64,000 nt of DNA, from positions 2,894,009-2,958,008 of the forward strand of contig NZ_CP004350.1 of the NCBI RefSeq assembly GCF_000550785.1. Reading direction: 5' to 3'. Origin of the DNA: Corynebacterium casei LMG S-19264. GTDB taxonomy: Bacteria; Actinomycetota; Actinomycetes; Mycobacteriales; Mycobacteriaceae. This document shows, one piece after another, positions 1 through 64,000 of this stretch. The notes beneath the pieces were generated by a model. That model had not been told where the DNA came from. It ran no database searches and was given only the letters and a program-made list of their open reading frames with translations. A program made the translations under genes and the position numbers. Position 1 is the stretch's first letter, and the number at the start of each line of letters is the position of its first letter.

Positions 1-2425
1 CGACTGTGGTCATGCCAGGGCCTGCGTAAACAGCTGGCTCGACATCGCTATCGAGTGCGTCAATTTCAGTGGCGGTCATTTCCACCACTGCCATCGCGCC
101 CTGGTTTTCTGGAGTCAAGGAAGCTTCGCCCTCACCCATCAGACGTGCACGGTGGCTGGCAATGAGCAGCGCATCCTTGTCATTCAAACCGCCAGCAGCA
201 TATGCCGCAGCAATTTCACCCATGGACATACCCATGACACCAGCTGGGCGCACACCGAAGTGGGCCAACAGGTCAGTCAGGGCAATCTGAATAGCGGTGA
301 TTGCTACCTGGGCGGTTTCGGTGTTGTAGGTCTGCGCGTCATCATCGATAAGCTCAAGCAACGACCAGCCGGCCTCAAAGTCAATGGTCTCATTGAGCTC
401 TTCCAGGCGCTGCGCGAACATCGGCGATACCGCCATGAGGTCCTTGGCCATCTTGCGGTGCTGGGAACCAAAGCCCGAGTACACAAAGACCGGACCGCGG
501 GTTGCTGGGGAATCTGCCGCAGCAATGCCCAAAGAAACCTTGCCGTCCGCGACCTGGCGCAGGCGCTTAACAGCGTCTGCTGCGTTATTCGCCGTGACAA
601 CCGCGCGGGTGCGACCGTGGTTGCGGCTGGCCAAAGAGCGCGCCAATTCCAGCATGCCAGCGTGATCGAGTTTCTCATTTTCAATGTAATCAGCCAAATT
701 TGCCGCTGCCGTGCGACGACGCGATGGCAGCAAACCAGATACCGGCAAAGCAACGGTGGCATCAACGATGCTTGGTTCTTCTCCTTCCTCCTTGGCTGGA
801 ACCTCGCAGGTGTCTACCGCCAACTGTGGCTCGGCTGGAGTCTGCTTGCCGGTGTATTCAGCAACCACGACGTGGGCGTTGGTGCCGCCGAAGCCGAAGC
901 CCGAGATACCCGCAACCTTGGAACCGGAGTACTCCGGCCACTCGCGTGGATCTTCTACGACCTCAAGGTGCTCAGCATCGAAATCGATGTAGCGGTTTGG
1001 CTCGGTGAAATGGATGGATGGCGGGATAATGCCGTGGCGCATGCCCTCGATGACCTTGATCAGGCCCACGATACCGGCCGCGGATTCGGAGTGGCCAATG
1101 TTGGACTTCGCCGAACCCAGCAAGACTGGGTTGGCGGCTTCACGGCCAGCGCCGACAATCTTGCCCAGCGCGGTGGCCTCAATTGGGTCACCCAGAATGG
1201 TGCCGGTGCCGTGTGCTTCCACATAGTCCACGGATTGTGGGTCAACTTCAGCATCAATGTATGCGCGTTCCAGAACGTCAACCTGTGCATCAGGGTTTGG
1301 AGCGGTCAAACCATTGGAGTGACCGTCAGAGTTCACAGCAGAACCCTTGATCACGCCGAGGATGTTATCCCCATCTTCTTCTGCATCTTCCAGGCGCTTG
1401 AGAACCACCATGCCAGCGGCGTCCGCACGGACAAAGCCATCCGCGTCATCAGAAAACGCGCGGATACCGCCGGTTGGTGAAATCACGCCAAGCTCACCAA
1501 AAGAGGTAGTGATAAATGGTGAAGCCTGCACGTTAATACCGCCGGCCAAAGCAACGTCAGCATCGCCTTCGCGCAAACCGCGCACAGCCTGGTGGATAGC
1601 AACCAAAGACGATGAGCATGCGGTGTCCACGTTGATGGAAGGACCACGCAGGTCCAAAGCATAAGACACGCGGTTTGGGATGATGGACGAAGAAGAGCCA
1701 GTCAACGCATAAGGGTGCGCTTCCGCCGGGTCGGCGGCAATGAGCATGCCGTAGTCATTATTGGTGGAGCCAACGTAGACACCAGTTGCGGTGCCACGCA
1801 GCTCATTTGCTGGCACACCAGCGTCTTCGAGTGCTTCCCACACCACTTCTAACATGATGCGCTGCTGCGGATCCATGTTGGTAGCTTCCAGCGGGGACAA
1901 ACCGAAGAACTCTGGGTCAAAGTTCGAGATATCTTCAAAGTAGCCGCCGCGAAGATTCTGAGTTTCCATCTTCGTGCGCAGCACCTGATCAGAGCTGTAC
2001 TCAGACCAACGGCCAATAGGCAGCTCACCGGTGCCGGCGCGGCCCTCATTGAGCATGTTCCAGAACTCTTCAACGTTCTTCGCGCCTGGGAAACGCCCCG
2101 AGACACCAATAATCGCGATGTCATGCGCGCCCGTACCCGAAGACTTCTTGGCGTGCAGGCGCTTGGACTGTGCCGCAGCAGGAGTTTCTTTCGGGCCATT
2201 AATAAGGCGGTCGGCTAAAAGCGCGATAGTGGGGTATTCATATGCCACCGTCGCGTCAAGCTGTTGACCAAGGAGGTTTTCTAACTCACCCGACAACACC
2301 ACCGCGTCACGTGAGGAGAGCCCAAAGTTCTCCAGGGGTTTGGTATCTACGATCTCTTCTTCTGGCAAGCCAGTTACATCGGCTACCCAAGCTCGGATCC
2401 AGCCTTGGAGTTCTTCAACGGTCAT
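1..2425 (-). CDS. pks13: Mycolic acid polyketide synthase Pks13 (5' part; cut by window edge)
   Basis: Type I polyketide synthase that condenses two activated fatty acids into the corynomycolate precursor. The frame stays open from the ATG at 2425 to the window edge, giving the first ~808 residues. Visible in order: an N-terminal carrier domain with the phosphopantetheine site FGLSSRDAV (Ser38 likely); a ketosynthase with VDTACSSSL (Cys270), EAHGTGT and KSNIGH; then an acyltransferase with GMSMGEIAAAY (Ser734). The rest of the AT, the second carrier domain and the thioesterase lie outside. FadD32 is immediately upstream on the same strand, as in Mycobacterium and C. glutamicum. FadD32 is known to load the N-terminal carrier domain. 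The 293-bp spacer from fadD32 leaves room for its own promoter. Confidence 0.96.
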   Translation of the reverse strand, partial: MTVEELQGWIRAWVADVTGLPEEEIVDTKPLENFGLSSRDAVVLSGELENLLGQQLDATVAYEYPTIALLADRLINGPKETPAAAQSKRLHAKKSSGTGAHDIAIIGVSGRFPGAKNVEEFWNMLNEGRAGTGELPIGRWSEYSSDQVLRTKMETQNLRGGYFEDISNFDPEFFGLSPLEATNMDPQQRIMLEVVWEALEDAGVPANELRGTATGVYVGSTNNDYGMLIAADPAEAHPYALTGSSSSIIPNRVSYALDLRGPSINVDTACSSSLVAIHQAVRGLREGDADVALAGGINVQASPFITTSFGELGVISPTGGIRAFSDDADGFVRADAAGMVVLKRLEDAEEDGDNILGVIKGSAVNSDGHSNGLTAPNPDAQVDVLERAYIDAEVDPQSVDYVEAHGTGTILGDPIEATALGKIVGAGREAANPVLLGSAKSNIGHSESAAGIVGLIKVIEGMRHGIIPPSIHFTEPNRYIDFDAEHLEVVEDPREWPEYSGSKVAGISGFGFGGTNAHVVVAEYTGKQTPAEPQLAVDTCEVPAKEEGEEPSIVDATVALPVSGLLPSRRRTAAANLADYIENEKLDHAGMLELARSLASRNHGRTRAVVTANNAADAVKRLRQVADGKVSLGIAAADSPATRGPVFVYSGFGSQHRKMAKDLMAVSPMFAQRLEELNETIDFEAGWSLLELIDDDAQTYNTETAQVAITAIQIALTDLLAHFGVRPAGVMGMSMGEIAAAYAAGGLNDKDALLIASHRARLMGEGEASLTPENQGAMAVVEMTATEIDALDSDVEPAVYAGPGMTTV

Positions 2426-2477
2426 AAAGGTTAATGCCTTACTAATTTACAAATTCACTAATTCACTCAGAAAACCG

Positions 2478-2598
2478 GTTACATAGTCATATCGCCGTAT
2501 ACCCGGTTGAACGTTACATACCCCTAGTACACATCATTGGGGGTAATTTTTGGAAATCACAACGCCCGGTCAAGCCTAAATTAAGACAAAACCGGGCG
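2478..2598. repeat. Direct repeat and inverted repeat in the pks13 leader
   Basis: Two copies of GTTACATA lie 35 bp apart (2478-2485 and 2513-2520) just upstream of the pks13 start. Further upstream CGCCCGGT (2563-2570) and ACCGGGCG (2591-2598) form an exact inverted repeat around a 20-nt loop. These could be regulator sites for pks13; no regulator can be named from sequence. Confidence 0.4.
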
Positions 2599-2667
2599 AA
2601 AACTCAGCAACACAGCAATACAGCGACATAGCCCGCGGGCTACTGCCTACCTCAGGCTGGTGCCTTC

Positions 2668-2705
2668 GCAGATGCATGCTCGGAAGTGGTGGGCTATGCA
2701 TCTGC
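2668..2705 (-). terminator. Hairpin just after fadD32
   Basis: GCAGATGCAT (2668-2677) and ATGCATCTGC (2696-2705) form a perfect 10-bp stem with an 18-nt loop, starting 13 bp past the fadD32 stop. There is no T-run on the minus strand, so it may be an attenuator, an mRNA 3'-end stabiliser or a weak terminator rather than a classical one. Confidence 0.4.
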
Positions 2706-2718
2706 ATTATCTCAAGGA

Positions 2719-4569
2719 CTAGGCCATGTAGTTCTTCTTCGCTACGCGGCGGGCAATCTTGCCGGAGGAGGTGCGGTTGATTTCATGCGGCGCTTTCCAC
2801 TCGATGACATCAGGAACAATGCCGTGGCTCTTGCTCACCGCGGTGCGAACAGCCTCGGTTGCGGCCTCATCACCAGATTCATCGGCGGAGTCGGCGCGCT
2901 CAATCAGAACAATCAACTGCTCGGTGTTGTCACCTTCCACAGAGAAAGCAGCAATGGAGTCCGGGCGCACGTGATCAGATGCTTCCTGGATGGTGCCTTC
3001 AATATCCTGTGGGTAGTGGTTGCGGCCAGCAATGACAATAAGGTCCTTGAGGCGGCCGGTGATGTAGAGCTCGCCATCGATGATGGTGCCCAAGTCACCG
3101 GTTGCCATCCACTTATCATCATCCGGTGCGCCCTCAACGCGGCTACCTTCGGCCAGACGCTCACCTAGGGTGTTGCGGAAGGTGGCCTTGGTTTCATCCT
3201 CACGGCCCAAGTAACCAACTGCCATGTTTTCACCGTGTGCCCACAGCTCACCGACGACACTGTCAGCGACCTCAGCGCGGGTTTCCGGATCCACGATGGT
3301 CAGGTACTGACCGGTCACAACCTGGCCGTTAGATGCGAATGGCACAGAGTTCTCAGATGCCTCAACCGACTTTGCTTCACCGGCGGCCAGTGCCTCACGG
3401 TCGAAGTGGTTGAACACTGGGCGCTCATCATTTTGCGGAGTAGACACCAGCAGGGATGCCTCAGCCAGGCCGTAGGACGGACGCAGAACCTTGCGGTCGA
3501 GACCATTGTTCTTGAATACCTCGTAGAAGTTTTCCACGGCGGTCTGGGTTACTGGCTCAGAACCGATGATGATGCCGTCCAGGTTGGACAGATCCAGCTC
3601 TTCACCCTCAGCTGGCTTGCCGTAACGGGTAGCAAGTTCCAATGCGAAGTTAGGAACAACGGTGTAGGTTGCAGCCAGCTTCTCATCAATGTCTTTGCGC
3701 TTGAGCTGATCCACCCAGCGCTTTGGCTGCTGGATGAAGTCACGTGGACCCATCATTTCAAAAGGCAGACCCATGATGACCACGAACAGGGACAGGATAA
3801 TGCCCATGTCGTGGTGCAGTGGCAACCAGGTAACCAGACGCAACGGCATCTTCAACTTGGCTGCGGAGTAAATCTGCAGCACGTTGGTCAAAATCGAACG
3901 GTTGGTCAGCTCCACGCCCGCTGGTGTGCGGGTGGAACCGGAGGTGTACTGCAAGAACGCAGTCTGATCAATTGGCATCACGGTGGACATTGCCAGCAAC
4001 TGCTGGCCTTCCAGCGTGGACTGCGGGGTGACATAAGACTCCGCCAGAGAATCCGGCAAGGAATCCACGGACAAGATACGTGGACGCTCACGGGAAGGAA
4101 GTTCAGAGAAGTGCGTGCGCACTGCCTGCGCGGACACGGAGTTGGTCAGCACAATCTTTGGCTGGCAGTCCGCGAATACCGCGCGCAGGTGGTCCGCGTG
4201 GCCAGGCTCATTCGGATCATAAAGAGGAACCGGAACCATGCCGGCATAAAGCGCACCAATGAAACCGAACAGGTACTCCGGGGAGTTACCAGCCAAGATA
4301 GCTACGCGGTCATTAAGTTTGCCCACCTGCTGCAAACGCGCGGCGACAGCCTTAACGCGAGTGTTGATTTCCTGGCGGGTGTACACCACCAGCTCACCAT
4401 CGCGGGAGTTGGAGTAATCCCAAAAGCGCAGTGCCTTTCGGTCACCGCCACCGGTGTGCAAGTCGCCTTGGTACAGCAACTCTGCCAAACCAGCCAAGGA
4501 CAGCTGTGGGGCTAAGGTAATTTCGCCCTTGTCGTTGTAGAACTGCTGCATTGCGGCATGCAAATCCAT
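2719..4569 (-). CDS. fadD32: Long-chain fatty-acyl-AMP ligase FadD32
   Basis: Adenylates long-chain fatty acids and passes the acyl group to Pks13; cytoplasmic, corynomycolate synthesis. The protein has 616 residues, normal for the family. The adenylation core motif FLQYTSGSTRTPAGVELTN lies at about 205-223. The C-terminal part has MATGDLG and a final Lys-rich stretch (SSGKIARRVAKKNY). It has the overall look of a fatty-acyl-AMP ligase rather than a CoA ligase. The start ATG at 4569 follows AAGGAGA at good spacing. It lies between the cutinase-like gene (upstream, 79 bp) and pks13 (downstream), the order known from Rv3802c-Rv3801c-Rv3800c. A GATAAT hexamer about 25-30 bp upstream could be an internal promoter. 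Confidence 0.95.
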   Translation of the reverse strand: MDLHAAMQQFYNDKGEITLAPQLSLAGLAELLYQGDLHTGGGDRKALRFWDYSNSRDGELVVYTRQEINTRVKAVAARLQQVGKLNDRVAILAGNSPEYLFGFIGALYAGMVPVPLYDPNEPGHADHLRAVFADCQPKIVLTNSVSAQAVRTHFSELPSRERPRILSVDSLPDSLAESYVTPQSTLEGQQLLAMSTVMPIDQTAFLQYTSGSTRTPAGVELTNRSILTNVLQIYSAAKLKMPLRLVTWLPLHHDMGIILSLFVVIMGLPFEMMGPRDFIQQPKRWVDQLKRKDIDEKLAATYTVVPNFALELATRYGKPAEGEELDLSNLDGIIIGSEPVTQTAVENFYEVFKNNGLDRKVLRPSYGLAEASLLVSTPQNDERPVFNHFDREALAAGEAKSVEASENSVPFASNGQVVTGQYLTIVDPETRAEVADSVVGELWAHGENMAVGYLGREDETKATFRNTLGERLAEGSRVEGAPDDDKWMATGDLGTIIDGELYITGRLKDLIVIAGRNHYPQDIEGTIQEASDHVRPDSIAAFSVEGDNTEQLIVLIERADSADESGDEAATEAVRTAVSKSHGIVPDVIEWKAPHEINRTSSGKIARRVAKKNYMA

Positions 4570-4648
4570 GGAGTCTCCTTTGAAGAAATTTTAAGTTTCG
4601 CTTCTAAAATTATCAGCCTTGATACCCAAAACGTTACCTCACAGTAAC

Positions 4649-5593
4649 TTAGCCCTGATTAATAATGTCAGAAGCCCAACCAACAACCCACTGATTAGTG
4701 GTGGTTCCGGGGATCACATTGTCATTTGACGCGTAAATGGCGTGGATACCATTGGCATCGATAAGCTCTAATGCTCTTTCTGCGGCGTTGCCGATGTTAT
4801 GCGGCGCGTCGCAAATGCTATCCGATGGCGCACAAATCTGATAAGTCCGATCCGCCAACGCACCGAAATCATTCGGACGCGCACCGCGCATGGAAGCACC
4901 CGGGACTACCAACTGCACCAGGCCAGTGACCGGCTGCAGAGCAATCTCCGCGCCAATGCCACCCAGATCAACACCTGGGTTGATGCCCACACCGTTTTCG
5001 CGGCGACCATCAGCAATTGCGACCACACCCGCTACTGATTCCGCCGGAATAACGCCAGTACCGCCACCGATCTCATCCGCGATATCACCAACAATCACCG
5101 CACCCTGGGAGAAACCAGCCAGAATGAACTGGGTCTGCGGGCACTCCCCGTGCAGCCACTGAAGCTCAGCTTCCAGCTTGGCGCGACCCTCATTGCGGGA
5201 GTCGTCATAGCTCATTTCCTGCTGGGACTGAACGCTCTTGAACTGCGCAGTATAAGGCAAGGTCCACACACGAACCTGGTCCTCAGTAAACGTTTCTTTC
5301 AAAGGATTAGTTATAGACAGCATGAAAGAACGACTGTTTGCCTGCGGGTTCAGCGGATCATCATCCGGAGCAGATTCCCAGGTACCCGGCGCAGAGATGA
5401 ACTCATAGGCAGGACACCACTCGGGCTGCGAAGGTACTTCGGGCGCGGCTTCAGTTGCTTCAGTCTGGTCCGATTTGTCATCGCCCAGTCCGCCGAGCGG
5501 GCCGGAGTCGTTGCGCATCAAGTACTGCGCCGCACCGCCGCCGATCACCAAAATAACAATGATGACGGCGATGATAGTCAGTGGTTTTCTCAT
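4649..5593 (-). CDS. Membrane-anchored cutinase-like esterase (Culp6/Rv3802c type)
   Basis: Serine esterase of the cutinase family; the Mycobacterium orthologue Rv3802c has phospholipase/thioesterase activity and is needed for mycolate metabolism. The protein has 314 residues: an N-terminal signal-anchor (about 5-25), an acidic Gln/Glu-rich linker (about 30-57) and a cutinase domain. The nucleophile is Ser162 in AGFSQGAV. Asp258 in CAPSDSICD and His284 in GIHAIYASN fit the other triad positions, and paired cysteines flank them as in cutinases. It sits between the DUF732-like lipoprotein and fadD32, matching the synteny around Rv3802c. Its Shine-Dalgarno sequence AAGGAG is rather far (about 14 nt) from the ATG. 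Confidence 0.9.
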   Translation of the reverse strand: MRKPLTIIAVIIVILVIGGGAAQYLMRNDSGPLGGLGDDKSDQTEATEAAPEVPSQPEWCPAYEFISAPGTWESAPDDDPLNPQANSRSFMLSITNPLKETFTEDQVRVWTLPYTAQFKSVQSQQEMSYDDSRNEGRAKLEAELQWLHGECPQTQFILAGFSQGAVIVGDIADEIGGGTGVIPAESVAGVVAIADGRRENGVGINPGVDLGGIGAEIALQPVTGLVQLVVPGASMRGARPNDFGALADRTYQICAPSDSICDAPHNIGNAAERALELIDANGIHAIYASNDNVIPGTTTNQWVVGWASDIINQG

Positions 5594-5639
5594 AGGTGGA
5601 AGTTGTACTCCTTGAACCTGTCAACGTGTGAGGTTTGAG

Positions 5640-6176
5640 CTAGCAGTAAGCTGACTGCGCCTGTTCGTTGATCAATGCGATAACTTCCTCAATGCTTTTA
5701 TCAGTTCGACCTTGCTCTATGAGCTGTCCTGCCACAGCAGCCACCGTGACTTCATCATCCGGGTTGCAGGCGGTGTTACCAGCACTAACTAGTTGGTTTT
5801 CCACGCCGGCGATGTCGACGCCGCCGCCCGCTACCGCGTCCAAGTAGCCAGCATCAGAGTCCGCTACTTGGGGGGTTGGGGCTTGGTCTACTTCTTGCGC
5901 GCCGCGGTCTTCGGGTGCAGGTTCGCTTTTGCTTGTCGATGCCTCCGCGTCATCCTTTTCCGCCCTCTTCGACGTGGAAGGAGCAGACGATTCTGAAGAC
6001 TCCTCCGTGCTGTTGGAGTCTTCGGAGTCAGAATCGCCTTCTGAGTCACCGCGCTCCAAAGGTGCGACGGTGGCGTCTGGGGAGACCTCAGAATCAGAGT
6101 CCACCGTGGCTGAACCGCAGGCGGCAAGGCTTAGGCTTGCCATCAGTGCTACTGCACCGGCCATGATTCGCTTCAT
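5640..6176 (-). CDS. Putative lipoprotein with DUF732-like C-terminus
   Basis: A 178-residue secreted protein of unknown function. The N-terminus is a lipoprotein signal with lipobox SLAAC (Cys20). Then comes a long low-complexity stretch rich in Ser, Glu and Asp (about 25-95). The ~65-residue C-terminal domain has two cysteines (NTACNPDDE and a terminal SAYC), reminiscent of DUF732 proteins. AAGGAGG lies 7 nt before the ATG. It is 12 bp after the LGFP mycolyltransferase and 46 bp before the cutinase gene, so it is almost certainly cotranscribed with them. I recall C. glutamicum having a secreted protein gene at the same place. The family assignment rests on general resemblance only. Confidence 0.8.
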   Translation of the reverse strand: MKRIMAGAVALMASLSLAACGSATVDSDSEVSPDATVAPLERGDSEGDSDSEDSNSTEESSESSAPSTSKRAEKDDAEASTSKSEPAPEDRGAQEVDQAPTPQVADSDAGYLDAVAGGGVDIAGVENQLVSAGNTACNPDDEVTVAAVAGQLIEQGRTDKSIEEVIALINEQAQSAYC

Positions 6177-6188
6177 CGGTATGCCTCC

Positions 6189-8120
6189 TTAGCTCACGAT
6201 GCCCATGATTTGGCGGATGGTGCCGCCTTCGAAGTCCTGGCTAAGACCACCAGCTGGGATTTCATTCAGGTCAGAGGTTGGGTAGCCGTACTTGCCGGTC
6301 TCATAACCGTTCTGACCCCAGTGGCTGAAGATATCGCCATAAGGGATGAAGTGTGCGCCGGTAGATGCGGACCAGTAGATGTTGCCGTTCTCAAATTCCT
6401 GGAAGGCCCCACCCTTGATCTTCTTCTCGCCGCCACGTGGCATGCCGGCCTCGGAGTTAGCGCCGCCCATTTCCTTGTACTTGTTGCCGATAGCGCCGTG
6501 CACAATCTGGGTCTTCTTGTCCTTGGTCTGTACCAGAACACCATTTTGGAAGTTCTGGAACTGGCCGCCGCCTTCAACGTTGGTGACAGGACCGGATGGG
6601 TACTTCAGGTCACCGCTTTCGTAGCCGTTAGCGCCCCATGCCTTCATCATTGCCTTGGTGACAGCGAATGCGCCGGTCTGTGGGGTCCAGTAGATGGAGC
6701 CGTTTTCAAAGTGCACGAAGCGGCCAACGCCATCTGGTGCGGTGGTCTCGCCGGTGGTTGGGAAGCCCAACCAGGAGGAAGGTCCGCCGATTTCAGCATA
6801 GCGAGCGTTGATACGGCCAAACAGTGCGCGCGCACCGGTCTCTGGCGACCAGTAGGCGGTACCGGTGGCGAAGTCCTGTGCCTTGCCGTCTTCGACGTCA
6901 TATTCATCGTTCAGGCAGTTGCCGATGACACCGGATTCGGTGGCTTCTGCAATCGCGCCGACTGGCTGGCAATCAGATCCGCGGTCTACTTCACCAAGGC
7001 CGAAGGTATCAGCGATGTATGGCCATGCCTGGGTCATTTCAAACTGCCAGTATTCCCAGCTGTGGACGCCGGATGGGCGCAGCTTGGAAACAACATCTAC
7101 GTTGGCGTCCTTGGCACGCTTGATGAAGGTGTCGGTGGACATGCGGGAGATAACTTCCAGGCCAACGCCAGCAGCATTAGCTGGGCCCTTCGCAACGGAA
7201 GACAGCTGGCCGTAGTCATCCTGGCCGGAGCCAGCGGAGACGTATACGGTCATGTCCTTGAGTTCTTCAATGCCCAGCTTCGGGTCATGGTTGTACCAGT
7301 TCTGGGAACCGTACTCGCCCCACATGTTGGTTGCGGTGTATCCACCGGCATCCGTCTGTGCCGCAGCAATTGCCTGTGGCATGCCCGCAGACGTGGTGTC
7401 CAGGTAGCCGGAGAAGGAACCGACGAAGTCAAACATGTAAGGGTGACGCTCGGCCAGGTTCATCGCGGCGGTACCGCCCATGGAGATACCAACCAGGGCG
7501 CGCTGCTTGTTGGAACGGTACTCATTGTCCAAAATTGGGACGAGCTCCTGGGTTAGGAAGGTTTCCCACTTGTAGTGCTTGCCGTTGTCTGGCTTTTCCC
7601 AGTCCGCGTAGAACGAGGATTCGCCACCGACAGGCATAATCACGTTCACATTCTTATCGGCGTAGTACTGCTCAATGTTGGTCTCAATGGTCCAACCAGA
7701 TTCATCATCACGCGCGCGCAGACCGTCCAGTGCCCATACCTCTGGGAACTGCTTGTCTGGTTGGGAGTACCAGTCACGGGCCAGCAGGATCTGCACGACC
7801 TGCTCTTTCTCTGGCATTGCTGCGGACTGGATGTAGACCTTCAGGTGGCGTGGGGTGAGGTATTCCACGCGGTTGATGTCTACGCCCTCAGGCAGTCCCT
7901 CAACTTCTGGGTATTCAGTGTTGATGGGATCGCGCTGTGGCGGGGTGCCTGGCGCGAAGGAGTCCGACAGGCTGGAACCGCCAGGCAGGGAGGACTGTGC
8001 GCCGGCAAATGGAATCAGCGACAAGCCCAGCACGGCTGCGGTTGGGAGTGCGACCAGAGCCATCCGGCGCTTCTTGGCGCCTGGCTTGAGCACGGTGGAA
8101 CGGGAATCTTTGGAGCGCAT
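6189..8120 (-). CDS. cop1: Trehalose corynomycolyltransferase with C-terminal LGFP repeats (Cop1/PS1 type)
   Basis: Antigen-85-type mycolyltransferase that transfers corynomycolate between trehalose esters and arabinogalactan outside the cell. The 643-residue protein has a signal peptide (basic start, hydrophobic 21-40, AGA before about 42). The esterase domain (about 70-375) has nucleophile Ser213 in VGISMGGTAAM and His353 in GVHSWEYW. From about 405 to the end are several LGFP-type repeats (WLGFPTTGE, YWTPQTGAFAV, YWSASTGAHF). The fusion is typical of corynebacterial Cop1/PS1. I chose the second ATG (8120) because GAGG has correct spacing to it and is too close to the ATG at 8126. First gene of a likely operon with the lipoprotein and cutinase genes. 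Confidence 0.92.
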   Translation of the reverse strand: MRSKDSRSTVLKPGAKKRRMALVALPTAAVLGLSLIPFAGAQSSLPGGSSLSDSFAPGTPPQRDPINTEYPEVEGLPEGVDINRVEYLTPRHLKVYIQSAAMPEKEQVVQILLARDWYSQPDKQFPEVWALDGLRARDDESGWTIETNIEQYYADKNVNVIMPVGGESSFYADWEKPDNGKHYKWETFLTQELVPILDNEYRSNKQRALVGISMGGTAAMNLAERHPYMFDFVGSFSGYLDTTSAGMPQAIAAAQTDAGGYTATNMWGEYGSQNWYNHDPKLGIEELKDMTVYVSAGSGQDDYGQLSSVAKGPANAAGVGLEVISRMSTDTFIKRAKDANVDVVSKLRPSGVHSWEYWQFEMTQAWPYIADTFGLGEVDRGSDCQPVGAIAEATESGVIGNCLNDEYDVEDGKAQDFATGTAYWSPETGARALFGRINARYAEIGGPSSWLGFPTTGETTAPDGVGRFVHFENGSIYWTPQTGAFAVTKAMMKAWGANGYESGDLKYPSGPVTNVEGGGQFQNFQNGVLVQTKDKKTQIVHGAIGNKYKEMGGANSEAGMPRGGEKKIKGGAFQEFENGNIYWSASTGAHFIPYGDIFSHWGQNGYETGKYGYPTSDLNEIPAGGLSQDFEGGTIRQIMGIVS

Positions 8121-8565
8121 GAACATGTCCTCGTTGTCGGTGTGTAGGTGTACTTGTTATGTTCTCTCGCACGAAAAGTGGACTTATGTGCACACATGCG
8201 TCACCCAATTAAGTGTGTGTGGCAACGGCTAACGCACGTACGACAAATAGGTCCAACACTTGAATCAAGCGTCATGACATAGCCAAAAGTGCAGGTGCCA
8301 CCGAGGTGGCACCAGTACTGGCACTACATCATGCTCTTCACATCTCCCGAAGGTTCCCCTCCTCCGGCAGCTGCGATATTTAAGTATTGTGAGCTGTCTG
8401 TTATGTGCTCAAGTTTAAGTTGAACTTCAGACTTTGCCGCGGGCGACACACCCCACCAAGGCAATAAAACCACAGCATCCCTGCCTTCTCACGTTCACTG
8501 CAGTGAGAGACAGGGATGCGGCTATTTAAAAATTTCCGGTTATGTAGAAACCGTCTTCGCGGTTT
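8121..8565. other. Intergenic region between the two mycolyltransferase genes
   Basis: No convincing gene is seen in these 445 bp. The part next to 8120 should hold the cop1 promoter. The part next to 8566 carries the cmt2 terminator listed separately. The length suggests cop1 has its own regulated promoter rather than reading from cmt2. Confidence 0.5.
8475..8519 (-). terminator. Rho-independent terminator of cmt2
   Basis: GCATCCCTG (8475-8483) pairs with CAGGGATGC (8511-8519), extended by an inner TCTCAC/GTGAGA pairing. On the minus strand a T-rich stretch (GGTTTTATTG) follows within a few bases. Confidence 0.75.
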
Positions 8566-9597
8566 CTACCACGCGTTCATAACGTCCAGGACGCGACCCT
8601 TAGTCTTGGACAGCTGCCCGCCAAACTGTGCCCAGTTGTGCAAGCCAGTCGCTGGGTAGTCCGAGGCAAAATTAACGCCCATGGCACGAGCCTTGGTGTC
8701 CCACAGGCGCGTACTGGTCATTGCCACCGCTTCTAGAATGGCGCCAGAAATTGCCAGATTCCACGGATAATTTGCATCTGCAGGACCCGGAATACCAGAT
8801 GCTGCGGAGACATAGACGTCAGTGTTGCGCAGGTTGCCGATCTGGTTGAAAGGATCATTTTCAAAGCGGCGTGGGTTGATCATCGAACCGTACATTGCGT
8901 TCAAGTTGAATCCACCCGCATCCAGCAGTGCCAGACGCATCAGGGTCTGTGCACCAGGCATGGAGGTTGCCAAGTAGCCGGAGTAAGACAGTGCCTGACG
9001 GAACTGGTCATTGTGCTTACCGGCCAAGGTGATAGCCGCGGTGCCGCCCATGGACAAACCAGCAATGGAATTGTTGGTCGGAGAGACACCGAACTGACGC
9101 TGGACGTAGCCCTTCAACTCCTGAGTAAGGAAGGTTTCCCACTGGTAGTTAACGGACTGACCCAAGTCATAGGTTGCTGGGCCATTCCAGTCAGCGTAGA
9201 AAGACGCTGCGCCACCAACTGGCATAACGAGGGTGATGTTGTGCGGCTCATACAAACGCGCTGCATTAACGTCATTGACCCAAGCATTGGTCTTGTTGGT
9301 TGCACGCAGACCGTCGAGCAAGTACAAACCTGCGTTACCGCCACGCTTTGCGGGCTGGATCTGAACTGGGATGGTACGTCCCATGGAATCAGACCATACG
9401 TCACAGCGCTGAACCCACCAGCCGACGGAGTCCCAGGTGCAGTGACCAGTTGCGTCAGGGCGCAGCCAGTCACGGTTCGCAGCTTCTGCCTTTGGGGCGC
9501 CAGCGACGCTGACGACAGATGCAACCATTATGATCGCGGCCACCACGGCGATGGCACGGCGATACAAGCCCATGCTGGTGGCAGTAAGGAACTTCAT
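8566..9597 (-). CDS. cmt2: Trehalose corynomycolyltransferase (antigen 85 family)
   Basis: Secreted mycolyltransferase of 343 residues without LGFP repeats. A signal peptide covers about 1-40 (basic LYRRAI then a hydrophobic core, ending AEAA). Ser182 in AGLSMGGTAAI is the expected nucleophile and His320 in GLHNW the expected triad His. Two cysteines (GHCTW, QRCDV) near the N-terminus may form a disulfide. The ATG at 9597 is chosen over 9621 because AGGAGA lies 4 nt before it. It is transcribed alone: a strong terminator follows and a 167-bp spacer precedes. The symbol is by position next to cop1 and aftB, as I recall for C. glutamicum; the exact paralogue is less certain than the family. Confidence 0.9.
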   Translation of the reverse strand: MKFLTATSMGLYRRAIAVVAAIIMVASVVSVAGAPKAEAANRDWLRPDATGHCTWDSVGWWVQRCDVWSDSMGRTIPVQIQPAKRGGNAGLYLLDGLRATNKTNAWVNDVNAARLYEPHNITLVMPVGGAASFYADWNGPATYDLGQSVNYQWETFLTQELKGYVQRQFGVSPTNNSIAGLSMGGTAAITLAGKHNDQFRQALSYSGYLATSMPGAQTLMRLALLDAGGFNLNAMYGSMINPRRFENDPFNQIGNLRNTDVYVSAASGIPGPADANYPWNLAISGAILEAVAMTSTRLWDTKARAMGVNFASDYPATGLHNWAQFGGQLSKTKGRVLDVMNAW

Positions 9598-9764
9598 GTT
9601 TCTCCTAAAATTTTTACACAACGTCCAGGTCGCGATTTTTATCTACTTATTACCTATCGGCGAAAGACCTCAAAGCGTTAACATCACGAAATGATAACAG
9701 CGATGTTTCTAGCGTAACGCACTTTAAGCGAGATTAATAGTCTATGAAAATTCGCTGGCAGATA

Positions 9765-11696
9765 CTACCGCTGAGACCAATCCTGCGGAAGATAATCGTA
9801 TGGGTCGGACGATAGCTGCAGCGTTCGGCCATCACCAAGCGCAAATGCGATATTGCTAAAGAAACGCCCCACGGTCAGCGGGTCGCGGTAAGTGGCCAAA
9901 AGTTTTTGGAATTCTTCCGTCTGCAACGCCGCGCGTGCAGCTTCCGCGTCCTCTTTATCAATCCACTCTGGCAACTCATTCAGGTCCACGGCAGAATCCG
10001 CAACCTGCCAAATGCGGTCCAGATTCTTGTCATGTCCGACGCGGCCATCTTCAATGCGTGGCTGGCGCGCGGCTAGCGGCGTGGCCAAACCAATATTGTC
10101 CAGAACACGAACATTCAATGGTGCATTCATGGATGACATACCCATGTTCACCAGGTACAGCGTTGGATCACCGTCCCGGTTCTCATCGCGCTCCAACGGC
10201 AACCAGTCAAACTCATTCGGGTCCCGCGCAGTCAAAATGCGCAGCATCATGGCATCTCCTGATTCGAGCGCCGCAATGCCTTCATCCCAGCCTTCTAAGA
10301 ACGGCGAACCATAAAAATCTGTCTCATTCAACGGTGGATGGCCTTGTTCACGATTGGTGGCATAAGTCCAGAATTCACGCTCATCCACGATAACCTCACC
10401 GGTATCAAACCCTAACCAGTCATTAGGCAAACCGCGATAGGCAATAACCAATGACCACAGCGCAATACCACCGGTAATAACAGCACCAATGATGATGCTT
10501 CCGTACAGGTTCAACGGCAGCACGAATACTGGCAGCAGCACAGCAAATAGTGGCAGCAAGAACATGCGGCCATGCATGAAGTCACCGCCCACGCGCAACA
10601 CATACAAAAAGTGCAGCAACGCGCAGCCAACCATGACAATCACAGCGGCTTTTTCTGAACGCGCCTGCTCCATCCACGCCTGGTTCATCCACGGTTTATT
10701 AAACAAACCGGTCTTGGGGGTAGAACCGTCCGCAGTGCTTTCCCCTGCTGCCGCTGCCCGAGAATGCCGGCTGCGGCCTGCCGTTGAAAGCGGACGTGCC
10801 AGGGCAAAGAACCCAACAATGGCCAGAACCAAGATGGGCAGCCACAGCCAGTAAGGGCTGATGAAGTCTTGCAGGTAGTTAAAGCCTGAGCCCCACTGTG
10901 AATCACTCGCGGACTTGGCCACGGCAGTGTGCGGGGTGAGCAGACCGTAGTAGCCCATGCGGAAGATTTGGTAGCCGCCTGGGATTGGCAGTGCAACGGC
11001 CAAGATGAGCAGCCAGTTCTTCCAGTGGCGGTGCGCGATAAACAACGCGATGCCAGCGAAGCCGCCGTAGAGCGCGAGCTCCGGGCGAACCAGCCAACTC
11101 AACCCGGCCCAAAAGGCCAGGACATAAGCTGAAACATCCAGGTTCTTCGTGCCATCAGCGCGGCCCGCCCACCACAACAGCAGTGCCCACAGCACCGCGA
11201 GGTAGAAGATGGACAAACCCCACTCCAAGCCGGAGGTGAAAAAATCACGGGCTGGTGGAAGTGCGATATAGACCAGCACACCTGCGGGAATGACAGTCCA
11301 GGTCGACCAATGTACTGGCGCGGCGTGCGGCCCCGTTGCTGGTTTATACAACCGCGCGGTGGCCCAGCAGCCAACAATGACTGCCAACACGGACAATCCC
11401 AGTGCGCCATACAGTGCCACGACGGATAGCTCTTGACCGGTAATCACATGGCCAGCTGTGATCAAGTACTGCCACAACGTAGAAGTATTCGCTTCGACGC
11501 GTTCGCCAACATTAAAGACTGGACCGTTGCCCGCAAGCAGGTTGCGGACGGTACGCAGTACGATCAGGCCATCGTCAGACATCCAGCGCCGCTGGTAGCC
11601 CACAATAAATGCCACAACACCAACAATGAGAGCTGTGCCGAAAGCCCACCATGTGGAATGGCGCTCTACCAAAGTACGGGATGGGGCATGATGCAT
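9765..11696 (-). CDS. aftB: Terminal beta-(1->2)-arabinofuranosyltransferase AftB
   Basis: Polytopic GT-C glycosyltransferase that adds terminal beta-1,2-arabinofuranose to arabinan from decaprenyl-phosphoarabinose on the outer face of the membrane. The 643 residues begin with a transmembrane segment (about 19-35), then the loop RRWMSDDGLIVLRT whose acidic pair is the usual GT-C catalytic site. About nine further hydrophobic segments follow to ~410, then a ~200-residue soluble C-terminal domain. Position between the mycolyltransferase and ubiA matches Rv3805c. No good Shine-Dalgarno is seen; TAATCT lies 8 nt before the ATG, so a very short or absent leader is possible. A terminator after ubiA separates it from that operon. 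Confidence 0.92.
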   Translation of the reverse strand: MHHAPSRTLVERHSTWWAFGTALIVGVVAFIVGYQRRWMSDDGLIVLRTVRNLLAGNGPVFNVGERVEANTSTLWQYLITAGHVITGQELSVVALYGALGLSVLAVIVGCWATARLYKPATGPHAAPVHWSTWTVIPAGVLVYIALPPARDFFTSGLEWGLSIFYLAVLWALLLWWAGRADGTKNLDVSAYVLAFWAGLSWLVRPELALYGGFAGIALFIAHRHWKNWLLILAVALPIPGGYQIFRMGYYGLLTPHTAVAKSASDSQWGSGFNYLQDFISPYWLWLPILVLAIVGFFALARPLSTAGRSRHSRAAAAGESTADGSTPKTGLFNKPWMNQAWMEQARSEKAAVIVMVGCALLHFLYVLRVGGDFMHGRMFLLPLFAVLLPVFVLPLNLYGSIIIGAVITGGIALWSLVIAYRGLPNDWLGFDTGEVIVDEREFWTYATNREQGHPPLNETDFYGSPFLEGWDEGIAALESGDAMMLRILTARDPNEFDWLPLERDENRDGDPTLYLVNMGMSSMNAPLNVRVLDNIGLATPLAARQPRIEDGRVGHDKNLDRIWQVADSAVDLNELPEWIDKEDAEAARAALQTEEFQKLLATYRDPLTVGRFFSNIAFALGDGRTLQLSSDPYDYLPQDWSQR

Positions 11697-11780
11697 GATT
11701 CCAAAGATTACTCGGTGCTACCCAACCGGGGAAACTGACACACAAGCCCCGCTATCTTTGTTTCCCGCACCACATAGAAA

Positions 11781-11816
11781 ACGCCCCACCCGGGTGAAAT
11801 TTCCCAGGTGAGGCGT
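11781..11816 (-). terminator. Rho-independent terminator after ubiA
   Basis: On the minus strand a GC-rich hairpin (ACGCC at one end pairing with GGCGT at the other, with an internal CCACC/GGTG pairing) is followed directly by TTTTC. It closes the glfT2-PAP2-ubiA operon. Confidence 0.75.
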
Positions 11817-11842
11817 CAATCTAAACCTACTGTGCGAAGTAA

Positions 11843-12850
11843 CTACATCAAGATCGGGAAGATGTAGACAGCCATCGCGATACATGCCAGCCACAGCAGT
11901 GCAAGGATTTGCAGAGTGCGGTCTTCCAGCGCGATTTCATCAGGTGCGCCACCGCGGCCGCGGTCAACATCAGCTGCGTAGCGCAAGATGGCGATGGTGA
12001 ACGGAACCATGGAGATCTGGTACCAGATAGCAGCCCAGCCCTCAGTCTCATTAGCCAACTGGAAGCCCCACAGGGAATAGCTCATCACCACTGCGGTCGC
12101 GGACAAGGTCCATACGAAACGCAAGTAGGTCGGGGTGTAACCCGCCAAAGACTTACGAATCTGCGCACCGGTGCGCTCCGCCAGAAGGATTTCTGAGTAG
12201 CGCTTACCGGATGCCATAAACAGCGAACCGAATGCAGCTACCAGCAGGAACCACTGGGAAAGCTCGATGCCAGCAGCGACACCGCCGGCCATCGTTCGCA
12301 GCATGAAGCCGGAGGAAACTAGGGCGATATCAATCACCGGCATATGCTTCCAGCCGAAGCAGTAGCCCAGCTGCAGCGCGATGTACACCGCGATGACCAG
12401 TGCTAGCTGCAGGCCAGAGGTTGCCAGGAAGGACAGACCAACCGCGGCAACAATAAGGACAACCGCCATGACATATGCCAGGTTGACTGGCAGCACACCA
12501 GCAGCGATTGGGCGGAAACGCTTGGTTGGGTGTGCACGGTCAGCTTCCACGTCACGCGCGTCATTGATCAGGTAGATCGAAGATGCGCCCAGGCAGAAGA
12601 CAACAAAAGCCAAGAGCACGTCGAGCAAAGTGCGGGTGTGGAACAACGCATCAGCACCGGCAGCAGCGGGTGCCGCCAGAACCAGAACGTTTTTAACCCA
12701 CTGCTTTGGACGCAGTGCCTTAATCATGCCATCGGCAAGATTCTTTGGTGGCTGGCGCTTGCGGGAGTCCTCAATACCCTGGGTGTGTGGCTCAGGGTGG
12801 AAAAACTTCTGCTGGCCGTCACCTTCAAAGGTTTCAGGCTTCTCGGTCAT
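11843..12850 (-). CDS. ubiA: Decaprenyl-phosphate phosphoribosyltransferase (UbiA/DPPR synthase)
   Basis: Integral-membrane prenyltransferase that joins phosphoribosyl pyrophosphate to decaprenyl phosphate, the first committed step to the arabinose donor. The 335-residue protein has the UbiA-superfamily Asp motif NDARDVEADRAHPTKR (about 91-106). A second conserved region lies around HMPVIDIALVSSGFMLR, and there are about eight hydrophobic helices. The N-terminus has a cytoplasmic tail of about 40 residues. The start overlaps the end of the PAP2 phosphatase gene by 4 bp, a sign of translational coupling. The Rv3806c-type neighbourhood makes the assignment firm. Confidence 0.94.
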   Translation of the reverse strand: MTEKPETFEGDGQQKFFHPEPHTQGIEDSRKRQPPKNLADGMIKALRPKQWVKNVLVLAAPAAAGADALFHTRTLLDVLLAFVVFCLGASSIYLINDARDVEADRAHPTKRFRPIAAGVLPVNLAYVMAVVLIVAAVGLSFLATSGLQLALVIAVYIALQLGYCFGWKHMPVIDIALVSSGFMLRTMAGGVAAGIELSQWFLLVAAFGSLFMASGKRYSEILLAERTGAQIRKSLAGYTPTYLRFVWTLSATAVVMSYSLWGFQLANETEGWAAIWYQISMVPFTIAILRYAADVDRGRGGAPDEIALEDRTLQILALLWLACIAMAVYIFPILM

Positions 12851-13371
12851 GCAGTTTTCCTTTCATAACGAGTGATTATCTCAGCGGTTGCAGCTCCCAA
12901 CGCGGCGCCCAGCGCAGTATCTGTTGGGTAGTGCACGCCGAGCACCATGCGCGAAAGCATCATAACCGGGATTCCAACTAGTGGCGCAGGTGTTCCATAC
13001 AGGCGTGCGACGGCAACCAAGAAGGCGGTAGTCGAGGTGGAGTGTGAAGAAGGAAATGACAATTTAGACGGAGTTCCTACTCCCACGCGCACGTAAGAAT
13101 AATCCGGACGCTTGCGCCTCACAATTCGCTTGATAACCACAGACGCCGCATGTGTGGTAAAAGCCGAGGCACCAACAGCAATCCACTGCCGACGACGCTT
13201 CTTGTCCAGGCTCCAACCGAGTGCTGACAAACCCATCCAGCCCAAGGCGTGCTCGCCCATGTGGCTGAGTCCCCGAGCGGTGGGCAAAACACCCGGTGCG
13301 TCAAAGGCAACATTCTGGATGTTTTCTAGAATGCGGGATTCTGCGGTGCTGAGTTTGTCGAGGTTACTCAA
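12847..13371 (-). CDS. PAP2-type phosphatase, putative decaprenyl-phosphoryl-5-phosphoribose phosphatase
   Basis: Small membrane phosphatase of the PAP2 superfamily, proposed for Rv3807c to remove the 5-phosphate from DPPR. The three PAP2 motifs are present: KRIVRRKRPD, SFPSSHSTST and SRMVLGVHYPTD, with hydrophobic helices between. I chose a TTG start at 13371: GGAGGA sits 6 nt before it and the start overlaps the glfT2 stop by 8 nt, suggesting coupled translation. A GTG at 13392, seven codons upstream, lacks such a site but is possible. The gene overlaps ubiA by 4 bp. The family is clear; the physiological substrate is inferred from the neighbours. Confidence 0.88.
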   Translation of the reverse strand: MSNLDKLSTAESRILENIQNVAFDAPGVLPTARGLSHMGEHALGWMGLSALGWSLDKKRRRQWIAVGASAFTTHAASVVIKRIVRRKRPDYSYVRVGVGTPSKLSFPSSHSTSTTAFLVAVARLYGTPAPLVGIPVMMLSRMVLGVHYPTDTALGAALGAATAEIITRYERKTA

Positions 13372-15346
13372 AGATCTTCCTCCAAGACTCACGGGAGGTC
13401 AGCTCTGGGAGTGCTTCGCGGTAAACACGGCGCATGTCATCAAAATTGTCCTCAATATCGCTGAGCAGCTCACGCGTCTGCTCAACCAAGTCACGTGCCA
13501 GGTCACGGTCGCGCTTGCGGAATGCCACGCCAGTGCCACCTGCGGTGGAGACGGTCGCGGAATCTACGCGGGACAAGGTGAACCAGCGTGCCTCCTCAGG
13601 GGTGAGGTTAAGCTGTGGCGCCTCGTGGTGGCGTGGGTCTTCCTTGGAAACCAAGTGCTTAAGCCCCTTGACTGCCCATGGAATCTTCTTCAGCTTGGCC
13701 AGACGTCCACCAATGTTTTGGGTTGGGACACCCGGCGCGCCGGTCGGTGCTGGTAGCTGGTCAGCAGAGTTGATGATGACTGCATCCGAGTAGTTGGAGC
13801 GCAGCTTGGCAATGCGCGGTAGGGACGACTCGAGGATGTCGAAGAGTTGGTCCGGGCCTGCGAGGAAGTCCTTCATGGCTTCAATCTGGATAGCCATGGT
13901 GGAGTATTCCATGCACATGGTGTGCTTCAAGGTGGACTTGAAGATGGAACGGGTAATCCCCTTGGCGTTACCTTCGTGGTACAGCGCGGCAACAATGAGG
14001 CGGTTGCGCAGGTGGAAGTATGCCTGCCAGTCAATCGCGTCATCCTTGTCAGCCCACGCCATGTGCCAAATAGCAGCGCCTGGCCAGGTTACGGTCGGGA
14101 AGCCGTTAGCTGCGGCGCGCAGAGAGTATTCAGTGTCATCCCACTTGATAAACAGTGGCAATGGCTGGCCGTTGGTTTCAGCAACCACGCGTGGGAACAG
14201 GCACATCCACCAGCCGTTGTACTCAACATCCACGCGGCGGTGCAGCGCGCGGGAGTCATATGAACCTGGGTCCTTATGGCTTTGAGCATCACCGATGGCG
14301 GACAGTGGGTACTTGGCAAAGTCGTGGTCATAGACCGCGTGAGGGGCCGCGCCCCACATGAAGTCACCGCGGTTGACCTGCTCACCGGTGGTGCGCAGCT
14401 GGCTGCGTTCCTGCAGGTTGAGCATCTGTCCACCGACGATGATTGGGCTGGCTGCATAACGTGCTGCCTGGACCGCGCGCAGGATGGAGTCTGGCTCAAT
14501 CGCGATGTCATCATCCATGTACAAGATGAATGGTGAATCGGTGTTTTCCAAAGCTTCAAACATGATGCGGGAGTAGCCGCCGGAACCGCCGAGGTTGCCC
14601 TGGCGGAATTCACTGAAGCGCTCGCCAAAGTGCGCCACTGCCTCGTCATAGCCTGGCTCATCAGCTGGGTGCTGGTTGCCCTGGTCCGGCATGAGAACAA
14701 AGTCAATGATGCCGTCTACAACTGGGTCTTCTGCCAGCGCCTGCAATGCTGCAACAGCATCAGTTGGGCGGTTGAAGGTTGGAATGCCAACAGAAACGCG
14801 CTTTTCCGAAGGCTCGATGGTGGAACCATCCGGCATGGTCTGCTGACCAGGTGCCGAAGGTGCGCACCATGCGGCCTGCGAGATAGTCGCTTCAGATTCC
14901 GCGGTAACGTCGAACCACAGCCAGCCGCCGTCCTCAAAGTTCTTCAGCGGCAACTCGAATTCGTGGTGTCCAGTGTCTACCAGGTGGTTGGCCACGGAAA
15001 TGCGCTGGCCGTCCTGCTTGGAGCGGTAGATGGAAATATTTGCTTCGCCTTCGATGTCGAGGGCCAAGATGATCGAGTCAAGCTGGGACCAGCGGCGCCA
15101 GTAGGACGCTGGGAATGCGTTGAAGTAAGTCTGGAAAGAGACTTCTTCACCAGCGGGAACCGTCAGCGAAGTGCGGTCGGACCAGCGCAGGCGCTCGCGG
15201 TTTTGTTCCGCTTCGATGATGTACAGCATGCGGACATCAAAGGGCTCGCCACGCTTTGGCAATAGAATGCGCTGTACTGCTTCAACGGTGCTCGAAGCAG
15301 CGTTGGTATCAGCGGCATTGTCAGAAACAGTGTTGTTTGCTGTCAC
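13364..15346 (-). CDS. glfT2: Galactofuranosyltransferase GlfT2
   Basis: Processive bifunctional beta-1,5/1,6-galactofuranosyltransferase that polymerises galactan from UDP-galactofuranose at the cytoplasmic membrane face. The 660-residue length matches the family. Visible: an N-terminal beta-rich domain, a GT-A domain beginning with VGIPTFNRP, the metal-binding YMDDDIAIEPD, the catalytic region IKWDDTEYS and the downstream WPGAAIWHMAW. A helical C-terminal domain follows. The start is GTG with GGGAGA about 12 nt upstream, somewhat far. It is first in the operon glfT2-PAP2-ubiA. The sugar donor comes from Glf, encoded 1.8 kb upstream. Confidence 0.95.
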   Translation of the reverse strand: MTANNTVSDNAADTNAASSTVEAVQRILLPKRGEPFDVRMLYIIEAEQNRERLRWSDRTSLTVPAGEEVSFQTYFNAFPASYWRRWSQLDSIILALDIEGEANISIYRSKQDGQRISVANHLVDTGHHEFELPLKNFEDGGWLWFDVTAESEATISQAAWCAPSAPGQQTMPDGSTIEPSEKRVSVGIPTFNRPTDAVAALQALAEDPVVDGIIDFVLMPDQGNQHPADEPGYDEAVAHFGERFSEFRQGNLGGSGGYSRIMFEALENTDSPFILYMDDDIAIEPDSILRAVQAARYAASPIIVGGQMLNLQERSQLRTTGEQVNRGDFMWGAAPHAVYDHDFAKYPLSAIGDAQSHKDPGSYDSRALHRRVDVEYNGWWMCLFPRVVAETNGQPLPLFIKWDDTEYSLRAAANGFPTVTWPGAAIWHMAWADKDDAIDWQAYFHLRNRLIVAALYHEGNAKGITRSIFKSTLKHTMCMEYSTMAIQIEAMKDFLAGPDQLFDILESSLPRIAKLRSNYSDAVIINSADQLPAPTGAPGVPTQNIGGRLAKLKKIPWAVKGLKHLVSKEDPRHHEAPQLNLTPEEARWFTLSRVDSATVSTAGGTGVAFRKRDRDLARDLVEQTRELLSDIEDNFDDMRRVYREALPELTSRESWRKIFE

Positions 15347-15484
15347 GATGGTTTCAATTCTCCCATTTCACTACAGTCTTCAAACATTCACAGTACTGGT
15401 TACCACTGTGGTTTACCTTGCTCAACGCGCATCAGGCTGGTGAAAATCGGTCGGAGTTGAGTCCATGTACCCAACCATGCAAAA

Positions 15485-15520
15485 AGCGGCGCCGGTGACA
15501 TTGTCATCACCGGCGTCGCT
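15485..15520 (-). terminator. Rho-independent terminator after the ArsC-like gene
   Basis: A 14-bp stem (AGCGGCGCCGGTGA / TCACCGGCGTCGCT, one mismatch) with an 8-nt loop is followed on the minus strand by TTTTT. It separates the ArsC-like gene from glfT2. Confidence 0.85.
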
Positions 15521-15564
15521 TTGTTTAAGCAGTGCTTGTTCTTGCCTTGTTTCGCTCAGCCGCT

Positions 15565-16173
15565 TTATGCGGTGAGTTTTACCTGCTCAGTCTGTGGCGT
15601 GATGCCCAGCTTGTTGAGCATGTAAAGCACGCGTGCTTCAAGGTCATCCGCGAGTTCACGGGTCTGTTCCATGGATTCAGCGTGTGCGATTGGCCAAATC
15701 TTGATGTCCTTGCCAGCTTCATCACGTGGGGCATCTGCACCCAGGTAGACGATGTAGTCCGGCATGGAAACGGTGCGGACGTCTTCGACGTGGCGGCCAC
15801 GTGCGTCCAGCCCACGTTCACCCAGGACATAAGCCATGTGGCTTTCGGTCTCATTTTCTGGGTGGGAGACCGTGCCATTAACAACGAGCGCGTCTCCAGC
15901 ATGCCTCTTGGTCAATGCGATTGCTGCGGTAACAAGGTCAGTGTTGAGGCCCGCTGCGAAGCGGACGTGAACACGGTGTGCGCCGAAGAGCTCGGTTGCT
16001 TCGCGCTCAACCAGAACAGCGATGTAGTCGTCCAGAATGGCCTTGCTTTTGTGCTTCTCAATGATCTCATCGAGCTTTGCATCGATGACCTTTGCGTCAT
16101 GAGCGTGCCCGTACGCCTCGTGCAGATCTTGACGAAGAGTTTCGAATCGGGACTCATTATTAACAATAAACAT
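15565..16173 (-). CDS. ArsC/LMW-phosphatase-like protein lacking the catalytic cysteine
   Basis: A 202-residue cytoplasmic protein. The N-terminal ~80 residues are helical (RFETLRQDLHEAYG onward) and resemble the three-helix bundle that precedes some actinobacterial arsenate reductases. The rest follows the low-molecular-weight phosphatase/ArsC layout, ending in the family-like stretch ESMEQTRELADDLEARV. Where the CX5R loop should be, the sequence reads VVNGTVSHPENETESHMAY: no Cys and no Arg. The whole protein contains no cysteine, so arsenate reductase or phosphatase chemistry is ruled out. It is more likely a binding or regulatory relative. The ATG at 16173 is preferred over 16215 because a purine-rich GGGGGGAAAG lies just before it. 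Its place in the galactan block suggests an envelope-linked role, but that is inference. Confidence 0.75.
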   Translation of the reverse strand: MFIVNNESRFETLRQDLHEAYGHAHDAKVIDAKLDEIIEKHKSKAILDDYIAVLVEREATELFGAHRVHVRFAAGLNTDLVTAAIALTKRHAGDALVVNGTVSHPENETESHMAYVLGERGLDARGRHVEDVRTVSMPDYIVYLGADAPRDEAGKDIKIWPIAHAESMEQTRELADDLEARVLYMLNKLGITPQTEQVKLTA

Positions 16174-16613
16174 TTCTTTCCCCCCACTCACTTTCTGATA
16201 TTGGGTGACTGGCAATCTAGCTTTTCTAGATTCAACCTTTTGTTAACCTAGCGTTAACTTTAACCAAACCCGTGGGAGCTGTCAAATAGTTGGCGCAAAC
16301 CCATTACTTCTACGCCACTTAGAACCCTCAAGATTCGGCCGGTAAACTCAAGCAAAATGCCTGGTAAAAGTTTCAAAATAGATAGTTCCAAAACGCTTTT
16401 GACTAACAGAGAAGTTTGTGCATAATTTATGAGCTTCACTCGATATTGCCCACCCCCGAACCAAAACTCTTAACCATTGGTAAAACCTAATTCGACACCC
16501 GCATCGAACGCAAAGCGACATTTCCCTCTTAATCAATCCCCCATGCGCATTGGATAAGTGCGCTAGTCTCGCTTTACATCACTCGAAACACTCGAAACAT
16601 GGGATGTGGGCCA
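16174..16613. other. Divergent intergenic region with inverted repeats
   Basis: These 440 bp separate the ArsC-like gene (minus) from the small membrane protein gene (plus). An exact inverted repeat AATCTAG/CTAGATT lies at 16214-16232, and two GTTAAC hexamers start 11 bp apart at 16242 and 16253. Otherwise the stretch is A+T-rich and I see no credible gene; a 62-codon minus-strand frame at 16348-16536 has no supporting features. Confidence 0.5.
16214..16258. promoter_or_regulatory. Candidate operator repeats upstream of the ArsC-like gene
   Basis: AATCTAG (16214-16220) and CTAGATT (16226-16232) are exact complements around 5 nt. GTTAAC occurs at 16242-16247 and 16253-16258, one helical turn apart. 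The position 40-85 bp before the start codon fits promoter or operator sites; the regulator is unknown. Confidence 0.35.
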
Positions 16614-17027
16614 ATGAGCTTTGAAGATCAAAAGATGCACGAGCAAAAAGCCCTAGCGTTTCCAATTCCAGAGCTGACCGTTGCAGCAATCGGAGCGCTC
16701 ATCGCCCTTGCTTCTTTATTCATTCATGATTCTGGGATCATCGCGATGGCGTTGATGTTCGCCCTTGTCAGCATCTGCTCTTTGCCGCTTGCTGTCCCAC
16801 TCGCTTACACAAAGGTCGGCACTTTTTGGATTGATATTGTCTACGTCGCCATAGGCGTATTCGTAGTTCGGTACATGATGTCCTTGCCTGATGAAGGCGC
16901 AATCTTTTTCCTTGGGCTCTTATATCCCCTCGGCTGGGCGTTTATCCTCAGTGGTTGTTCGCACCTACTGCGCCGTGCGCTGGCCATATGTCGGTATCGC
17001 CGCAAGCATCGACGCTTAATTCAATAG
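16614..17027 (+). CDS. Small membrane protein of unknown function
   Basis: I do not recognise this gene. The 137-residue protein has a short hydrophilic N-terminus and about four hydrophobic segments (roughly 15-33, 37-60, 68-84 and 95-116). It ends in a strongly basic cytoplasmic tail (RRALAICRYRRKHRR). The ATG at 16614 is chosen because GGGATGTGGG precedes it, whereas the in-frame ATG at 16599 has no ribosome site. It is a single-gene unit: a long divergent spacer before it and a perfect hairpin directly after it. The protein could be a scaffold or an immunity-type protein, but nothing in the sequence decides this. Confidence 0.65.
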   Translation: MSFEDQKMHEQKALAFPIPELTVAAIGALIALASLFIHDSGIIAMALMFALVSICSLPLAVPLAYTKVGTFWIDIVYVAIGVFVVRYMMSLPDEGAIFFLGLLYPLGWAFILSGCSHLLRRALAICRYRRKHRRLIQ

Positions 17028-17030
17028 CGA

Positions 17031-17079
17031 AGCCGCCTGCCATTTCCCGAGGTTAATACGGAAGTAATGGCAGGCGGCT
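17031..17079. terminator. Bidirectional hairpin between converging genes
   Basis: AGCCGCCTGCCATT (17031-17044) and AATGGCAGGCGGCT (17066-17079) form a perfect 14-bp stem with a 21-nt loop, starting 3 bp after the plus-strand stop and ending 27 bp from the glf stop. No marked T-run on either side. Confidence 0.65.
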
Positions 17080-17106
17080 GTGCCTGTAATTGATAGCTAC
17101 AGACCT

Positions 17107-18444
<1,338 letters not shown>

Positions 18445-18563
18445 TTACTAGCATCACTTTGGCCGCATCCATACGGCCATCGAGGAAGCGCCGGCAACCG
18501 CATCCTCGAAACCCTGGCAAGACATCACTTGTTGAGGGCGAAGTAACTGATAGGGAGATTCCA

Positions 18564-20813
18564 GTGCAACAACGACGCCGACTCGTTCCCACGAAGTCAA
18601 CGTGGGCTACCCCGGTGACCGCGACGCTCGCGGCCATTGCAGTAGCTGCGGCTGCCGGTTTCGGAGGCAACCAGATTCTAAATACCCAAGACGCAGGCTC
18701 CGGTCCCATTGACGCGACCTCGTCTTCTGCTAACTTCGGCGACGGTGACACCGTCGTGGTTGATGATCCAGCTATCGCCTCCCAGGGCGAAGGCGCCGGC
18801 CCACGTGCGGTCAAAGAATTCCGTCAGGATGACCCTTTCTCCATGTTCGCGCTGACTTGGCAGGGACAGAAGGACGTCGCTGCTTTCGTTCGCGCGGAGC
18901 AGGAGGATGGCTCTTGGGGTGAGTGGTTCGATATTGAGCCGTTGGATGTTGTTACTGAAGGCACCAACGGTACCGACCTCATCTTCGTGGGCAACACCAA
19001 CGCCGTTCAGGTTTCTGTAGGAAACGTTGACTTGGGCATTCCGTCTGAGGAAGAAGTTGCAGAAGAGCTTGGCGATGAAGCTACGAATGCCCCAGAAGCT
19101 CCCGCCGAAGAGGCTCCAGCTGAAGCTGATTCAGCTGCCGGCGCGGGCGATCCTGCCGATGCTGCCGATGCTGCCGATGCAGGCGATTCTGTGGAGAACT
19201 ACGACGCTGAGGTCACCGCTCCTTCTGAGCAAGATGCGCAGGCAGAAGAGGCTCCTGCCACAGAGGAGGACAACCCAGCGGAAGACCTGGTCCAGCAGGC
19301 TAGTGAGCTCGCCGGTGCTGTCACCAATGGTTTCTCTCCAGCTACTGCACCAATGCCAACCGATATCGGTGACATTGCACCTGTTGCAGAAACCGATGAA
19401 CTCCCAGCAGATAGCGGCGCTGTCTCCGCATCTGACCTTGAGGCAGTATTTATTGATGGCCAGGCACAAGAAGGTGGCATCGCCAACATGGCTGACACCG
19501 AAGGCTTGCCTTCGGTAGTCTCTCGCGCCAACTGGGGTGCTAATGAGGGCATTCGTTGTTCCAACCCGACGTACACCGAGCCAACCAAGGCACTGACCCT
19601 GCACCACACCGCGGGTAGCAACAACTACTCCCGGGCTGAAGCTGCTGCTCAGGTACGTGGCATCTACCAGTTCCACGCGCAGAACCTGGGCTGGTGCGAC
19701 ATGGGCTACAACGTGTTGGTTGATAAGTACGGCACCATCTACGAAGGCCGCTACGGCGGACTCGAGCGTGGCGTCATGGGCGCTCACGTGGGTGGCTTCA
19801 ACAGCAACACTTGGGGCATTTCGATGATGGGTAACTACTCAAATGCTCAGCCATCGACTGAAATGCTCAACTCAGTTACCAGCATCGCTGCATGGAAGGC
19901 TGCTAACGCGGGCTTCGATCCATCCGGCACTGTGAACCTGACCTCCGGTGGCTTCGGCGGCTCCAAATTCCCAGCTGGTGCTACCGCAACTGTCCCAACT
20001 TTCCACGGCCACGGCGACCTGCACAATACGCAGTGCCCTGGTGGTTACGTGATTGCCCGTTGGGATGAAATCCGCAACGCTACGAAGACCAAATATGACT
20101 CGCTGATTGCAAGCGGTGTTGGCACCCAGCCACCAACCGAAGGCGATACTGGCGGCAATGGCGGCGGCGAAGGTGACGGCGTTGGTTCGCTGCTCCCAGC
20201 GCTATCTTCATTGGCTGAAGGATCTTCCAACAGTTCCGAAGCACCTGCTGAAGGTGAAACCACCGAGCAGGGTTCTTCCAACATGAGCACTGAAGAGATT
20301 CAGTCCCTGGCTACTGTGGCTGCAGCTGTTGCTGGTCTAGCCATTGCGGCTGGCGCAGTGACTGTGCCCGAAGAGGGCACTGAGGTAGCACCAGGTGTTA
20401 CCACCGATGCCTTGCCGGGCATCATTTCCCAGGTTCTTTCCATCGCTGGCGATGAAGAAACCAGCACAACCTTCAACGCACTGATCAATGCCTTCGGCCC
20501 AGTTCTTGGTCAACCAGTGGGCGGTCCAAACTCGGAAAACGCACAGATGGTCTACCAACTATTCAACAACGGCGTTGTCCTTTCCTCTGAAGACACTGGT
20601 ACTCACGCTCTGATTGGCGAGTTCGCACGTGCATGGGCGCAGGGCGACAACGCAACCGAGCTGGGTCTGCCAACCTCTGACCAGTACGCGGTGGATCAGG
20701 CGAACAACGCCATTAATGAAGCAACCGGTGGCAACTCTGTCCGCGTTGACTTCCAGGGCGGCTACATCACCTACGATCCGAACACTGCAACCGTGGATGT
20801 TCACACCAACTAG
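18564..20813 (+). CDS. Secreted N-acetylmuramoyl-L-alanine amidase (PGRP domain, Rv3811/Csp type)
   Basis: Exported peptidoglycan amidase. The 749-residue protein has a signal segment (about 10-35, ATLAAIAVAAAAGFGG). A beta-rich region and a long Ala/Glu-rich linker (about 165-300) follow. The PGRP/amidase-2 domain starts near VSRANWGANEGIRC. Zn ligands are expected at LHHTAG and GHGDLHNTQCPG. After a Gly-rich linker comes a C-terminal domain with degenerate LGFP-like repeats (LGQPVGG, LGLPTSDQ), which may hold it at the envelope. A GTG start at 18564 is chosen: AGGGAG lies 6 nt before it and the signal peptide begins there; the frame is open further upstream to 18345. It is divergent from glf, as Rv3811 is near Rv3809c. 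Confidence 0.9.
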   Translation: MQQRRRLVPTKSTWATPVTATLAAIAVAAAAGFGGNQILNTQDAGSGPIDATSSSANFGDGDTVVVDDPAIASQGEGAGPRAVKEFRQDDPFSMFALTWQGQKDVAAFVRAEQEDGSWGEWFDIEPLDVVTEGTNGTDLIFVGNTNAVQVSVGNVDLGIPSEEEVAEELGDEATNAPEAPAEEAPAEADSAAGAGDPADAADAADAGDSVENYDAEVTAPSEQDAQAEEAPATEEDNPAEDLVQQASELAGAVTNGFSPATAPMPTDIGDIAPVAETDELPADSGAVSASDLEAVFIDGQAQEGGIANMADTEGLPSVVSRANWGANEGIRCSNPTYTEPTKALTLHHTAGSNNYSRAEAAAQVRGIYQFHAQNLGWCDMGYNVLVDKYGTIYEGRYGGLERGVMGAHVGGFNSNTWGISMMGNYSNAQPSTEMLNSVTSIAAWKAANAGFDPSGTVNLTSGGFGGSKFPAGATATVPTFHGHGDLHNTQCPGGYVIARWDEIRNATKTKYDSLIASGVGTQPPTEGDTGGNGGGEGDGVGSLLPALSSLAEGSSNSSEAPAEGETTEQGSSNMSTEEIQSLATVAAAVAGLAIAAGAVTVPEEGTEVAPGVTTDALPGIISQVLSIAGDEETSTTFNALINAFGPVLGQPVGGPNSENAQMVYQLFNNGVVLSSEDTGTHALIGEFARAWAQGDNATELGLPTSDQYAVDQANNAINEATGGNSVRVDFQGGYITYDPNTATVDVHTN

Positions 20814-20815
20814 TC

Positions 20816-20908
20816 TTTAAGTGCCACCACGCCGGCTAACGGCACTTAAAAGACTCATCTCCCCCTTCAGCGGTGTCTAGCTCTTTACCGAGCTAGACAC
20901 CGCTTTTG
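20816..20908 (+). terminator. Tandem terminator hairpins after the amidase gene
   Basis: First hairpin TTTAAGTGCC/GGCACTTAAA (20816-20850). Second, stronger: AGCGGTGTCTAGCTC/GAGCTAGACACCGCT (20869-20904) with a 6-nt loop followed by TTTT. Confidence 0.9.
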
Positions 20909-21061
20909 TATGCTCCCGAACCTGATGTCCGGTGCCTCAGTTATCCTGAATATGTTGAAATTCATTGGGGGAAAGATTTATCGGGGATAAATCTCTAAGT
21001 ACTGGACTCGGGGCATTGAATCCAGCGCTACTTCCGCCGCATTTTGCGAAAGGAAAATACA

Positions 21062-22027
21062 ATGCGTGCGCTGAAAACCGCACTCGCACTGTGCACACTG
21101 GGGGTTTTAACTGCGTGCACATTTAATATTGCTGCTCCGGAAACTTCCGCGAGTGGTGCCGGCTCTCAAGGTTCAGGCTCCCATGGATCCGGTTCTGCTG
21201 GCTCTGGTTCTGCAGGCGCCGAAGACTCGGCACCGCTGCCCACTGACGGTACTAATCCATCGACATCACCAGATGATCCACCGGTATCGGGTGAGCAATT
21301 CGATATCGAGGGCAAAGATGCCGCCGCTGTTGGAGAGCGAAGAATCTATCAAAACAGCAGCAAGTTCCGTGATCTGGAAACCAGCGGAATGCTCGAACCT
21401 GGTGCGCGGTACCGAACCTGGCATGAGGATGGTTCAGGATCAGGTTCATGGGGTAGTTGTTCCTTCGGTTGGTTCGTGGGAACAAACACCCAGATTTATA
21501 ACCTCACGGCTGGGCACTGCGGCGAAGTTGGCGACGCCGTCTACGTGCATACTTCCGGAAGGGACCCTGTTTATGTGGGAGAATTCGTCCACAGCGATTT
21601 TGACGACGCAAAGATTTCATCCGGCCCCGACTACGGCCTGATTCAGATTGAGTCCCGCTATTTCGACAACGTTGTCACTAACCCCCGCGTGAGTATGTCC
21701 GATGAGCCGGTTGAGATTCGCGGTTATGCCGATGCCAGCTGGCTCAGCGCGAATCAGCCATACATGTGCCGCCTCGGATTTCGCACCGGATTGTCGTGCG
21801 GCTCCTACGAAGAAATTACGAACGAATACACCGTCACCTTCGCCAATATCACTGACCACGGCGATTCCGGCGGAGTCATCTGGGCTTTTGACCCGAATGA
21901 CTCCAGCCAGAAGAACATCTACGCCGTCGCAGTTAATAGCTATACCAGCGAGTACAACGCCACCAAGGTCGGCGGCAAACTCATCGAACCCGTCATGACT
22001 GATTTCGATCTCACCGTATTTAATTAG
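21062..22027 (+). CDS. Trypsin-like serine protease lipoprotein
   Basis: Exported S1-family protease of 321 residues. The lipoprotein signal ends at lipobox VLTAC (Cys19). A Gly/Ser repeat linker (about 31-52) extends it from the membrane. The catalytic domain shows His152 in LTAGHCG, Asp190 in PDYGLIQI and Ser269 in HGDSGGV, a complete triad, with cysteines flanking the His and in the second half. The start ATG at 21062 has AAAGGA 8 nt before it. The SdpI-like and PLDc_N-like membrane genes follow 57 bp later on the same strand, so they may be cotranscribed. The substrate is unknown. Confidence 0.88.
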   Translation: MRALKTALALCTLGVLTACTFNIAAPETSASGAGSQGSGSHGSGSAGSGSAGAEDSAPLPTDGTNPSTSPDDPPVSGEQFDIEGKDAAAVGERRIYQNSSKFRDLETSGMLEPGARYRTWHEDGSGSGSWGSCSFGWFVGTNTQIYNLTAGHCGEVGDAVYVHTSGRDPVYVGEFVHSDFDDAKISSGPDYGLIQIESRYFDNVVTNPRVSMSDEPVEIRGYADASWLSANQPYMCRLGFRTGLSCGSYEEITNEYTVTFANITDHGDSGGVIWAFDPNDSSQKNIYAVAVNSYTSEYNATKVGGKLIEPVMTDFDLTVFN

Positions 22028-22084
22028 TCTCAAACATGTTAGAGTTAAGTTCGCCAAGGGGGATTTCAACCGGAGGGAATACAG

Positions 22085-22447
22085 ATGTCCGTGTACGCGA
22101 CAATCATGTCAGCGACTTACCTCATCGTGGGCGTTGGCACTCTATATGTTGGATTAAGAGCAAGGCAAGCAAAACTGCCGATGAACTCCTGGATTGGACT
22201 GCGCACGCTCAAGCTCATGGCCGATGAAGACACCTGGGTCCACGGCCACAAAGCTGCCGCTGGTTACCTAATGTTCGCTGGCGCCTCATTTACTATCGGC
22301 GGAATCCTGTTCATGATCATCGATGAATCACTCATCGCGTTCGTCAGTCTGCCGGTCTTGGCTATCCTGCTGATTACCATGGTGACAGGGACCAAAAAGG
22401 CAAACGTTGCCGCAGAACAGTACAGAGAATCGGGGGCATTCCCGTGA
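22085..22447 (+). CDS. SdpI-family membrane protein
   Basis: A 120-residue membrane protein with about three hydrophobic segments. The soluble loop has the SdpI-family pattern NSWIGLRTLKLMADEDTW then VHGHKAAAGYL. In Bacillus subtilis SdpI is the immunity and signalling protein against the SdpC toxin, but many actinobacterial relatives have no known toxin. CGGAGGG lies 8 nt before the ATG. The gene overlaps the next one by 4 bp (stop/start GTGA), so the two are translationally coupled. The protease lipoprotein gene is immediately upstream. Confidence 0.8.
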   Translation: MSVYATIMSATYLIVGVGTLYVGLRARQAKLPMNSWIGLRTLKLMADEDTWVHGHKAAAGYLMFAGASFTIGGILFMIIDESLIAFVSLPVLAILLITMVTGTKKANVAAEQYRESGAFP

Positions 22448-22647
22448 TTACGTTCTACGATGCGTTCACGTCCACGGTTGCGTTGACCGCGCTCTTATTG
22501 CTCGTGCTGAGTGTATGGCTCATCTTCAAAGCCAAGATGCGGCCAATAACCTCTATCCTGTGGTTCTTCGTGGTGCTGTGTCTACCGTTGATAGGGCCGC
22601 TGGCCTTAATTCTCTATTTGAAGTTCTCGCCGCTGGAGAGAGCCTAG
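22444..22647 (+). CDS. Small PLDc_N-like membrane protein
   Basis: A 67-residue protein with two hydrophobic helices (about 9-28 and 37-59) and a motif near the second helix ([17 protein letters not shown]) typical of the PLDc_N/YxlE small membrane family. Proteins of this family lack catalytic residues and often act as membrane partners or regulators. The GTG start overlaps the SdpI-like gene by 4 bp, and its stop overlaps the end of glpK on the other strand by 4 bp. The function is unknown; coupling to SdpI suggests the two act together. Confidence 0.75.
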
Positions 22648-24143
22648 TCTTCCCAGTCCAGGGTTCGCTCGACTGCTTTGTTCCACTCGGCGAAGAGACG
22701 GTCGCGTTCTACCGCATCCATGTTTGGGGACCAGGATTTATCGGTAGCGACTAGGCCTTCGAGTGCTTCGAGGTCGGCCCAGAATTCTTGGCCCAAGCCG
22801 GCGGCGAAGGCAGCGCCGAGCGCGGTGGTTTCAATTTCGCGGGGGCGGATGACTTCAGTGTCCAAAAAGTCGGCTTGAAGCTGCATGAGAAGTTCATTCG
22901 CAACCATGCCGCCATCGACGTGCAGAGCGGTGAGTTCAATGCCGGAGTCAGCCTCCATCGCTTCAACAACTTCACGGGTTTGAAAACACGTTGCTTCCAG
23001 CGCAGCACGAACAATGTGCGTGCGGTCAACAAAGCGAGTCAGACCAACAATCACGCCACGAGCATCGGGGCGCCAGCGCGGAGCAAAAAGACCTGAGAAC
23101 GCGGGCACGATGTAGACGCCACCGTTGTCTTTTGCCGCGATTGACTCACTTGAGGTGGCGTTTGGAATGATTCCCAGTTGGTCACGCAGCCACTGAATCA
23201 GTGAGCCACCAACGGCAACCGAGCCTTCCAAAGCGTAGACAGGATCTTTGCCTTCACACTGAAAAGCCACGGTGGTCAGCAGTCCGTTCTCCGACCAGCG
23301 TGGTTTATCACCGGTGTTAAGCAGCATAAACAAACCCGTGCCGTAGGTATTCTTGGCTTCGCCTTCTTTAAAAGCGGCCTGGCCAAACAGCGCGGCTTGT
23401 TGGTCACCGAGCACGCCAGTGATCGGAACTTTGGCCAGCGTGCCGTGGGTGCGGACTTGCCCGAACTCACCAACGCTGGGACGAATCTCCGGAAGGACAG
23501 ACATTGGTACGCCGACTTCTTCACAGAGTTCTTCGTCCCACTGCAAGGTGCGGATGTCCATCAATAAGGTGCGTGAGGCATTGGTGACATCGGTTAGATG
23601 CACGGCGTCTTTACCCTGATCGCCACGTGCACCACCAGTGAGGTTCCACAGCAGCCAGGTATCAATAGTGCCGGCGAGAAGCTCACCATTGTTGGCACGT
23701 TCGCGAGCGCCCTCAACGTTGTCGAGGATCCACGCAATCTTCGGGCCGGCAGGATAAGAGTTAGCGAGGACCCCCGTGCGGTCAAGCCATTTATCATCCG
23801 GATTAATAGCGTGTGAGGTGCGGGTATCCTGCCACACAATCGCGTTATAGATTGGTTTGCCGGTCTTCTTGTCCCACACGACAGCGGTTTCCCGCTGGTT
23901 GGTAATTCCTAGCGCAACGAAGTCTTCAGGTGCCCCATCCACATCCACCATCGCGGCGGAGACAGCGCGGCGAGCGTTGTACCAAATCTCCGTTGCATCA
24001 TGCTCCACCCAGCCTTGGCGCGGCATGATTTGTTTGTGTTCAAACTGCGCGGAGGCACAAATCTTGCCATCGTGGTCAACAATAATGCACCGGGTTGAGG
24101 TAGTGCCTTGGTCAATAGCTGCGACGAAGCTTTGCTTTCCCAT
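22644..24143 (-). CDS. glpK: Glycerol kinase
   Basis: Phosphorylates glycerol to sn-glycerol-3-phosphate with ATP; FGGY family, cytoplasmic. The 499 residues begin with the N-terminal phosphate-binding segment [19 protein letters not shown], continue with [14 protein letters not shown] and [15 protein letters not shown], and carry the C-terminal ATP-binding region [19 protein letters not shown]. Length is standard. The ATG at 24143 overlaps the stop of the HAD gene (TGATG), indicating coupling. The series serS-plsC-HAD-glpK is tightly spaced, with plsC and glpK both acting on the glycerophosphate backbone. Confidence 0.96.
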
Positions 24144-24967
24144 CAGAACCACCGTTCAAGGATGTGCGCTACACCTGCTTCAGCATTAGAAACCGTCACT
24201 ATATCGGCAGCATCTTTCACAGCCTGGTCCGCATTCGCCATGGCCACGCCAAGTCCTGCCCATTGCAGCATCTCAATGTCATTGGGCATATCTCCGAAGG
24301 CAATAACGTCCTTTTGCGCAATGCCGTAGTGGCTGGCAAGGAATTCCACCCCGATTTCCTTGGTGATTCCAGGTGCGGCTACTTCTAGCATTCCATCCGG
24401 AATAGAGAAGGTCACGTGCGCGATATCCGGATCAACGTGTGGATTAATAAGGTCGAAGAGTTCCTGCGACTGCATGTCAGGATTACGGATGATCAGCTTT
24501 ACTGCTGGCTGGCCAACCACACCGTGCACGGGCGCAACTCCGAATCCTTCGAAAGGTGCTTGTTCTGCATAGATTTCATCCACTACATACAAAGTATCCA
24601 ACGGGTCATTCGCAGAGACACCAGCACGTTCTACCGCGAAAGAAACGTCACCGTGGCGCGTCATAATTTCTTGAACCGTGGTGACAATGTCGCCCATGGC
24701 TTCGGAGTCCATTTCCACGGCCCGCAAAATACGGTCCTGTTCGGAGTCATAGACCACCGCACCATTAGACGTCACGCACAGTGGACGAAGCGGAATCTGT
24801 TCTAGGATCGGTTGAATCCAACGATGTGGGCGTCCCGTGGCCAGCGCAAACTGCGCGCCAGCGTGAACGGCACGGGTGACTACGTCGCGGTTGCGGGAAA
24901 CAACTCGGTGCTCAGGATTGAGGAATGTTCCATCAATATCTGAGGCAATAAACTTCGGTGCCTCCAC
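24143..24967 (-). CDS. Cof-type HAD hydrolase
   Basis: A 274-residue phosphatase of the HAD superfamily, Cof/type IIB cap class. Motif I is [15 protein letters not shown], motif II region ALATGRP, and motif IV region [16 protein letters not shown], so all catalytic acids are present. The likely substrate is a small sugar or glycerol phosphate; the neighbours plsC and glpK hint at glycerol-3-phosphate metabolism but do not prove it. I chose GTG at 24967, 2 nt after the plsC stop; a second GTG at 24994 lies inside plsC. The AAAGGA upstream is about 12 nt from 24967. It ends in a 1-bp overlap with glpK. Confidence 0.88.
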
Positions 24968-24969
24968 TG

Positions 24970-25929
24970 TTATTTCTGGTCCTTTCGCGCCCACTTGGAC
25001 ATCTTCTTCAGCTGCTTTTGTGCGCGCTTCGCCAGCTTCTTTTCTTCCTTACGCTCAGACTTTGCAGCCTCTTGCTCAGCTTCCTTGACTTTACGGGCGG
25101 CACGTGCGGCGCGGTCAGCCGTATCCATCCGGTTAGCTTCTTCCAAGGAAGGGGCTGTGCCATTCATCGAAGCTGGACGCCATGGAAGTCCATCTTCAAA
25201 GGGGCCAAAGCGGTCATCATAAAGGTCGCGTACCTGCTCCATCATGGACTTCATGGCGAAGCACAGTGCGTCAATATCCTTTTCTGCATCACCCGTGGTG
25301 GGGATTTCCTCCCCCACCACCATGATGATGGGAGTCTTAGAACGGCCCAAGTCTTTCTTGCCGCCCTTTGGCCAAATTCGCTGCGAACCCCAGCACACCA
25401 TTGGAATCAGCGGGACTTCAGCCGCGTTCGCAATGCGAGCAGCACCGCTTTTCATGTCCTTGATTTCATAAGAACGCGAAATGGTGGCTTCCGGAAAAAT
25501 GCCCACCAGGTTTCCTTCGCGCAAGCTTTCTACTGCGACGTTGATGGAGGCCCCTCCAGCTGAGCGGTCTACCGGAATGTGACGCATCTGCTTGCCCAGC
25601 CAGGCGATGAAAGAGTTGACGAAGATTTCTTTCTTCGCCATAAACCGCACCATGCGCTTGCCTCGTAAATAGGCAGGTACGCCGCCTAAAATGAAGTCAT
25701 AATACCCGGTGTGGTTCATTGCCAATACTGCACCACCATCGGCTGGGATGTTCTCCGCGCCTAGTACGGTGATTCGTAGTCCCTGCGCCTGCATGATGCG
25801 ACGCGCCAGGGTGATGATGTTGGCGTAGAGGCGTTGGCTCCACTCTTTGTGAGCTGGGAGTTGCTCTAAATCGGTGGGCACCCAGAAAATTCGCTCGCGC
25901 AGTTCCAGCGCGGAGTTCGTATCAACCAT
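24970..25929 (-). CDS. plsC: 1-acylglycerol-3-phosphate acyltransferase (PlsC family)
   Basis: Membrane-associated acyltransferase that makes phosphatidic acid from lysophosphatidic acid. The 319-residue protein has the HX4D motif in AMNHTGYYDF, the acceptor-binding EATISRSYEIKDMKSGA region (FPEGT-equivalent FPEAT) and a motif near VPLIPMVCWG. The last ~60 residues are a Lys/Ala/Glu-rich basic helix, common in actinobacterial members. It starts 49 bp after serS and is followed by the HAD gene with 2 bp spacing. Other paralogues are usual in the genus, so the exact acyl specificity cannot be given. Confidence 0.9.
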   Translation of the reverse strand: MVDTNSALELRERIFWVPTDLEQLPAHKEWSQRLYANIITLARRIMQAQGLRITVLGAENIPADGGAVLAMNHTGYYDFILGGVPAYLRGKRMVRFMAKKEIFVNSFIAWLGKQMRHIPVDRSAGGASINVAVESLREGNLVGIFPEATISRSYEIKDMKSGAARIANAAEVPLIPMVCWGSQRIWPKGGKKDLGRSKTPIIMVVGEEIPTTGDAEKDIDALCFAMKSMMEQVRDLYDDRFGPFEDGLPWRPASMNGTAPSLEEANRMDTADRAARAARKVKEAEQEAAKSERKEEKKLAKRAQKQLKKMSKWARKDQK

Positions 25930-25978
25930 GAGATTGCCTGTTTAACTTTCTGATCTGCCCAGCACTAAATATCTAAAT

Positions 25979-27238
25979 CTACTTGATCGGCTCAAGCACG
26001 TCTTTGCCCATCATTGGGCGTAGTGCCTCTGGGATAACAACGGAGCCATCAGCCTGCTGGTTGTTCTCCAGGATGGCAACCAGCCAACGGGTAGTCGCCA
26101 GGGTTCCGTTTAAGGTCGCGGCGGTCTGAGTCTTACCGTTTTCATCACGGTAACGGGTCTGCAGACGGCGTGCCTGGAAGGTGGTGCAGTTCGACGTCGA
26201 GGTCAGCTCGCGGTAGGTGCCCTGAGTTGGAACCCATGCTTCAGTATCAAACTTGCGGGCTGCCGATGCACCCAGGTCGCCACCAGCGACATCAATGACG
26301 CGATAGTGCAGGTTCATGGCGTCGAGCATCTCGCGCTCCATGGACAACAGCTGCAGGTGCTGCTTTTCTGCATCTTCTGGCTTGCAGTAGGTAAACATCT
26401 CTACCTTGTCGAACTGGTGCACGCGCAAAATACCGCGGGTGTCCTTGCCGTGGGAACCGGCTTCGCGGCGGAAGCAAGACGACCAACCGGCGTACTGGAT
26501 TGGCCCCTTGGACAGATCGATGATTTCATCCTTGTGATAACCAGCTAGGGCCACCTCAGAGGTACCAACCAGATACAGGTCATCACGCTCAAGGTAGTAA
26601 ATTTCATCAGCGTGGTCACCCAAGAAGCCGGTGCCAGCCATAATCTCAGGGCGCACCAGTACTGGTGGAACCATGAGGCTAAAGCCTGCGGCACGTGCCT
26701 TCTGCGCAGCCAGCACCATCATGCTCAGCTGCAAGAATGCACCATCACCAGTGAGGTAGTAAAAACGTGCGCCACCAATCTTCGCGCCACGCTTGGTATC
26801 AATAAGTCCCAGGGATTCACCGAGTTCTAGGTGGTCCTTTGGTTCAAAATCAAACTCGGGCTTCTCGCCGTAGTGCTCCAAGACAATGAAGTCATCTTCG
26901 CCGCCTGCTGGGGCGCCTTCCACCACGTTGGACAGCTTGTACTGCAGGGTTGAGACCTGCTCTTCAGCTGTGCGCTGTGCTTCTTCAGCCTGCTTGACCT
27001 TATCCTTAAGCTCATTTGAGCCTTCCAGCAATGCTGGGCGATCCTCCGGAGCAGCCTGTCCGATCTTCTTACCAAATGCCTTTTGTTCTGCACGCAGTTC
27101 ATCAGCAGCCAAGATTGCAGATCGACGTGCGGTATCAGCTTCCAGCAGCTGATCTACCAGCTGAGGATCCTCACCACGGGTGACCTGGGAGGTTCGGACG
27201 ACGTCTGGGTTTTCACGGAGGAATTTAAGATCAATCAC
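25979..27238 (-). CDS. serS: Seryl-tRNA synthetase
   Basis: Class II aminoacyl-tRNA synthetase charging tRNA-Ser. The 419-residue protein has the N-terminal coiled-coil arm (about 30-105), then motif 2 region [20 protein letters not shown] and motif 3 near the C-terminus ([19 protein letters not shown]). The GTG at 27238 is the start, giving the conserved beginning [14 protein letters not shown], with AGGA 8 nt before it; the frame extends seven codons upstream to 27259. No T-box or tRNA gene is seen next to it. A GntR/HutC regulator is divergent, 121 bp away. Confidence 0.97.
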
Positions 27239-27323
27239 GGCGCTAATCCTACCGCACACACATCAGGTACACAGTCACATCCACCAGCCCACGACCTTAA
27301 ACTTCAACAGTTACCCCAACTGG

Positions 27324-27353
27324 TTGCAGTGGTCATAACCAGAAGCCTAGGAT
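27324..27353 (+). promoter_or_regulatory. Promoter of the GntR/HutC regulator, predicted leaderless
   Basis: TTGCAG (27324-27329) and TAGGAT (27348-27353) are 18 bp apart. The ATG at 27360 begins 6 nt after the -10 hexamer, so transcription probably starts at the start codon. Confidence 0.55.
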
Positions 27354-27359
27354 GGATAC

Positions 27360-28112
27360 ATGTCCAGAGCACCGATTCTTCCTCAACGGGAAATTGTTGA
27401 TGGGCCAACCCCAAAGCATGCCCAGCTGCGTGAAATCCTGGCTGAGCTGTGCCGCACCACATTAAAGCCGGGTGATCTTCTCCCCGGCGAGCGCCTGTTG
27501 GAAGAAGTTTATGGGGTCTCTCGAATTACGGTTCGTCGCGCTATTGGTGATCTTGTGACTGCCGGACGCCTGCGTCGAGTCCGCGGCAAGGGCACCTTCG
27601 TTGCCCCGAATCCACTGGTGTCCCGGTTGCATTTGGCGTCTTTTTCGGATGAGATGGGCGCGCAGGACGTTTCTGCCAGCTCTCGTATTTTGTTGGCTGG
27701 CCGCGTCACGGCGGCTGAGGATGTCTACAAATTTTTCAATACGGATGAGTCTGTCCCGCACATTCACTTGCGCCGTCTGCGTTTGGGCGATGGCGAGCCT
27801 TATTCCATTGATGACGGCTGGTACAACTCCACGCTTGCGCCCACGCTGCTGGAAAATGACGTTTATAACTCGGTCTATTCCATTTTGGAAAGTGATTTCA
27901 ACTTGCCAATTTCGGCAGCAGATCAGACCGTTACGGCGGTTGCGGCAGACGAGGAAATTGCATCGCTTCTCGGTGTCCAGGTGGGCGCACCATTACTGCA
28001 CATCATCCGGTATTCCAGCTCAGGGGATAAGCCCGTAGAGTGGTGTTCATCTGTTTATCGCACTGACCGGTACCGACTATCCACACGAATTGGTCGAGCG
28101 CTGGAATTCTAG
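27360..28112 (+). CDS. farR: GntR family regulator, HutC subfamily (FarR-like)
   Basis: DNA-binding transcription factor of 250 residues. The N-terminal winged helix (about 20-82) has PGDLLPGERLLEEVYGVSR and GRLRRVRGKGTFV. The remainder is a UTRA ligand-binding domain (HIHLRRLRLGDGEPY, then VGAPLLHIIRYS). In C. glutamicum the HutC-type regulator FarR, linked to amino-acid metabolism, is encoded next to serS as I recall, so the symbol is inferred from family and synteny. It is divergent from serS and lies 35 bp before the septum-formation gene. The start has no Shine-Dalgarno and fits a leaderless message. Confidence 0.85.
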   Translation: MSRAPILPQREIVDGPTPKHAQLREILAELCRTTLKPGDLLPGERLLEEVYGVSRITVRRAIGDLVTAGRLRRVRGKGTFVAPNPLVSRLHLASFSDEMGAQDVSASSRILLAGRVTAAEDVYKFFNTDESVPHIHLRRLRLGDGEPYSIDDGWYNSTLAPTLLENDVYNSVYSILESDFNLPISAADQTVTAVAADEEIASLLGVQVGAPLLHIIRYSSSGDKPVEWCSSVYRTDRYRLSTRIGRALEF

Positions 28113-28147
28113 TCTGATTCGGCTGGTCGGCTAAACTAAGGTTTCTT

Positions 28148-29233
28148 ATGACTAATGCAAGCACCTCGAAGGCTTGGAGATCCGCGGCCGCCTCACGCAT
28201 TGCACTTGTCGCTGCTGCTTGTGCTGCGGCATTTATGGGCACGTATGACTATGTCAGCGGCAACGCTGCGCAGATCGCTGCCGACTCCGATGTCATCAAT
28301 ACCACTACTTCCGCGCCTTCTTCTGGTGATTCCGAAACGCCGTTTACGGAAGCCGTTGCCGGTGATTGCGTCACCTGGGATGTTGCTAGTGACGGCACCT
28401 TTGCTAACTTCAGCGTCACCGACTGCGCTGACCAGCACCGCTTCGAGGTTGCCACGGTGGAAAATCTAGCTATCTACCCCACCAGCGAGTTTGGCCCCGA
28501 GGCGGAGATTCCAAGCATGGAACGCCAGGCGCAGCTGCGCGAGGAGCTGTGCCAGGGTTCCACCTTTAATTACTTGGACGGCCAGTACGACCCGGCCGGC
28601 AAGTACTCTATCGCGCCGATTTTGCCGCCTGCCGATGCTTGGGCGAACGGCGACCGCACCATGTTGTGCGGCCTGCAGACTACCGATGAAGAGGGTATTC
28701 CACAGCAAACCGAGGGCCGTGTTTCCGAAGTTGACCAGGCAAATATCGCCTCTCCGGGCGAGTGCCGCGAAATCGGCGATGACCAGGTGCTGCGCACCGT
28801 CAACTGTGCTGACCCCCACCAGATGGAAACCATCTCCGTGGTGAACCTGGCTGAAGAGTTCTCCGATGGAACTCCATCGATTGATGATCAAAATGAGTTC
28901 CTGGCTTCGCGCTGCGCCGATGATGCAATTGCGTACATGGGCGAGGAAGAAAACCTCTATCAGTCCACGCTGCAGCCTTACTGGGGCACCATTCCTGAAA
29001 CATCCTGGAACGGTGGCACGCGTTCAGTGAACTGCTCGCTGATTCACCCTTCTGAAGAAGATTCTTCCTTCTCCGTCATTACCGGCACCGCCAAAGACGG
29101 CCGCGAGGGCCTGACCATTGACGGCGCTGCCCCAACCGAGCAGCCAGAGCGCAACCCACTTCGCGGTTCCGAGAACAACGACTCTGGCGACGCAGCCACT
29201 GCCGAAGAACCAGCCTCCGAGCCCGCCCTCTAG
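28148..29233 (+). CDS. Septum formation family protein (secreted/anchored)
   Basis: A 361-residue exported protein resembling the actinobacterial 'Septum_form' family, whose role is not well defined. An N-terminal hydrophobic segment (about 12-32) acts as signal or anchor. Two tandem ~130-residue units follow, each with spaced cysteines and a CxxxH-type start (GDCVTWDVASDG...CADQHRFEV; GECREIGDDQV...NCADPHQMET). The C-terminal ~45 residues are low-complexity, rich in Glu, Pro and Ala. AAGG lies 6 nt before the ATG. It follows the GntR gene by 35 bp and precedes a small zincin gene by 25 bp, so all three may be cotranscribed. Confidence 0.82.
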   Translation: MTNASTSKAWRSAAASRIALVAAACAAAFMGTYDYVSGNAAQIAADSDVINTTTSAPSSGDSETPFTEAVAGDCVTWDVASDGTFANFSVTDCADQHRFEVATVENLAIYPTSEFGPEAEIPSMERQAQLREELCQGSTFNYLDGQYDPAGKYSIAPILPPADAWANGDRTMLCGLQTTDEEGIPQQTEGRVSEVDQANIASPGECREIGDDQVLRTVNCADPHQMETISVVNLAEEFSDGTPSIDDQNEFLASRCADDAIAYMGEEENLYQSTLQPYWGTIPETSWNGGTRSVNCSLIHPSEEDSSFSVITGTAKDGREGLTIDGAAPTEQPERNPLRGSENNDSGDAATAEEPASEPAL

Positions 29234-29258
29234 GGCAAAAAGTCATTGGCGAAATCTC

Positions 29259-29606
29259 ATGGTCCACGTTTCTGAAGAACGCTTCGATGAGATGGTCAAT
29301 GACGCCTTGGACAAAATCCCGGACCAGTTTGTGGCAAATATGCGCAACCTGGTGATTTTGGTGCGCGATTTCAATGAAGACAGCCCCGGAATCTTAGGTC
29401 TCTACGAGGGCGTCTCGCTCACCGAACGCACCCACCACCACACGGGCTTTTTACCCGACGCCATCTTCATCTACCGCGGCGCCCTACAAAACATGTGCTC
29501 CACCGAAGAACAGCTTGCCCACGAAGTAGAAGTCACCGTCTTCCACGAACTCGGCCACTACTTCGGCATCGAAGAAGAAGATCTCCACCGCCTCGGATGG
29601 GGCTAA
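29259..29606 (+). CDS. Metallopeptidase family protein (small zincin)
   Basis: A 115-residue protein of the minimal zincin-like family common in actinobacteria. The zinc motif is HELGH (His96-His100) in VFHELGHYFGIEEEDL. Start motif VSEERFDEMVNDALDKIP is typical for the family. It is probably cytoplasmic (no signal). The frame is open upstream, but homologues begin near the ATG at 29259. Substrate unknown. It is directly downstream of the septum-formation gene. Confidence 0.88.
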   Translation: MVHVSEERFDEMVNDALDKIPDQFVANMRNLVILVRDFNEDSPGILGLYEGVSLTERTHHHTGFLPDAIFIYRGALQNMCSTEEQLAHEVEVTVFHELGHYFGIEEEDLHRLGWG

Positions 29607-29651
29607 GAACGGCAAAACTCCCCGACACTTCGAAGATCTAAAGTAATGGAC

Positions 29652-29703
29652 TTCACAAATCATAGTGACTAGCGCTACACTGTTTCCATATATTGTTCAA
29701 CAA
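29652..29703 (+). promoter_or_regulatory. pxp promoter with GntR/FCD-type operator
   Basis: TTCACA (29652-29657) and TACACT (29676-29681) are 18 bp apart and form a plausible promoter. Just downstream lies the palindrome TTGTTCAACAA (29693-29703), which fits the FadR-subfamily consensus TNGTNNNACNA. A matching site is at 36487-36497. A repressor there would block initiation or early elongation. Confidence 0.65.
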
Positions 29704-29721
29704 CATTAGGGATGGTGCTGT

Positions 29722-30483
29722 ATGGCTTCGGTGTACATTGATCTGAACGCTGACTTAGGCGAAACCACCGCGGGCAACCCTGTTGCCGATGATAAAGCGA
29801 TGTTGGAGATGGTCTCCTCCGCCAACGTGGCCACTGGCTTTCACGCGGGTGACCCGCACTCAATCGCGGGCACACTCAAGGCTGCGGCTGCTGCTGGTGT
29901 GACCGTGGGCGCGCACCCTGGATACAACGATCCAGCAGCTTTCGGTCGTCGCTTCATTGATTATGATCCGGCAGAGCTTGCCGATGAAGTCACCTACCAA
30001 ATCGGTGCCCTAGACGCCCTCGCGCGTGCAAATGGCACCAAGATTTCCTACGTCAAACCGCACGGCGCGATGTACAACACCATCGTGCACCACACCGCGC
30101 AGGCCGAGGCGGTCATCGCTGGCATCAAAGCCTTCGGGGACTTGCCAGTGATGCTGCTGCCAGGTGGCGTGGCTGTCGATGTCGCAGAAAAAGCTGGTCT
30201 GACAGTCATCCGCGAAGCTTTCGCGGACCGCAATTACAACCCGGACGGCACGTTGGTGAGCCGCCGTGAAGCGCATGCAGTTTTGCACGATCCGGCAGAT
30301 GTTGTCGCGCGTGTTTTGGAGGTCGCCGAGTCCGGCTCAGTCACCGCTGCTGACGGCAGCGTCCTGAAAGTCGATGCCCAATCGGTGTGCACGCACGGTG
30401 ACTCCCCAGGGTCCGTCAACCTGCTGCGCGAGGTTGTCGCTGAGCTGGGCCGTCGCAACATCGAGATCCGGAGCTTCGCCTAA
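29722..30483 (+). CDS. pxpA: 5-oxoprolinase subunit A (LamB/YcsF family)
   Basis: Subunit of the ATP-dependent prokaryotic 5-oxoprolinase, which opens 5-oxo-L-proline to glutamate. The 253-residue protein starts with YIDLNADLGETT and has SSANVATGFHAGDP, GVTVGAHPGYND and the late VCTHGDSPG motif, all typical of LamB/YcsF proteins. It is first in the operon: pxpA, pxpBC fusion and a biotin carboxylase overlap by 1 and 11 bp. GGGATGG about 9 nt before the ATG is a weak ribosome site. Expression should be set by the upstream palindromic operator. Confidence 0.93.
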   Translation: MASVYIDLNADLGETTAGNPVADDKAMLEMVSSANVATGFHAGDPHSIAGTLKAAAAAGVTVGAHPGYNDPAAFGRRFIDYDPAELADEVTYQIGALDALARANGTKISYVKPHGAMYNTIVHHTAQAEAVIAGIKAFGDLPVMLLPGGVAVDVAEKAGLTVIREAFADRNYNPDGTLVSRREAHAVLHDPADVVARVLEVAESGSVTAADGSVLKVDAQSVCTHGDSPGSVNLLREVVAELGRRNIEIRSFA

Positions 30484-32036
30484 TGCAGATCCATCCCGTT
30501 GGAACCCGCGCGCTGCTCATCGATCTTGATGGGCTCACCCAGGTCATGGACTACCACGCCGCCCTGACCGCGCAGCCGTTGAAGAACCAGGTGGACTGCA
30601 TCGCTGCAGCCACCACGGTGCTGCTCACCTTCGAAACCCCAGATTCCGCACGTCATGCTGCGCAGTTCCTACAAGACTTCACCCCGGGTGCGGCCAAGGC
30701 CACGGAAGCACGCACCGTAGAAATCGACGTGCTCTATGACGGCGAAGACATCGATGAAGTCGCTGAACACCTAGGAATCTCCCGCGAAGCCCTCATCGAG
30801 TGGCATACCTCCACGGAGTGGACCGCCGCATTCGGCGGTTTCGCCCCTGGCTTTAGCTACTGCGCACCAGCAGATCCTGCCGATGCGCGCTCAATCCCCC
30901 GGCGCGCCAACCCGCGCACCGCAGTCCCAGCAGGAGCCGTGGCCATCGCGGGTGACTTCTCCGCGGTCTACCCACGGCAGTCACCTGGTGGCTGGCAGCT
31001 TCTGGGCACCACCAACACCCCGATGTGGGATTCGGCAGCCGAGCCACCCGCGCTAGTTCAACCAGGTGACCGCGTGCGCTATCGCGCAGTCAATGAGCTG
31101 CCGGAAATCTATGACGCTGATTCCACCGCCAAGCGCTCCCCGGCGCGCCTGCCGCGCATGGAAGTTCTCGACGCAGGCTTGCTCACCTTGTTCCAGGACC
31201 TAGGCCGCCCAGGTTTCGGCGACTTGGGTGTGACACCGTCGGGTGCGGCCGATAGGGCATCGGCAGCGACCGCCAACATCGCGGTGGGCAATCCGCGCCA
31301 GGCAACCGTGTTGGAAAACATCGGTGGCATGGAGTTGCGCGCACTTAGTGACACGGTTGTGTGCGTCACCGGTGCCGCTGCCCGGGTAAGCCTTGACACC
31401 ATGCCTGTACAACTAGCGCGCCCAGTGCTGGTAACCGCTGGCCAAACCGTGCGCATCGAGGCTGCCGAATACGGCATGCGCAACTACGTTGCTATCCGCG
31501 GCGGACTCATCGCGGATTCTGAGCTCGGCTCTTCTTCCACGGATGTGCTTTCCGGTCTGGGTCCTGCACCGGTTGCCGTCGGCGACATCCTCGGCGTGCT
31601 ACCGCGCTCCTCCGGAATGACCGACGGCCAACTGAGCAACCCGCTGCGCGTCAGCCAGACCGAAGATGGCCGTACCGTTGCCACTCTGCGCTGCGTGCTT
31701 GGCCCGCGCGATGACTGGTTTGGCGAAAGTGTGCACAGCTTCCTGGACACTGAGTGGACGGTGAGCGCACATTCCAACCGCGTCGGACTGCGCCTTGAAT
31801 CCGACACCACCGTGGAACGCGTCGTCGACGGCGAATTGCCATCAGAGGGCATGGTTGCCGGTTCCGTTCAGATTCCGCCCAATGGCAAACCCGTGCTCTT
31901 TCTGCGCGACCACGCCGTCACCGGCGGCTACCCAGTGGTGGCCACCGTATTAGAAGAAGATATTGATATCGCAGCCCAGCTCCCACCAGGAGCTACCGTG
32001 TGCTTTGAAGTTAAGGGAAACACTCATGACCATTAA
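30483..32036 (+). CDS. pxpBC: Fused 5-oxoprolinase subunits B and C (KipI-KipA fusion)
   Basis: One 517-residue chain carries both subunits. The N-terminal ~210 residues match PxpB/KipI (FGGFAPGFSYC, RRANPRTAVPAGAVAIAG, YPRQSPGGWQLLG). Residues ~220-517 match PxpC/KipA (DAGLLTLFQDLGRPGF, GVTPSGAADRAS, LENIGGMELRA, ending with GGYPVVATVLEEDID). Fusion order KipI-KipA equals the carboxyltransferase part of urea carboxylase. The start ATG overlaps the pxpA stop by 1 bp (TAATG). In Bacillus the two parts are separate genes kipI and kipA next to ycsF. Function as 5-oxoprolinase is the best match; see the finding on a possible biotin-dependent carboxylase. Confidence 0.92.
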   Translation: MQIHPVGTRALLIDLDGLTQVMDYHAALTAQPLKNQVDCIAAATTVLLTFETPDSARHAAQFLQDFTPGAAKATEARTVEIDVLYDGEDIDEVAEHLGISREALIEWHTSTEWTAAFGGFAPGFSYCAPADPADARSIPRRANPRTAVPAGAVAIAGDFSAVYPRQSPGGWQLLGTTNTPMWDSAAEPPALVQPGDRVRYRAVNELPEIYDADSTAKRSPARLPRMEVLDAGLLTLFQDLGRPGFGDLGVTPSGAADRASAATANIAVGNPRQATVLENIGGMELRALSDTVVCVTGAAARVSLDTMPVQLARPVLVTAGQTVRIEAAEYGMRNYVAIRGGLIADSELGSSSTDVLSGLGPAPVAVGDILGVLPRSSGMTDGQLSNPLRVSQTEDGRTVATLRCVLGPRDDWFGESVHSFLDTEWTVSAHSNRVGLRLESDTTVERVVDGELPSEGMVAGSVQIPPNGKPVLFLRDHAVTGGYPVVATVLEEDIDIAAQLPPGATVCFEVKGNTHDH

Positions 32037-33765
32037 GACCATCCTCATTGCTAACCGCGGTGAAATCGCCGTCCGTATTGCCCGCGTAGCGCGTGATCTT
32101 GGCATCAAGTCCGTTGCTATTTACTCCGAAGCAGACGCTGGCGCGCTGCACACCCAGGTCGCCGATGAAGCGTATGCGCTCACCGGCAACTCGGCCTCCG
32201 ATACTTACATGAACGTTCCTGCGCTGCTGGACATCGCGGCGCGCGCCGGCGCGGATGCCGTGCACCCTGGTTACGGCTTCCTTTCTGAAAACGCCGATTT
32301 CGCCCGCGCGGTCAGTGACGCCGGCATGATCTGGGTTGGTCCGCAGCCTGAGGCAATTGAGCTGCTCGGCGATAAGATTGCTGCGCGCCGCGTGGCCGAA
32401 GAAGTCGGCGCGCCACTGGCACCGGGCACCTCTGACCCCATCGATGATTGGCAAGAAGCCCGCGAGTTCGCCGAAGAACACGGTCTGCCTATCGCGATTA
32501 AGGCTGCTTATGGCGGCGGCGGCCGCGGCCTCAAAGTGGTTGATAACCTCGACGACATTGAAGAGGCCTTCAACTCCGCTGGCCGTGAAGCCATGGAAGC
32601 TTTTGGCCGCGCCGAATGCTACGTGGAAAAGTTCCTGACCCATCCACGCCATGTTGAGGCGCAAGTGCTTGCCGATACCCACGGCAACGTCGCAGTCCTC
32701 GGCACCCGCGACTGCTCCACCCAGCGCCGCTTCCAAAAACTTATCGAGGAAGCGCCCGCACCAGACCTGACTGAAAAGCAGCGCAACGGCATCATCGAAG
32801 GTGCTCGCGCTATTTGCTCCAAGGTCAACTACACCGGCGCCGGCACCGTCGAGTTTATCGTGTCCGAAGACGGCACCATTTCCTTCCTGGAAGTCAACAC
32901 CCGCGTGCAGGTTGAGCACCCTGTGACCGAAGCTGTCACTGGCGTGGACATCATCGCGGAACAGATTCGTATCGCTGCAGGCGAGCCCATGTCCTTTAGC
33001 GAAGACCCAACCTCCAACGGTCACGCCTTCGAGTTCCGTATCAACGCCGAAGACATCCTCAATGGTTTTGCGCCGTGCCCAGGAACCATCGTCAGCTTCG
33101 AGCCACCAACCGGCCCGGGCATTCGCGTGGATACTGCGGTGCATTCTGGTTCGATCATCCCGCCATACTATGACTCGCTTATCGCCAAACTCATTGTGTG
33201 GGGCCCAACCCGCGACGTAGCCCTGTCGCGTGCGAAGTATGCCTTGCGCGAATTCAACATCGCCGGCGTGCGCACCGTGCTGCCATTCCACCGCGACATG
33301 ATGGAAGAAACCGCCCTGACCGGTGAAAAACTCGGCGTATTCACCGACTGGGTGGACCACAACTACCGCCCATCTGCTTCCAATCAGGTGGACAAGGTTG
33401 AGGCAATCTACGCCCAGCGCCACAACGTTGCTGTAGAAATCGGCGGCAAGCTCATCAACGTTGGCGTGCCGGTGGAATTCTTCAACTCCACTGCGTCCTC
33501 CGGTTCCGCGGCACCAACGTCCGCCGCGAAGGATTCCGATGCAGCAAGCTCCGATGACGGCGCTGTCACCTCACCTTTCGAGGCCAACCTCGTAGCCTGG
33601 AAAGTCTCCGACGGCGAATCCGTTGCTGAAGGCGAGGCGATTGCAACCGTAGAAGCAATGAAGATGGAATCCGCCGTCAAGGCACCTCGCACCGGCACCA
33701 TCACGTTGCTGGCCAAAGAAGGCGACCGCCTTGAAACCTCCACGGTGATTGCAACCATCGAGTAG
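32026..33765 (+). CDS. Biotin carboxylase with C-terminal biotin carboxyl carrier domain
   Basis: ATP-dependent carboxylation of biotin, with its own biotin carrier. The 579 residues start with TILIANRGEIAVRIARV. The ATP-grasp domain has KAAYGGGGRGLKVV and the EVNTRVQVEHPVTE motif. After an Ala/Ser-rich linker (about 490-520) comes a biotinyl domain with Lys546 in VEAMKMES. No carboxyltransferase domain is present. The ATG at 32026 has AAGGGA 8 nt before it and overlaps the pxpBC end by 11 bp; earlier in-frame codons to 31963 lie deep in pxpBC. The location suggests it serves the PxpB-PxpC protein rather than the main acyl-CoA carboxylases of the cell. Confidence 0.93.
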   Translation: MTIKTILIANRGEIAVRIARVARDLGIKSVAIYSEADAGALHTQVADEAYALTGNSASDTYMNVPALLDIAARAGADAVHPGYGFLSENADFARAVSDAGMIWVGPQPEAIELLGDKIAARRVAEEVGAPLAPGTSDPIDDWQEAREFAEEHGLPIAIKAAYGGGGRGLKVVDNLDDIEEAFNSAGREAMEAFGRAECYVEKFLTHPRHVEAQVLADTHGNVAVLGTRDCSTQRRFQKLIEEAPAPDLTEKQRNGIIEGARAICSKVNYTGAGTVEFIVSEDGTISFLEVNTRVQVEHPVTEAVTGVDIIAEQIRIAAGEPMSFSEDPTSNGHAFEFRINAEDILNGFAPCPGTIVSFEPPTGPGIRVDTAVHSGSIIPPYYDSLIAKLIVWGPTRDVALSRAKYALREFNIAGVRTVLPFHRDMMEETALTGEKLGVFTDWVDHNYRPSASNQVDKVEAIYAQRHNVAVEIGGKLINVGVPVEFFNSTASSGSAAPTSAAKDSDAASSDDGAVTSPFEANLVAWKVSDGESVAEGEAIATVEAMKMESAVKAPRTGTITLLAKEGDRLETSTVIATIE

Positions 33766-33791
33766 TGCCGAAACACTGAAGGAAGCTGCGT

Positions 33792-33797
33792 TAGAAT
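33792..33797 (+). promoter_or_regulatory. -10 hexamer of the GntR/FCD gene, predicted leaderless
   Basis: TAGAAT ends 7 nt before the ATG at 33805. No clear -35 and no ribosome site. Confidence 0.5.
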
Positions 33798-33804
33798 CGC
33801 ACCT

Positions 33805-34419
33805 ATGCTTTCTCAGTCCGTGGCATCCGCTATCAGGGATGCAATCTCCGCTGGTGAGTTCCAGCCCGGTCAGCAACTTAGTGAAGTCAAGGCCGCGGAA
33901 CGCTTTGAATGCTCCCGCAATACCCTGCGGGAAGCATTTACTGAACTAACGTCTGAGCGCCTGGTGGAGCGCATCCCCAACCGCGGGGTTTTCATCGCCA
34001 CCCCGGACACGGACTATGTCAAAGACCTGTACCTCGCGCGCATGGCGCTCGAGCACGCCGGTGTGCTGTGGGGTGATTTCCCCGCCGCCGACCGTCTCAT
34101 TGAGCTGGCCGCTTCCGCGCGTCGATTTTCCGAAAGCCGCGATGACCAAGCTGTATCCAGCATCAATCAGCGCTTCCACCGCGCGCTGGTGGCGTCGCTG
34201 GGCTCAGAGACTCTCGATGAACAGATGTCCAGCCTTCTCGCGCGCATGCGCCTGACCTTCTTGCTTGCGCTGCCGCATCTTCCGAATATTCATAACGAGC
34301 ACATTGAGAACAACGTTCGCCTGGCCACGCTCATTGCTGCCGGACGACGCGAAGAGGCTGCCACGGTTTCCCGTGACAGCCTCCTCAAGGCGTATAACTC
34401 AATTCGCTTCGTGCTCTAA
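33805..34419 (+). CDS. GntR family regulator, FadR/FCD subfamily
   Basis: A 204-residue transcription factor. The N-terminal winged helix (about 1-66) has QLSEVKAAERFECSRNTLREAFTEL and LVERIPNRGVFIA. The helical FCD domain follows, with candidate metal-binding histidines in NQRFHRALV and NIHNEHIENNVRLATLI. It lies inside the oxoproline-type cluster, so it is the likely local repressor. The palindrome TTGTTSAACAA in both outer promoters fits the binding consensus of this subfamily. The effector is probably the cluster's substrate (5-oxoproline or a relative); that is inference. Its stop is 2 bp from the stop of the convergent DUF1445 gene. Confidence 0.9.
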   Translation: MLSQSVASAIRDAISAGEFQPGQQLSEVKAAERFECSRNTLREAFTELTSERLVERIPNRGVFIATPDTDYVKDLYLARMALEHAGVLWGDFPAADRLIELAASARRFSESRDDQAVSSINQRFHRALVASLGSETLDEQMSSLLARMRLTFLLALPHLPNIHNEHIENNVRLATLIAAGRREEAATVSRDSLLKAYNSIRFVL

Positions 34420-34421
34420 AA

Positions 34422-35204
34422 CTAAGGCACTTGGTATTCCAAGTCCCGGGCGTCAGTTACCAGCATCTTTCCTGGCTCATGCGTGATAGCCAGGTGCGGG
34501 CGTGAATTCATCACCACTGCCTGTGGGGTAACTCCACACGCCCAGAACACTGGGATGTGGCCTTCGGGAATCTCTACCGGCTCACCGAAGTCAGGCTGTG
34601 AAAGATCTGTAATTCCAATGGCTTCCGGGTTACCAATGTGCACCGGCGCGCCGTGCACTGACGGGTAGCGGGAGGTAATCCGCACCGCATCCGCCACGCG
34701 GTCAGCGGGGATAGGACGCATGGAGACTACCTGCGGCCCGGAGAACACACCGGCCGGGGTGGTTGGCGTGCTCGTGCGATACATCGCCACGTTGCGGTCT
34801 TGCTCAATGTGCTCGAGCTTGATGCCGTTTTCAACCAGCGCGGTCTCAAAAGTAAACGAGCAACCAATCAAGAACGCGACCATGTCCTCGCCCCAGTACG
34901 GCGTGGCATCCGTGACTGAGTCCACCAGCTCGCCGTCTTTGAAGATGCGGTAGGCCGGGATATCCGTGCGAATGTCACTGTCGGGCAATAGTGCGGATTC
35001 ATACTCACCAGCTTCCAGCACGCCGACGATGGGACAGGACTTGGGGTTGCGCTGCGCGAAGAGCAGAAAATCAAACGCATACTCTTTCGGCACCGCCAGC
35101 AGGTTGGCTTGCATATAGCCTGCGGCGTAGCCCGAGGTCGTGGTCAAGTTCTCAGCCCGGGCGAGTTTGCGCACGTCAGCTGCAGTCATTTCAAAAGGTT
35201 TCAT
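34422..35204 (-). CDS. DUF1445 family putative hydro-lyase (YcsI type)
   Basis: A 260-residue cytoplasmic protein of the DUF1445/YcsI family. Visible family features are [42 protein letters not shown] and [11 protein letters not shown], with a conserved Cys in the third and fourth. The same domain is found with a D-glutamate cyclase module in animals, which links it to oxoproline/glutamate chemistry; the exact reaction is not established. The ATG at 35204 is 2 nt after the transporter stop; a GTG at 35216 would overlap it. Transporter and DUF1445 form a two-gene operon, converging on the regulator gene. Confidence 0.88.
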
Positions 35205-35206
35205 GT

Positions 35207-36424
35207 CTATGCCCACATGTTCACGATACCGGAGAAGGCCTTAACGCCAATGTAAATCTCCAGGATAAGAGCCAGGGCACCAGCAACCAGCAGCCACTTC
35301 GGGTGCTTAACACCTTGGAGCAGGTCAGGGCGACGGAAGGCCACCCACATCACCATGGCGAATGCGATTGGCAAGATGATGCCGTTGAATGCACCTGCGA
35401 AGATGAGCAGCTTCTGTGGCGCGGAGTTCAAGATGAAGAACAAGATAGTACAGCCAATGACGAAGCCGACGGTGAGGAAGTTGCGGGTACGCGGGGCAAC
35501 CTTCTGCGTGGTCACAAAGGTGATGGAGGTGTAAGAAGCACCGATGACAGAAGACAGACCAGCGGCGAAGAGAACTACGCCGAATGCGCGGAGCCCGAAC
35601 TCGCCAGCAGCGTGGAAGAATGCATCCGCCGCGGTGTTGTCTTCAGACAGTGCCACGCCAGTGGAAACAACACCCAGTACCGCCAGGAACAGCAGCACGC
35701 GCATGATGCCGGTGATGATAATGCCCATGACAGAGGTCGTGGTGATGTCCTTGACGTGCTCTGGGCCGGACAGGCCAGAGTCAATCAGGCGGTGGGCGCC
35801 AGCGAAGGTGATGTAGCCGCCGACGGTGCCACCGATCAAGGTGGTGATGACAAAGAAGTCAATCTCTTCCGGCATCACGGTGTTCTTCAATGCTTCGCCC
35901 ACTGGTGGCTGGGACACAATTGCCACGTAGAGCATCAGCAGAATCATGATGGCGCCAAGCACCGCGACGATACGGTCCAGTGCGATACCGGCCTTCTTGG
36001 ACAAGAAGATAAAGATTGCGATGGCAGCGGAGATAACACCGCCGATACGTGCATCGATACCAAGCATCGCGTTCAGGCCGAGACCCGAACCCGCGATATT
36101 GCCGATGTTAAAGACCACTCCGCCAATGAAAACCAGAATGGCGAGGAACCATCCCAAGCCCGGCAGAACGGTGTTACCAAGCTCGTTGGCGCGCATGCCG
36201 GAGACACACAGAACGCGCCAGACGTTGAGCTGGATTGCGATATCCACGATGATGCTCAGCAAAATCGCGAATGCGAGAGCCGCGCCCATCTGGACGGTAA
36301 AGACTGAAGTCTGGGTCAAAAAGCCCGGACCAATAGCGGAGGTAGCCATGAGGAACATGGCACCTGCCATTGCACCTAATCCTCGTGGAGGATTCTTGGC
36401 TGGGGTTACTGTTTCAGCACTCAC
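35207..36424 (-). CDS. NRAMP-fold transporter without canonical metal motifs (YcsG type)
   Basis: A 405-residue membrane protein with about 11 hydrophobic helices, related to NRAMP transporters. TM1 reads [18 protein letters not shown]: the DPGN metal-binding motif is absent. TM6 reads [16 protein letters not shown]: the usual Met-Pro-His is also absent. It therefore should not be called a manganese/iron transporter. Position beside DUF1445 and the pxp genes, as ycsG is beside ycsF/ycsI in Bacillus, suggests import of 5-oxoproline or a similar organic acid, perhaps with proton or sodium. The start is GTG at 36424 with a weak ribosome site. The promoter carries the cluster operator. Confidence 0.87.
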
Positions 36425-36475
36425 GGAAACTCGCTTTCGTGATGGGGGGTCGCACTCGGAAATGTGATGCGCATC

Positions 36476-36504
36476 ATCATAGGTGTTTGTTGAACAATAA
36501 AGAA
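36476..36504 (-). promoter_or_regulatory. Transporter promoter with GntR/FCD-type operator
   Basis: On the minus strand TTCTTT (36504-36499) and TATGAT (36481-36476) are 17 bp apart. The palindrome TTGTTGAACAA (36487-36497) fills the spacer. It matches the site at 29693-29703 except for the central base and its orientation. Confidence 0.65.
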
Positions 36505-36551
36505 GAGAACGCCGAGAATTCCAGCAAAACCACTGGCCAGAAAATCGATAA

Positions 36552-36572
36552 GGGGGTAAATACCCTACCCCC
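36552..36572. repeat. Short GC hairpin upstream of the transporter
   Basis: GGGGGTA (36552-36558) and TACCCCC (36566-36572) form a 7-bp stem with a 7-nt loop, between the gpm terminator and the transporter operator. Role unknown. Confidence 0.35.
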
Positions 36573-36584
36573 GGGCATGAAAAG

Positions 36585-36606
36585 CCCCACCGTAGAAACG
36601 ATGGGG
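36585..36606 (-). terminator. Rho-independent terminator of the pheA-phosphatase operon
   Basis: CCCCACCGT (36585-36593) pairs with ACGATGGGG (36598-36606), one mismatch, 4-nt loop. On the minus strand CTTTTC follows directly. A second stem with arms TGGACTAGTT (36621-36630) and AACTAGTCCA (36651-36660) spans the upstream stop codon. Confidence 0.8.
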
Positions 36607-36652
36607 TAACGCTTACCTCGTGGACTAGTTCCCGAGGCGATAGCCGAGGAAA

Positions 36653-37330
36653 CTAGTCCACCTCGGTGTCAGCCCAGCGGGTGACGGTCCATTGGCCGAA
36701 TTCTTCACCGCGCGGTTCGAGCACCACAAAGCGGCAGTTTTGCAGGTAACCGGTGAACGCGAAGTCCCCGTCAATATTGTTGGACGCGTGCGTTGCCACT
36801 AGCCGGATGGCGGCGCCGTGGGAGACCACCACGACATCATCGTCATCGCCCAGTCTTGCCGCGACATTTTCCAGAACCGACTGGTAGCGCGCCAGCACAT
36901 CCCGGTAGGTTTCACCACCCGGGCAGCAGGCCTCAGCGTCGCCGGCCAGCCAGCCGCGCAGCGCGGTGGAATACCCACGGTGAGCATCTTCAGAATTGCT
37001 CATCTCATATTCGCCGGTGAAGACCTCATGAATTCCGGTGCGCACATCAACATCCACGGTAAACTCCGGCAAGTCAGCGGTTCGCTCAAAAGACCGCGCT
37101 GCCAACATCGAGGTCTGCTGGGCGCGCAGCGCCACCGAGCTAATGATTCCGCGCAGACGCCCCTTCTCACCGTCGCCAGCGGCAACCAGGTGAGCTAATT
37201 CAATGCCCACATCTGTGGCCTGTTCGCGGCCGCGTTCAGTCAGTTCAGCACCGGGTGGACGAGTATCCAGCAAGCGTTCAACATTGGAAAAGGTTTGGCC
37301 GTGGCGCAGCAAGATGATTCGTCCAGTCAT
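36653..37330 (-). CDS. Histidine phosphatase superfamily protein (phosphoglycerate-mutase-like)
   Basis: A 225-residue cytoplasmic phosphatase of the cofactor-dependent PGM-like family. The catalytic phospho-His is in ILLRHGQTFSN, the second conserved His in VVSHGAAIRLVA, and the proton-donor Glu region in GIHEVFTGEYE. It is shorter than the true glycolytic mutase and varied in substrate, so the reaction is open. The ATG at 37330 gives the normal start MTGRIILLRHG; the frame extends upstream into pheA. It follows pheA with 10 bp between stop and start, the same pair as Rv3837c/Rv3838c in Mycobacterium. Confidence 0.9.
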   Translation of the reverse strand: MTGRIILLRHGQTFSNVERLLDTRPPGAELTERGREQATDVGIELAHLVAAGDGEKGRLRGIISSVALRAQQTSMLAARSFERTADLPEFTVDVDVRTGIHEVFTGEYEMSNSEDAHRGYSTALRGWLAGDAEACCPGGETYRDVLARYQSVLENVAARLGDDDDVVVVSHGAAIRLVATHASNNIDGDFAFTGYLQNCRFVVLEPRGEEFGQWTVTRWADTEVD

Positions 37331-37340
37331 GACATCAAAC

Positions 37341-38255
37341 CTAGTGACCCTCACGCACCTTTGCTACCCAAGCGGTCGCCTTATCAAACTCCGTGGTGTC
37401 CAACTTCGGCCCCGACTGGTCAGCCGATGGCCACGACCCAATAAAACGCAGGTTCTCCGTGCGCAGCCACAATGCGCGCAGCGCCTCCGACAGCGGCTCG
37501 TCTTCAATATGCCCAGCCAAGTCAATGAAGAAGTTATAGGTACCGAATTTCTTGCGCGTTGGGCGCGATTCAATGCGCAGCATATCCACGTGGCGGTAGG
37601 CGAATTCCTGCAGAATACTCGCCAAAGAACCCGGCTCGTGCGGCACCGTAAACACCACAGAGGTGCGGTCATTGCCGGTGCGCGGGGTCGGCTTTCCTGG
37701 CTTTCCCACCAGTACAAAGCGCGTGGTCGCCCCCTTGACGTCAGCAACAGAACTAGCCAACACATCCAGCCCAAAGATCTCCGCCGCACGCTCCGGTGCC
37801 GCCGCGGCATCCACTTCCCCGTGCGCAACCGCCTCCGCTGCCGCGCCATTCGATGACGCCGGCTGGAACTTCACATCCGGAATATTCTCCGCCAGCCAGC
37901 CACGGACTTGCTGGTAGGCAACGGGATGGGTGGCGATCGTGGAGACATCGGCAAGCTTTAAGCCCTTTTTCACCATGATGGCGAAAGCCACCTCCAAGTC
38001 CACCTCGCGGTAGACCTGCAATGGCTCCCCCTCCGTAAAAGCATCAAAAGTGTTAGTCACCGCGCCATCCACAGAATTCTCAATAGCCACGCACGCAAAC
38101 TCCGCGCGCCCCTCACGCACCGCCTTGAACGCCTCCGACGGCGAGTTGACCGGCAGCTTCTCAATATCATTCACAGCGCCCATCTCCCCAAAAGCAACCA
38201 GAGCTGCTTCAGTAAACGTTCCTGCTGGTCCCAGATAAGCCACGGTTGAAGTCAT
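37341..38255 (-). CDS. pheA: Prephenate dehydratase
   Basis: Converts prephenate to phenylpyruvate in phenylalanine synthesis. The 304-residue monofunctional protein has an N-terminal catalytic domain (VAYLGPAGTFTEAAL, ATHPVAYQQVRGWL, the signature GATTRFVLVGKP) and a C-terminal ACT domain (EPGSLASILQEFAY, RIESRPTRKKFGTYNFF) for feedback control by phenylalanine. No chorismate mutase domain is fused. It is first of a two-gene operon with the histidine phosphatase. TAGATT ends 7 nt before the ATG, so the message may be leaderless. Confidence 0.96.
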   Translation of the reverse strand: MTSTVAYLGPAGTFTEAALVAFGEMGAVNDIEKLPVNSPSEAFKAVREGRAEFACVAIENSVDGAVTNTFDAFTEGEPLQVYREVDLEVAFAIMVKKGLKLADVSTIATHPVAYQQVRGWLAENIPDVKFQPASSNGAAAEAVAHGEVDAAAAPERAAEIFGLDVLASSVADVKGATTRFVLVGKPGKPTPRTGNDRTSVVFTVPHEPGSLASILQEFAYRHVDMLRIESRPTRKKFGTYNFFIDLAGHIEDEPLSEALRALWLRTENLRFIGSWPSADQSGPKLDTTEFDKATAWVAKVREGH

Positions 38256-38262
38256 GCCTTCT

Positions 38263-38268
38263 AATCTA
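38263..38268 (-). promoter_or_regulatory. -10 hexamer of pheA, predicted leaderless
   Basis: TAGATT on the minus strand ends 7 nt before the pheA ATG at 38255. AGAAGG lies between but is too close to the ATG to act as a ribosome site. Confidence 0.45.
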
Positions 38269-38288
38269 AACCACTAACGTTGCTATGT

Positions 38289-39470
38289 ATGGATTCCAGG
38301 TTTAGCCTTAAGCAATTGGCACGCGATTTATCGTCGCTCACGCCGCAAGAACACGGCTTTACCTACATTGATACCTCCCGCCGCCCGAAGGCTACCGGCC
38401 GGTTGTCGGGGTGGATATTATCCGCGAAAGACCTGAATGATGTCGCCGGCATGCCCACCTCACTGGGCGCCAAGCACCGCGCGTATAACGCAGAGACTAC
38501 CGATGCCACCATCGCCGCCTTGGAAGACCAGGGCGCGCTGATTGTGGGTAAATCTTCCACCCCGGAGCTTGGCCTGCGCGTAGATACGGAGCCGGTGGAT
38601 ATGCCGCATCCGGAAAATCCCTTGCATCCCGGCGCCACGCCTGGCGGGTCTTCCGGTGGCGCCGCGGTGCAGGTGGCGCGGGGTTTGTTGCGGGCGGCGC
38701 ATGGTTCCGATGGTGGCGGTTCGCTGCGTGTTCCGGCCGCGGCGTGTGGCGTGGTGGGCTTCAAGCAGTCCGGCACGGATCTGGGCGTTTCGGGCTTTAT
38801 CACCCGCACGGTTGCTGATGCCGCCTTCCTCCACGACATCACCCCGCGTCCCGCGCCTGCGCGCGTTGGTGTGCTCAAGCAGCCGCTTTTCGCGCACACT
38901 CGCGTCGACCCGCGGCATTTGCGCGCGGTGGATGAGGCGACGTCCCAGCTTTCTGCCGCGGGCTATCCGGTGCAGGAGATTGCGCCTTATCCCACCGCCG
39001 ATGTGACCTTTGAGTCTTTCCGCCACATTTTCACCTCCCGCCTGGCGGGCATGGATGCCGGTGAGGGCTATTTCGAGTGGGTGCGGCAGCAGGGGTTAAA
39101 GGTTTCAGAGCGCATGCTTGCCGATGCCCTCCGCCACACCAACGGCCTCCCCCGCCTTTTGGCAGACTGCTGGCAAGTCGATGCGATTATCACCCCGATG
39201 CTGGCCTATACCCCGCCGCAGATTGGCACCTTCTTGGCGCTGGACCACGAAGAGAACTTTATGGAGCAAACGCGGTGGTCGCCGTGGGGTTCGCTGTTTA
39301 ATGTTGCGCAGCTACCCGCGATTTCAGTGCCGTGGTCCATATCCCCCGGTGTGAGCACTCCGCAGGCGCGAACACCCCAGGCTGCGCAAACACCCGTGGG
39401 TGTTCAAGTAGGCTCAGTGACGTTAAATGATGCACAGCTTCTTCACCTCGCGTCTGTCCTTCACGTCTAA
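38289..39470 (+). CDS. Amidase signature family protein
   Basis: A 393-residue amidohydrolase with a Ser-cisSer-Lys triad: Lys in VGKSSTPELGLR and the serines in GATPGGSSGGAAVQV, followed by AAHGSDGGGSLRVPAAACG. It is somewhat short for the family. The substrate cannot be read from sequence; generic amides are the safe call. It is paralogous to the amidase at 57491-58633, sharing an N-terminal block (LTPQEHGF, LSGWIL, AKDLNDVAGMPT). The ATG at 38289 is chosen over an in-frame TTG at 38280; no ribosome site is seen for either. It is divergent from pheA with only 33 bp between starts, so the promoters must overlap. A CPBP gene follows 14 bp later. Confidence 0.88.
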   Translation: MDSRFSLKQLARDLSSLTPQEHGFTYIDTSRRPKATGRLSGWILSAKDLNDVAGMPTSLGAKHRAYNAETTDATIAALEDQGALIVGKSSTPELGLRVDTEPVDMPHPENPLHPGATPGGSSGGAAVQVARGLLRAAHGSDGGGSLRVPAAACGVVGFKQSGTDLGVSGFITRTVADAAFLHDITPRPAPARVGVLKQPLFAHTRVDPRHLRAVDEATSQLSAAGYPVQEIAPYPTADVTFESFRHIFTSRLAGMDAGEGYFEWVRQQGLKVSERMLADALRHTNGLPRLLADCWQVDAIITPMLAYTPPQIGTFLALDHEENFMEQTRWSPWGSLFNVAQLPAISVPWSISPGVSTPQARTPQAAQTPVGVQVGSVTLNDAQLLHLASVLHV

Positions 39471-39484
39471 GGTTTCATGTCCTC

Positions 39485-40222
39485 ATGAGCGTTTCGCAGT
39501 CCCCGCAGCGCATCCGCGCGGAGATTCTCATAGTTTTGGCCATTACTTTTGGCATCTCTGGTGTGCGCGCAATTTTGCGCCTGGTGGATTCGTTGTTGGA
39601 TCCGGCGCCGTTGAATGAACAAAGCGTGACGCTCAATGCACCGCAGTCGGACTTGGCGTGGCTGGATATCGCGCTGCAGCTATGCTCCGCCGGGGTGCTG
39701 TTCGCTTATGGTTCACTCGCTTTGTTCTTGCTCGCTGGCTCTGGAATCCGCTTGCAGCTGCCGAAGCTCAGCGATGTTGGCTGGGGTGCCGCGTTGGCCG
39801 CACTCATTGGCATTCCGGGCCTGGTCTTGTATGTCTCCGCCGTGCACTTGGGCTTGTCAAAGGAAGTTATCCCCACTGCTTTTGATAATGCGTGGGTGGA
39901 AGCCCCCGCGTTGCTTTTGTGGTCTGGTGCCAATGCCTTCGGTGAAGAAATAGTGGTGGTCATGTGGTTGATGAATCGCCTCAAGCACCTGGGCTGGTCA
40001 CTTCCTGCGGTTATCGGGGCATCATCGCTGCTGCGCGGCTCCTACCACCTGTACCAGGGCGTATCAGCTGGGTTCGGCAACATCATCATGGGTGTTGTCT
40101 TTTGCTACTTCTACCACCGCACCGGGCGGGTATGGCCGCTAGTTATCGCGCATTTTCTCATCGATGCCGTCGCATTCGTCGGATACTCTTTGCTCGGAGA
40201 TCTCTCCCTGTTTGGTCTGTAA
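39485..40222 (+). CDS. CPBP family intramembrane protein (CAAX protease-like)
   Basis: A 245-residue polytopic membrane protein with about 6-7 hydrophobic helices. The CPBP/Abi region shows NAFGEEIVVVMWLMNRLKHL (paired glutamates), then LLRGSYHLYQG and IAHFLIDAVAF with conserved histidines. The Arg of the usual EExxxR motif is replaced by Val, a variant I associate with actinobacterial members. It may be a protease or a non-enzymatic relative. It follows the amidase gene by 14 bp and so is likely cotranscribed. Substrate unknown. Confidence 0.85.
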   Translation: MSVSQSPQRIRAEILIVLAITFGISGVRAILRLVDSLLDPAPLNEQSVTLNAPQSDLAWLDIALQLCSAGVLFAYGSLALFLLAGSGIRLQLPKLSDVGWGAALAALIGIPGLVLYVSAVHLGLSKEVIPTAFDNAWVEAPALLLWSGANAFGEEIVVVMWLMNRLKHLGWSLPAVIGASSLLRGSYHLYQGVSAGFGNIIMGVVFCYFYHRTGRVWPLVIAHFLIDAVAFVGYSLLGDLSLFGL

Positions 40223-40269
40223 TGCTGCTTTTGCGTGCTGATCGGTTCTAGATTGCGGGGTGCGGCTTG

Positions 40270-40275
40270 TAGTCT
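40270..40275 (+). promoter_or_regulatory. -10 hexamer of lcpB, predicted leaderless
   Basis: TAGTCT, preceded by TTG (an extended -10-like context), ends 6 nt before the ATG at 40282. Confidence 0.5.
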
Positions 40276-40281
40276 TAAGCC

Positions 40282-41739
40282 ATGACTTTTTCCGGCCGCG
40301 ACCCTCACCGCGAATCCCGCCGTGCCGGCGCCAGCCGTTCGGGCAATGGACCTTCGGCTAATCAGCCAGCCAATGACCCATCACGCTATGTGTTAGGCGC
40401 CGATGGCAAGCCGTTGCGCGACCGCTACGGCCGCCCGGTCATGCGCCGCGAATCCGGCCAACGCCCAGCGCAGCGCCCACCGCGCCGCACCCCGCGCACC
40501 GATGGCCGCCAAGAACCATCCGCCGGTACTTTCCGCGCGCAGCCTGACCAGACTCGTTTCGACATCGGCCCGCGCGGCAACAACCCACGCCGCGCTGCAG
40601 GTGCCGCTGGCGCAGCGGGTGCTGCCGGTGTCGCCGGCGCGGCCGGGGCATATGGCACCGGTGCTGCGCAGGGCCACCCGCGCCAGCAGATGCCATCGGA
40701 AAGCTACAATGCCCAAATCCCAGCACCCGTGCAACGCCAGTTCCAGGGCGCCGGATATGTCGGCGAACCCGGACCCCAGCCGAATAGCCCACATCGGAAT
40801 GGCGGACGCCGCGGCGGTGCCCGCCGCAAACGCGGCAATCCCGTCAAACGATTCTTCGGATGCACTGGCTGGATTGTCATCGCCTTAGTCATTGCGCTGG
40901 TCGTGTTCGTGTTCTGGACTGATTCACGCCTCTCGCGCACGGATGCCCTGCCAGTTGGCAGCTCATCGAGCGGCTCTGGCACCAACTGGTTGCTGGTCGG
41001 CTCCGACTCCCGCCAAGGGCTAAGCGAAGAAGACCAAGCCGCACTGGGCACCGGCGGCGACGTCGGTGTCGGGCGCACCGACACCATCATGGTGCTGCAC
41101 ATCCCGAACTCCGGCACCGCCCAATTGGTATCCATTCCGCGCGATAGCTACGTCAACGTCCCCGGCTTCGGCGAGGACAAAATCAACGCCGCCTTTACCT
41201 ACGGCGGCCCGCAGTTGCTTGCCCAAACCGTGGAACAAGCTACTGGCCTGGGCATTGACCACTACGCCGAGATCGGCATGGGTGGTCTCGCCAACGTCGT
41301 CGACGCTGTCGGCGGTGTCAACATTTGCGTGGATGAGCCCATCATGGACCCACTCGCCGGCATTGACCTAGCTGCCGGATGCCAAGATCTAGAAGGCGCC
41401 GATGCGCTTGGCTACGTCCGCACCCGCGCCACCGCCATGGGTGACCTGGACCGTGTGGAACGCCAACGCGAATTCTTCGCCGCCCTGCTGGACAAAATCA
41501 CCTCACCATCCACGCTGGCCAACCCATTCCGCGCAGTATCCTTGGTCAACCACACCGCGCAATCATTCATGGTCAACGAAGATGACCACGTCTGGCACCT
41601 CGCCCGCGTAGCCCTGGCGATGTCCTCCGGCGTGGAAACCCAAACCATCCCAGTCGGCGGGTTCATGGACACCGCCGTAGGCAACGTCGTCCTCTGGGAC
41701 GAAGCCGGCGCCCAAGAGCTATTCAGCTCCATGCAGTAA
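40282..41739 (+). CDS. lcpB: LytR-CpsA-Psr (LCP) family phosphotransferase
   Basis: Membrane-anchored LCP enzyme that joins arabinogalactan to peptidoglycan. The 485-residue protein has a long basic cytoplasmic N-terminus (Arg/Pro-rich, with an Ala/Gly repeat near 108-130). One transmembrane helix lies at about 196-214, then the extracellular LCP domain: WLLVGSDSRQG, GRTDTIMVLHIP, LVSIPRDSYVNVPG and ALGYVRTRATAMGDLDRVERQ, with the Arg/Asp residues that bind the polyprenyl pyrophosphate. No LytR C-terminal domain is present. The symbol is by proximity to pheA, as I recall for C. glutamicum LcpB. It acts downstream of the galactan and arabinan genes in the first 20 kb. Confidence 0.9.
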   Translation: MTFSGRDPHRESRRAGASRSGNGPSANQPANDPSRYVLGADGKPLRDRYGRPVMRRESGQRPAQRPPRRTPRTDGRQEPSAGTFRAQPDQTRFDIGPRGNNPRRAAGAAGAAGAAGVAGAAGAYGTGAAQGHPRQQMPSESYNAQIPAPVQRQFQGAGYVGEPGPQPNSPHRNGGRRGGARRKRGNPVKRFFGCTGWIVIALVIALVVFVFWTDSRLSRTDALPVGSSSSGSGTNWLLVGSDSRQGLSEEDQAALGTGGDVGVGRTDTIMVLHIPNSGTAQLVSIPRDSYVNVPGFGEDKINAAFTYGGPQLLAQTVEQATGLGIDHYAEIGMGGLANVVDAVGGVNICVDEPIMDPLAGIDLAAGCQDLEGADALGYVRTRATAMGDLDRVERQREFFAALLDKITSPSTLANPFRAVSLVNHTAQSFMVNEDDHVWHLARVALAMSSGVETQTIPVGGFMDTAVGNVVLWDEAGAQELFSSMQ

Positions 41740-41762
41740 ATCCTCGGAGCCTTCGCTCCTGC

Positions 41763-41799
41763 GGTTTACTGTGGTTTACCGGGATTTTCTGGGGTTTAC
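41763..41799. repeat. Phased GGTTTAC repeats after lcpB
   Basis: GGTTTAC occurs three times, starting at 41763, 41773 and 41793, so 10 and 20 bp apart. The helical phasing is what a protein-binding site would show; the role is unknown. Confidence 0.45.
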
Positions 41800-41908
41800 T
41801 GAGATTTGTTGGGGCGTCCGGGGTTCGGAACCGGTTTTGGGATCGCTGAATTGAGCGGCATGGTAACCCATCCCGCTTGAACAGCAACCAAGCCGTGACC
41901 TGGGGTTA

Positions 41909-43012
41909 TTAGATCAGGTCCATTGCTCCCATCGTGCTGAGGTCATGCGTGTTGCCCAGGAGTTTTCCGCCTGGGGTAACAAGCTTGACCTGTCCGCGGT
42001 GGCGCATCATCCGACCTCGACTTTTCTCGCGGCGCCTTGCCCGGGCGCCGTCGTCGTTGACACCGTTGTGATAAGCACACAGCGTGGACAGATTTGACGG
42101 GTTCGTCTGCCCACCATTCTTATGCGCATCTAGGTGGTGTACCTGGCATCTATCGGCCGGAACCTTGCAATCGGGCCACGGGCACACCAGGTTTTCTGCC
42201 ATGGCCAAGATTCGCTGCTTGCCTGAAGCGAAGCGCGCTTCATACAGATTTACCGGCCCGGCGGTGGGGTGGAACAGTCCGGCATAAATTTTATCGCCGA
42301 GCGCTCCGGACATTGCAAGGTTAACGATCTCCGCACCGGTCATGGTCGTGCCGTCGGAGGCTCCGATGATGGACTCGTCGCCTTCACCACGGAGAATCGT
42401 CGCGGACTGATCTAAACCAATAGCAATAACAGTGCGGTATTCGGGTTTAAGAACACCACCGCCGCCATCGATGTGTTTCCAAAACGCTTCTAACAATGCT
42501 TTCGAGCGGGGTTGGTCCGTGGTGGATATGGCATCAAGGGTCTTCTCAAAGTCGATGATCCGGCGCTGAGTATCGGTAATACTCATCGTGACCATGCCAT
42601 TTTTCGGGCGGCTAATACGCATACCGGGTTCTTTTGGTTTGTCACCAACGAGTTCGTCGACGCGCTGGTTGCCCAGAGCATTGACTTCTTCATAAGTGCC
42701 CTCATGCGCAATCAACTCAGCACGGAGTTTCCACGCGGCACCGCGCTTTTTCTTTAACTTCTGAGCGTGACTATCAATCATCTGTAGGCGCTCCATACTC
42801 AACCCGCGCTCTTCGGCGAGTGCTACGGACTCGTGCTGAAGGCGTGGTGAGTCGGTGGAGCCGAAGAAGACGTCGGCTATTTTAGAGTGCTTTCTTGCTG
42901 TCTTGAGTGCCAGCCCATCGGCGGCCATGTCATAAACGGAGAGCTGCGCCATATCTCTTAAAACACCCACCGCCTGGGTGGCGTGTTGTATGAATGCTTT
43001 GTAATTTTTCAT
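41909..43012 (-). CDS. HNH endonuclease family protein (DUF222-type)
   Basis: A 367-residue protein with an N-terminal helical DUF222-like region and a C-terminal HNH nuclease domain: CPWPDCKVPADRCQVHHLDA, then NGGQTNPSNLSTLCAYHN with its metal-binding cysteines and histidines. Such proteins occur in many copies in corynebacteria and mycobacteria (13E12-type repeats) and move between loci. The target is unknown. The ATG at 43012 is preferred over a GTG at 43045, which has no ribosome site. It is a single-gene unit, with the DUF5926 terminator directly upstream. Confidence 0.85.
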   Translation of the reverse strand: MKNYKAFIQHATQAVGVLRDMAQLSVYDMAADGLALKTARKHSKIADVFFGSTDSPRLQHESVALAEERGLSMERLQMIDSHAQKLKKKRGAAWKLRAELIAHEGTYEEVNALGNQRVDELVGDKPKEPGMRISRPKNGMVTMSITDTQRRIIDFEKTLDAISTTDQPRSKALLEAFWKHIDGGGGVLKPEYRTVIAIGLDQSATILRGEGDESIIGASDGTTMTGAEIVNLAMSGALGDKIYAGLFHPTAGPVNLYEARFASGKQRILAMAENLVCPWPDCKVPADRCQVHHLDAHKNGGQTNPSNLSTLCAYHNGVNDDGARARRREKSRGRMMRHRGQVKLVTPGGKLLGNTHDLSTMGAMDLI

Positions 43013-43137
43013 AACTTCGACGCTAAACCCAAAGCGCAACCCCACACCAGAGCAAGCCTCAAAATCTGTGAATAACTACGTTGACACGTCACGCAAAGGC
43101 CTAAGTTATCCACAGGCAGCACCCTTGAGAGCCGAAA

Positions 43138-43180
43138 AAGCCTGCTTCCGCACCCCTCTATGGGGTGGCGAAGCAGGCTT
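43138..43180 (-). terminator. Rho-independent terminator of the DUF5926 gene
   Basis: AAGCCTGCTTC pairs with GAAGCAGGCTT at the ends of the element, with an inner CACCCC/GGGGTG stem. On the minus strand TTTTT follows. Confidence 0.9.
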
Positions 43181-43201
43181 CGAGCTATTAAAAGCGCAGT
43201 T

Positions 43202-44122
43202 TTAGCGCAGGGTGACCTGGCGGGACTTCAGGTTCTCCAGCTGCTTGCGCTCTTCAGGGTTGAGCTGAGCGTCGTTATCGATCTCAGCCTTCAACGCCTT
43301 CTCCACGCGAGCAAGCTCAGACTCATAAGAGTCATAAGCAACCTCTGGCTGCAGGTCAAAGACTGGTGCAATCAAACCGTGGGTGCGGAAGACGCCAGCG
43401 AACTTGGTGCCCTCGCCTAGGTTCATCTCGCCACGAGCAGCAACGCGGGCAATCGCGTTTAGGACGCCGGTCTCGTTCTCGATTGGGAATACCCAACGGA
43501 TGTGCGCCTTGTCACCGCCGGAGTTAGCCCAGAACAAAGTGCCATCGATATCCGCGCCAACCTGGTGGGATTCAATGACGGTCTCATTAGCCTGGTTCAG
43601 GGTCTGCGCGATCTCAGGGGTGATCTGGGTGCCTTCTGGAATCCACCATGCAAAGTCCCGGTGGTCAGTAATCTCCAGAACCGCGGACTTGTCCAGGATG
43701 TCCTTCAGGTCTGGCTGCGCGCCATCGGCAGCAGTCGAATCCAAGGTTGCGCCGTCTTCGGCGTTCTTTACCCAGTTCAGGGCATACGCCAGGTCGCGGC
43801 CGGGGTTGTGGGTGTGGGTGCGAACCTGCAGCGCAACATATGCGGCGCCGCCAGCTTCCACGTCGCGCACCATAGCTGCCGATGCACCCGGCAAAATCGT
43901 ACACACATAAACGTCACGGTCAATGCCCTTGACGCTGAGCTTCGCGGTAGCTGAAGGAACGAATTCCTGCATCGCAATAAACTGGGTTTCAGCAGCTAAA
44001 TCACCGTATGGTCGGGGATCTTTTTCCAAAGCCGCACGCTCTGCCGCACGGGCAGCAAGCTTAGCTTGGCGGCGAGACATACCCTCAGGTAGTTCTTCTT
44101 TGTTCTTTTTCTTCTTGGCCAT
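43202..44122 (-). CDS. DUF5926 family protein
   Basis: A conserved actinobacterial protein of unknown function, 306 residues, cytoplasmic. The N-terminus is strongly basic (MAKKKKNKEELPEGMSRRQA). The body is soluble alpha/beta with no catalytic motif that I recognise; a conserved stretch is GTLFWANSGGDKAHIRWVFP. The C-terminal ~45 residues look helical and charged. Relatives have sometimes been labelled SecA-related, but no SecA motif is visible. It has its own strong terminator and lies 32 bp after the glycerophosphodiesterase stop region, on the same strand but downstream in coordinates. Confidence 0.88.
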   Translation of the reverse strand: MAKKKKNKEELPEGMSRRQAKLAARAAERAALEKDPRPYGDLAAETQFIAMQEFVPSATAKLSVKGIDRDVYVCTILPGASAAMVRDVEAGGAAYVALQVRTHTHNPGRDLAYALNWVKNAEDGATLDSTAADGAQPDLKDILDKSAVLEITDHRDFAWWIPEGTQITPEIAQTLNQANETVIESHQVGADIDGTLFWANSGGDKAHIRWVFPIENETGVLNAIARVAARGEMNLGEGTKFAGVFRTHGLIAPVFDLQPEVAYDSYESELARVEKALKAEIDNDAQLNPEERKQLENLKSRQVTLR

Positions 44123-44154
44123 GCCCTACACGATACAGTGACGTTTTAACCTGC

Positions 44155-44871
44155 TCACATTTGAATGGCGTGCAGCGCGACTTCGGGTTGGTTGGTGGCA
44201 AGAATGTCGACACCGTTGGCCCAGGCCCATTTCATGTCTTCAGGTTTGTCGATGGTCCACATGTACGTCGGCAGGCCATACGCGCCGATGGCAGATGGTT
44301 GTAGTTTGCCGCGCAGCAAAGACATGCCCAGGCCCGTTGGCTCAGAGAGCAAGACGTCAGGACGGTTGAAATGGCGTTCCCAATCACGACGCAGATAAAT
44401 CCGGTCCATGTGCGGCGCCAGGGATTTCATGCGGCGGATTGCCCGGTGGGAAAAGGAGATGATGTGAATGCGGGGGTCATCGATAAGCCCTGCATAACGC
44501 AGACGAAGCACCACCTGCTCCTCCAAAATGTCCCCCGCCGCACCCGGGTGCTTGGTCTCAATATAAAGATGCTGGCCGCTTGGCTCCCACATCTCTAAAA
44601 GCTCATCTAGCAGCAGCGGATACTGCTGCGGATGCTTTTCAGTACCGATGTCGGCGAGCTTTATCTCCGCCCAATCCAGCGCAGAGAGCTTACCGATGCG
44701 ATCTGAAGTCCTATCCAACGTTGCATCATGATTGACCACGACCTTGCCATCCCGCGACATCCGCACATCGCATTCGATGCCATGAATAGGCAGCTCCAAG
44801 GCCTTTTCAAAAGCCAGCGGGCTTAGCTCCGGATACTTTCCCGAATAGCCCCTATGCGCAACAATCTTCAA
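44155..44871 (-). CDS. glpQ: Glycerophosphodiester phosphodiesterase
   Basis: Hydrolyses glycerophosphodiesters to glycerol-3-phosphate and an alcohol. The 238-residue core has KIVAHRGYSGKYPELSPLAF (HRG motif), IECDVRMSRDGKVVVNHD (metal ligands ECDV and catalytic NHD), LYIETKHPG and a C-terminal YMWTIDKPEDMKWAWANGVD. I chose a TTG start at 44871, giving the standard beginning MKIVAHRG, with GAGG 9-10 nt before it. The frame is open 47 codons further upstream to 45012, but that part is not family-like. It has no signal, so it is cytoplasmic. The product, glycerol-3-phosphate, is the same as that of GlpK. Symbol by family and position; the exact paralogue number is uncertain. Confidence 0.88.
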   Translation of the reverse strand: MKIVAHRGYSGKYPELSPLAFEKALELPIHGIECDVRMSRDGKVVVNHDATLDRTSDRIGKLSALDWAEIKLADIGTEKHPQQYPLLLDELLEMWEPSGQHLYIETKHPGAAGDILEEQVVLRLRYAGLIDDPRIHIISFSHRAIRRMKSLAPHMDRIYLRRDWERHFNRPDVLLSEPTGLGMSLLRGKLQPSAIGAYGLPTYMWTIDKPEDMKWAWANGVDILATNQPEVALHAIQM

Positions 44872-45077
44872 CGTCCACGTCCCTCGCGGTTGGCGCCCAA
44901 ACACCGCCGGGCGCTTTTTCTCGTGCTCGTCCAACTCTAGTTCAACATCCATGCATGCGCCGGTCTGCTCGATTTGAAACCAACTCGCGCATTTCCCAGC
45001 CAAGGCTTCCAATGCGGTGTTAACATCCCTGTAGGGGATTGGTCAGCCTCTTAACAGCGAACGGGGAGTCTTTTATT

Positions 45078-46949
45078 ATGAAACGAACATTCAGCGCAGC
45101 AACCATTGCTGTCGCAATAGTGTCAGCAGTGACGATTGGCATACCTGCTGCAGCGCAGCCTCTTGATCCGCATCCAAGCATTTCAGAAGTGCAGCTCAAT
45201 CCAGAGGAACAGGCACCAAGCCATCCTGCCGTTACCACGACAAACAATTCTGAGGCCGGTGAGGAGCCTTTTGCAGCCTGGGGACTTGCAACACCTCCAG
45301 GCGCGGAAAACTACGAAGTCAACCAAGTCTCGGACGAAGAACTCGATCCCCGGGGTGTGGAAGGGTGGCAGCCTACGCCAGATCCTCAAGACGAAATTGT
45401 TGACGGTCAGATGCGTTCCGATATCGAAACTGTCCCTGAGGATTTCAGTGATGCAGATGCAGATCGGGCAGAGTTGGCCGAGTCAGCTTTGGAATCAGAT
45501 CGCGAGATTTCTCTTCAGGCGTCCCCGAGATGCTCAGTGTATTGGCCATCATGGTTTGAAGTCTGTGGCTCAATCAGAGCTAAATACGACTCCATGGGTG
45601 GTCCACAAAGCTTTTTAAGCTTGCCAAAGTCATACCAGCTCATCAACCCCGACGGTATTGGACGGCGATCCGAATTCGTCAACGGATTCATCTACTGGCA
45701 CCCTGACACTGGTGCGCATAGCGTAAGTATTCCAGTTTCTGTCGTTTGGCAGCGCCATGGCTGGGAGGGAGGTTTCCTAGGTTATCCAACGACTAGCGAT
45801 ATGGCGTTAGGTGATCAGTGGTTTAAGCAGTCTTTCCAAGGAGGCCACGTTTATACCCATAACACGCTCCCTGCTTCGCAGGCCAGTATCCAAGGCGCCA
45901 TTTATGACAAATGGCAGTCACTTGGAGCACAAAACAGTGAGCTTGGCTTTCCCATCAGCGATGAGCTAACTGCTTCTGATGGTATCGGACGATACAACGT
46001 ATTCGAAGGCGGCATGATCTACTGGACGCCACAACACGGAGCGCATGCCGTAACTGGTGGAATATTGGCCAAATGGGCCTTACAAAACTTTGAGAGAAGC
46101 GGCTACGGATACCCTATTGGGGATGCCACTACAAACGAACAAGAGGAATTAACGCAGGACTTCGAAGGCGGAACCATTTTCGCTGATCCAAACTTCTTTT
46201 GGCAGCCATTTTCTTGCATTGATGCTATTTCCCGAATCGCGCTCGAAAATTCAGTGGTGGATGACTTTGACTTTATCTGCTCAAACAGGGGCATTTCTCT
46301 AACTACGAGTGATACTAACTTTTTCGGGATGCCTACAGTCGACGACGTAGTTGCCACGACTAGTTTCCCCCAGCTCCGTTCAACAAATAGAACCCCAGCG
46401 AATATCGGAGTTGAATGCGATCTTCGCGAGCCCTCGAGCATCAGTGGCCCCCTCAGAAGTGGAGCTTACAAGGTAAGCAAGTCGGTTCACCTCTGTTTCG
46501 GGCAGACCGAACCTCCAACACCGACCAAGCCATTAAAAGTGAAATGGTCTAAAGAATTGGCTTGGACCATCGCAAACACACTCCCACAACGACAAATCGG
46601 GGCAGTTACACTGCAAGTCAATTCCCTAGATCTTCCAGGCTTTACGTTTACCGTAGATAGCAGACTTCAAGAAGACAAGAAATTCCAAATTGATCCTACG
46701 ATGCAGCGGATGGTCAATACAGTTTCAGATCCTGGCGCAAATAGGTCGAAGGTCGTGAATTACGATATTCCTACTAGACCGGGAACATATTTCGTAGAAG
46801 TCACCGGCATCAGTCTAAAAATCCCAGATTGGAATTACAATGCTGAGCTCAACGGACTCAGATTTGCAATAGGCAGGTACCATTGCCCCCAATACCGCTA
46901 CTACTCAGACCTCTGCGAATTCCCAGATCCAGTCGATGACCACACATAA
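45078..46949 (+). CDS. Secreted LGFP-repeat protein with unrecognised C-terminal half
   Basis: A 623-residue exported protein. A signal peptide covers about 1-28 (FSAATIAVAIVSAVTIG, ending PAAAQ). An acidic, low-complexity stretch follows (about 30-145). Four to five LGFP repeats occupy about 165-375 (FLGYPTTSDMA, LGFPISDEL, FIYWHPDTGAHSV, MIYWTPQHGAHAV). LGFP repeats are known to associate proteins with the mycolate envelope. The remaining ~245 residues match nothing I recognise; they contain several cysteines and a beta-rich last part, suggesting a folded extracellular domain. GGGGAG precedes the ATG by about 10 nt. The C-terminal coding part is visibly A+T-rich. The next gene overlaps its end by 14 bp. 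Confidence 0.8.
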   Translation: MKRTFSAATIAVAIVSAVTIGIPAAAQPLDPHPSISEVQLNPEEQAPSHPAVTTTNNSEAGEEPFAAWGLATPPGAENYEVNQVSDEELDPRGVEGWQPTPDPQDEIVDGQMRSDIETVPEDFSDADADRAELAESALESDREISLQASPRCSVYWPSWFEVCGSIRAKYDSMGGPQSFLSLPKSYQLINPDGIGRRSEFVNGFIYWHPDTGAHSVSIPVSVVWQRHGWEGGFLGYPTTSDMALGDQWFKQSFQGGHVYTHNTLPASQASIQGAIYDKWQSLGAQNSELGFPISDELTASDGIGRYNVFEGGMIYWTPQHGAHAVTGGILAKWALQNFERSGYGYPIGDATTNEQEELTQDFEGGTIFADPNFFWQPFSCIDAISRIALENSVVDDFDFICSNRGISLTTSDTNFFGMPTVDDVVATTSFPQLRSTNRTPANIGVECDLREPSSISGPLRSGAYKVSKSVHLCFGQTEPPTPTKPLKVKWSKELAWTIANTLPQRQIGAVTLQVNSLDLPGFTFTVDSRLQEDKKFQIDPTMQRMVNTVSDPGANRSKVVNYDIPTRPGTYFVEVTGISLKIPDWNYNAELNGLRFAIGRYHCPQYRYYSDLCEFPDPVDDHT

Positions 46950-47631
46950 GGATGACAAATCACAAATGTTTGACAGTTTTCTATGGGATGACTTCTGTAA
47001 ATGTCAGGGTGTCACATCTATCAAAGAAGACATCGACCCAGTCTCTTCTGGCATTCTCGCTAAGCTCATGACAAAGAATACGTCAGCAGAAGCTACTTTC
47101 GACTGCATTTTTTATTCAGATGGCACCTGGGATGAGCAAGGAGCTTTTCAAACTTTCGACGTTTTCCACGTGGACGCCCACCCAGCCCATTCAGCATTTT
47201 CAACTGTCCACAATGGGTCAAAGCTTCTGAACTTTGGCCCTCTGATGCGTGACGGTGGGCTGCTTGCCGAACCCAGGCATATTCCCGGATCAGCCTCACC
47301 CCAGATCCTTCTTGATTTTGAACATTTTCCATATTTTTGGGGCAGTTCCTTCTCTAGCTCGAATTTTAGCGCCGAGAGTGTGCAGTATCCGCACGCATTT
47401 TCCCTTGCTGATTCGCGCTACATCCGAGTTATTTCATACTCTGAAGAAGAATTGCACGCCCACCAACTCTGGCACGAGGTTGTCATCGACACAGAGTTTT
47501 CCATAGCAGTTCTCTACGCCCGCCATGTGCAAGGTGGCATCGATAGTGTGTGGACAATGCTTCGTTTCGAACATAACGGCAGTCCTCAAGGGTTCCAAGA
47601 CAAAAGCATGCAATACCTCTGGTCCTTTTAA
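46936..47631 (+). CDS. Hypothetical protein coupled to the LGFP gene
   Basis: I do not recognise this gene. The 231-residue protein is acidic, soluble and without signal or membrane segments; aromatic residues are frequent (FEHFPYFWGSSF). It overlaps the LGFP gene by 14 bp, so it is translated from the same message. An alternative start at 46966 has AAGGA about 14 nt upstream. Codon and base use are more A+T-rich than in the flanking core genes, pointing to an accessory insertion. Size and coupling resemble immunity or accessory proteins of secreted effectors, but no motif supports that. Confidence 0.6.
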   Translation: MTTHKDDKSQMFDSFLWDDFCKCQGVTSIKEDIDPVSSGILAKLMTKNTSAEATFDCIFYSDGTWDEQGAFQTFDVFHVDAHPAHSAFSTVHNGSKLLNFGPLMRDGGLLAEPRHIPGSASPQILLDFEHFPYFWGSSFSSSNFSAESVQYPHAFSLADSRYIRVISYSEEELHAHQLWHEVVIDTEFSIAVLYARHVQGGIDSVWTMLRFEHNGSPQGFQDKSMQYLWSF

Positions 47632-47633
47632 GA

Positions 47634-47674
47634 CCTGCGGTATTAAAGAGAATGGTTACTCTCCATACCGCAGG
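47634..47674. terminator. Hairpin between converging hypothetical genes
   Basis: CCTGCGGTAT (47634-47643) and ATACCGCAGG (47665-47674) form a perfect 10-bp stem with a 21-nt loop that itself contains GAGA/TCTC. It overlaps the 3' end of the minus-strand gene. No long T-run. Confidence 0.55.
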
Positions 47675-48168
47675 CCCAGAGCCTCCACGTTTAATGAAAC
47701 AAAATCTCGGTTTAGCCAAATCTTCTGTCTGCTCTGTGTGTTCAAGTCGTTGTAGTAGTTGAGAAATTCATCGACGGCATTTGCCCTCATTTCCGAGTAT
47801 TCTCCTTCACTCATCCATGTGATTCTGCCAAGAGTGGAGAAATCTACTTTAAAGATCGGATAGTCCCCGGCTAGTGTGTCAAAAGAAATTGAATCGGCAA
47901 TAGTTTCATAAATATCTGGCGACCACCGGTAGCGAGGATAGCCTGCGGCATATCCTGCGACCGCAACCTGGTTATGGGATTCGACGCTAAACGCGAGAGC
48001 AATCTCGAGGTGTGACGGTACTTGTATTATGAACAATGGAGTAACGGTCGGCTTTTCGTTCACCCCAGCATGATTGATGCTGTTTTCGGGGGCGATCCAT
48101 TTATTTAGGGATGCTGAAAGCGCAGCCGCTAATCGGCTGAGATCGATCTGTTCGATATTTATCCACAT
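47656..48168 (-). CDS. Hypothetical protein
   Basis: I do not recognise this gene. The 170-residue protein is soluble, begins MWINIEQIDLSRLAAAL and contains a central stretch with GYAAGYPRYRWSPD and a later ITWMSEGEYSEM. It has no signal, membrane segment or catalytic motif that I can name. AGGAGA lies 4 nt before the ATG at 48168, so translation is well supported. It converges on the other hypothetical gene and shares its A+T-rich character. It is upstream of nadC only in coordinates; both are on the minus strand with 57 bp between nadC's start side and this gene's stop far away, so no operon is implied. Confidence 0.6.
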   Translation of the reverse strand: MWINIEQIDLSRLAAALSASLNKWIAPENSINHAGVNEKPTVTPLFIIQVPSHLEIALAFSVESHNQVAVAGYAAGYPRYRWSPDIYETIADSISFDTLAGDYPIFKVDFSTLGRITWMSEGEYSEMRANAVDEFLNYYNDLNTQSRQKIWLNRDFVSLNVEALGLRYGE

Positions 48169-48225
48169 AGTTTCTCCTAATACTACTGCGCGCTTTTGGG
48201 CACTGGCTTCTTTGCTGATACCGGG

Positions 48226-49095
48226 TTAGGCAAGATCGAAGCCAAGATCAAGGACACGGCTGGAGTGGGTCAGCGCCCCGACGGCGATGTAATCAACGCC
48301 AGTGTCTCTATAGCCTGCGACATTATAAAGTGTGATGCCTCCACTGGCTTCGGTGCGCACACCTGCAGGGCGAGTGATTCCGACAGCGTCTTTGACAACG
48401 TCGGGTGCCATATTGTCCAGGAGAATGAGCTCAGCGCCGATTTCTACTGCCTCGGCGACCTGTTCAAGAGTGTCGCACTCGACCTCGACGGGAAGCTCCG
48501 GGAACTTGCTGCGCACAGCGGTAAATGCTGCGGCTAGCGAACCTGTGGCTGCAATGTGGTTGTCTTTGATAAGCGCGGTATCGCCGAGTCCCATGCGATG
48601 GTTTGCTCCCCCACCACAGCGCACAGCATATTTCTGGAGCACGCGCATACCAGGAATGGTCTTTCGGGTATCGCGCACGGTGATGCCGGTGTCTTGCAGA
48701 ATCTGCGCCCATTGATGGGTAGCGGTCGCCACGCCGGACAGCTGAGACACGTAATTGAGGGCAATGCGCTCAGCAGTCAACAAAGTGCGCACCGGCCCGG
48801 TCGCACGCAAAAGAGTCTGGCCTGGGGCAACGGTAGCGCCATCGTTGAGCCGCACTTCAATATCCAATTCCACGCCGTCCCGTTCCGCCGTGATTTGGAG
48901 TGCCAAAACAGCAAGCGGAAGACCGGCAAGACAGCCGTGCTCCCGGGAAACAATGGCCGCCGTACCTGTGGCGTCGGCTCCAATGGTAGCGATGGTGGTC
49001 GCGTCTGGGCCCCACGCGAGGTCCTCATCAAGAGCAGCACTGACATGAGAGCGGGCCTCTTCCCAATCAAGACCGTCGGCTGATGAAATCGTCAT
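48226..49095 (-). CDS. nadC: Nicotinate-nucleotide pyrophosphorylase (carboxylating)
   Basis: Quinolinate phosphoribosyltransferase; makes nicotinate mononucleotide from quinolinate and PRPP. The 289-residue protein has RTLLTAERIALNYVSQLSG, the substrate-binding DTRKTIPGMRVLQKYAV and GGGANHRMGLGDTALIKDNH, and later EVECDTLEQVAEAV and EASGGITLYNVAGY. The ATG at 49095 lies directly after the nadB stop, with AGGAG 7 nt before it. It is the last gene of nadA-nadB-nadC. No cysteine-desulfurase-like nadS gene follows, unlike what I recall in C. glutamicum. Confidence 0.95.
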   Translation of the reverse strand: MTISSADGLDWEEARSHVSAALDEDLAWGPDATTIATIGADATGTAAIVSREHGCLAGLPLAVLALQITAERDGVELDIEVRLNDGATVAPGQTLLRATGPVRTLLTAERIALNYVSQLSGVATATHQWAQILQDTGITVRDTRKTIPGMRVLQKYAVRCGGGANHRMGLGDTALIKDNHIAATGSLAAAFTAVRSKFPELPVEVECDTLEQVAEAVEIGAELILLDNMAPDVVKDAVGITRPAGVRTEASGGITLYNVAGYRDTGVDYIAVGALTHSSRVLDLGFDLA

Positions 49096-49096
49096 A

Positions 49097-50617
49097 TCAA
49101 GCTCCTGCATAGTGGTAGTTCGTGGTGGTTGCGGCTACGTCATCGCTGCGGCGGTGACAGCCCAATGATTCGCTTCGCTGCTGTGCAGCACGCGCGATGG
49201 CTAGTCCTGCCCAGGCCATGTTTGTCGCATCCAGGGTTGCAGCGTTGAATGCACTGGCTTTGGGAAGTGAGGTCAAGATGTTGATAGCCGTGGTCAGGTC
49301 AGTATCGTTGCGGACTACCCCGACGTAGTCGTCCATGACTGAGCGGATGGCAGCAGCATCGCCGACAGGTGCGACCGCAGTGCGCGCGACAGGGTGGTGG
49401 GTAGAAGCAGTCCTTCGCGATTCCGCCAGGCGGATACCACATCGATGCCCCGCCACCAGTGCCTCGGTCAAAGAGTTTGAGGCGAGCCGATTCGCCCCCT
49501 GGACGCCGGTGCCAGCAACTTCACCAATAGCGCTGAGACCTGACAGACTTGTTCTCCCATCAAGATCGGCGGCTATGCCACCGCAGTGATAGTGAGCACC
49601 GGGTCTAACTGGAATCAGATCGACGGTGGCGTCCACGCCGCGTTCGATGAGCATGGCGTGAATTGTTGGGAAGCGCTGTGGGAAGTCAGCAATCGAGCGG
49701 GCATCAAGATAAACGTGCTCTGAACCGGTGGCACGCATGCGCGCGATAATCTCGGCGGACACTACGTCACGGGGAGCTAAGTCTGCCTGCGGGTGACGGC
49801 TGCGCATGAAACGCTCACCGCGTTCGTCGATGAGAATCCCTCCCTCGCCGCGGACGGCTTCGGAGATGAGAACATCTTTTCCACCGCTTCGCGGGACAGC
49901 CAGGACCGTTGGATGAAACTGCATAAATTCAATATCGCGAGTCGCAGCACCAGCGCGCAACGCCATGGCCAAGCCATCGGCGGTAGCCACATCCGGATTG
50001 GATGTCAGCGTCCACAGGGCGCCGGAGCCGCCGGCGGCTAGCACGACTTCATCGGCAAGCCAGCGTCCAACCTGTCCATTGTGAAGCACGCGCGCACCGC
50101 AAACGGTCCCATCCGCGGTAGTCAATAAATCAACGGCACGGGTGTGCGGGATAATGCGGATTCCCCGTGCTGCAGCGGCGCGCAGCAGCGTGGATTCGAC
50201 TTCCCACCCTGAGCTATCGCCGGCGTGAACAATCCGGCGGAAACGGTGACCACCTTCGAGGTGAAGGTCATCGTCAAAGCGTGCACCGTGCGAAACCAGT
50301 CGCTTAATCGCCTCGCCGGCCTGGTGGACGAGCTCGCTGATCCGATCGCGTGCGCCATGGAATGCCCCGGCGGCCATTGTGTCCTCAATGTGCGAGGCGA
50401 ATGAGTCTTCTGGGGAAGTAACCGCCGCCAGACCGCCCTGCGCCCACGCGGTCGAGCTATCAGCGGGCTTGGCCCGGGTAATTATGGTTACGCAGCGGTC
50501 GGGATTAGTCTCCACAATCCCAAGGGCTGCGGATAAACCGGCAGCTCCCGAGCCGATGATGAGCACGTCGGTGGTTTCAACAAAGGCATCACTTGGGGTT
50601 GCAAGTTCCATTGTCAT
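49097..50617 (-). CDS. nadB: L-aspartate oxidase
   Basis: FAD enzyme that oxidises L-aspartate to iminoaspartate, the first step of de novo NAD synthesis. The 506-residue protein has the FAD-binding LIIGSGAAGLSAALGI, the active-site region ARDRISELVHQAGEAIKRL, HPTVLAVPRSGGKDVLISEA, GAHYHCGGIAADLDGRTS and VQGANRLASNSLTEALVAGH. Its start lies 6 bp after the nadA stop. The product is unstable and is used by NadA, so coexpression makes sense. Confidence 0.95.
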   Translation of the reverse strand: MTMELATPSDAFVETTDVLIIGSGAAGLSAALGIVETNPDRCVTIITRAKPADSSTAWAQGGLAAVTSPEDSFASHIEDTMAAGAFHGARDRISELVHQAGEAIKRLVSHGARFDDDLHLEGGHRFRRIVHAGDSSGWEVESTLLRAAAARGIRIIPHTRAVDLLTTADGTVCGARVLHNGQVGRWLADEVVLAAGGSGALWTLTSNPDVATADGLAMALRAGAATRDIEFMQFHPTVLAVPRSGGKDVLISEAVRGEGGILIDERGERFMRSRHPQADLAPRDVVSAEIIARMRATGSEHVYLDARSIADFPQRFPTIHAMLIERGVDATVDLIPVRPGAHYHCGGIAADLDGRTSLSGLSAIGEVAGTGVQGANRLASNSLTEALVAGHRCGIRLAESRRTASTHHPVARTAVAPVGDAAAIRSVMDDYVGVVRNDTDLTTAINILTSLPKASAFNAATLDATNMAWAGLAIARAAQQRSESLGCHRRSDDVAATTTNYHYAGA

Positions 50618-50623
50618 GGGCGC

Positions 50624-51640
50624 CTACTCGCCTCCGCCGGGATTACCTATTGGAATCATGCGCTCGACGGCGCTGCGTGCTACCGCCGCGATTTCCTCAT
50701 CGACGAATACCTCATCGCGGCCATAGCGCAAGCAATCCAGCAACTTTTCGGGCGTGATCATCTGCATATAGGGGCATGCAGCCTGCGGATTGACCGGCAT
50801 GAACTCCGTGGCGGGATTGGCCTTGCGCAGCTGGTGCAACATGCCAATCTCCGTGGCAACAAGGACGCGCTCACTTGTCGTTTTCTTCGCGGCCTCGAGC
50901 ATCCCACCAGTCGATAAAATTTGCGTGGTCTCTCCTGGAATCTCTCCGGACTCAGCCATCCACAGCGCAGTGGTGGTGCAGCCACATTCCGGGTGAACAA
51001 AAAGTTCGGCGCCCTCATTGGCTCGCACAGTATCGACCAAGTCGCGCGGTGAAATATCAGCATGAACGTGGCATTCGCCGAGCCAGACATGGATATTGTC
51101 GCGGCCAGTCACGCGGCGCACGTGCGCGCCGAGGAACTGATCCGGCAAGAACAGAATCTCTCGGTTCGGGTCGATAGAACGAACCACATCTGCCGCATTC
51201 GAGGAGGTGCAGCAGACGTCGGTTAATGCCTTTACTTCAGCCGTGGTGTTGACGTAACTGACCACAATCGCGCCTGGGTGCTCCGCCTTCCACTCGCGCA
51301 GTTGATCGGCGTTAATCGTGTCCGCCAATGAGCATCCAGCGTTGGCATCCGGAATAAACACCCGCTTGTCGGGCGAGAGAATCTTGGCGGTCTCAGCCAT
51401 AAAATGCACACCGCAGAAGATCACTTCATCTGCATCGGTAGCTGCTGCGATGCGCGAAAGCCCCAAGGAGTCTCCAACATGGTGGGCCACGTCCTGGATC
51501 TCGGGCAGCTGGTAGTTGTGCGCAAGAATCACCGCATTGCGCTGGTGCGCCAACTCCCGCACTTCTTCAGCCCAGTCGATGCCAAAGGTACTTTCGGCGC
51601 TTATTCGATCAACGGTGACGGTGTTCTGTTTGGTTGCCAT
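50624..51640 (-). CDS. nadA: Quinolinate synthase
   Basis: [4Fe-4S] enzyme that condenses iminoaspartate with dihydroxyacetone phosphate to quinolinate. The 338-residue protein has [24 protein letters not shown], the candidate cluster cysteines in [23 protein letters not shown] and [12 protein letters not shown], and [23 protein letters not shown]. The ATG at 51640 has a purine-rich AAAGAAG upstream. First gene of the nad operon; the 473-bp region upstream should carry its promoter and a candidate palindromic operator. Confidence 0.95.
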
Positions 51641-51737
51641 AATGGCTTCTTTCCTTACACATTTCGCCGGGCTGGGTCACCCGACTTCGCAGTTTTTGCC
51701 CCACGGGCTATAACTCCGGCCAAATGTACCACTCGCA

Positions 51738-51748
51738 CTTTTGAAAAG
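51738..51748. promoter_or_regulatory. Candidate operator palindrome upstream of nadA
   Basis: CTTTTGAAAAG is an exact 5+1+5 palindrome about 100 bp before the nadA start. De novo NAD genes are often repressor-controlled (NrtR/NdnR, NiaR), but no repressor gene is in the window and I cannot match this site to a known box. Confidence 0.3.
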
Positions 51749-52046
51749 GAAAAATCCATCCCGCGATCCGCTCGATGAAGTATTACCGCCGTCACATAAA
51801 TGTCGGCGCATGCTGCAGATTTCTAAGCGATTGGGCTTTGCGCCCTTGGAATGAATTTTTATGTGAGACCATTCTTCGTTAGCAACCGCCAACGAGGCTA
51901 TGTCGAGCAGTCTCCCCTAATATTTCATTGCAATCGACTGGCCGGCAGCTGCCAATCTGCGCGGGTCAAGATTTCGTCACTGCTGGTGAAAGACTCGCGC
52001 GTGCATTGCATCACGCCCATAGCTCAGGTTCGAGACATTGATGTCC

Positions 52047-52076
52047 TTGACGCGGCTCTCTGCGCGCCCCTACTTT
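52047..52076 (+). promoter_or_regulatory. Candidate promoter of the small membrane protein
   Basis: TTGACG (52047-52052) and TACTTT (52071-52076) are 18 bp apart, about 38 bp before the ATG at 52114. Confidence 0.45.
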
Positions 52077-52113
52077 GAGTGTGGCCGAACGCAACTACGA
52101 AAGGCGCAGAATA

Positions 52114-52311
52114 ATGATTGCTAGCGTTATCTTTTCCATTCTCAATCTGGTCATCACCGTGGCTATCCCCATCATCTTGGTGTGGATGGCGCTAACGCTA
52201 AGGAGCATCAACAAGAAGCTCGAAACGCAGAGAGAAAACGTAAATACGCAGACCTACCAGGAGCAAACGCCGGTTGCTCAGCCAGCGGGCCAGTCGACGG
52301 ACCAGCAGTAA
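52114..52311 (+). CDS. Small single-span membrane protein
   Basis: I do not recognise this 65-residue protein. One transmembrane helix (about 3-27, SVIFSILNLVITVAIPIILVW) is followed by a short charged helix (LRSINKKLETQRENV) and a Gln-rich tail. The ATG at 52114 has AAAGG about 10 nt before it. The layout suits a small membrane adaptor or a stress-response peptide. It converges on ldh, 34 bp between stops. Confidence 0.6.
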   Translation: MIASVIFSILNLVITVAIPIILVWMALTLRSINKKLETQRENVNTQTYQEQTPVAQPAGQSTDQQ

Positions 52312-52345
52312 GTCTTTGCTCCTGGTAGTTAGCGCTGATTAGCGC

Positions 52346-53293
52346 TTAAGCGAAAATCTGGTTCTTGATGTCCAGCAAGGTGTTCACCGAAGCATCAAGA
52401 CGTTCTTTCTCATGATCGTCGAGGTCTAGCTCGAGTACTCGGGCGACGCCATTGCGGTTGATAATCGCTGGAGTCCCAAAGTAAATATCGTTATAGCCGT
52501 AGTGGCCATCAATGTAGGCCGAGACTGGCAGAGCAACGTCTTGGTTCTGAATAATCGCGCGGGTGATGCGCGCGAGTGCCATTCCGATGCCGTAGCTCGT
52601 GGAGCCTTTGGCATCGATGATGTGATAGGCCGCGTCGCGGGTCTGTTCAAAGATTTCTTCAATGCGCTCATTGAACCCGGGTTCCTTTTCCGCCTGGCGA
52701 GCGAGCGGAACACCGCCAATATTTGCCGAGGACACTACCGGCAACTCAGAATCGCCGTGCTCACCAATGATGTAGGCGTGCACCGAGGTTGGCGCGATAT
52801 CAGCCATCTCACCGAGCATGTAGCGATAGCGCGCGGAGTCCAATACTGTGCCCGAGCCAATAACCCGTGAGGTGGGCAGGCCGGACGCTTTCCACACGGC
52901 ATAAGTCAGCAGGTCAACTGGGTTGGTGGCGACAACAAAAAGACCATCGAAGCCTGCCTCCATGGCAGAGCCGACGATGGTGTTCATAATGGTGACGTTT
53001 TTATCCACCAAGTCCAAGCGAGTCTCGCCTGGCTTTTGTGCAGCGCCTGCGCAGATAACCACGATGGCTGCATCCTTGCAGTCTTCATACGTGCCTTCGG
53101 TAACGCGGGTGCGCGAAGGCGCCCACACCACGCCATGGTTTAGGTCCATGACGTTTCCTTTAAGCTTCTTTTCATCAATATCGATGATGGCGAGATGGTC
53201 AACGGTTCCCTGGTTTACCAATGCATATGCGTAGGCGACACCAACATCACCCGCGCCGATGAGGACAACTTTGTTTCCAACTTGAGGGCTCAT
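52346..53293 (-). CDS. ldh: L-lactate dehydrogenase
   Basis: NAD-dependent reduction of pyruvate to L-lactate. The 315-residue protein has [19 protein letters not shown] (NAD binding), [17 protein letters not shown], the active-site [14 protein letters not shown] and [17 protein letters not shown] chose ATG 53293 because it aligns with the start I recall for C. glutamicum LdhA (four residues before VGNK). ATG 53302 is an alternative with a weak AGG 5 nt upstream. It is divergent from the alpha/beta hydrolase gene, 97 bp apart. In C. glutamicum ldh is also in the lcpB-sodA interval, so this is conserved synteny with rearrangement. Confidence 0.94.
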
Positions 53294-53377
53294 AACTCTC
53301 ATTATGCCTGTAAATCCGGCATTTGGCTCGCCTGCCCAGCGTTGGAAACTTCACATGCAGAAAGCACCATGTTCTGG

Positions 53378-53383
53378 GATAAT
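53378..53383 (+). promoter_or_regulatory. -10 hexamer of the alpha/beta hydrolase gene, predicted leaderless
   Basis: GATAAT ends 7 nt before the ATG at 53391; no ribosome site is present. Confidence 0.5.
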
Positions 53384-53390
53384 TAGCGAC

Positions 53391-55331
53391 ATGAATCAGA
53401 ACGCGCGCACGCCACAGATTGCCCAGCTTGCGCGTTCACTGTTTAAGAAATTCGCTTCAAAGAAATCGACTGCAAAACAGCCTGCGGCCCCTGACACGGC
53501 TCCGCCCGCCAAGATTCTGCCCACTCCGGTGCGCCGGTTGGCTTATGGGGCGGCATCGAAGTCGCTCAAGTTGGCATCGGAAAGCTTGCGTCTTTCCATC
53601 ATCGGCCTGGAATTGCTCAGCGATATCACCCCGGCGCTCCGAATGGCGCGCCGCAACCGGTTGCCACACAGCATGGCTGCGGGTGTTTTGGGCGCTGAAG
53701 TCGCCACTTGGGCTGCCATCTGGCCATCTCTGCTCCCGCGTCCGTGGTGGGTGACGGCACTCAACGTTTCCATCGGCCAGGCGGTCGGCCACTTTTTCGC
53801 GGCCTCCGCAGCGTTTGGTCTCAAGAACGCACTGCGTGCTGCGGGTAAACGCCCACAAGACCACCTCACCCCGCGGTTAAAGCGCAACGCGCACTGGGTG
53901 ATGGGAACCATCACCTTGGCGGCGATGGCTAATTCCGTACGCAACCAGGGCATTCAAGCAAACCTGGTGAGCAAGTCCTATGACCGTGGTCCGCTGCAAG
54001 CCGCCATTGGTGTCTCCGCGGGCACGTTAGGATATGGCGTGCTTTTGCTCATTGGTGAAGCCGTCCAATTCACCGTTTCCCGGTTGTCGCGGCAGATTGG
54101 CCGCGCGGTTCCCATGCTGGTGGCCTGGCCGCTGGCGGTCGCAGCGTTGATTTATGTTGCATTCGCACTATCTGACCGCGTGGTGCTGCGCCGATTCATT
54201 CGTTCCGCATCAGTGCGCGCACAGCGCCTCAACCAGTCGGTCTTCCCCAACTCCATGATGCCCTGGGAGCCGGAACGCTCCGGCAGTCCGTGGTCTTATG
54301 AGCCGTGGACCGCAGTGGGTGCACAAGGCCGCCGCTTTTTGTCATCCGGACCAAGGGCGCATGACATTGCCGAAATCATGGAATTTGCCCGCGCGCGTGA
54401 ACCAATCCGTATTTACGCCGGGCTGACCTCCGGGCGGTCTTTGCGTGGGCAGGCGCGGCGCATCATGAGTGAGATGGATCGAACCGGTGCCTTCCACCGG
54501 GACACCATCATTATTCAGATGCCCGCTGGTTCCGGCTGGATCAATGAGTGGTCTGCTGCGGCACCGGAGTTTCTCACCAAGGGCAACTGCGCGACGGTGA
54601 CCATGCAGTATTCGATTCTGCCATCGGCAATTTCCTATGTTGTGGATAAACAGGCCCCGCTTGAAGCAGCGCAGCTGATGACCCGCGCGATTAGGCACCG
54701 TTTGGATTCCATGCCGGAAGATAACCGCCCCAAGCTGTACTTAGCCGGTGAATCTTTGGGGGCTTTCGCGCATTTGGATAATTACGACTCTCTGGAAGAG
54801 CTCCTCGCTATATGCGATGGCGCGGTCTTTACCGGGCCACCTAGCATGACAAAGTTTATGTCCAAGCTTTCACCAGATCCTGGGTCTTTGGAGCGCGTAC
54901 CTGTGATTGACGGTGGGCGTCACGTTCGTTTTGCTGCGGCACCTGCGCACACCCGCCACGATCCCTTCGGGCGCAGCTACGCCAATTCATGGCAGCGCCC
55001 GCGGGTTCTCATCGCTCAGCATGCATCGGACCCAATTGTGTGGTGGTCAAGCTCGCTGATTTATAAACGCCCCGGTTGGATGCATGAGTCAACGCCCTCC
55101 ACCTTGTACGCGGATACGTTCCACGCGTTGGGCTGGGCGCCGATCATTAGCTTCTGGCAAATAGGCCTCGACCAAATTAACTCTTTGAACGTTCCTGGTG
55201 GCCACGGGCACAATTACTATGAAGAAACGTTCTGGTACTGGGATTCGGTTTTAGGTTCCCAATCACGCGTTCCCCTCACTCCGCGGCTAGCGCAGCGCGC
55301 GGAGAAGTGGGTGCGTGACCACCCAAGCTAA
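53391..55331 (+). CDS. Membrane alpha/beta-hydrolase family protein
   Basis: A 646-residue protein of the 'alpha/beta-hydrolase family, N-terminal membrane domain' type found in actinobacteria. The first ~310 residues contain about five hydrophobic helices. The C-terminal ~330 residues form the hydrolase domain, with the nucleophile elbow LYLAGESLGAFAHLDN, an acidic residue region IAQHASDPIVWW and a His-rich end VPGGHGHNYYEETFWYWD. It is probably a lipid or envelope esterase; the substrate is unknown. The start at 53391 is favoured because upstream codons overlap the ldh promoter region and lack support. It converges on msrA, one base between stops. Confidence 0.87.
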   Translation: MNQNARTPQIAQLARSLFKKFASKKSTAKQPAAPDTAPPAKILPTPVRRLAYGAASKSLKLASESLRLSIIGLELLSDITPALRMARRNRLPHSMAAGVLGAEVATWAAIWPSLLPRPWWVTALNVSIGQAVGHFFAASAAFGLKNALRAAGKRPQDHLTPRLKRNAHWVMGTITLAAMANSVRNQGIQANLVSKSYDRGPLQAAIGVSAGTLGYGVLLLIGEAVQFTVSRLSRQIGRAVPMLVAWPLAVAALIYVAFALSDRVVLRRFIRSASVRAQRLNQSVFPNSMMPWEPERSGSPWSYEPWTAVGAQGRRFLSSGPRAHDIAEIMEFARAREPIRIYAGLTSGRSLRGQARRIMSEMDRTGAFHRDTIIIQMPAGSGWINEWSAAAPEFLTKGNCATVTMQYSILPSAISYVVDKQAPLEAAQLMTRAIRHRLDSMPEDNRPKLYLAGESLGAFAHLDNYDSLEELLAICDGAVFTGPPSMTKFMSKLSPDPGSLERVPVIDGGRHVRFAAAPAHTRHDPFGRSYANSWQRPRVLIAQHASDPIVWWSSSLIYKRPGWMHESTPSTLYADTFHALGWAPIISFWQIGLDQINSLNVPGGHGHNYYEETFWYWDSVLGSQSRVPLTPRLAQRAEKWVRDHPS

Positions 55332-55332
55332 G

Positions 55333-55983
55333 CTAGTCGCACTTCACTCCGGTGGAGTGGTGCGGGCAGTAGCCATTAGGCACCTTGTACAGGTACTGCT
55401 GGTGCTCATCTTCAGCCAGGTAGTACTCACCAGAATCAGTGTCACTGGGCAGCTTGACCTCAGTGGTCATGGCGCCGAAGCCGTTTTCAGCCAGCTTCTT
55501 GTCGTAGCTATCCACCAGTTCCTGGATAAGCTCCAGCTCTTCCTGGGTGCGTGGGTAGAACGCGGAGCGGTATTGGGTGCCCACGTCATTGCCTTGCCTA
55601 AATCCCTGGGTTGGGTCATGCGCTTCGAGCGCCATGACCACTAGTTCCTTGAGGCTGATCTTTTCTGGATCGTAGGTAATTTCTACAACCTCAGCGTGAT
55701 TGGTTTGGCCACGGCAGACCTCAAAATAGGTTGGGTTCGGGGTGGTGCCGCCGGCGTAGCCCACGGAGGTGGATTCCACGCCTTCGGTTTCCCAATACAT
55801 TTTTTCATGTCCCCAGAAACAGCCCAACGCCACCAATAGTGAGCGTTGGCCTTCCTTCCACGGACCGGTAATTGGAGTGCCCAAGACCGCGTGCGGACGG
55901 GGGTTCAAAATAGGTTCTGAGCGGCCTGGCAAGGCATCTTCTTTAGAAACAAGTTGAGGAGTCGGAGCAAATAAGAACGACAT
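55333..55983 (-). CDS. msrA: Peptide-methionine (S)-S-oxide reductase MsrA
   Basis: Repairs oxidised methionine (S-sulfoxide) in proteins. The 216-residue protein has the catalytic Cys55 in ALGCFWGHEKMYW, then VGYAGGTTPNPTY and NHAEVVEITYDP. The C-terminus has two possible recycling cysteines (NGYCPHHSTGVKC). ATG 55983 has AAAGGAGA 7 nt before it; the frame opens ten codons earlier at 56013. It is divergent from sodA, 150 bp apart, a stress-defence pair that I recall in C. glutamicum too. Confidence 0.96.
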   Translation of the reverse strand: MSFLFAPTPQLVSKEDALPGRSEPILNPRPHAVLGTPITGPWKEGQRSLLVALGCFWGHEKMYWETEGVESTSVGYAGGTTPNPTYFEVCRGQTNHAEVVEITYDPEKISLKELVVMALEAHDPTQGFRQGNDVGTQYRSAFYPRTQEELELIQELVDSYDKKLAENGFGAMTTEVKLPSDTDSGEYYLAEDEHQQYLYKVPNGYCPHHSTGVKCD

Positions 55984-56133
55984 CGAAATCGTCTCCTTTC
56001 TGTTTTTACTCAACCTACACCACCGCCAAAAAATTCCACTACCAGCTAGTTAACAGCATTCAGTCACACTACCGTTGCCAAAAGAATGAATCGGCTTATC
56101 ATGGGATGCGTACCCAACGAAAGGAACACACTC

Positions 56134-56736
56134 ATGGCTGTTTACGAACTACCAGAACTCGACTATGCATACGACGCACTGGAGCCACACATCTCCGCTG
56201 AGATCATGGAGCTCCACCACTCCAAGCACCACGCAACCTACGTAGCTGGCGCAAACGCTGCTCTTGAAGCACTCGAAGCAGAGCGCGAAGGCGACGCAAA
56301 CCCAGACAAGGTTCGCGCACTGTCCAAGAACCTCGCGTTCAACTTGGGTGGCCACACCAACCACTCCGTATTCTGGAAGAACCTTTCTCCAAACGGTGGC
56401 GGCGAGCCAACCGGTGAGCTGGCAGAGGCTATCAACCGCGACTTCGGTTCCTTCGACAAGTTCAAGGCTCACTTCTCCGCTGCAGCACTTGGCCTGCAGG
56501 GCTCCGGCTGGGCAGTACTGGGTTATGACCACATCGCAGGTCGCCTGATCATTCAGCAGCTGACCGATCAGCAGGGCAACGTCTCCGTAGACTTCACCCC
56601 ACTGCTTTTGCTCGATATGTGGGAGCACGCTTTCTACCTGCAGTACAAGAACGTTAAGGCTGACTACGTAAAGGCAGTCTGGAGCGTCTTCAACTGGGAT
56701 GACGTAGCAGAGCTTTTCGCAGCTGCATCCAAGTAG
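56134..56736 (+). CDS. sodA: Superoxide dismutase (Mn/Fe family)
   Basis: Removes superoxide in the cytoplasm. The 200-residue protein has [39 protein letters not shown] and the metal-ligand signature [13 protein letters not shown], so all four ligands are present. The Gln-to-metal context ([10 protein letters not shown]) fits a Mn enzyme as in C. glutamicum, though metal use cannot be proved from sequence. The ATG at 56134 has AAAGGA before it. A strong terminator follows. Confidence 0.96.
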
Positions 56737-56780
56737 TTATTAGTTCTTAGCGCAGACTTTAGTGCGCGAGAGCAACCACG

Positions 56781-56824
56781 CCCCTGCCGGCAATTCCTCA
56801 TTCGGGAGCGCCGGCAGGGGTTTT
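56781..56824 (+). terminator. Rho-independent terminator of sodA
   Basis: CCCCTGCCGGC (56781-56791) and GCCGGCAGGGG (56810-56820) form a perfect 11-bp stem with an 18-nt loop, followed by TTTT. Confidence 0.92.
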
Positions 56825-56830
56825 GGCTTC

Positions 56831-56836
56831 TATGAT
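56831..56836 (+). promoter_or_regulatory. -10 hexamer, predicted leaderless start
   Basis: TATGAT ends 7 nt before the ATG at 56844. The stretch around it is nearly identical to the one at 57478-57493. Confidence 0.5.
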
Positions 56837-56843
56837 GGGCGCT

Positions 56844-57431
56844 ATGAAACAGCACTATCGACAGGTCCTAGCTAATACTTTTGAAACCAACTTCTTAGAT
56901 GTCATATCCCGGGTAACTAGTGCCGGTACACAGGGTTCACTCGTTGCTCACTTCAAAGCTGAAATTAGCATTCGGAATGGCTCCGCCATCATTACGGGAA
57001 CGCAAGCCTCGGATGGAGTGAGCGCGCAATACCCCATCTCCTACCTGGTTAAGAACGATTTATATGTCGGAACCGATGATGGAGCCTTCCTGCTGCTCGA
57101 AAAGGCAGGGCTGGCCAGCACACCAATTGCACCGCTGCTTTGGGCAAAAGAGGCCAAGAGCTTTCGACGCATTTCCAGCAACCGGGCAATAGCCTTCGTG
57201 GCACGTTCGCAGCTCGCTGAGGGAGGAAGTTTCGAGCTCAGCGGGGATTTAACGGCGTTAGAATCAAGTGATTACGTCGAAGTACACCTCACTGAGAACA
57301 GCGGCCTAATCAGCTCAGTTGTCGTTGATATTGAAGTAGACGGCTCGATAACAAGAACAGAATTGGACATAAGCCCTAGGGCCATAGAAGTACAAGTAGC
57401 TCGCCCACCTGCCCATAAAGTAGTTGAATGA
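56844..57431 (+). CDS. Hypothetical protein
   Basis: I do not recognise this 195-residue protein. It has no signal peptide or membrane helix. The pattern of alternating hydrophobic residues (AHFKAEISIRNGSAIITG, GSFELSGDLTALE, VVVDIEVDGSITRTEL) suggests a beta-sheet protein, somewhat like the half-barrel of lipoprotein carriers but without their export signal. The start at 56844 has no ribosome site and fits a leaderless message; an in-frame frame continues to 56823 through the sodA terminator, which is unlikely. Downstream is the amidase with an almost identical start region. Confidence 0.6.
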   Translation: MKQHYRQVLANTFETNFLDVISRVTSAGTQGSLVAHFKAEISIRNGSAIITGTQASDGVSAQYPISYLVKNDLYVGTDDGAFLLLEKAGLASTPIAPLLWAKEAKSFRRISSNRAIAFVARSQLAEGGSFELSGDLTALESSDYVEVHLTENSGLISSVVVDIEVDGSITRTELDISPRAIEVQVARPPAHKVVE

Positions 57432-57477
57432 CATAACTGCCACACTCTGATCCGATCAGCTCGCCCTGTGCTGGCTC

Positions 57478-57483
57478 TATGAT
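57478..57483 (+). promoter_or_regulatory. -10 hexamer of the second amidase, predicted leaderless
   Basis: TATGAT ends 7 nt before the ATG at 57491, with no ribosome site between. Confidence 0.5.
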
Positions 57484-57490
57484 GGGGCGC

Positions 57491-58633
57491 ATGACGGAAT
57501 CAATCTCAGACCTCGCAAATGCGCTGGAAGGCCTAACTGCCGAGCAGCACGGCTTTTCTCATATTGATTTAGAATGCGAACCCGTGGCGGAAGGCGATCT
57601 TTCGGGGTGGATTATCCCGGCCAAAGATCTCTATGACGTAGAAGGCATGCCCACCACGTTTGGTTCTAAGGCGCGCACGCGCATGGCGACGGAGACCGAT
57701 CCTTTCATTGCTGCGTATCAGGCACGCGGCGCACGGATTCCGGGCAAATCGGTGTCTTCGGAGCTCGGGCTCACCGTAGATGCCGAGCCACGTGACTTGC
57801 CGGCGGTAGACAATCCCATTTGGCCAGGCCACACGCCGGGTGGTTCTTCCGGTGGCGCGGCGGCGATGGTGGCCCGTGGGCTCGTGCGCGCGGCACACGG
57901 TTCAGATGGTGGCGGTTCGATCCGCATTCCGGCGGCGGCCTGCGGGATTGTGGGTTATAAGCCGTCCGCAGACACGCTCGCCGTGCATGGTTATCTCACC
58001 ACATCGGTCGCAGACCAGGCATTGCTGCACCAGATCGAGCCGCGGCTGGAGCGCAAGTTGCGCATCGGCGTGCTAACCACCCCGATTATCGCAGACACGC
58101 AGGTGCAGCAGGAGTATCTCACCGCAGTGGCAGAGGCGGCGCAACAGCTTTCCGATGCCGGCCACGACGTCATCGAAGTCGGCGGCTGGCCAGAAGCCGA
58201 GACTACTTTCGGGCACTTCACCAATCTGTTTTCCTACCGCCTGGCGGAGCTAAAGCACTATGACTACATCGCCGCGTGGCTGCGTGAGAAGGGCTTGGCT
58301 GTCACGCAAGAGCAGGTCGCAGAGTCTGAATCATATGCACGTGCGCTCAAAGGCAAGCTCGCTGAGCACTGGGGCGCGGACGTTATCCTCAACCCCACCA
58401 TCGCATCCGATCCGCCAAAGATTGGGGCATTCTCATCCCTGCCGCCGGCAGAGAACTTCGCAGCCCAAGCCAAGTGGGTGCCGTGGACATCGCTGTTTAA
58501 TATCGCGGGCACCTGCGCTATTTCTTTGCCGTGGCCAGTACCGGGCCGCTTCCAACCAGCGGCGGTTCATTTGGGCTCGCTGACTTTGGAAGATTCTGAG
58601 CTATTAGCGCTGGCAGGAATTCTGCACACCTAA
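57491..58633 (+). CDS. Amidase signature family protein (paralogue)
   Basis: A 380-residue amidase with Lys in PGKSVSSELGL and serines in GHTPGGSSGGAAAMV, then AAHGSDGGGSIRIPAAACG, so the Ser-cisSer-Lys triad is intact. It is a paralogue of the amidase at 38289-39470: both share the N-terminal pattern LTxxxHGF, LSGWI and AKDLxDVxGMPT, and the same C-terminal layout. The substrate is unknown. The ATG at 57491 is chosen because it follows a -10-like hexamer at the leaderless distance. It is probably transcribed alone. Confidence 0.88.
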   Translation: MTESISDLANALEGLTAEQHGFSHIDLECEPVAEGDLSGWIIPAKDLYDVEGMPTTFGSKARTRMATETDPFIAAYQARGARIPGKSVSSELGLTVDAEPRDLPAVDNPIWPGHTPGGSSGGAAAMVARGLVRAAHGSDGGGSIRIPAAACGIVGYKPSADTLAVHGYLTTSVADQALLHQIEPRLERKLRIGVLTTPIIADTQVQQEYLTAVAEAAQQLSDAGHDVIEVGGWPEAETTFGHFTNLFSYRLAELKHYDYIAAWLREKGLAVTQEQVAESESYARALKGKLAEHWGADVILNPTIASDPPKIGAFSSLPPAENFAAQAKWVPWTSLFNIAGTCAISLPWPVPGRFQPAAVHLGSLTLEDSELLALAGILHT

Positions 58634-58661
58634 ACCAAACGCGTATTTGCGCAACCAAACC

Positions 58662-58703
58662 TGTAAAGCAGACTTGACACGTAAAGGGTGCTTTACATAT
58701 GCT
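58662..58703 (+). promoter_or_regulatory. Promoter with inverted-repeat operator upstream of the membrane/XRE pair
   Basis: A strong promoter, TTGACA (58674-58679) and TATGCT (58698-58703) 18 bp apart. It is framed by TGTAAAGCA (58662-58670) and TGCTTTACA (58689-58697), an exact 9-bp inverted repeat. A third half-site GTAAAG is at 58681-58686. A repressor bound here would cover the -35 and the spacer. Confidence 0.7.
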
Positions 58704-58747
58704 GAGGTTAGTTCACACGCACACCACTTCCACGAGGAGTAATTCTC

Positions 58748-59248
58748 ATGAACACCACAGCAGCACACAGCGCAGCAAATAATGTGGAGCAGCCGAAGCC
58801 GCGCTCTCGTTTCGGGCGCTCAAAGTTTGGTGGTTCACCGGCGGCACTCATTGCCGGTTCCATCGTGACGGGTTTGGCGGTCGCTTTTGCGGCGGCATCG
58901 ATTTTCTGGGCTATTGTCCGGCCGGAAGAATCCACGGCGTTGTACCTCGGCGTCTTCACGCTGTGTTTGTTCCCTGTGGCATCGGCAGGAACGTGGGCAT
59001 TCATGGTGGACCGTGACACCATCGTGGGCGCGACCCCCAACCCGGAGGAGTCCATTGAGTCCACCTGGTATGACAATGCAGCGCAGACCACCTTCCACAT
59101 CATCTTGTTCGCCATCGGCGCGCTGGGCGTGGCCAGTGTCTTTACAGATGTGAAGCTCTCGCTGGGCGCTTTCGCCATTGCCAGCTACGTGTTTATCCTG
59201 GCCGCGTTTGCAGGCAGCTACCTCCTTAACAAGCGCCGCGATTCATAA
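58748..59248 (+). CDS. Four-helix membrane protein paired with an XRE regulator
   Basis: A 166-residue membrane protein of unknown function. After a hydrophilic, basic N-terminus (about 1-29) come four hydrophobic segments (about 31-55, 63-82, 112-132 and 138-158) and a short basic end NKRRDS. GAGGAG lies about 8 nt before the ATG. The XRE gene follows 18 bp later, so the two are cotranscribed. This layout, a small multi-span protein with a ~65-residue HTH protein, is common in firmicutes and actinobacteria. The membrane protein may sense something or be the only target of the regulator. Confidence 0.72.
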   Translation: MNTTAAHSAANNVEQPKPRSRFGRSKFGGSPAALIAGSIVTGLAVAFAAASIFWAIVRPEESTALYLGVFTLCLFPVASAGTWAFMVDRDTIVGATPNPEESIESTWYDNAAQTTFHIILFAIGALGVASVFTDVKLSLGAFAIASYVFILAAFAGSYLLNKRRDS

Positions 59249-59266
59249 GCCGGACCCGCTAAGACT

Positions 59267-59464
59267 ATGGACAATAACTTGAAAACCCTGCGTGAGCAGC
59301 ACGGTCTCTCGCAGCAAAAGCTTGCCGATGCCCTCGGCGTCTCCCGCCAGACCATCATCAGTATTGAAAAAGGCCGCTACGACCCATCGCTGCCGCTGGC
59401 GTTCCAGCTTGCCGCGCAATTCGATTGCGCCATTGAAGACCTCTTTATCCCGGAGCTTGGCTAG
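59267..59464 (+). CDS. Small XRE-family HTH regulator (YgzD type)
   Basis: A 65-residue stand-alone Cro/CI-type helix-turn-helix protein: LKTLREQHGLSQQKLADALG, VSRQTIISIEKGRYDPSLP and AAQFDCAIEDLFIPE. Nothing but the DNA-binding domain is present. It is cotranscribed with the membrane protein upstream and is the obvious candidate to bind the TGTAAAGCA repeats in their promoter. Its 3' end overlaps the convergent LysR gene by 20 bp. Confidence 0.88.
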   Translation: MDNNLKTLREQHGLSQQKLADALGVSRQTIISIEKGRYDPSLPLAFQLAAQFDCAIEDLFIPELG

Positions 59465-60347
59465 CTTTCACAAACTCTCGAAACTGTGTGACCGGCGGGG
59501 CGTCATCGCCATCGCGCCACACTAAGCCCAGCTCACGGTAGCGCACCGGCTCCAAAGGAATCAGATTCGTGGCATTCAAATACGGATCATCCAACGGCAA
59601 AAGCGCACAACCCAAACCAGCGGTGACCAGGCCAGATACCGTGGTCAGCTCCATCGACTCAAAGACAAAGCGGGGTACGAAACCGGCCTCGGCAGCCAAA
59701 GAATCCAACAGCATGCGCGTGCCGTAGCCGGGCAGCATGCCGATAAAGGGTTCATCGGCAAGCTCATGCATAGCAATGCTTGTTCTATCCGATGCCCAAT
59801 GCCCCTCCGGCACCGCTATGGCCAGCCGCTGCAACTCCAGCTGATGCCAACTCAGCCCAACATGCCCCGGCACCTGCAATTCATAAGGCTTGGGACCAAC
59901 CAGCCCGATATCGCTCAAGCCATCGCGCACCCGGTCCACCAGATGCTGCGCCGCACCCTGATGCAGCACGAACTGCACATGCGGATGCTCCTGACGGTAA
60001 GCACGCAGCAAATCCGGCACCATCCACGTGCCCAAAGAATGCATGAAATCCAGGCGCACCTGGCCGCGCTCCGGATCCATCAGGCGCGTGACATGCTCAA
60101 TTCCTTGGGTGCGCGCCTCAATCATCTTCTTCGCATGCGGCAAAAACGCACGGCCGCGGGTGTTGAGCACCAACCTGCGGCCCTGGCGTTCAAACAACGT
60201 GGTGCCGAGCTCCTTCTCCAGCCCCTGCAGCCGCCTGGTCAACGCGGACTGCGAAACATAGAGCTCATCGGCGGCTTCAGAAAGACTGGCGCCCTCCTCC
60301 ACGGCGCGCACCACGGCTAAGAAACCTTCGATGTCATGAAAATTCAT
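59445..60347 (-). CDS. LysR-family transcriptional regulator
   Basis: A 300-residue regulator. The winged HTH is at about 1-60 (FLAVVRAVEEGASLSEAADEL, YVSQSALTRRLQGLEKELG, LFERQGRRLVLNTRGRAF). The rest is the periplasmic-binding-like effector domain (VRLDFMHSLGTWMVPDLLRAY). The ATG at 60347 has AGGGAGA 5 nt before it and gives the usual start MNFHDIEGF. It is divergent from the MFS gene with 96 bp between starts, the classic arrangement for control of the neighbour; the effector is unknown. Confidence 0.9.
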   Translation of the reverse strand: MNFHDIEGFLAVVRAVEEGASLSEAADELYVSQSALTRRLQGLEKELGTTLFERQGRRLVLNTRGRAFLPHAKKMIEARTQGIEHVTRLMDPERGQVRLDFMHSLGTWMVPDLLRAYRQEHPHVQFVLHQGAAQHLVDRVRDGLSDIGLVGPKPYELQVPGHVGLSWHQLELQRLAIAVPEGHWASDRTSIAMHELADEPFIGMLPGYGTRMLLDSLAAEAGFVPRFVFESMELTTVSGLVTAGLGCALLPLDDPYLNATNLIPLEPVRYRELGLVWRDGDDAPPVTQFREFVKASQAPG

Positions 60348-60443
60348 GGGATTCTCCCTGCTCGACGCCTTATGCGTGATGCTCATCAAAATAGGCACTA
60401 AAATGCATTTTACTCATACAACGCGGTGGGGGACTATGGGTAC

Positions 60444-61634
60444 ATGCAAAGAAATACCCGCGCCATGGTGGCCATGCTGTTTGTGGGCTTGGCTATCTTC
60501 TCCGGCCTTTACTCCACGCAGGCAATGTTGCCGACTTTCGTGGACGAGCTCGGATTCACCCCGACTGAGGCCGCGTTGACCGTGTCTGCCGCGACCGGCG
60601 CGTTGGCTTTGTGCGTGGTGCCGCTGTCTATCTTGTCGGAACGTTTCGGCCGCGGTCGACTTCTGGTTATCTCCGCTGTGTTGGCTACTATCTTGGCGTT
60701 CATGGTGCCGCTGGTGGGTGACAATGTCCTGGCAATTATCGCTATTCGCGCACTGCAAGGCGCGGTGCTTGCTGGCGCACCGGCCGTGGCCATGGCCTGG
60801 CTGTCCGAGGAGCTCGATGAAGATGTGCTCCCGCGCGCGATGGGCTTGTATATCGCCGGCAACACCCTCGGCGGGTTGACCGGGCGTCTTATCCCTACCG
60901 GTCTTTTGGAATTTACCGGCTGGCGCGGCGCGCTGCTGGGTGCAGCGGTGGTCTCCAGCTTCTTCGCGGTGCTGTTTATTATTCTGCTGCCTAAGCAGCG
61001 CAACTTCCAGCCTAAGCAGCTGCGCTTTAAATCCGAGATTCGCGCGATGGTCAATCACTGGCGAAATCCGCAGACCGGCTTGCTGTTTGTCTTCGCTTTG
61101 TTGGGCATGGGCGCGTTCGTGTCCATGTATAACTTCATCACGTTCCGCCTCATCGACCGCTTCGGCCTCCCGGTCACCCTGGCTGGCCTGGTGTTTTTGA
61201 TGTATCTCGCCGGCACCTGGTCTTCGGCGCGTGTTGGTACCATTATCAACCGCTACGGTCACGGCAGAACCTTCATCGGTTCTATTGTGCTCTACGCACT
61301 CGGTGTCATCATGACGCTTGGCCCCCTGCCGGTACTGCTCGCGGGCATGTTTATCTTCACCGCTGGCTTCTTCGCCGCGCACTCCACGGCATCCGGCTGG
61401 GTTGGGCAAGCAGCCCACAAAGACCGCGCCGAAGCATCCAGCATGTACCTGTTTTGCTACTACGCTGGCTCCTCCATCATCGGTGCTATCTCCGGGCTGG
61501 TCTTTGAGGCCACCAACTGGGCCGGGTTCATCGGCTACATCTCATGCTTCACGGTCGCCGTGCTGGTTATCGGGCTGTGGCTGCACAAGACCACCACCCG
61601 CCAAGCCGCCGAAGCAGCTGCCGTCGCCGCCTAA
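60444..61634 (+). CDS. MFS transporter (YnfM/multidrug type)
   Basis: A 396-residue major facilitator with about 12 hydrophobic helices. MFS signatures are visible after TM2 (LSERFGRGRLLVISAV) and in TM4 (IIAIRALQGAVLAGAPAVAMAWLSEE). It resembles the YnfM branch of efflux carriers. The substrate is unknown; it could be a drug, sugar or amino acid. ATG 60444 is chosen over the GTG at 60426; GGTGGGGG lies about 11 nt before it. It is divergent from the LysR gene, its probable regulator. Confidence 0.87.
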   Translation: MQRNTRAMVAMLFVGLAIFSGLYSTQAMLPTFVDELGFTPTEAALTVSAATGALALCVVPLSILSERFGRGRLLVISAVLATILAFMVPLVGDNVLAIIAIRALQGAVLAGAPAVAMAWLSEELDEDVLPRAMGLYIAGNTLGGLTGRLIPTGLLEFTGWRGALLGAAVVSSFFAVLFIILLPKQRNFQPKQLRFKSEIRAMVNHWRNPQTGLLFVFALLGMGAFVSMYNFITFRLIDRFGLPVTLAGLVFLMYLAGTWSSARVGTIINRYGHGRTFIGSIVLYALGVIMTLGPLPVLLAGMFIFTAGFFAAHSTASGWVGQAAHKDRAEASSMYLFCYYAGSSIIGAISGLVFEATNWAGFIGYISCFTVAVLVIGLWLHKTTTRQAAEAAAVAA

Positions 61635-61640
61635 ATTCCC

Positions 61641-61680
61641 AAGCGCCTAGCTGCCTAAATACCTAGGCATCTAGGCGCTT
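61641..61680. terminator. Hairpin between converging MFS and nuclease genes
   Basis: AAGCGCCTAG (61641-61650) and CTAGGCGCTT (61671-61680) form a perfect 10-bp stem, with an inner GCC/GGC and TAG/CTA pairing. The right arm includes the nuclease stop codon. No long T-run. Confidence 0.6.
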
Positions 61681-63200
61681 AGCCGCGGTGTATTCGGTGC
61701 GTTATCACTCATCCACTCGCGCACGGCCAAGGTGGCCTGCACGTCATCGGCGTTATAAGTTAACAGCATCTCCCGCGCTGTCAGCGCCGCCGCATCCGTG
61801 CCGATGGCAACCCGGCGCGCGTTGACAGACTCCTCACCATCGAAATCGCCTTGTTCCCAATGAAAGCCTGCTTGTGGCGCAACAGTTTTCAAGCTCAGCC
61901 CGAAGGGTCCCACAAAGTTGGCTTTGACGTGGGCGAACATGTCCACCCATTCTCCGGAGTTAATAAACGCATCAACTTCTTCCACCGACGGCACGCCAGG
62001 GGTGTGCGCGTGGAAACGCTGCGCGGACATGCGCATCCAGTGATTTTCTCCGTGCGCGGAGTAGCAGTAGGCAGCAAAAGTCTTGCCCGCCGCATGGGCG
62101 TTATCGCGTTGTTCCATCAGCCAGGTCCAGAATTCGGCGAAGTTTCGCGCCTCTGCCTTGGAGCCCAGCATTTCCCAGGTGACAAAGTCGTAGTAGGTGC
62201 CGTCCATCCACGCGCCCCACAGGTAAGCGCCTTGGTCCATGTAGGCTTCCATGTCCACATCAATTTCCACGTCAGCGCGCGGCACTGTGATATCGCCGTG
62301 TGCGAGCAGCACCGTCCCATCGCGCCACGCGGCGGCCAACTGCGAAGGGGTGCCCAAGGAGGCATCGATAAGCCCTTGAACTGTCTCAATGCCGCGTTCG
62401 CGATAAGGCCGCGCGCGGTCACCGGGCAGAAACAGGCTAATTTCATCCATGGCTTCCAGCTCAGGTTTGCACAAAGGCCAAAAGCGGCAGCTCGCGCACT
62501 CTTTCACCCGCCGCGGCTGGGTGGGCAGGTTCTCCAGTTCCACGGCGTCCAGCGCCGCGTCCAAAGCCGGCTGGTAGGTTGCGGTATCGGTATAAAACGC
62601 GAGGTTTCTATCCTGGCCAATTAGCACGCCGCGTCCAGAATTCAGGCCGAGATCGTCCAGCGCCCGCGCAGCCATCGCCAAGTGGTAGCCGTCCAGCACG
62701 TGGTGCCGCGGCTTATAGCCCAGCTCCAGCGGCTCACTCAGCCCCAGGCGGTGGGTGGGCACGCCGAGAGTCTTCGCCTTGTCATGTTTGCGCGCCACGC
62801 GGTGGGTGGACACCATCACCGGTGTATAGGAGCCATTGCTTGCCGATGCCCCCTCCCGCACCAACATATCCACCCCCACCAGCCATTTCTCATTCGCGAA
62901 CACTGCGCCAGTGATATGCGTGGCACCGGTAGCGAGGGCTTCGAGGGTTTCTAAAGAGCGCAGCCACGGGTCTTCCGCCGGGATAGGGCCAAGATCAATG
63001 CGGCGGAAAGGTATCCTGCGCGAGTCGGATTTACGAGGAAAGTTCTCCCATACCGCGCTGCGGGCGGCGTCATAACGGTCAGCGCGCGCCTGAGCTGCTT
63101 CGGTGCGTGGCACTTCAGGGTGGGTGTGGCGCTGGACGAGCCTATACCGGCAGCCCACAAGATCTGACGCACGCACCTGATTTTCCACTCTGATGAGCAT
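61671..63200 (-). CDS. TM0106-family RecB-like nuclease
   Basis: A 509-residue protein of the TM0106 RecB-like family. The N-terminal half has a Cas4/RecB-like region, beginning SDLVGCRYRLVQRHTH, with a DxK-like nuclease segment and a cysteine cluster KECASCRFWPLCKPEL that may bind Fe-S or zinc. The C-terminal half is an RNase-H-like (YprB-type) domain starting EIDVDMEAYMDQGAYLWG and ending YNADDVQATLAVREWMSD. ATG 63200 gives the family-like start MLIRVENQVRASDL; the frame extends to 63254. Such proteins have a proposed role in nucleic-acid repair. It converges on the MFS gene. Confidence 0.87.
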   Translation of the reverse strand: MLIRVENQVRASDLVGCRYRLVQRHTHPEVPRTEAAQARADRYDAARSAVWENFPRKSDSRRIPFRRIDLGPIPAEDPWLRSLETLEALATGATHITGAVFANEKWLVGVDMLVREGASASNGSYTPVMVSTHRVARKHDKAKTLGVPTHRLGLSEPLELGYKPRHHVLDGYHLAMAARALDDLGLNSGRGVLIGQDRNLAFYTDTATYQPALDAALDAVELENLPTQPRRVKECASCRFWPLCKPELEAMDEISLFLPGDRARPYRERGIETVQGLIDASLGTPSQLAAAWRDGTVLLAHGDITVPRADVEIDVDMEAYMDQGAYLWGAWMDGTYYDFVTWEMLGSKAEARNFAEFWTWLMEQRDNAHAAGKTFAAYCYSAHGENHWMRMSAQRFHAHTPGVPSVEEVDAFINSGEWVDMFAHVKANFVGPFGLSLKTVAPQAGFHWEQGDFDGEESVNARRVAIGTDAAALTAREMLLTYNADDVQATLAVREWMSDNAPNTPRLSA

Positions 63201-63276
63201 AACGCAGTCATCAAGGTAATGTTGAATACAGTATTTACTGCACTTGATGAACAAAAGAAATGAACGGATCTAATCG

Positions 63277-63915
63277 ATGAGCATTTTGAAGAAATTCCGC
63301 AAGTCACGCCGCGCCGCAAAGGCTGAGTTCAAGGCTGCAAAAACCAAGGCAAAAGCCGAGGTCAAGTCCGCCGATAAGGCACGCAAGCGTCAGCAGAAGC
63401 TGCTGTCGAAGCAGGAGAAACAGCTGATCAAGTCAGAAGAGAAGGGCTTGAAGCAGCGCCGCAAGCACGAGCTCAAGGTGGCGAAGAACGAACTGGAGAA
63501 GTTGCGTGCCGGCCGCTTTAACACCGACAACGTCAAGCGCTACGCCGGTGCCGCGCGCACCGCAGCACCATTGCTTCTGCCTTTGGTCTACCGCGCGATT
63601 GTCACCGGCCGTCAGCAGCTGGAAGAGCGCCGCGCTAAGAAGGCCGGTGTCACCACCGACCAGCTCGCGTCCTTCTCGGGCCACGGCGCATCCATCAAGG
63701 CTCGCACCCAGGGCATCCGCAACACCGTCGATGAGAACTCTTCGCTGCCTGCCGGTTTCAAGCGCGACATCAAAGAACGCCTCGATGACCTCGACGCCGC
63801 AGTAGACAACGCCGAGCTGATGACCCCGCAGCAGCGCCGCCGCGCCCACGGTTCCATCAACCGCGACATCGATCTGGTCACCCAGGAAATCCAGGACCGC
63901 ATCACCAAAGGCTAA
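63277..63915 (+). CDS. DUF6474 family protein
   Basis: A 212-residue conserved corynebacterial/actinobacterial protein of unknown function. The N-terminal ~75 residues are a Lys/Arg-rich coil (RRAAKAEFKAAKTKAKAEVK), then a short hydrophobic helix (about 93-112, TAAPLLLPLVYRAIV), then a soluble helical C-terminus (VDENSSLPAGFKRDIKERLD and QQRRRAHGSINRDIDLVTQEI). The layout suggests a membrane-associated protein with a nucleic-acid- or membrane-binding basic tail. It is divergent from the nuclease gene, 76 bp apart. No ribosome site is obvious at the ATG. Confidence 0.82.
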   Translation: MSILKKFRKSRRAAKAEFKAAKTKAKAEVKSADKARKRQQKLLSKQEKQLIKSEEKGLKQRRKHELKVAKNELEKLRAGRFNTDNVKRYAGAARTAAPLLLPLVYRAIVTGRQQLEERRAKKAGVTTDQLASFSGHGASIKARTQGIRNTVDENSSLPAGFKRDIKERLDDLDAAVDNAELMTPQQRRRAHGSINRDIDLVTQEIQDRITKG

Positions 63916-64000
63916 ATTTGCGTTAGACCAAATTTAGCCGGAGAACACGAAGCTAGATTTAGCGAAAACGAAAAATGACCTTGTGAGAATCACTCTCCAA
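63916..64000. other. Window end, no gene seen
   Basis: The last 85 bp are A+T-rich, with recurring AATTT/GATTTAGC words. No start codon with a ribosome site or other element is supported. Confidence 0.4.

Follow-up and report, generated by a model that had tools for sequence, protein, structure and literature searches.

The operon described here raises the question of why genes for a 5-oxoprolinase are joined to a gene for a biotin carboxylase (BC), and whether the carboxylase takes part in opening the ring. We analyzed a 64,000-nucleotide stretch of the Corynebacterium casei LMG S-19264 genome (hereafter the window; all coordinates refer to it). In the window, pxpA (29722..30483, + strand; LamB/YcsF family, 253 aa) overlaps by 1 bp with a pxpBC fusion (30483..32036, +; 517 aa), which in turn overlaps by 11 bp (32026-32036) with a gene encoding a BC with its own biotin carrier (BC-BCCP; 32026..33765, +; 579 aa, starting at ATG 32026). 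PxpA scored 300 bits against LamB_YcsF and 321 bits against the NCBIfam PxpA subfamily NF003814 (cut-off 226), placing it with the PxpA of PxpABC enzymes. The fused protein carries CT_C_D (aa 1-191) followed by CT_A_B (aa 248-509), that is, the KipI-KipA order; both halves lie far above the Pfam cut-offs, and the fusion falls below the NCBI equivalog cut-offs (126 versus 145.55 bits for TIGR00370, and 174 versus 500 bits for NF045499). The BC-BCCP is composed of Biotin_carb_N, CPSase_L_D2, Biotin_carb_C and Biotin_lipoyl domains, and the codon of its predicted biotinyl lysine, Lys546, is at 33661..33663 (+). Thus, the ORFs and Pfam matches confirmed the gene positions, the 11-bp overlap, Lys546 and the order of the fusion given in an initial annotation of this DNA, and the domain matches support its statement that the three genes encode BC, BCCP and carboxyltransferase (CT) parts together with PxpA. 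No CT_A_B gene other than the pxpBC fusion is present in this genome. With conserved BC residues, a carrier with its lysine and a CT, the cluster is predicted to have the components of a biotin-dependent carboxylase.

The initial annotation had further regarded these genes as a complete, split urea-carboxylase-like enzyme. The likeness itself held: a BC, a BCCP and the same CT fold are shared with urea carboxylase and yeast urea amidolyase, and the fold of the CT_A_B part is that of urea carboxylase (Z scores of 34.2 against 5i8i and 25.4 against 3va7, with an rmsd of 1.8 across 290 residues). However, the cluster is not simply a split urea carboxylase, since the order differs. Specifically, single-chain urea carboxylases (L134, L140) run BC, PxpC-like, PxpB-like, whereas in the window PxpB-PxpC precedes a BC on a separate chain, the CT halves are reversed, and PxpA stands where allophanate hydrolase would. 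We therefore rejected a split urea carboxylase feeding allophanate hydrolase on domain order, profile cut-offs and the genome search, and consider it hardly credible: although the domain set is alike and the single-chain model TIGR02712 was matched in parts, PxpBC (150 bits) and BC (522 bits) stayed below its cut-off of 1303.85 bits, the operon has PxpA and a PxpR-type site, and no match in the genome exceeded the 511-bit cut-off of allophanate hydrolase TIGR02713 (best, 152). Note that adjacent bacterial genes for two urea-carboxylase-type CT halves were pointed out in 2011 without a function (PMC3199775); the halves are adjacent there as here, and section 8 of that article mentions neither an adjacent BC nor PxpA.

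As proposed in the initial annotation, genomes were surveyed for KipI-KipA fusions with adjacent BC-BCCP genes, and the association was found in three samples. Among the matches listed for 101 genomes of the genus, BC lay downstream of 52 of 57 long CT frames and of none of 19 short CT frames. In 80 named loci (the best 80 of 592 confirmed), BC was present in 40/45 fused and 0/19 split loci; ranking was by similarity to a Klebsiella PxpA, itself BC-linked, so that the frequency of the linked form cannot be read from this tally. In Pseudomonas, BC accompanied all 12 fused loci and none of 39 canonical split loci, the survey covering 52 (51 plus L041) of the 69 high-scoring places left after exclusion of urea carboxylase. 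Moreover, no BC or BCCP match was detected in 74 stretches around split PxpB/PxpC loci, while four of four controls were positive, and BC and BCCP were absent from the 8-kb stretches of the genus's 16 split clusters. The linkage of BC to PxpBC spans two phyla, and two other CT lineages also have BC and BCCP genes, namely type II (L035, L181) and type III, the latter in 6/9 Pseudomonas loci examined (9 of 17 type III-like places were covered). Plasmid stretches around CT matches (n = 8) comprised five of type I, one of type II and two without a BC gene near the CT (Deinococcus L039 and Natribaculum L037). The genus, 80-locus, Pseudomonas and split-locus surveys rule out chance adjacency, indicating that BC is no chance neighbor of PxpBC.

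The exceptions were inspected individually. The five long CT frames of the genus without a downstream BC comprise two frames of one genome (G080) that lack a BC call, one of them accompanied by a degenerate BC, a frame in G040 whose BC is on another contig, a urea carboxylase in G030, and a type III frame in G028 with BC upstream (L137). Non-canonical among the 19 short frames are those of G007, G087 (type III without BC) and G030 (type III with BC upstream, L135). In the 80-locus tally, L057, L060 and L094 were counted as linked by hand, L097 is cut by its contig, and L072 was taken as fused despite a PxpC broken across frames.

We then considered whether the BC is maintained. The window BC retains 104 of 107 universal residues, the position of Lys546 is K in 22/22 aligned sequences, and median dN/dS values were 0.18 for BC, 0.14 for PxpA and 0.22 for PxpBC. 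Most genomes with a fused PxpBC thus have a BC that is conserved and maintained by selection. The idea in the initial annotation that the carboxylase may be a dispensable passenger is at odds with this, and fits a few lineages: BC is degenerate in G080, the biotin carrier is missing in G029, and BC is absent from the stretches of L071, L110 and L111, although these are inside the fused clade.

Another possibility is that the BC works with an acyl-CoA carboxyltransferase (AccD) encoded elsewhere and stands in the operon by accident. The BC is 53% identical to a second BC-BCCP of the genome, presumed to be the housekeeping AccBC. In the BC tree, the AccBC branch of this genus is nested among the linked BCs, which are its near neighbors; a single origin of linked BCs is unsupported by this tree (AccBC was sampled from this genus only, and the window sequence is included twice, as the window and as L001). 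However, among the matches listed, the presumed AccBC, at 720 kb, has two AccD-type genes about 13 kb away, whereas the AccD-type gene nearest to the pxp cluster is about 35 kb off. We rejected AccD as the BC partner on these gene distances and, given that the linkage with PxpBC recurs in two phyla, regard an accidental placement as very unlikely.

The substrate was approached through the regulation of the operon. The published operator of C. glutamicum PxpR, the 5-oxoproline repressor, is the source of the core TTGTTCAACAA. A putative operator core identical to it is found at 29693..29703 (+), about 24 bp 5' of pxpA, and a second at 36487..36497 (-), 5' of the transporter-cyclase genes, that is, an NRAMP-family transporter related to PxpT/YcsG (35207..36424, -) and a YcsI-like protein of the DUF1445/D-glutamate cyclase family, assigned by profile matches (34422..35216, -). 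Two matches in the window compare with 0.07 expected, and the whole genome (3.13 Mb) has four. This operator does not discriminate L from D 5-oxoproline. With the core 5' of it, the operon is a predicted member of a PxpR regulon, and the GntR/FCD regulator encoded directly after BC-BCCP (33805..34419, +) is likely the PxpR counterpart; it is 28-38% identical to a GntR protein present in 15 of 16 BC-free loci. We scanned 29 linked loci, mainly those closest to the window in relationship, of which L129-L131 stop short of the pxpA start; in the 26 testable BC-linked loci, the core 5' of pxpA was exact in 19, had one mismatch in two and was lacking in five. In BC-free loci, it was exact 5' of the transporter in 14/16. 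The cluster therefore resembles the PxpABC systems of C. glutamicum, B. subtilis and E. coli in its PxpA, PxpB and PxpC homologs, NRAMP-type transporter, GntR regulator and operator core, and differs from them in the fusion of PxpB to PxpC and the addition of BC-BCCP. Among the matches listed for the genus, the BC-linked form occurs in 52/101 genomes, the BC-free form in 16/101 and both in none. Since the two forms are mutually exclusive and have the operator in common, the substrate is most likely 5-oxoproline.

Alternatively, the BC-linked enzyme may be a carboxylase-hydrolase whose substrate is not 5-oxo-L-proline but a different amide, e.g., 5-oxo-D-proline or some other lactam. The D-glutamate cyclase-family gene adjoins the cluster, and 5-oxo-D-proline is the expected product of D-glutamate cyclase. 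In addition, P. chlororaphis has type I, II and III loci as well as urea carboxylase, so that the types may differ in substrate; one Pseudomonas genome (G132) combines a BC-linked type I locus (L212) with a canonical split cluster (L187), and another genome (G146) has, besides type I, a short second CT frame, known as a frame only. Nevertheless, the idea of another lactam is weakened by the core of a 5-oxoproline repressor operator on the operon; the transporter family is likewise common to the proven C. glutamicum 5-oxo-L-proline operon, where growth on 5-oxoproline depends on PxpT, and the two forms never overlapped in the genus sample among the matches listed. We consider another amide quite unlikely.

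Taken together, the cluster is probably a biotin-dependent form of prokaryotic 5-oxoprolinase, in which 5-oxoproline would be N-carboxylated from carboxybiotin and then opened by PxpA. In this scheme, BC would charge the biotin on Lys546 using ATP and bicarbonate, PxpBC would move the carboxyl onto the lactam nitrogen, PxpA would hydrolyze the activated ring, and the resulting N-carboxyglutamate would decompose to glutamate and CO2. The net reaction would be 5-oxoproline + ATP + water to glutamate + ADP + phosphate; bicarbonate would be recycled, so that the net ATP stoichiometry would equal that of ATP-dependent 5-oxoprolinase. The initial annotation had suggested that a ring amide may be carboxylated before hydrolysis, in a reaction distinct from the ATP-only one; in the scheme above, the carboxylation would be retained, whereas the net reaction need not differ. 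The domain content, the linkage and conservation of BC, and the operator core at both promoters are consistent with this biotin-dependent reading. A precedent is PDB 9YX5 (released 2025-11-26), whose title names the long-chain acyl-CoA carboxylase complex of M. smegmatis and bound MSMEG_0435-MSMEG_0436 (KipA-KipI), and which, judged from its title, chains and sequences only, holds an AccA3 BC-BCCP chain and KipI-KipA homologs. AccA3 is the best solved-structure match of the window BC; KipI-KipA occurs there with the AccA3 BC, whereas here the pxp operon has a BC gene of its own. No account of the function of KipI-KipA in 9YX5 was found in the literature searched, nor was a description of the PxpA-PxpBC-BC arrangement, including in passages of PMC11001197 and PMC9894557 and in a word search of PMC4347857 (most subscription journals were outside the scope).

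The main alternative mechanism is that PxpBC phosphorylates 5-oxoproline with ATP, and BC-BCCP merely tunes or supplements the reaction (e.g., by local bicarbonate or by carboxylation of a side substrate), its loss being tolerated. C. glutamicum pxpTABC, which lacks a BC gene, is nevertheless required for growth on 5-oxoproline, and PxpB-PxpC ATPase is reported in the accessible part of PMC8453981; thus, CT can apparently work without a dedicated BC. These observations count against the biotin-dependent reading, as do the lineages that kept PxpBC with BC or its carrier lost or absent (G080, G029, L071, L110 and L111) and the five linked loci without the operator core. The phosphorylation role itself is stated as assumed in the introduction of the 2026 C. 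glutamicum paper. At the thresholds used, no CT residue distinguished the 62 BC-linked sequences from the 32 split, BC-free ones, arguing against a simple two-mechanism story and being compatible with a mechanism common to both forms or with a neutral BC. However, the tight linkage in three samples and three CT lineages, the low dN/dS of BC, the retained Lys546 and the 9YX5 precedent all speak against a merely auxiliary BC, which we hold to be unlikely. A broader proposal, which is doubtful, is that all prokaryotic 5-oxoprolinases are biotin enzymes: PxpB-PxpC would always be a carboxyltransferase, with a dedicated BC as its partner in linked clusters and a housekeeping BC-BCCP (AccA3, AccBC, AccC-AccB) in unlinked ones, N-carboxylation would precede opening, and the phosphorylation of 5-oxoproline assumed for PxpBC would be wrong.

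Earlier biochemistry touches both mechanisms. In caprolactamase CapAB/hydantoinase, which also opens a lactam with ATP, lactam carboxylation is one of three proposed mechanisms; as far as the accessible part of PMC8453981 goes, CapAB differs from PxpABC in that no sequence similarity is reported, and it has no biotin carrier. The same part cites components of 64 + 51 kDa and 82 kDa for an old P. putida 5-oxoprolinase. In eight Pseudomonas linked loci, the predicted masses are 56-57 (PxpBC), 61-62 (BC) and 26-28 kDa (PxpA), a resemblance that is suggestive only, with 51 versus 57 kDa being off. A phosphorylated intermediate was reportedly observed with the P. putida enzyme.

The conserved, co-regulated BC offers a concrete and cheap test of how PxpBC activates the stable 5-oxoproline ring, namely its dependence on bicarbonate and sensitivity to avidin. 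If the biotin-dependent reading is true, a lactam would join the short list of biotin-dependent carboxylase substrates, and proteins mis-annotated as ‘allophanate hydrolase subunits’ would gain a role. N-carboxylation would also offer an interpretation of KipI-KipA on the mycobacterial acyl-CoA carboxylase complex. More generally, the pairing of a 5-oxoproline-opening enzyme with its own BC in many bacteria suggests that the ring is possibly opened via attachment of CO2 rather than phosphate.

ORF calling recovered three plus-strand frames, pxpA (29722-30483), pxpBC (30483-32036) and a biotin carboxylase (BC)-biotin carrier (BCCP) gene (32026-33765), at the positions reported in the initial annotation, and these overlap by 1 base (pxpA/pxpBC) and 11 bases (pxpBC/BC). 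The domain assignments were also borne out by domain searches: PxpA is a LamB/YcsF protein, PxpBC consists of the carboxyltransferase (CT) domains CT_C_D then CT_A_B, and the third protein is a full biotin carboxylase with a biotinyl domain at its C-terminal end, whose biotinyl lysine is Lys546 within VEAMKMESA. In the 3.13 Mb genome, pxpBC is the only CT_A_B gene. A GntR/FCD regulator gene (33805-34419, plus strand) lies downstream of BC on the strand of the pxp genes, and convergent to it are two minus-strand genes (34422-36424), one for a DUF1445/D-glutamate cyclase family protein and the other for an NRAMP transporter; the two have a PxpR-type operator core in common. An amidase-signature protein is encoded at 38280-39470, for which the listed NCBIfam matches were all under the cut-off.

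KipI-KipA (fused PxpB-PxpC) proteins and adjacent BC-BCCP genes, a pairing that the initial annotation had proposed to survey, co-occurred in all three samples analyzed. CT_C_D was found in 72 of the 101 Corynebacterium genomes. Among the matches listed, a BC of at least 63% identity was located downstream on the same strand in 52 of the 57 long CT frames, at 0.9-1.5 kb except in G028 (2.2 kb), and in 0 of the 19 short ones. Genomes with the BC-linked form (52) and those with canonical split clusters (16) showed zero overlap among the 101 (hypergeometric P ~2e-6, a value that ignores shared ancestry). The 80 named PxpA loci, which are the best 80 of 592 and were picked by likeness to a BC-linked PxpA, comprised 45 fused, 19 split, 2 partial and 14 PxpA-only loci; BC was downstream in 40 of the fused loci and absent in 4, one further fused locus being truncated, and was found in 0/19 split loci. 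The closest of them to the window is that of C. haemomassiliense (L095; PxpA 77%, BC 73% identity). Loci L067, L073, L076, L080, L087, L098 and others, mostly from Mycobacterium relatives, have PxpA with no PxpB/PxpC match within the stretch. CT_C_D was present in 59/59 sampled Pseudomonas genomes, and in 60 fetched loci BC-BCCP accompanied 11/11 fused loci (12/12 including L041) and 0/39 canonical split loci. A tblastn search for BC and BCCP in 74 split loci detected none, and both were detected in 4/4 control loci.

Pseudomonas also has other CT gene orders with BC, namely type II at one locus (BCCP-BC-PxpB-PxpC-second carrier-PxpA) and type III (PxpA-BCCP-BC-PxpB-PxpC), where BC was found in 6 of the 9 loci fetched from 17 type III-like ones. 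In another type II locus, L035, a second small biotin/lipoyl-like protein (7622-8047) between PxpC and PxpA lacks the usual MK lysine motif. The P. chlororaphis genome (G102) carries three distinct BC-linked PxpA/CT clusters (L041, L181 and L221) and urea carboxylase. The window-like BC-linked arrangement also occurs on plasmids from Enterobacter, Klebsiella, Paracoccus, Arthrobacter and Rhizobium, and a Bradyrhizobium plasmid has a type II cluster. On plasmids from Deinococcus and Natribaculum, the CT genes have no adjoining BC gene.

We built a CT tree from 130 PxpB+PxpC concatenations, with two urea carboxylases as the root. In it, the 68 BC-linked fused proteins clustered together, with the BC-free L071, L110 and L111 and the degenerate L132 inside the cluster; the support values of 0.94 and 0.99 are those of its two halves, not of the joining node. 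The fused BC-free L070 and L039 were placed among split proteins. Type II joined the E. coli protein (support 0.998), and type III formed its own clade (support 1.0), in which BC-linked and unlinked loci were intermixed. Judged from these sequences, three CT lineages besides urea carboxylase show BC linkage, which was either gained repeatedly or is ancient and was repeatedly lost.

We also characterized the condition of the BC protein. Of 107 residues identical across 12 other BCs (7 AccBC of the genus, 3 type II/III and 2 urea carboxylases), 104 were retained in the window BC, as were 96% of cells at these residues in 54 linked BC rows (the window being counted twice). Median pairwise dN/dS across 22 loci was 0.18 (BC), 0.14 (PxpA) and 0.22 (PxpBC). 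The Lys546 position was K in 22/22 loci. The MK motif was close to the C-terminus in 50/53 linked BC frames; L001 and L138 are cut by the stretch end, and L129 has lost the carrier domain. The BC of L129 (G029; 1791-3266, minus strand) stops at 492 aa, with a GntR frame immediately after it. The intact fused PxpBC frame of L132 (G080) is still followed by a decayed BC (4246-5397, minus strand) of 383 aa, with 43/107 universal residues and no carrier domain.

The analyses show gene content, gene overlaps, sequence conservation, the operator core and the CT fold. As for the chemistry, we infer that BC would make carboxybiotin, with which PxpBC would carboxylate the lactam nitrogen; PxpA would then hydrolyse the ring carbonyl, imide-like after N-carboxylation, and glutamate would be formed by carbamate loss. 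Since the net ATP cost would match that of the known ATP-dependent 5-oxoprolinase, the distinct reaction suggested in the initial annotation would differ in its bicarbonate and biotin need, not in its overall equation. Carboxylation is also one of the three routes proposed, in the available text of PMC8453981, for caprolactamase, which opens lactams with ATP but belongs to a different family, so chemistry of this kind has been considered. The PxpBC structure model (29 sequences, pLDDT 91) matched TTHA0988 (Z 39.5), M. smegmatis MSMEG_0435 (Z 37.8), E. coli YbgJK (Z 34.8) and K. lactis urea amidolyase (Z 34.2). PDB 9YX5, known here from its title, chains and sequences, describes in its title MSMEG_0435-MSMEG_0436 bound to the long-chain acyl-CoA carboxylase complex of M. 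smegmatis, and includes a chain of AccA3, the best solved match to the window BC. The CTs of the BC-linked and BC-free groups look alike. Both groups may share carboxylation chemistry, the BC-free ones borrowing a housekeeping BC, as 9YX5 hints. Alternatively, BC may be an add-on to PxpABC: in the available text of PMC13274462, the C. glutamicum PxpABC works in vivo from an operon that has no BC gene, and PxpB-PxpC ATPase activity is reported in that of PMC8453981. BC loss in a few lineages is compatible with both shared chemistry and an add-on BC. Note that our confidences in the best reading, a biotin-dependent 5-oxoprolinase, and in its rivals add up to over one, since the 5-oxo-D-proline reading overlaps the best reading.

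The proven 5-oxoproline system of C. glutamicum, pxpTABC, comprises the YcsG-related transporter PxpT, PxpABC and the GntR repressor PxpR, which binds 5-oxoproline; the available text of PMC13274462 names no BC gene in it, and a word search of that text did not find "carboxylase". The PxpR operator published there is agattgttcaacaatct. Two copies of its 11-bp core lie in the window versus 0.07 expected from shuffles, one ~24 bp 5' of pxpA and the other 5' of the transporter gene, and the whole genome has 4 matches versus 1 for a control pattern. We scanned 29 BC-linked loci, mostly close kin of the window, and reached the pxpA start in 26: the core 5' of pxpA was exact in 19, had one mismatch in 2 and was not found in 5. 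In BC-free clusters of the genus, the core 5' of the transporter was exact in 14/16 and had one mismatch in 2/16. A GntR gene of the PxpR kind was not seen in 4 of the 5 core-less BC-linked loci, nor in the core-bearing L146, L147 and L241, within fetched stretches that are possibly too short. By its predicted sites, the operator core 5' of most BC-linked operons examined places them in a 5-oxoproline-type regulon.
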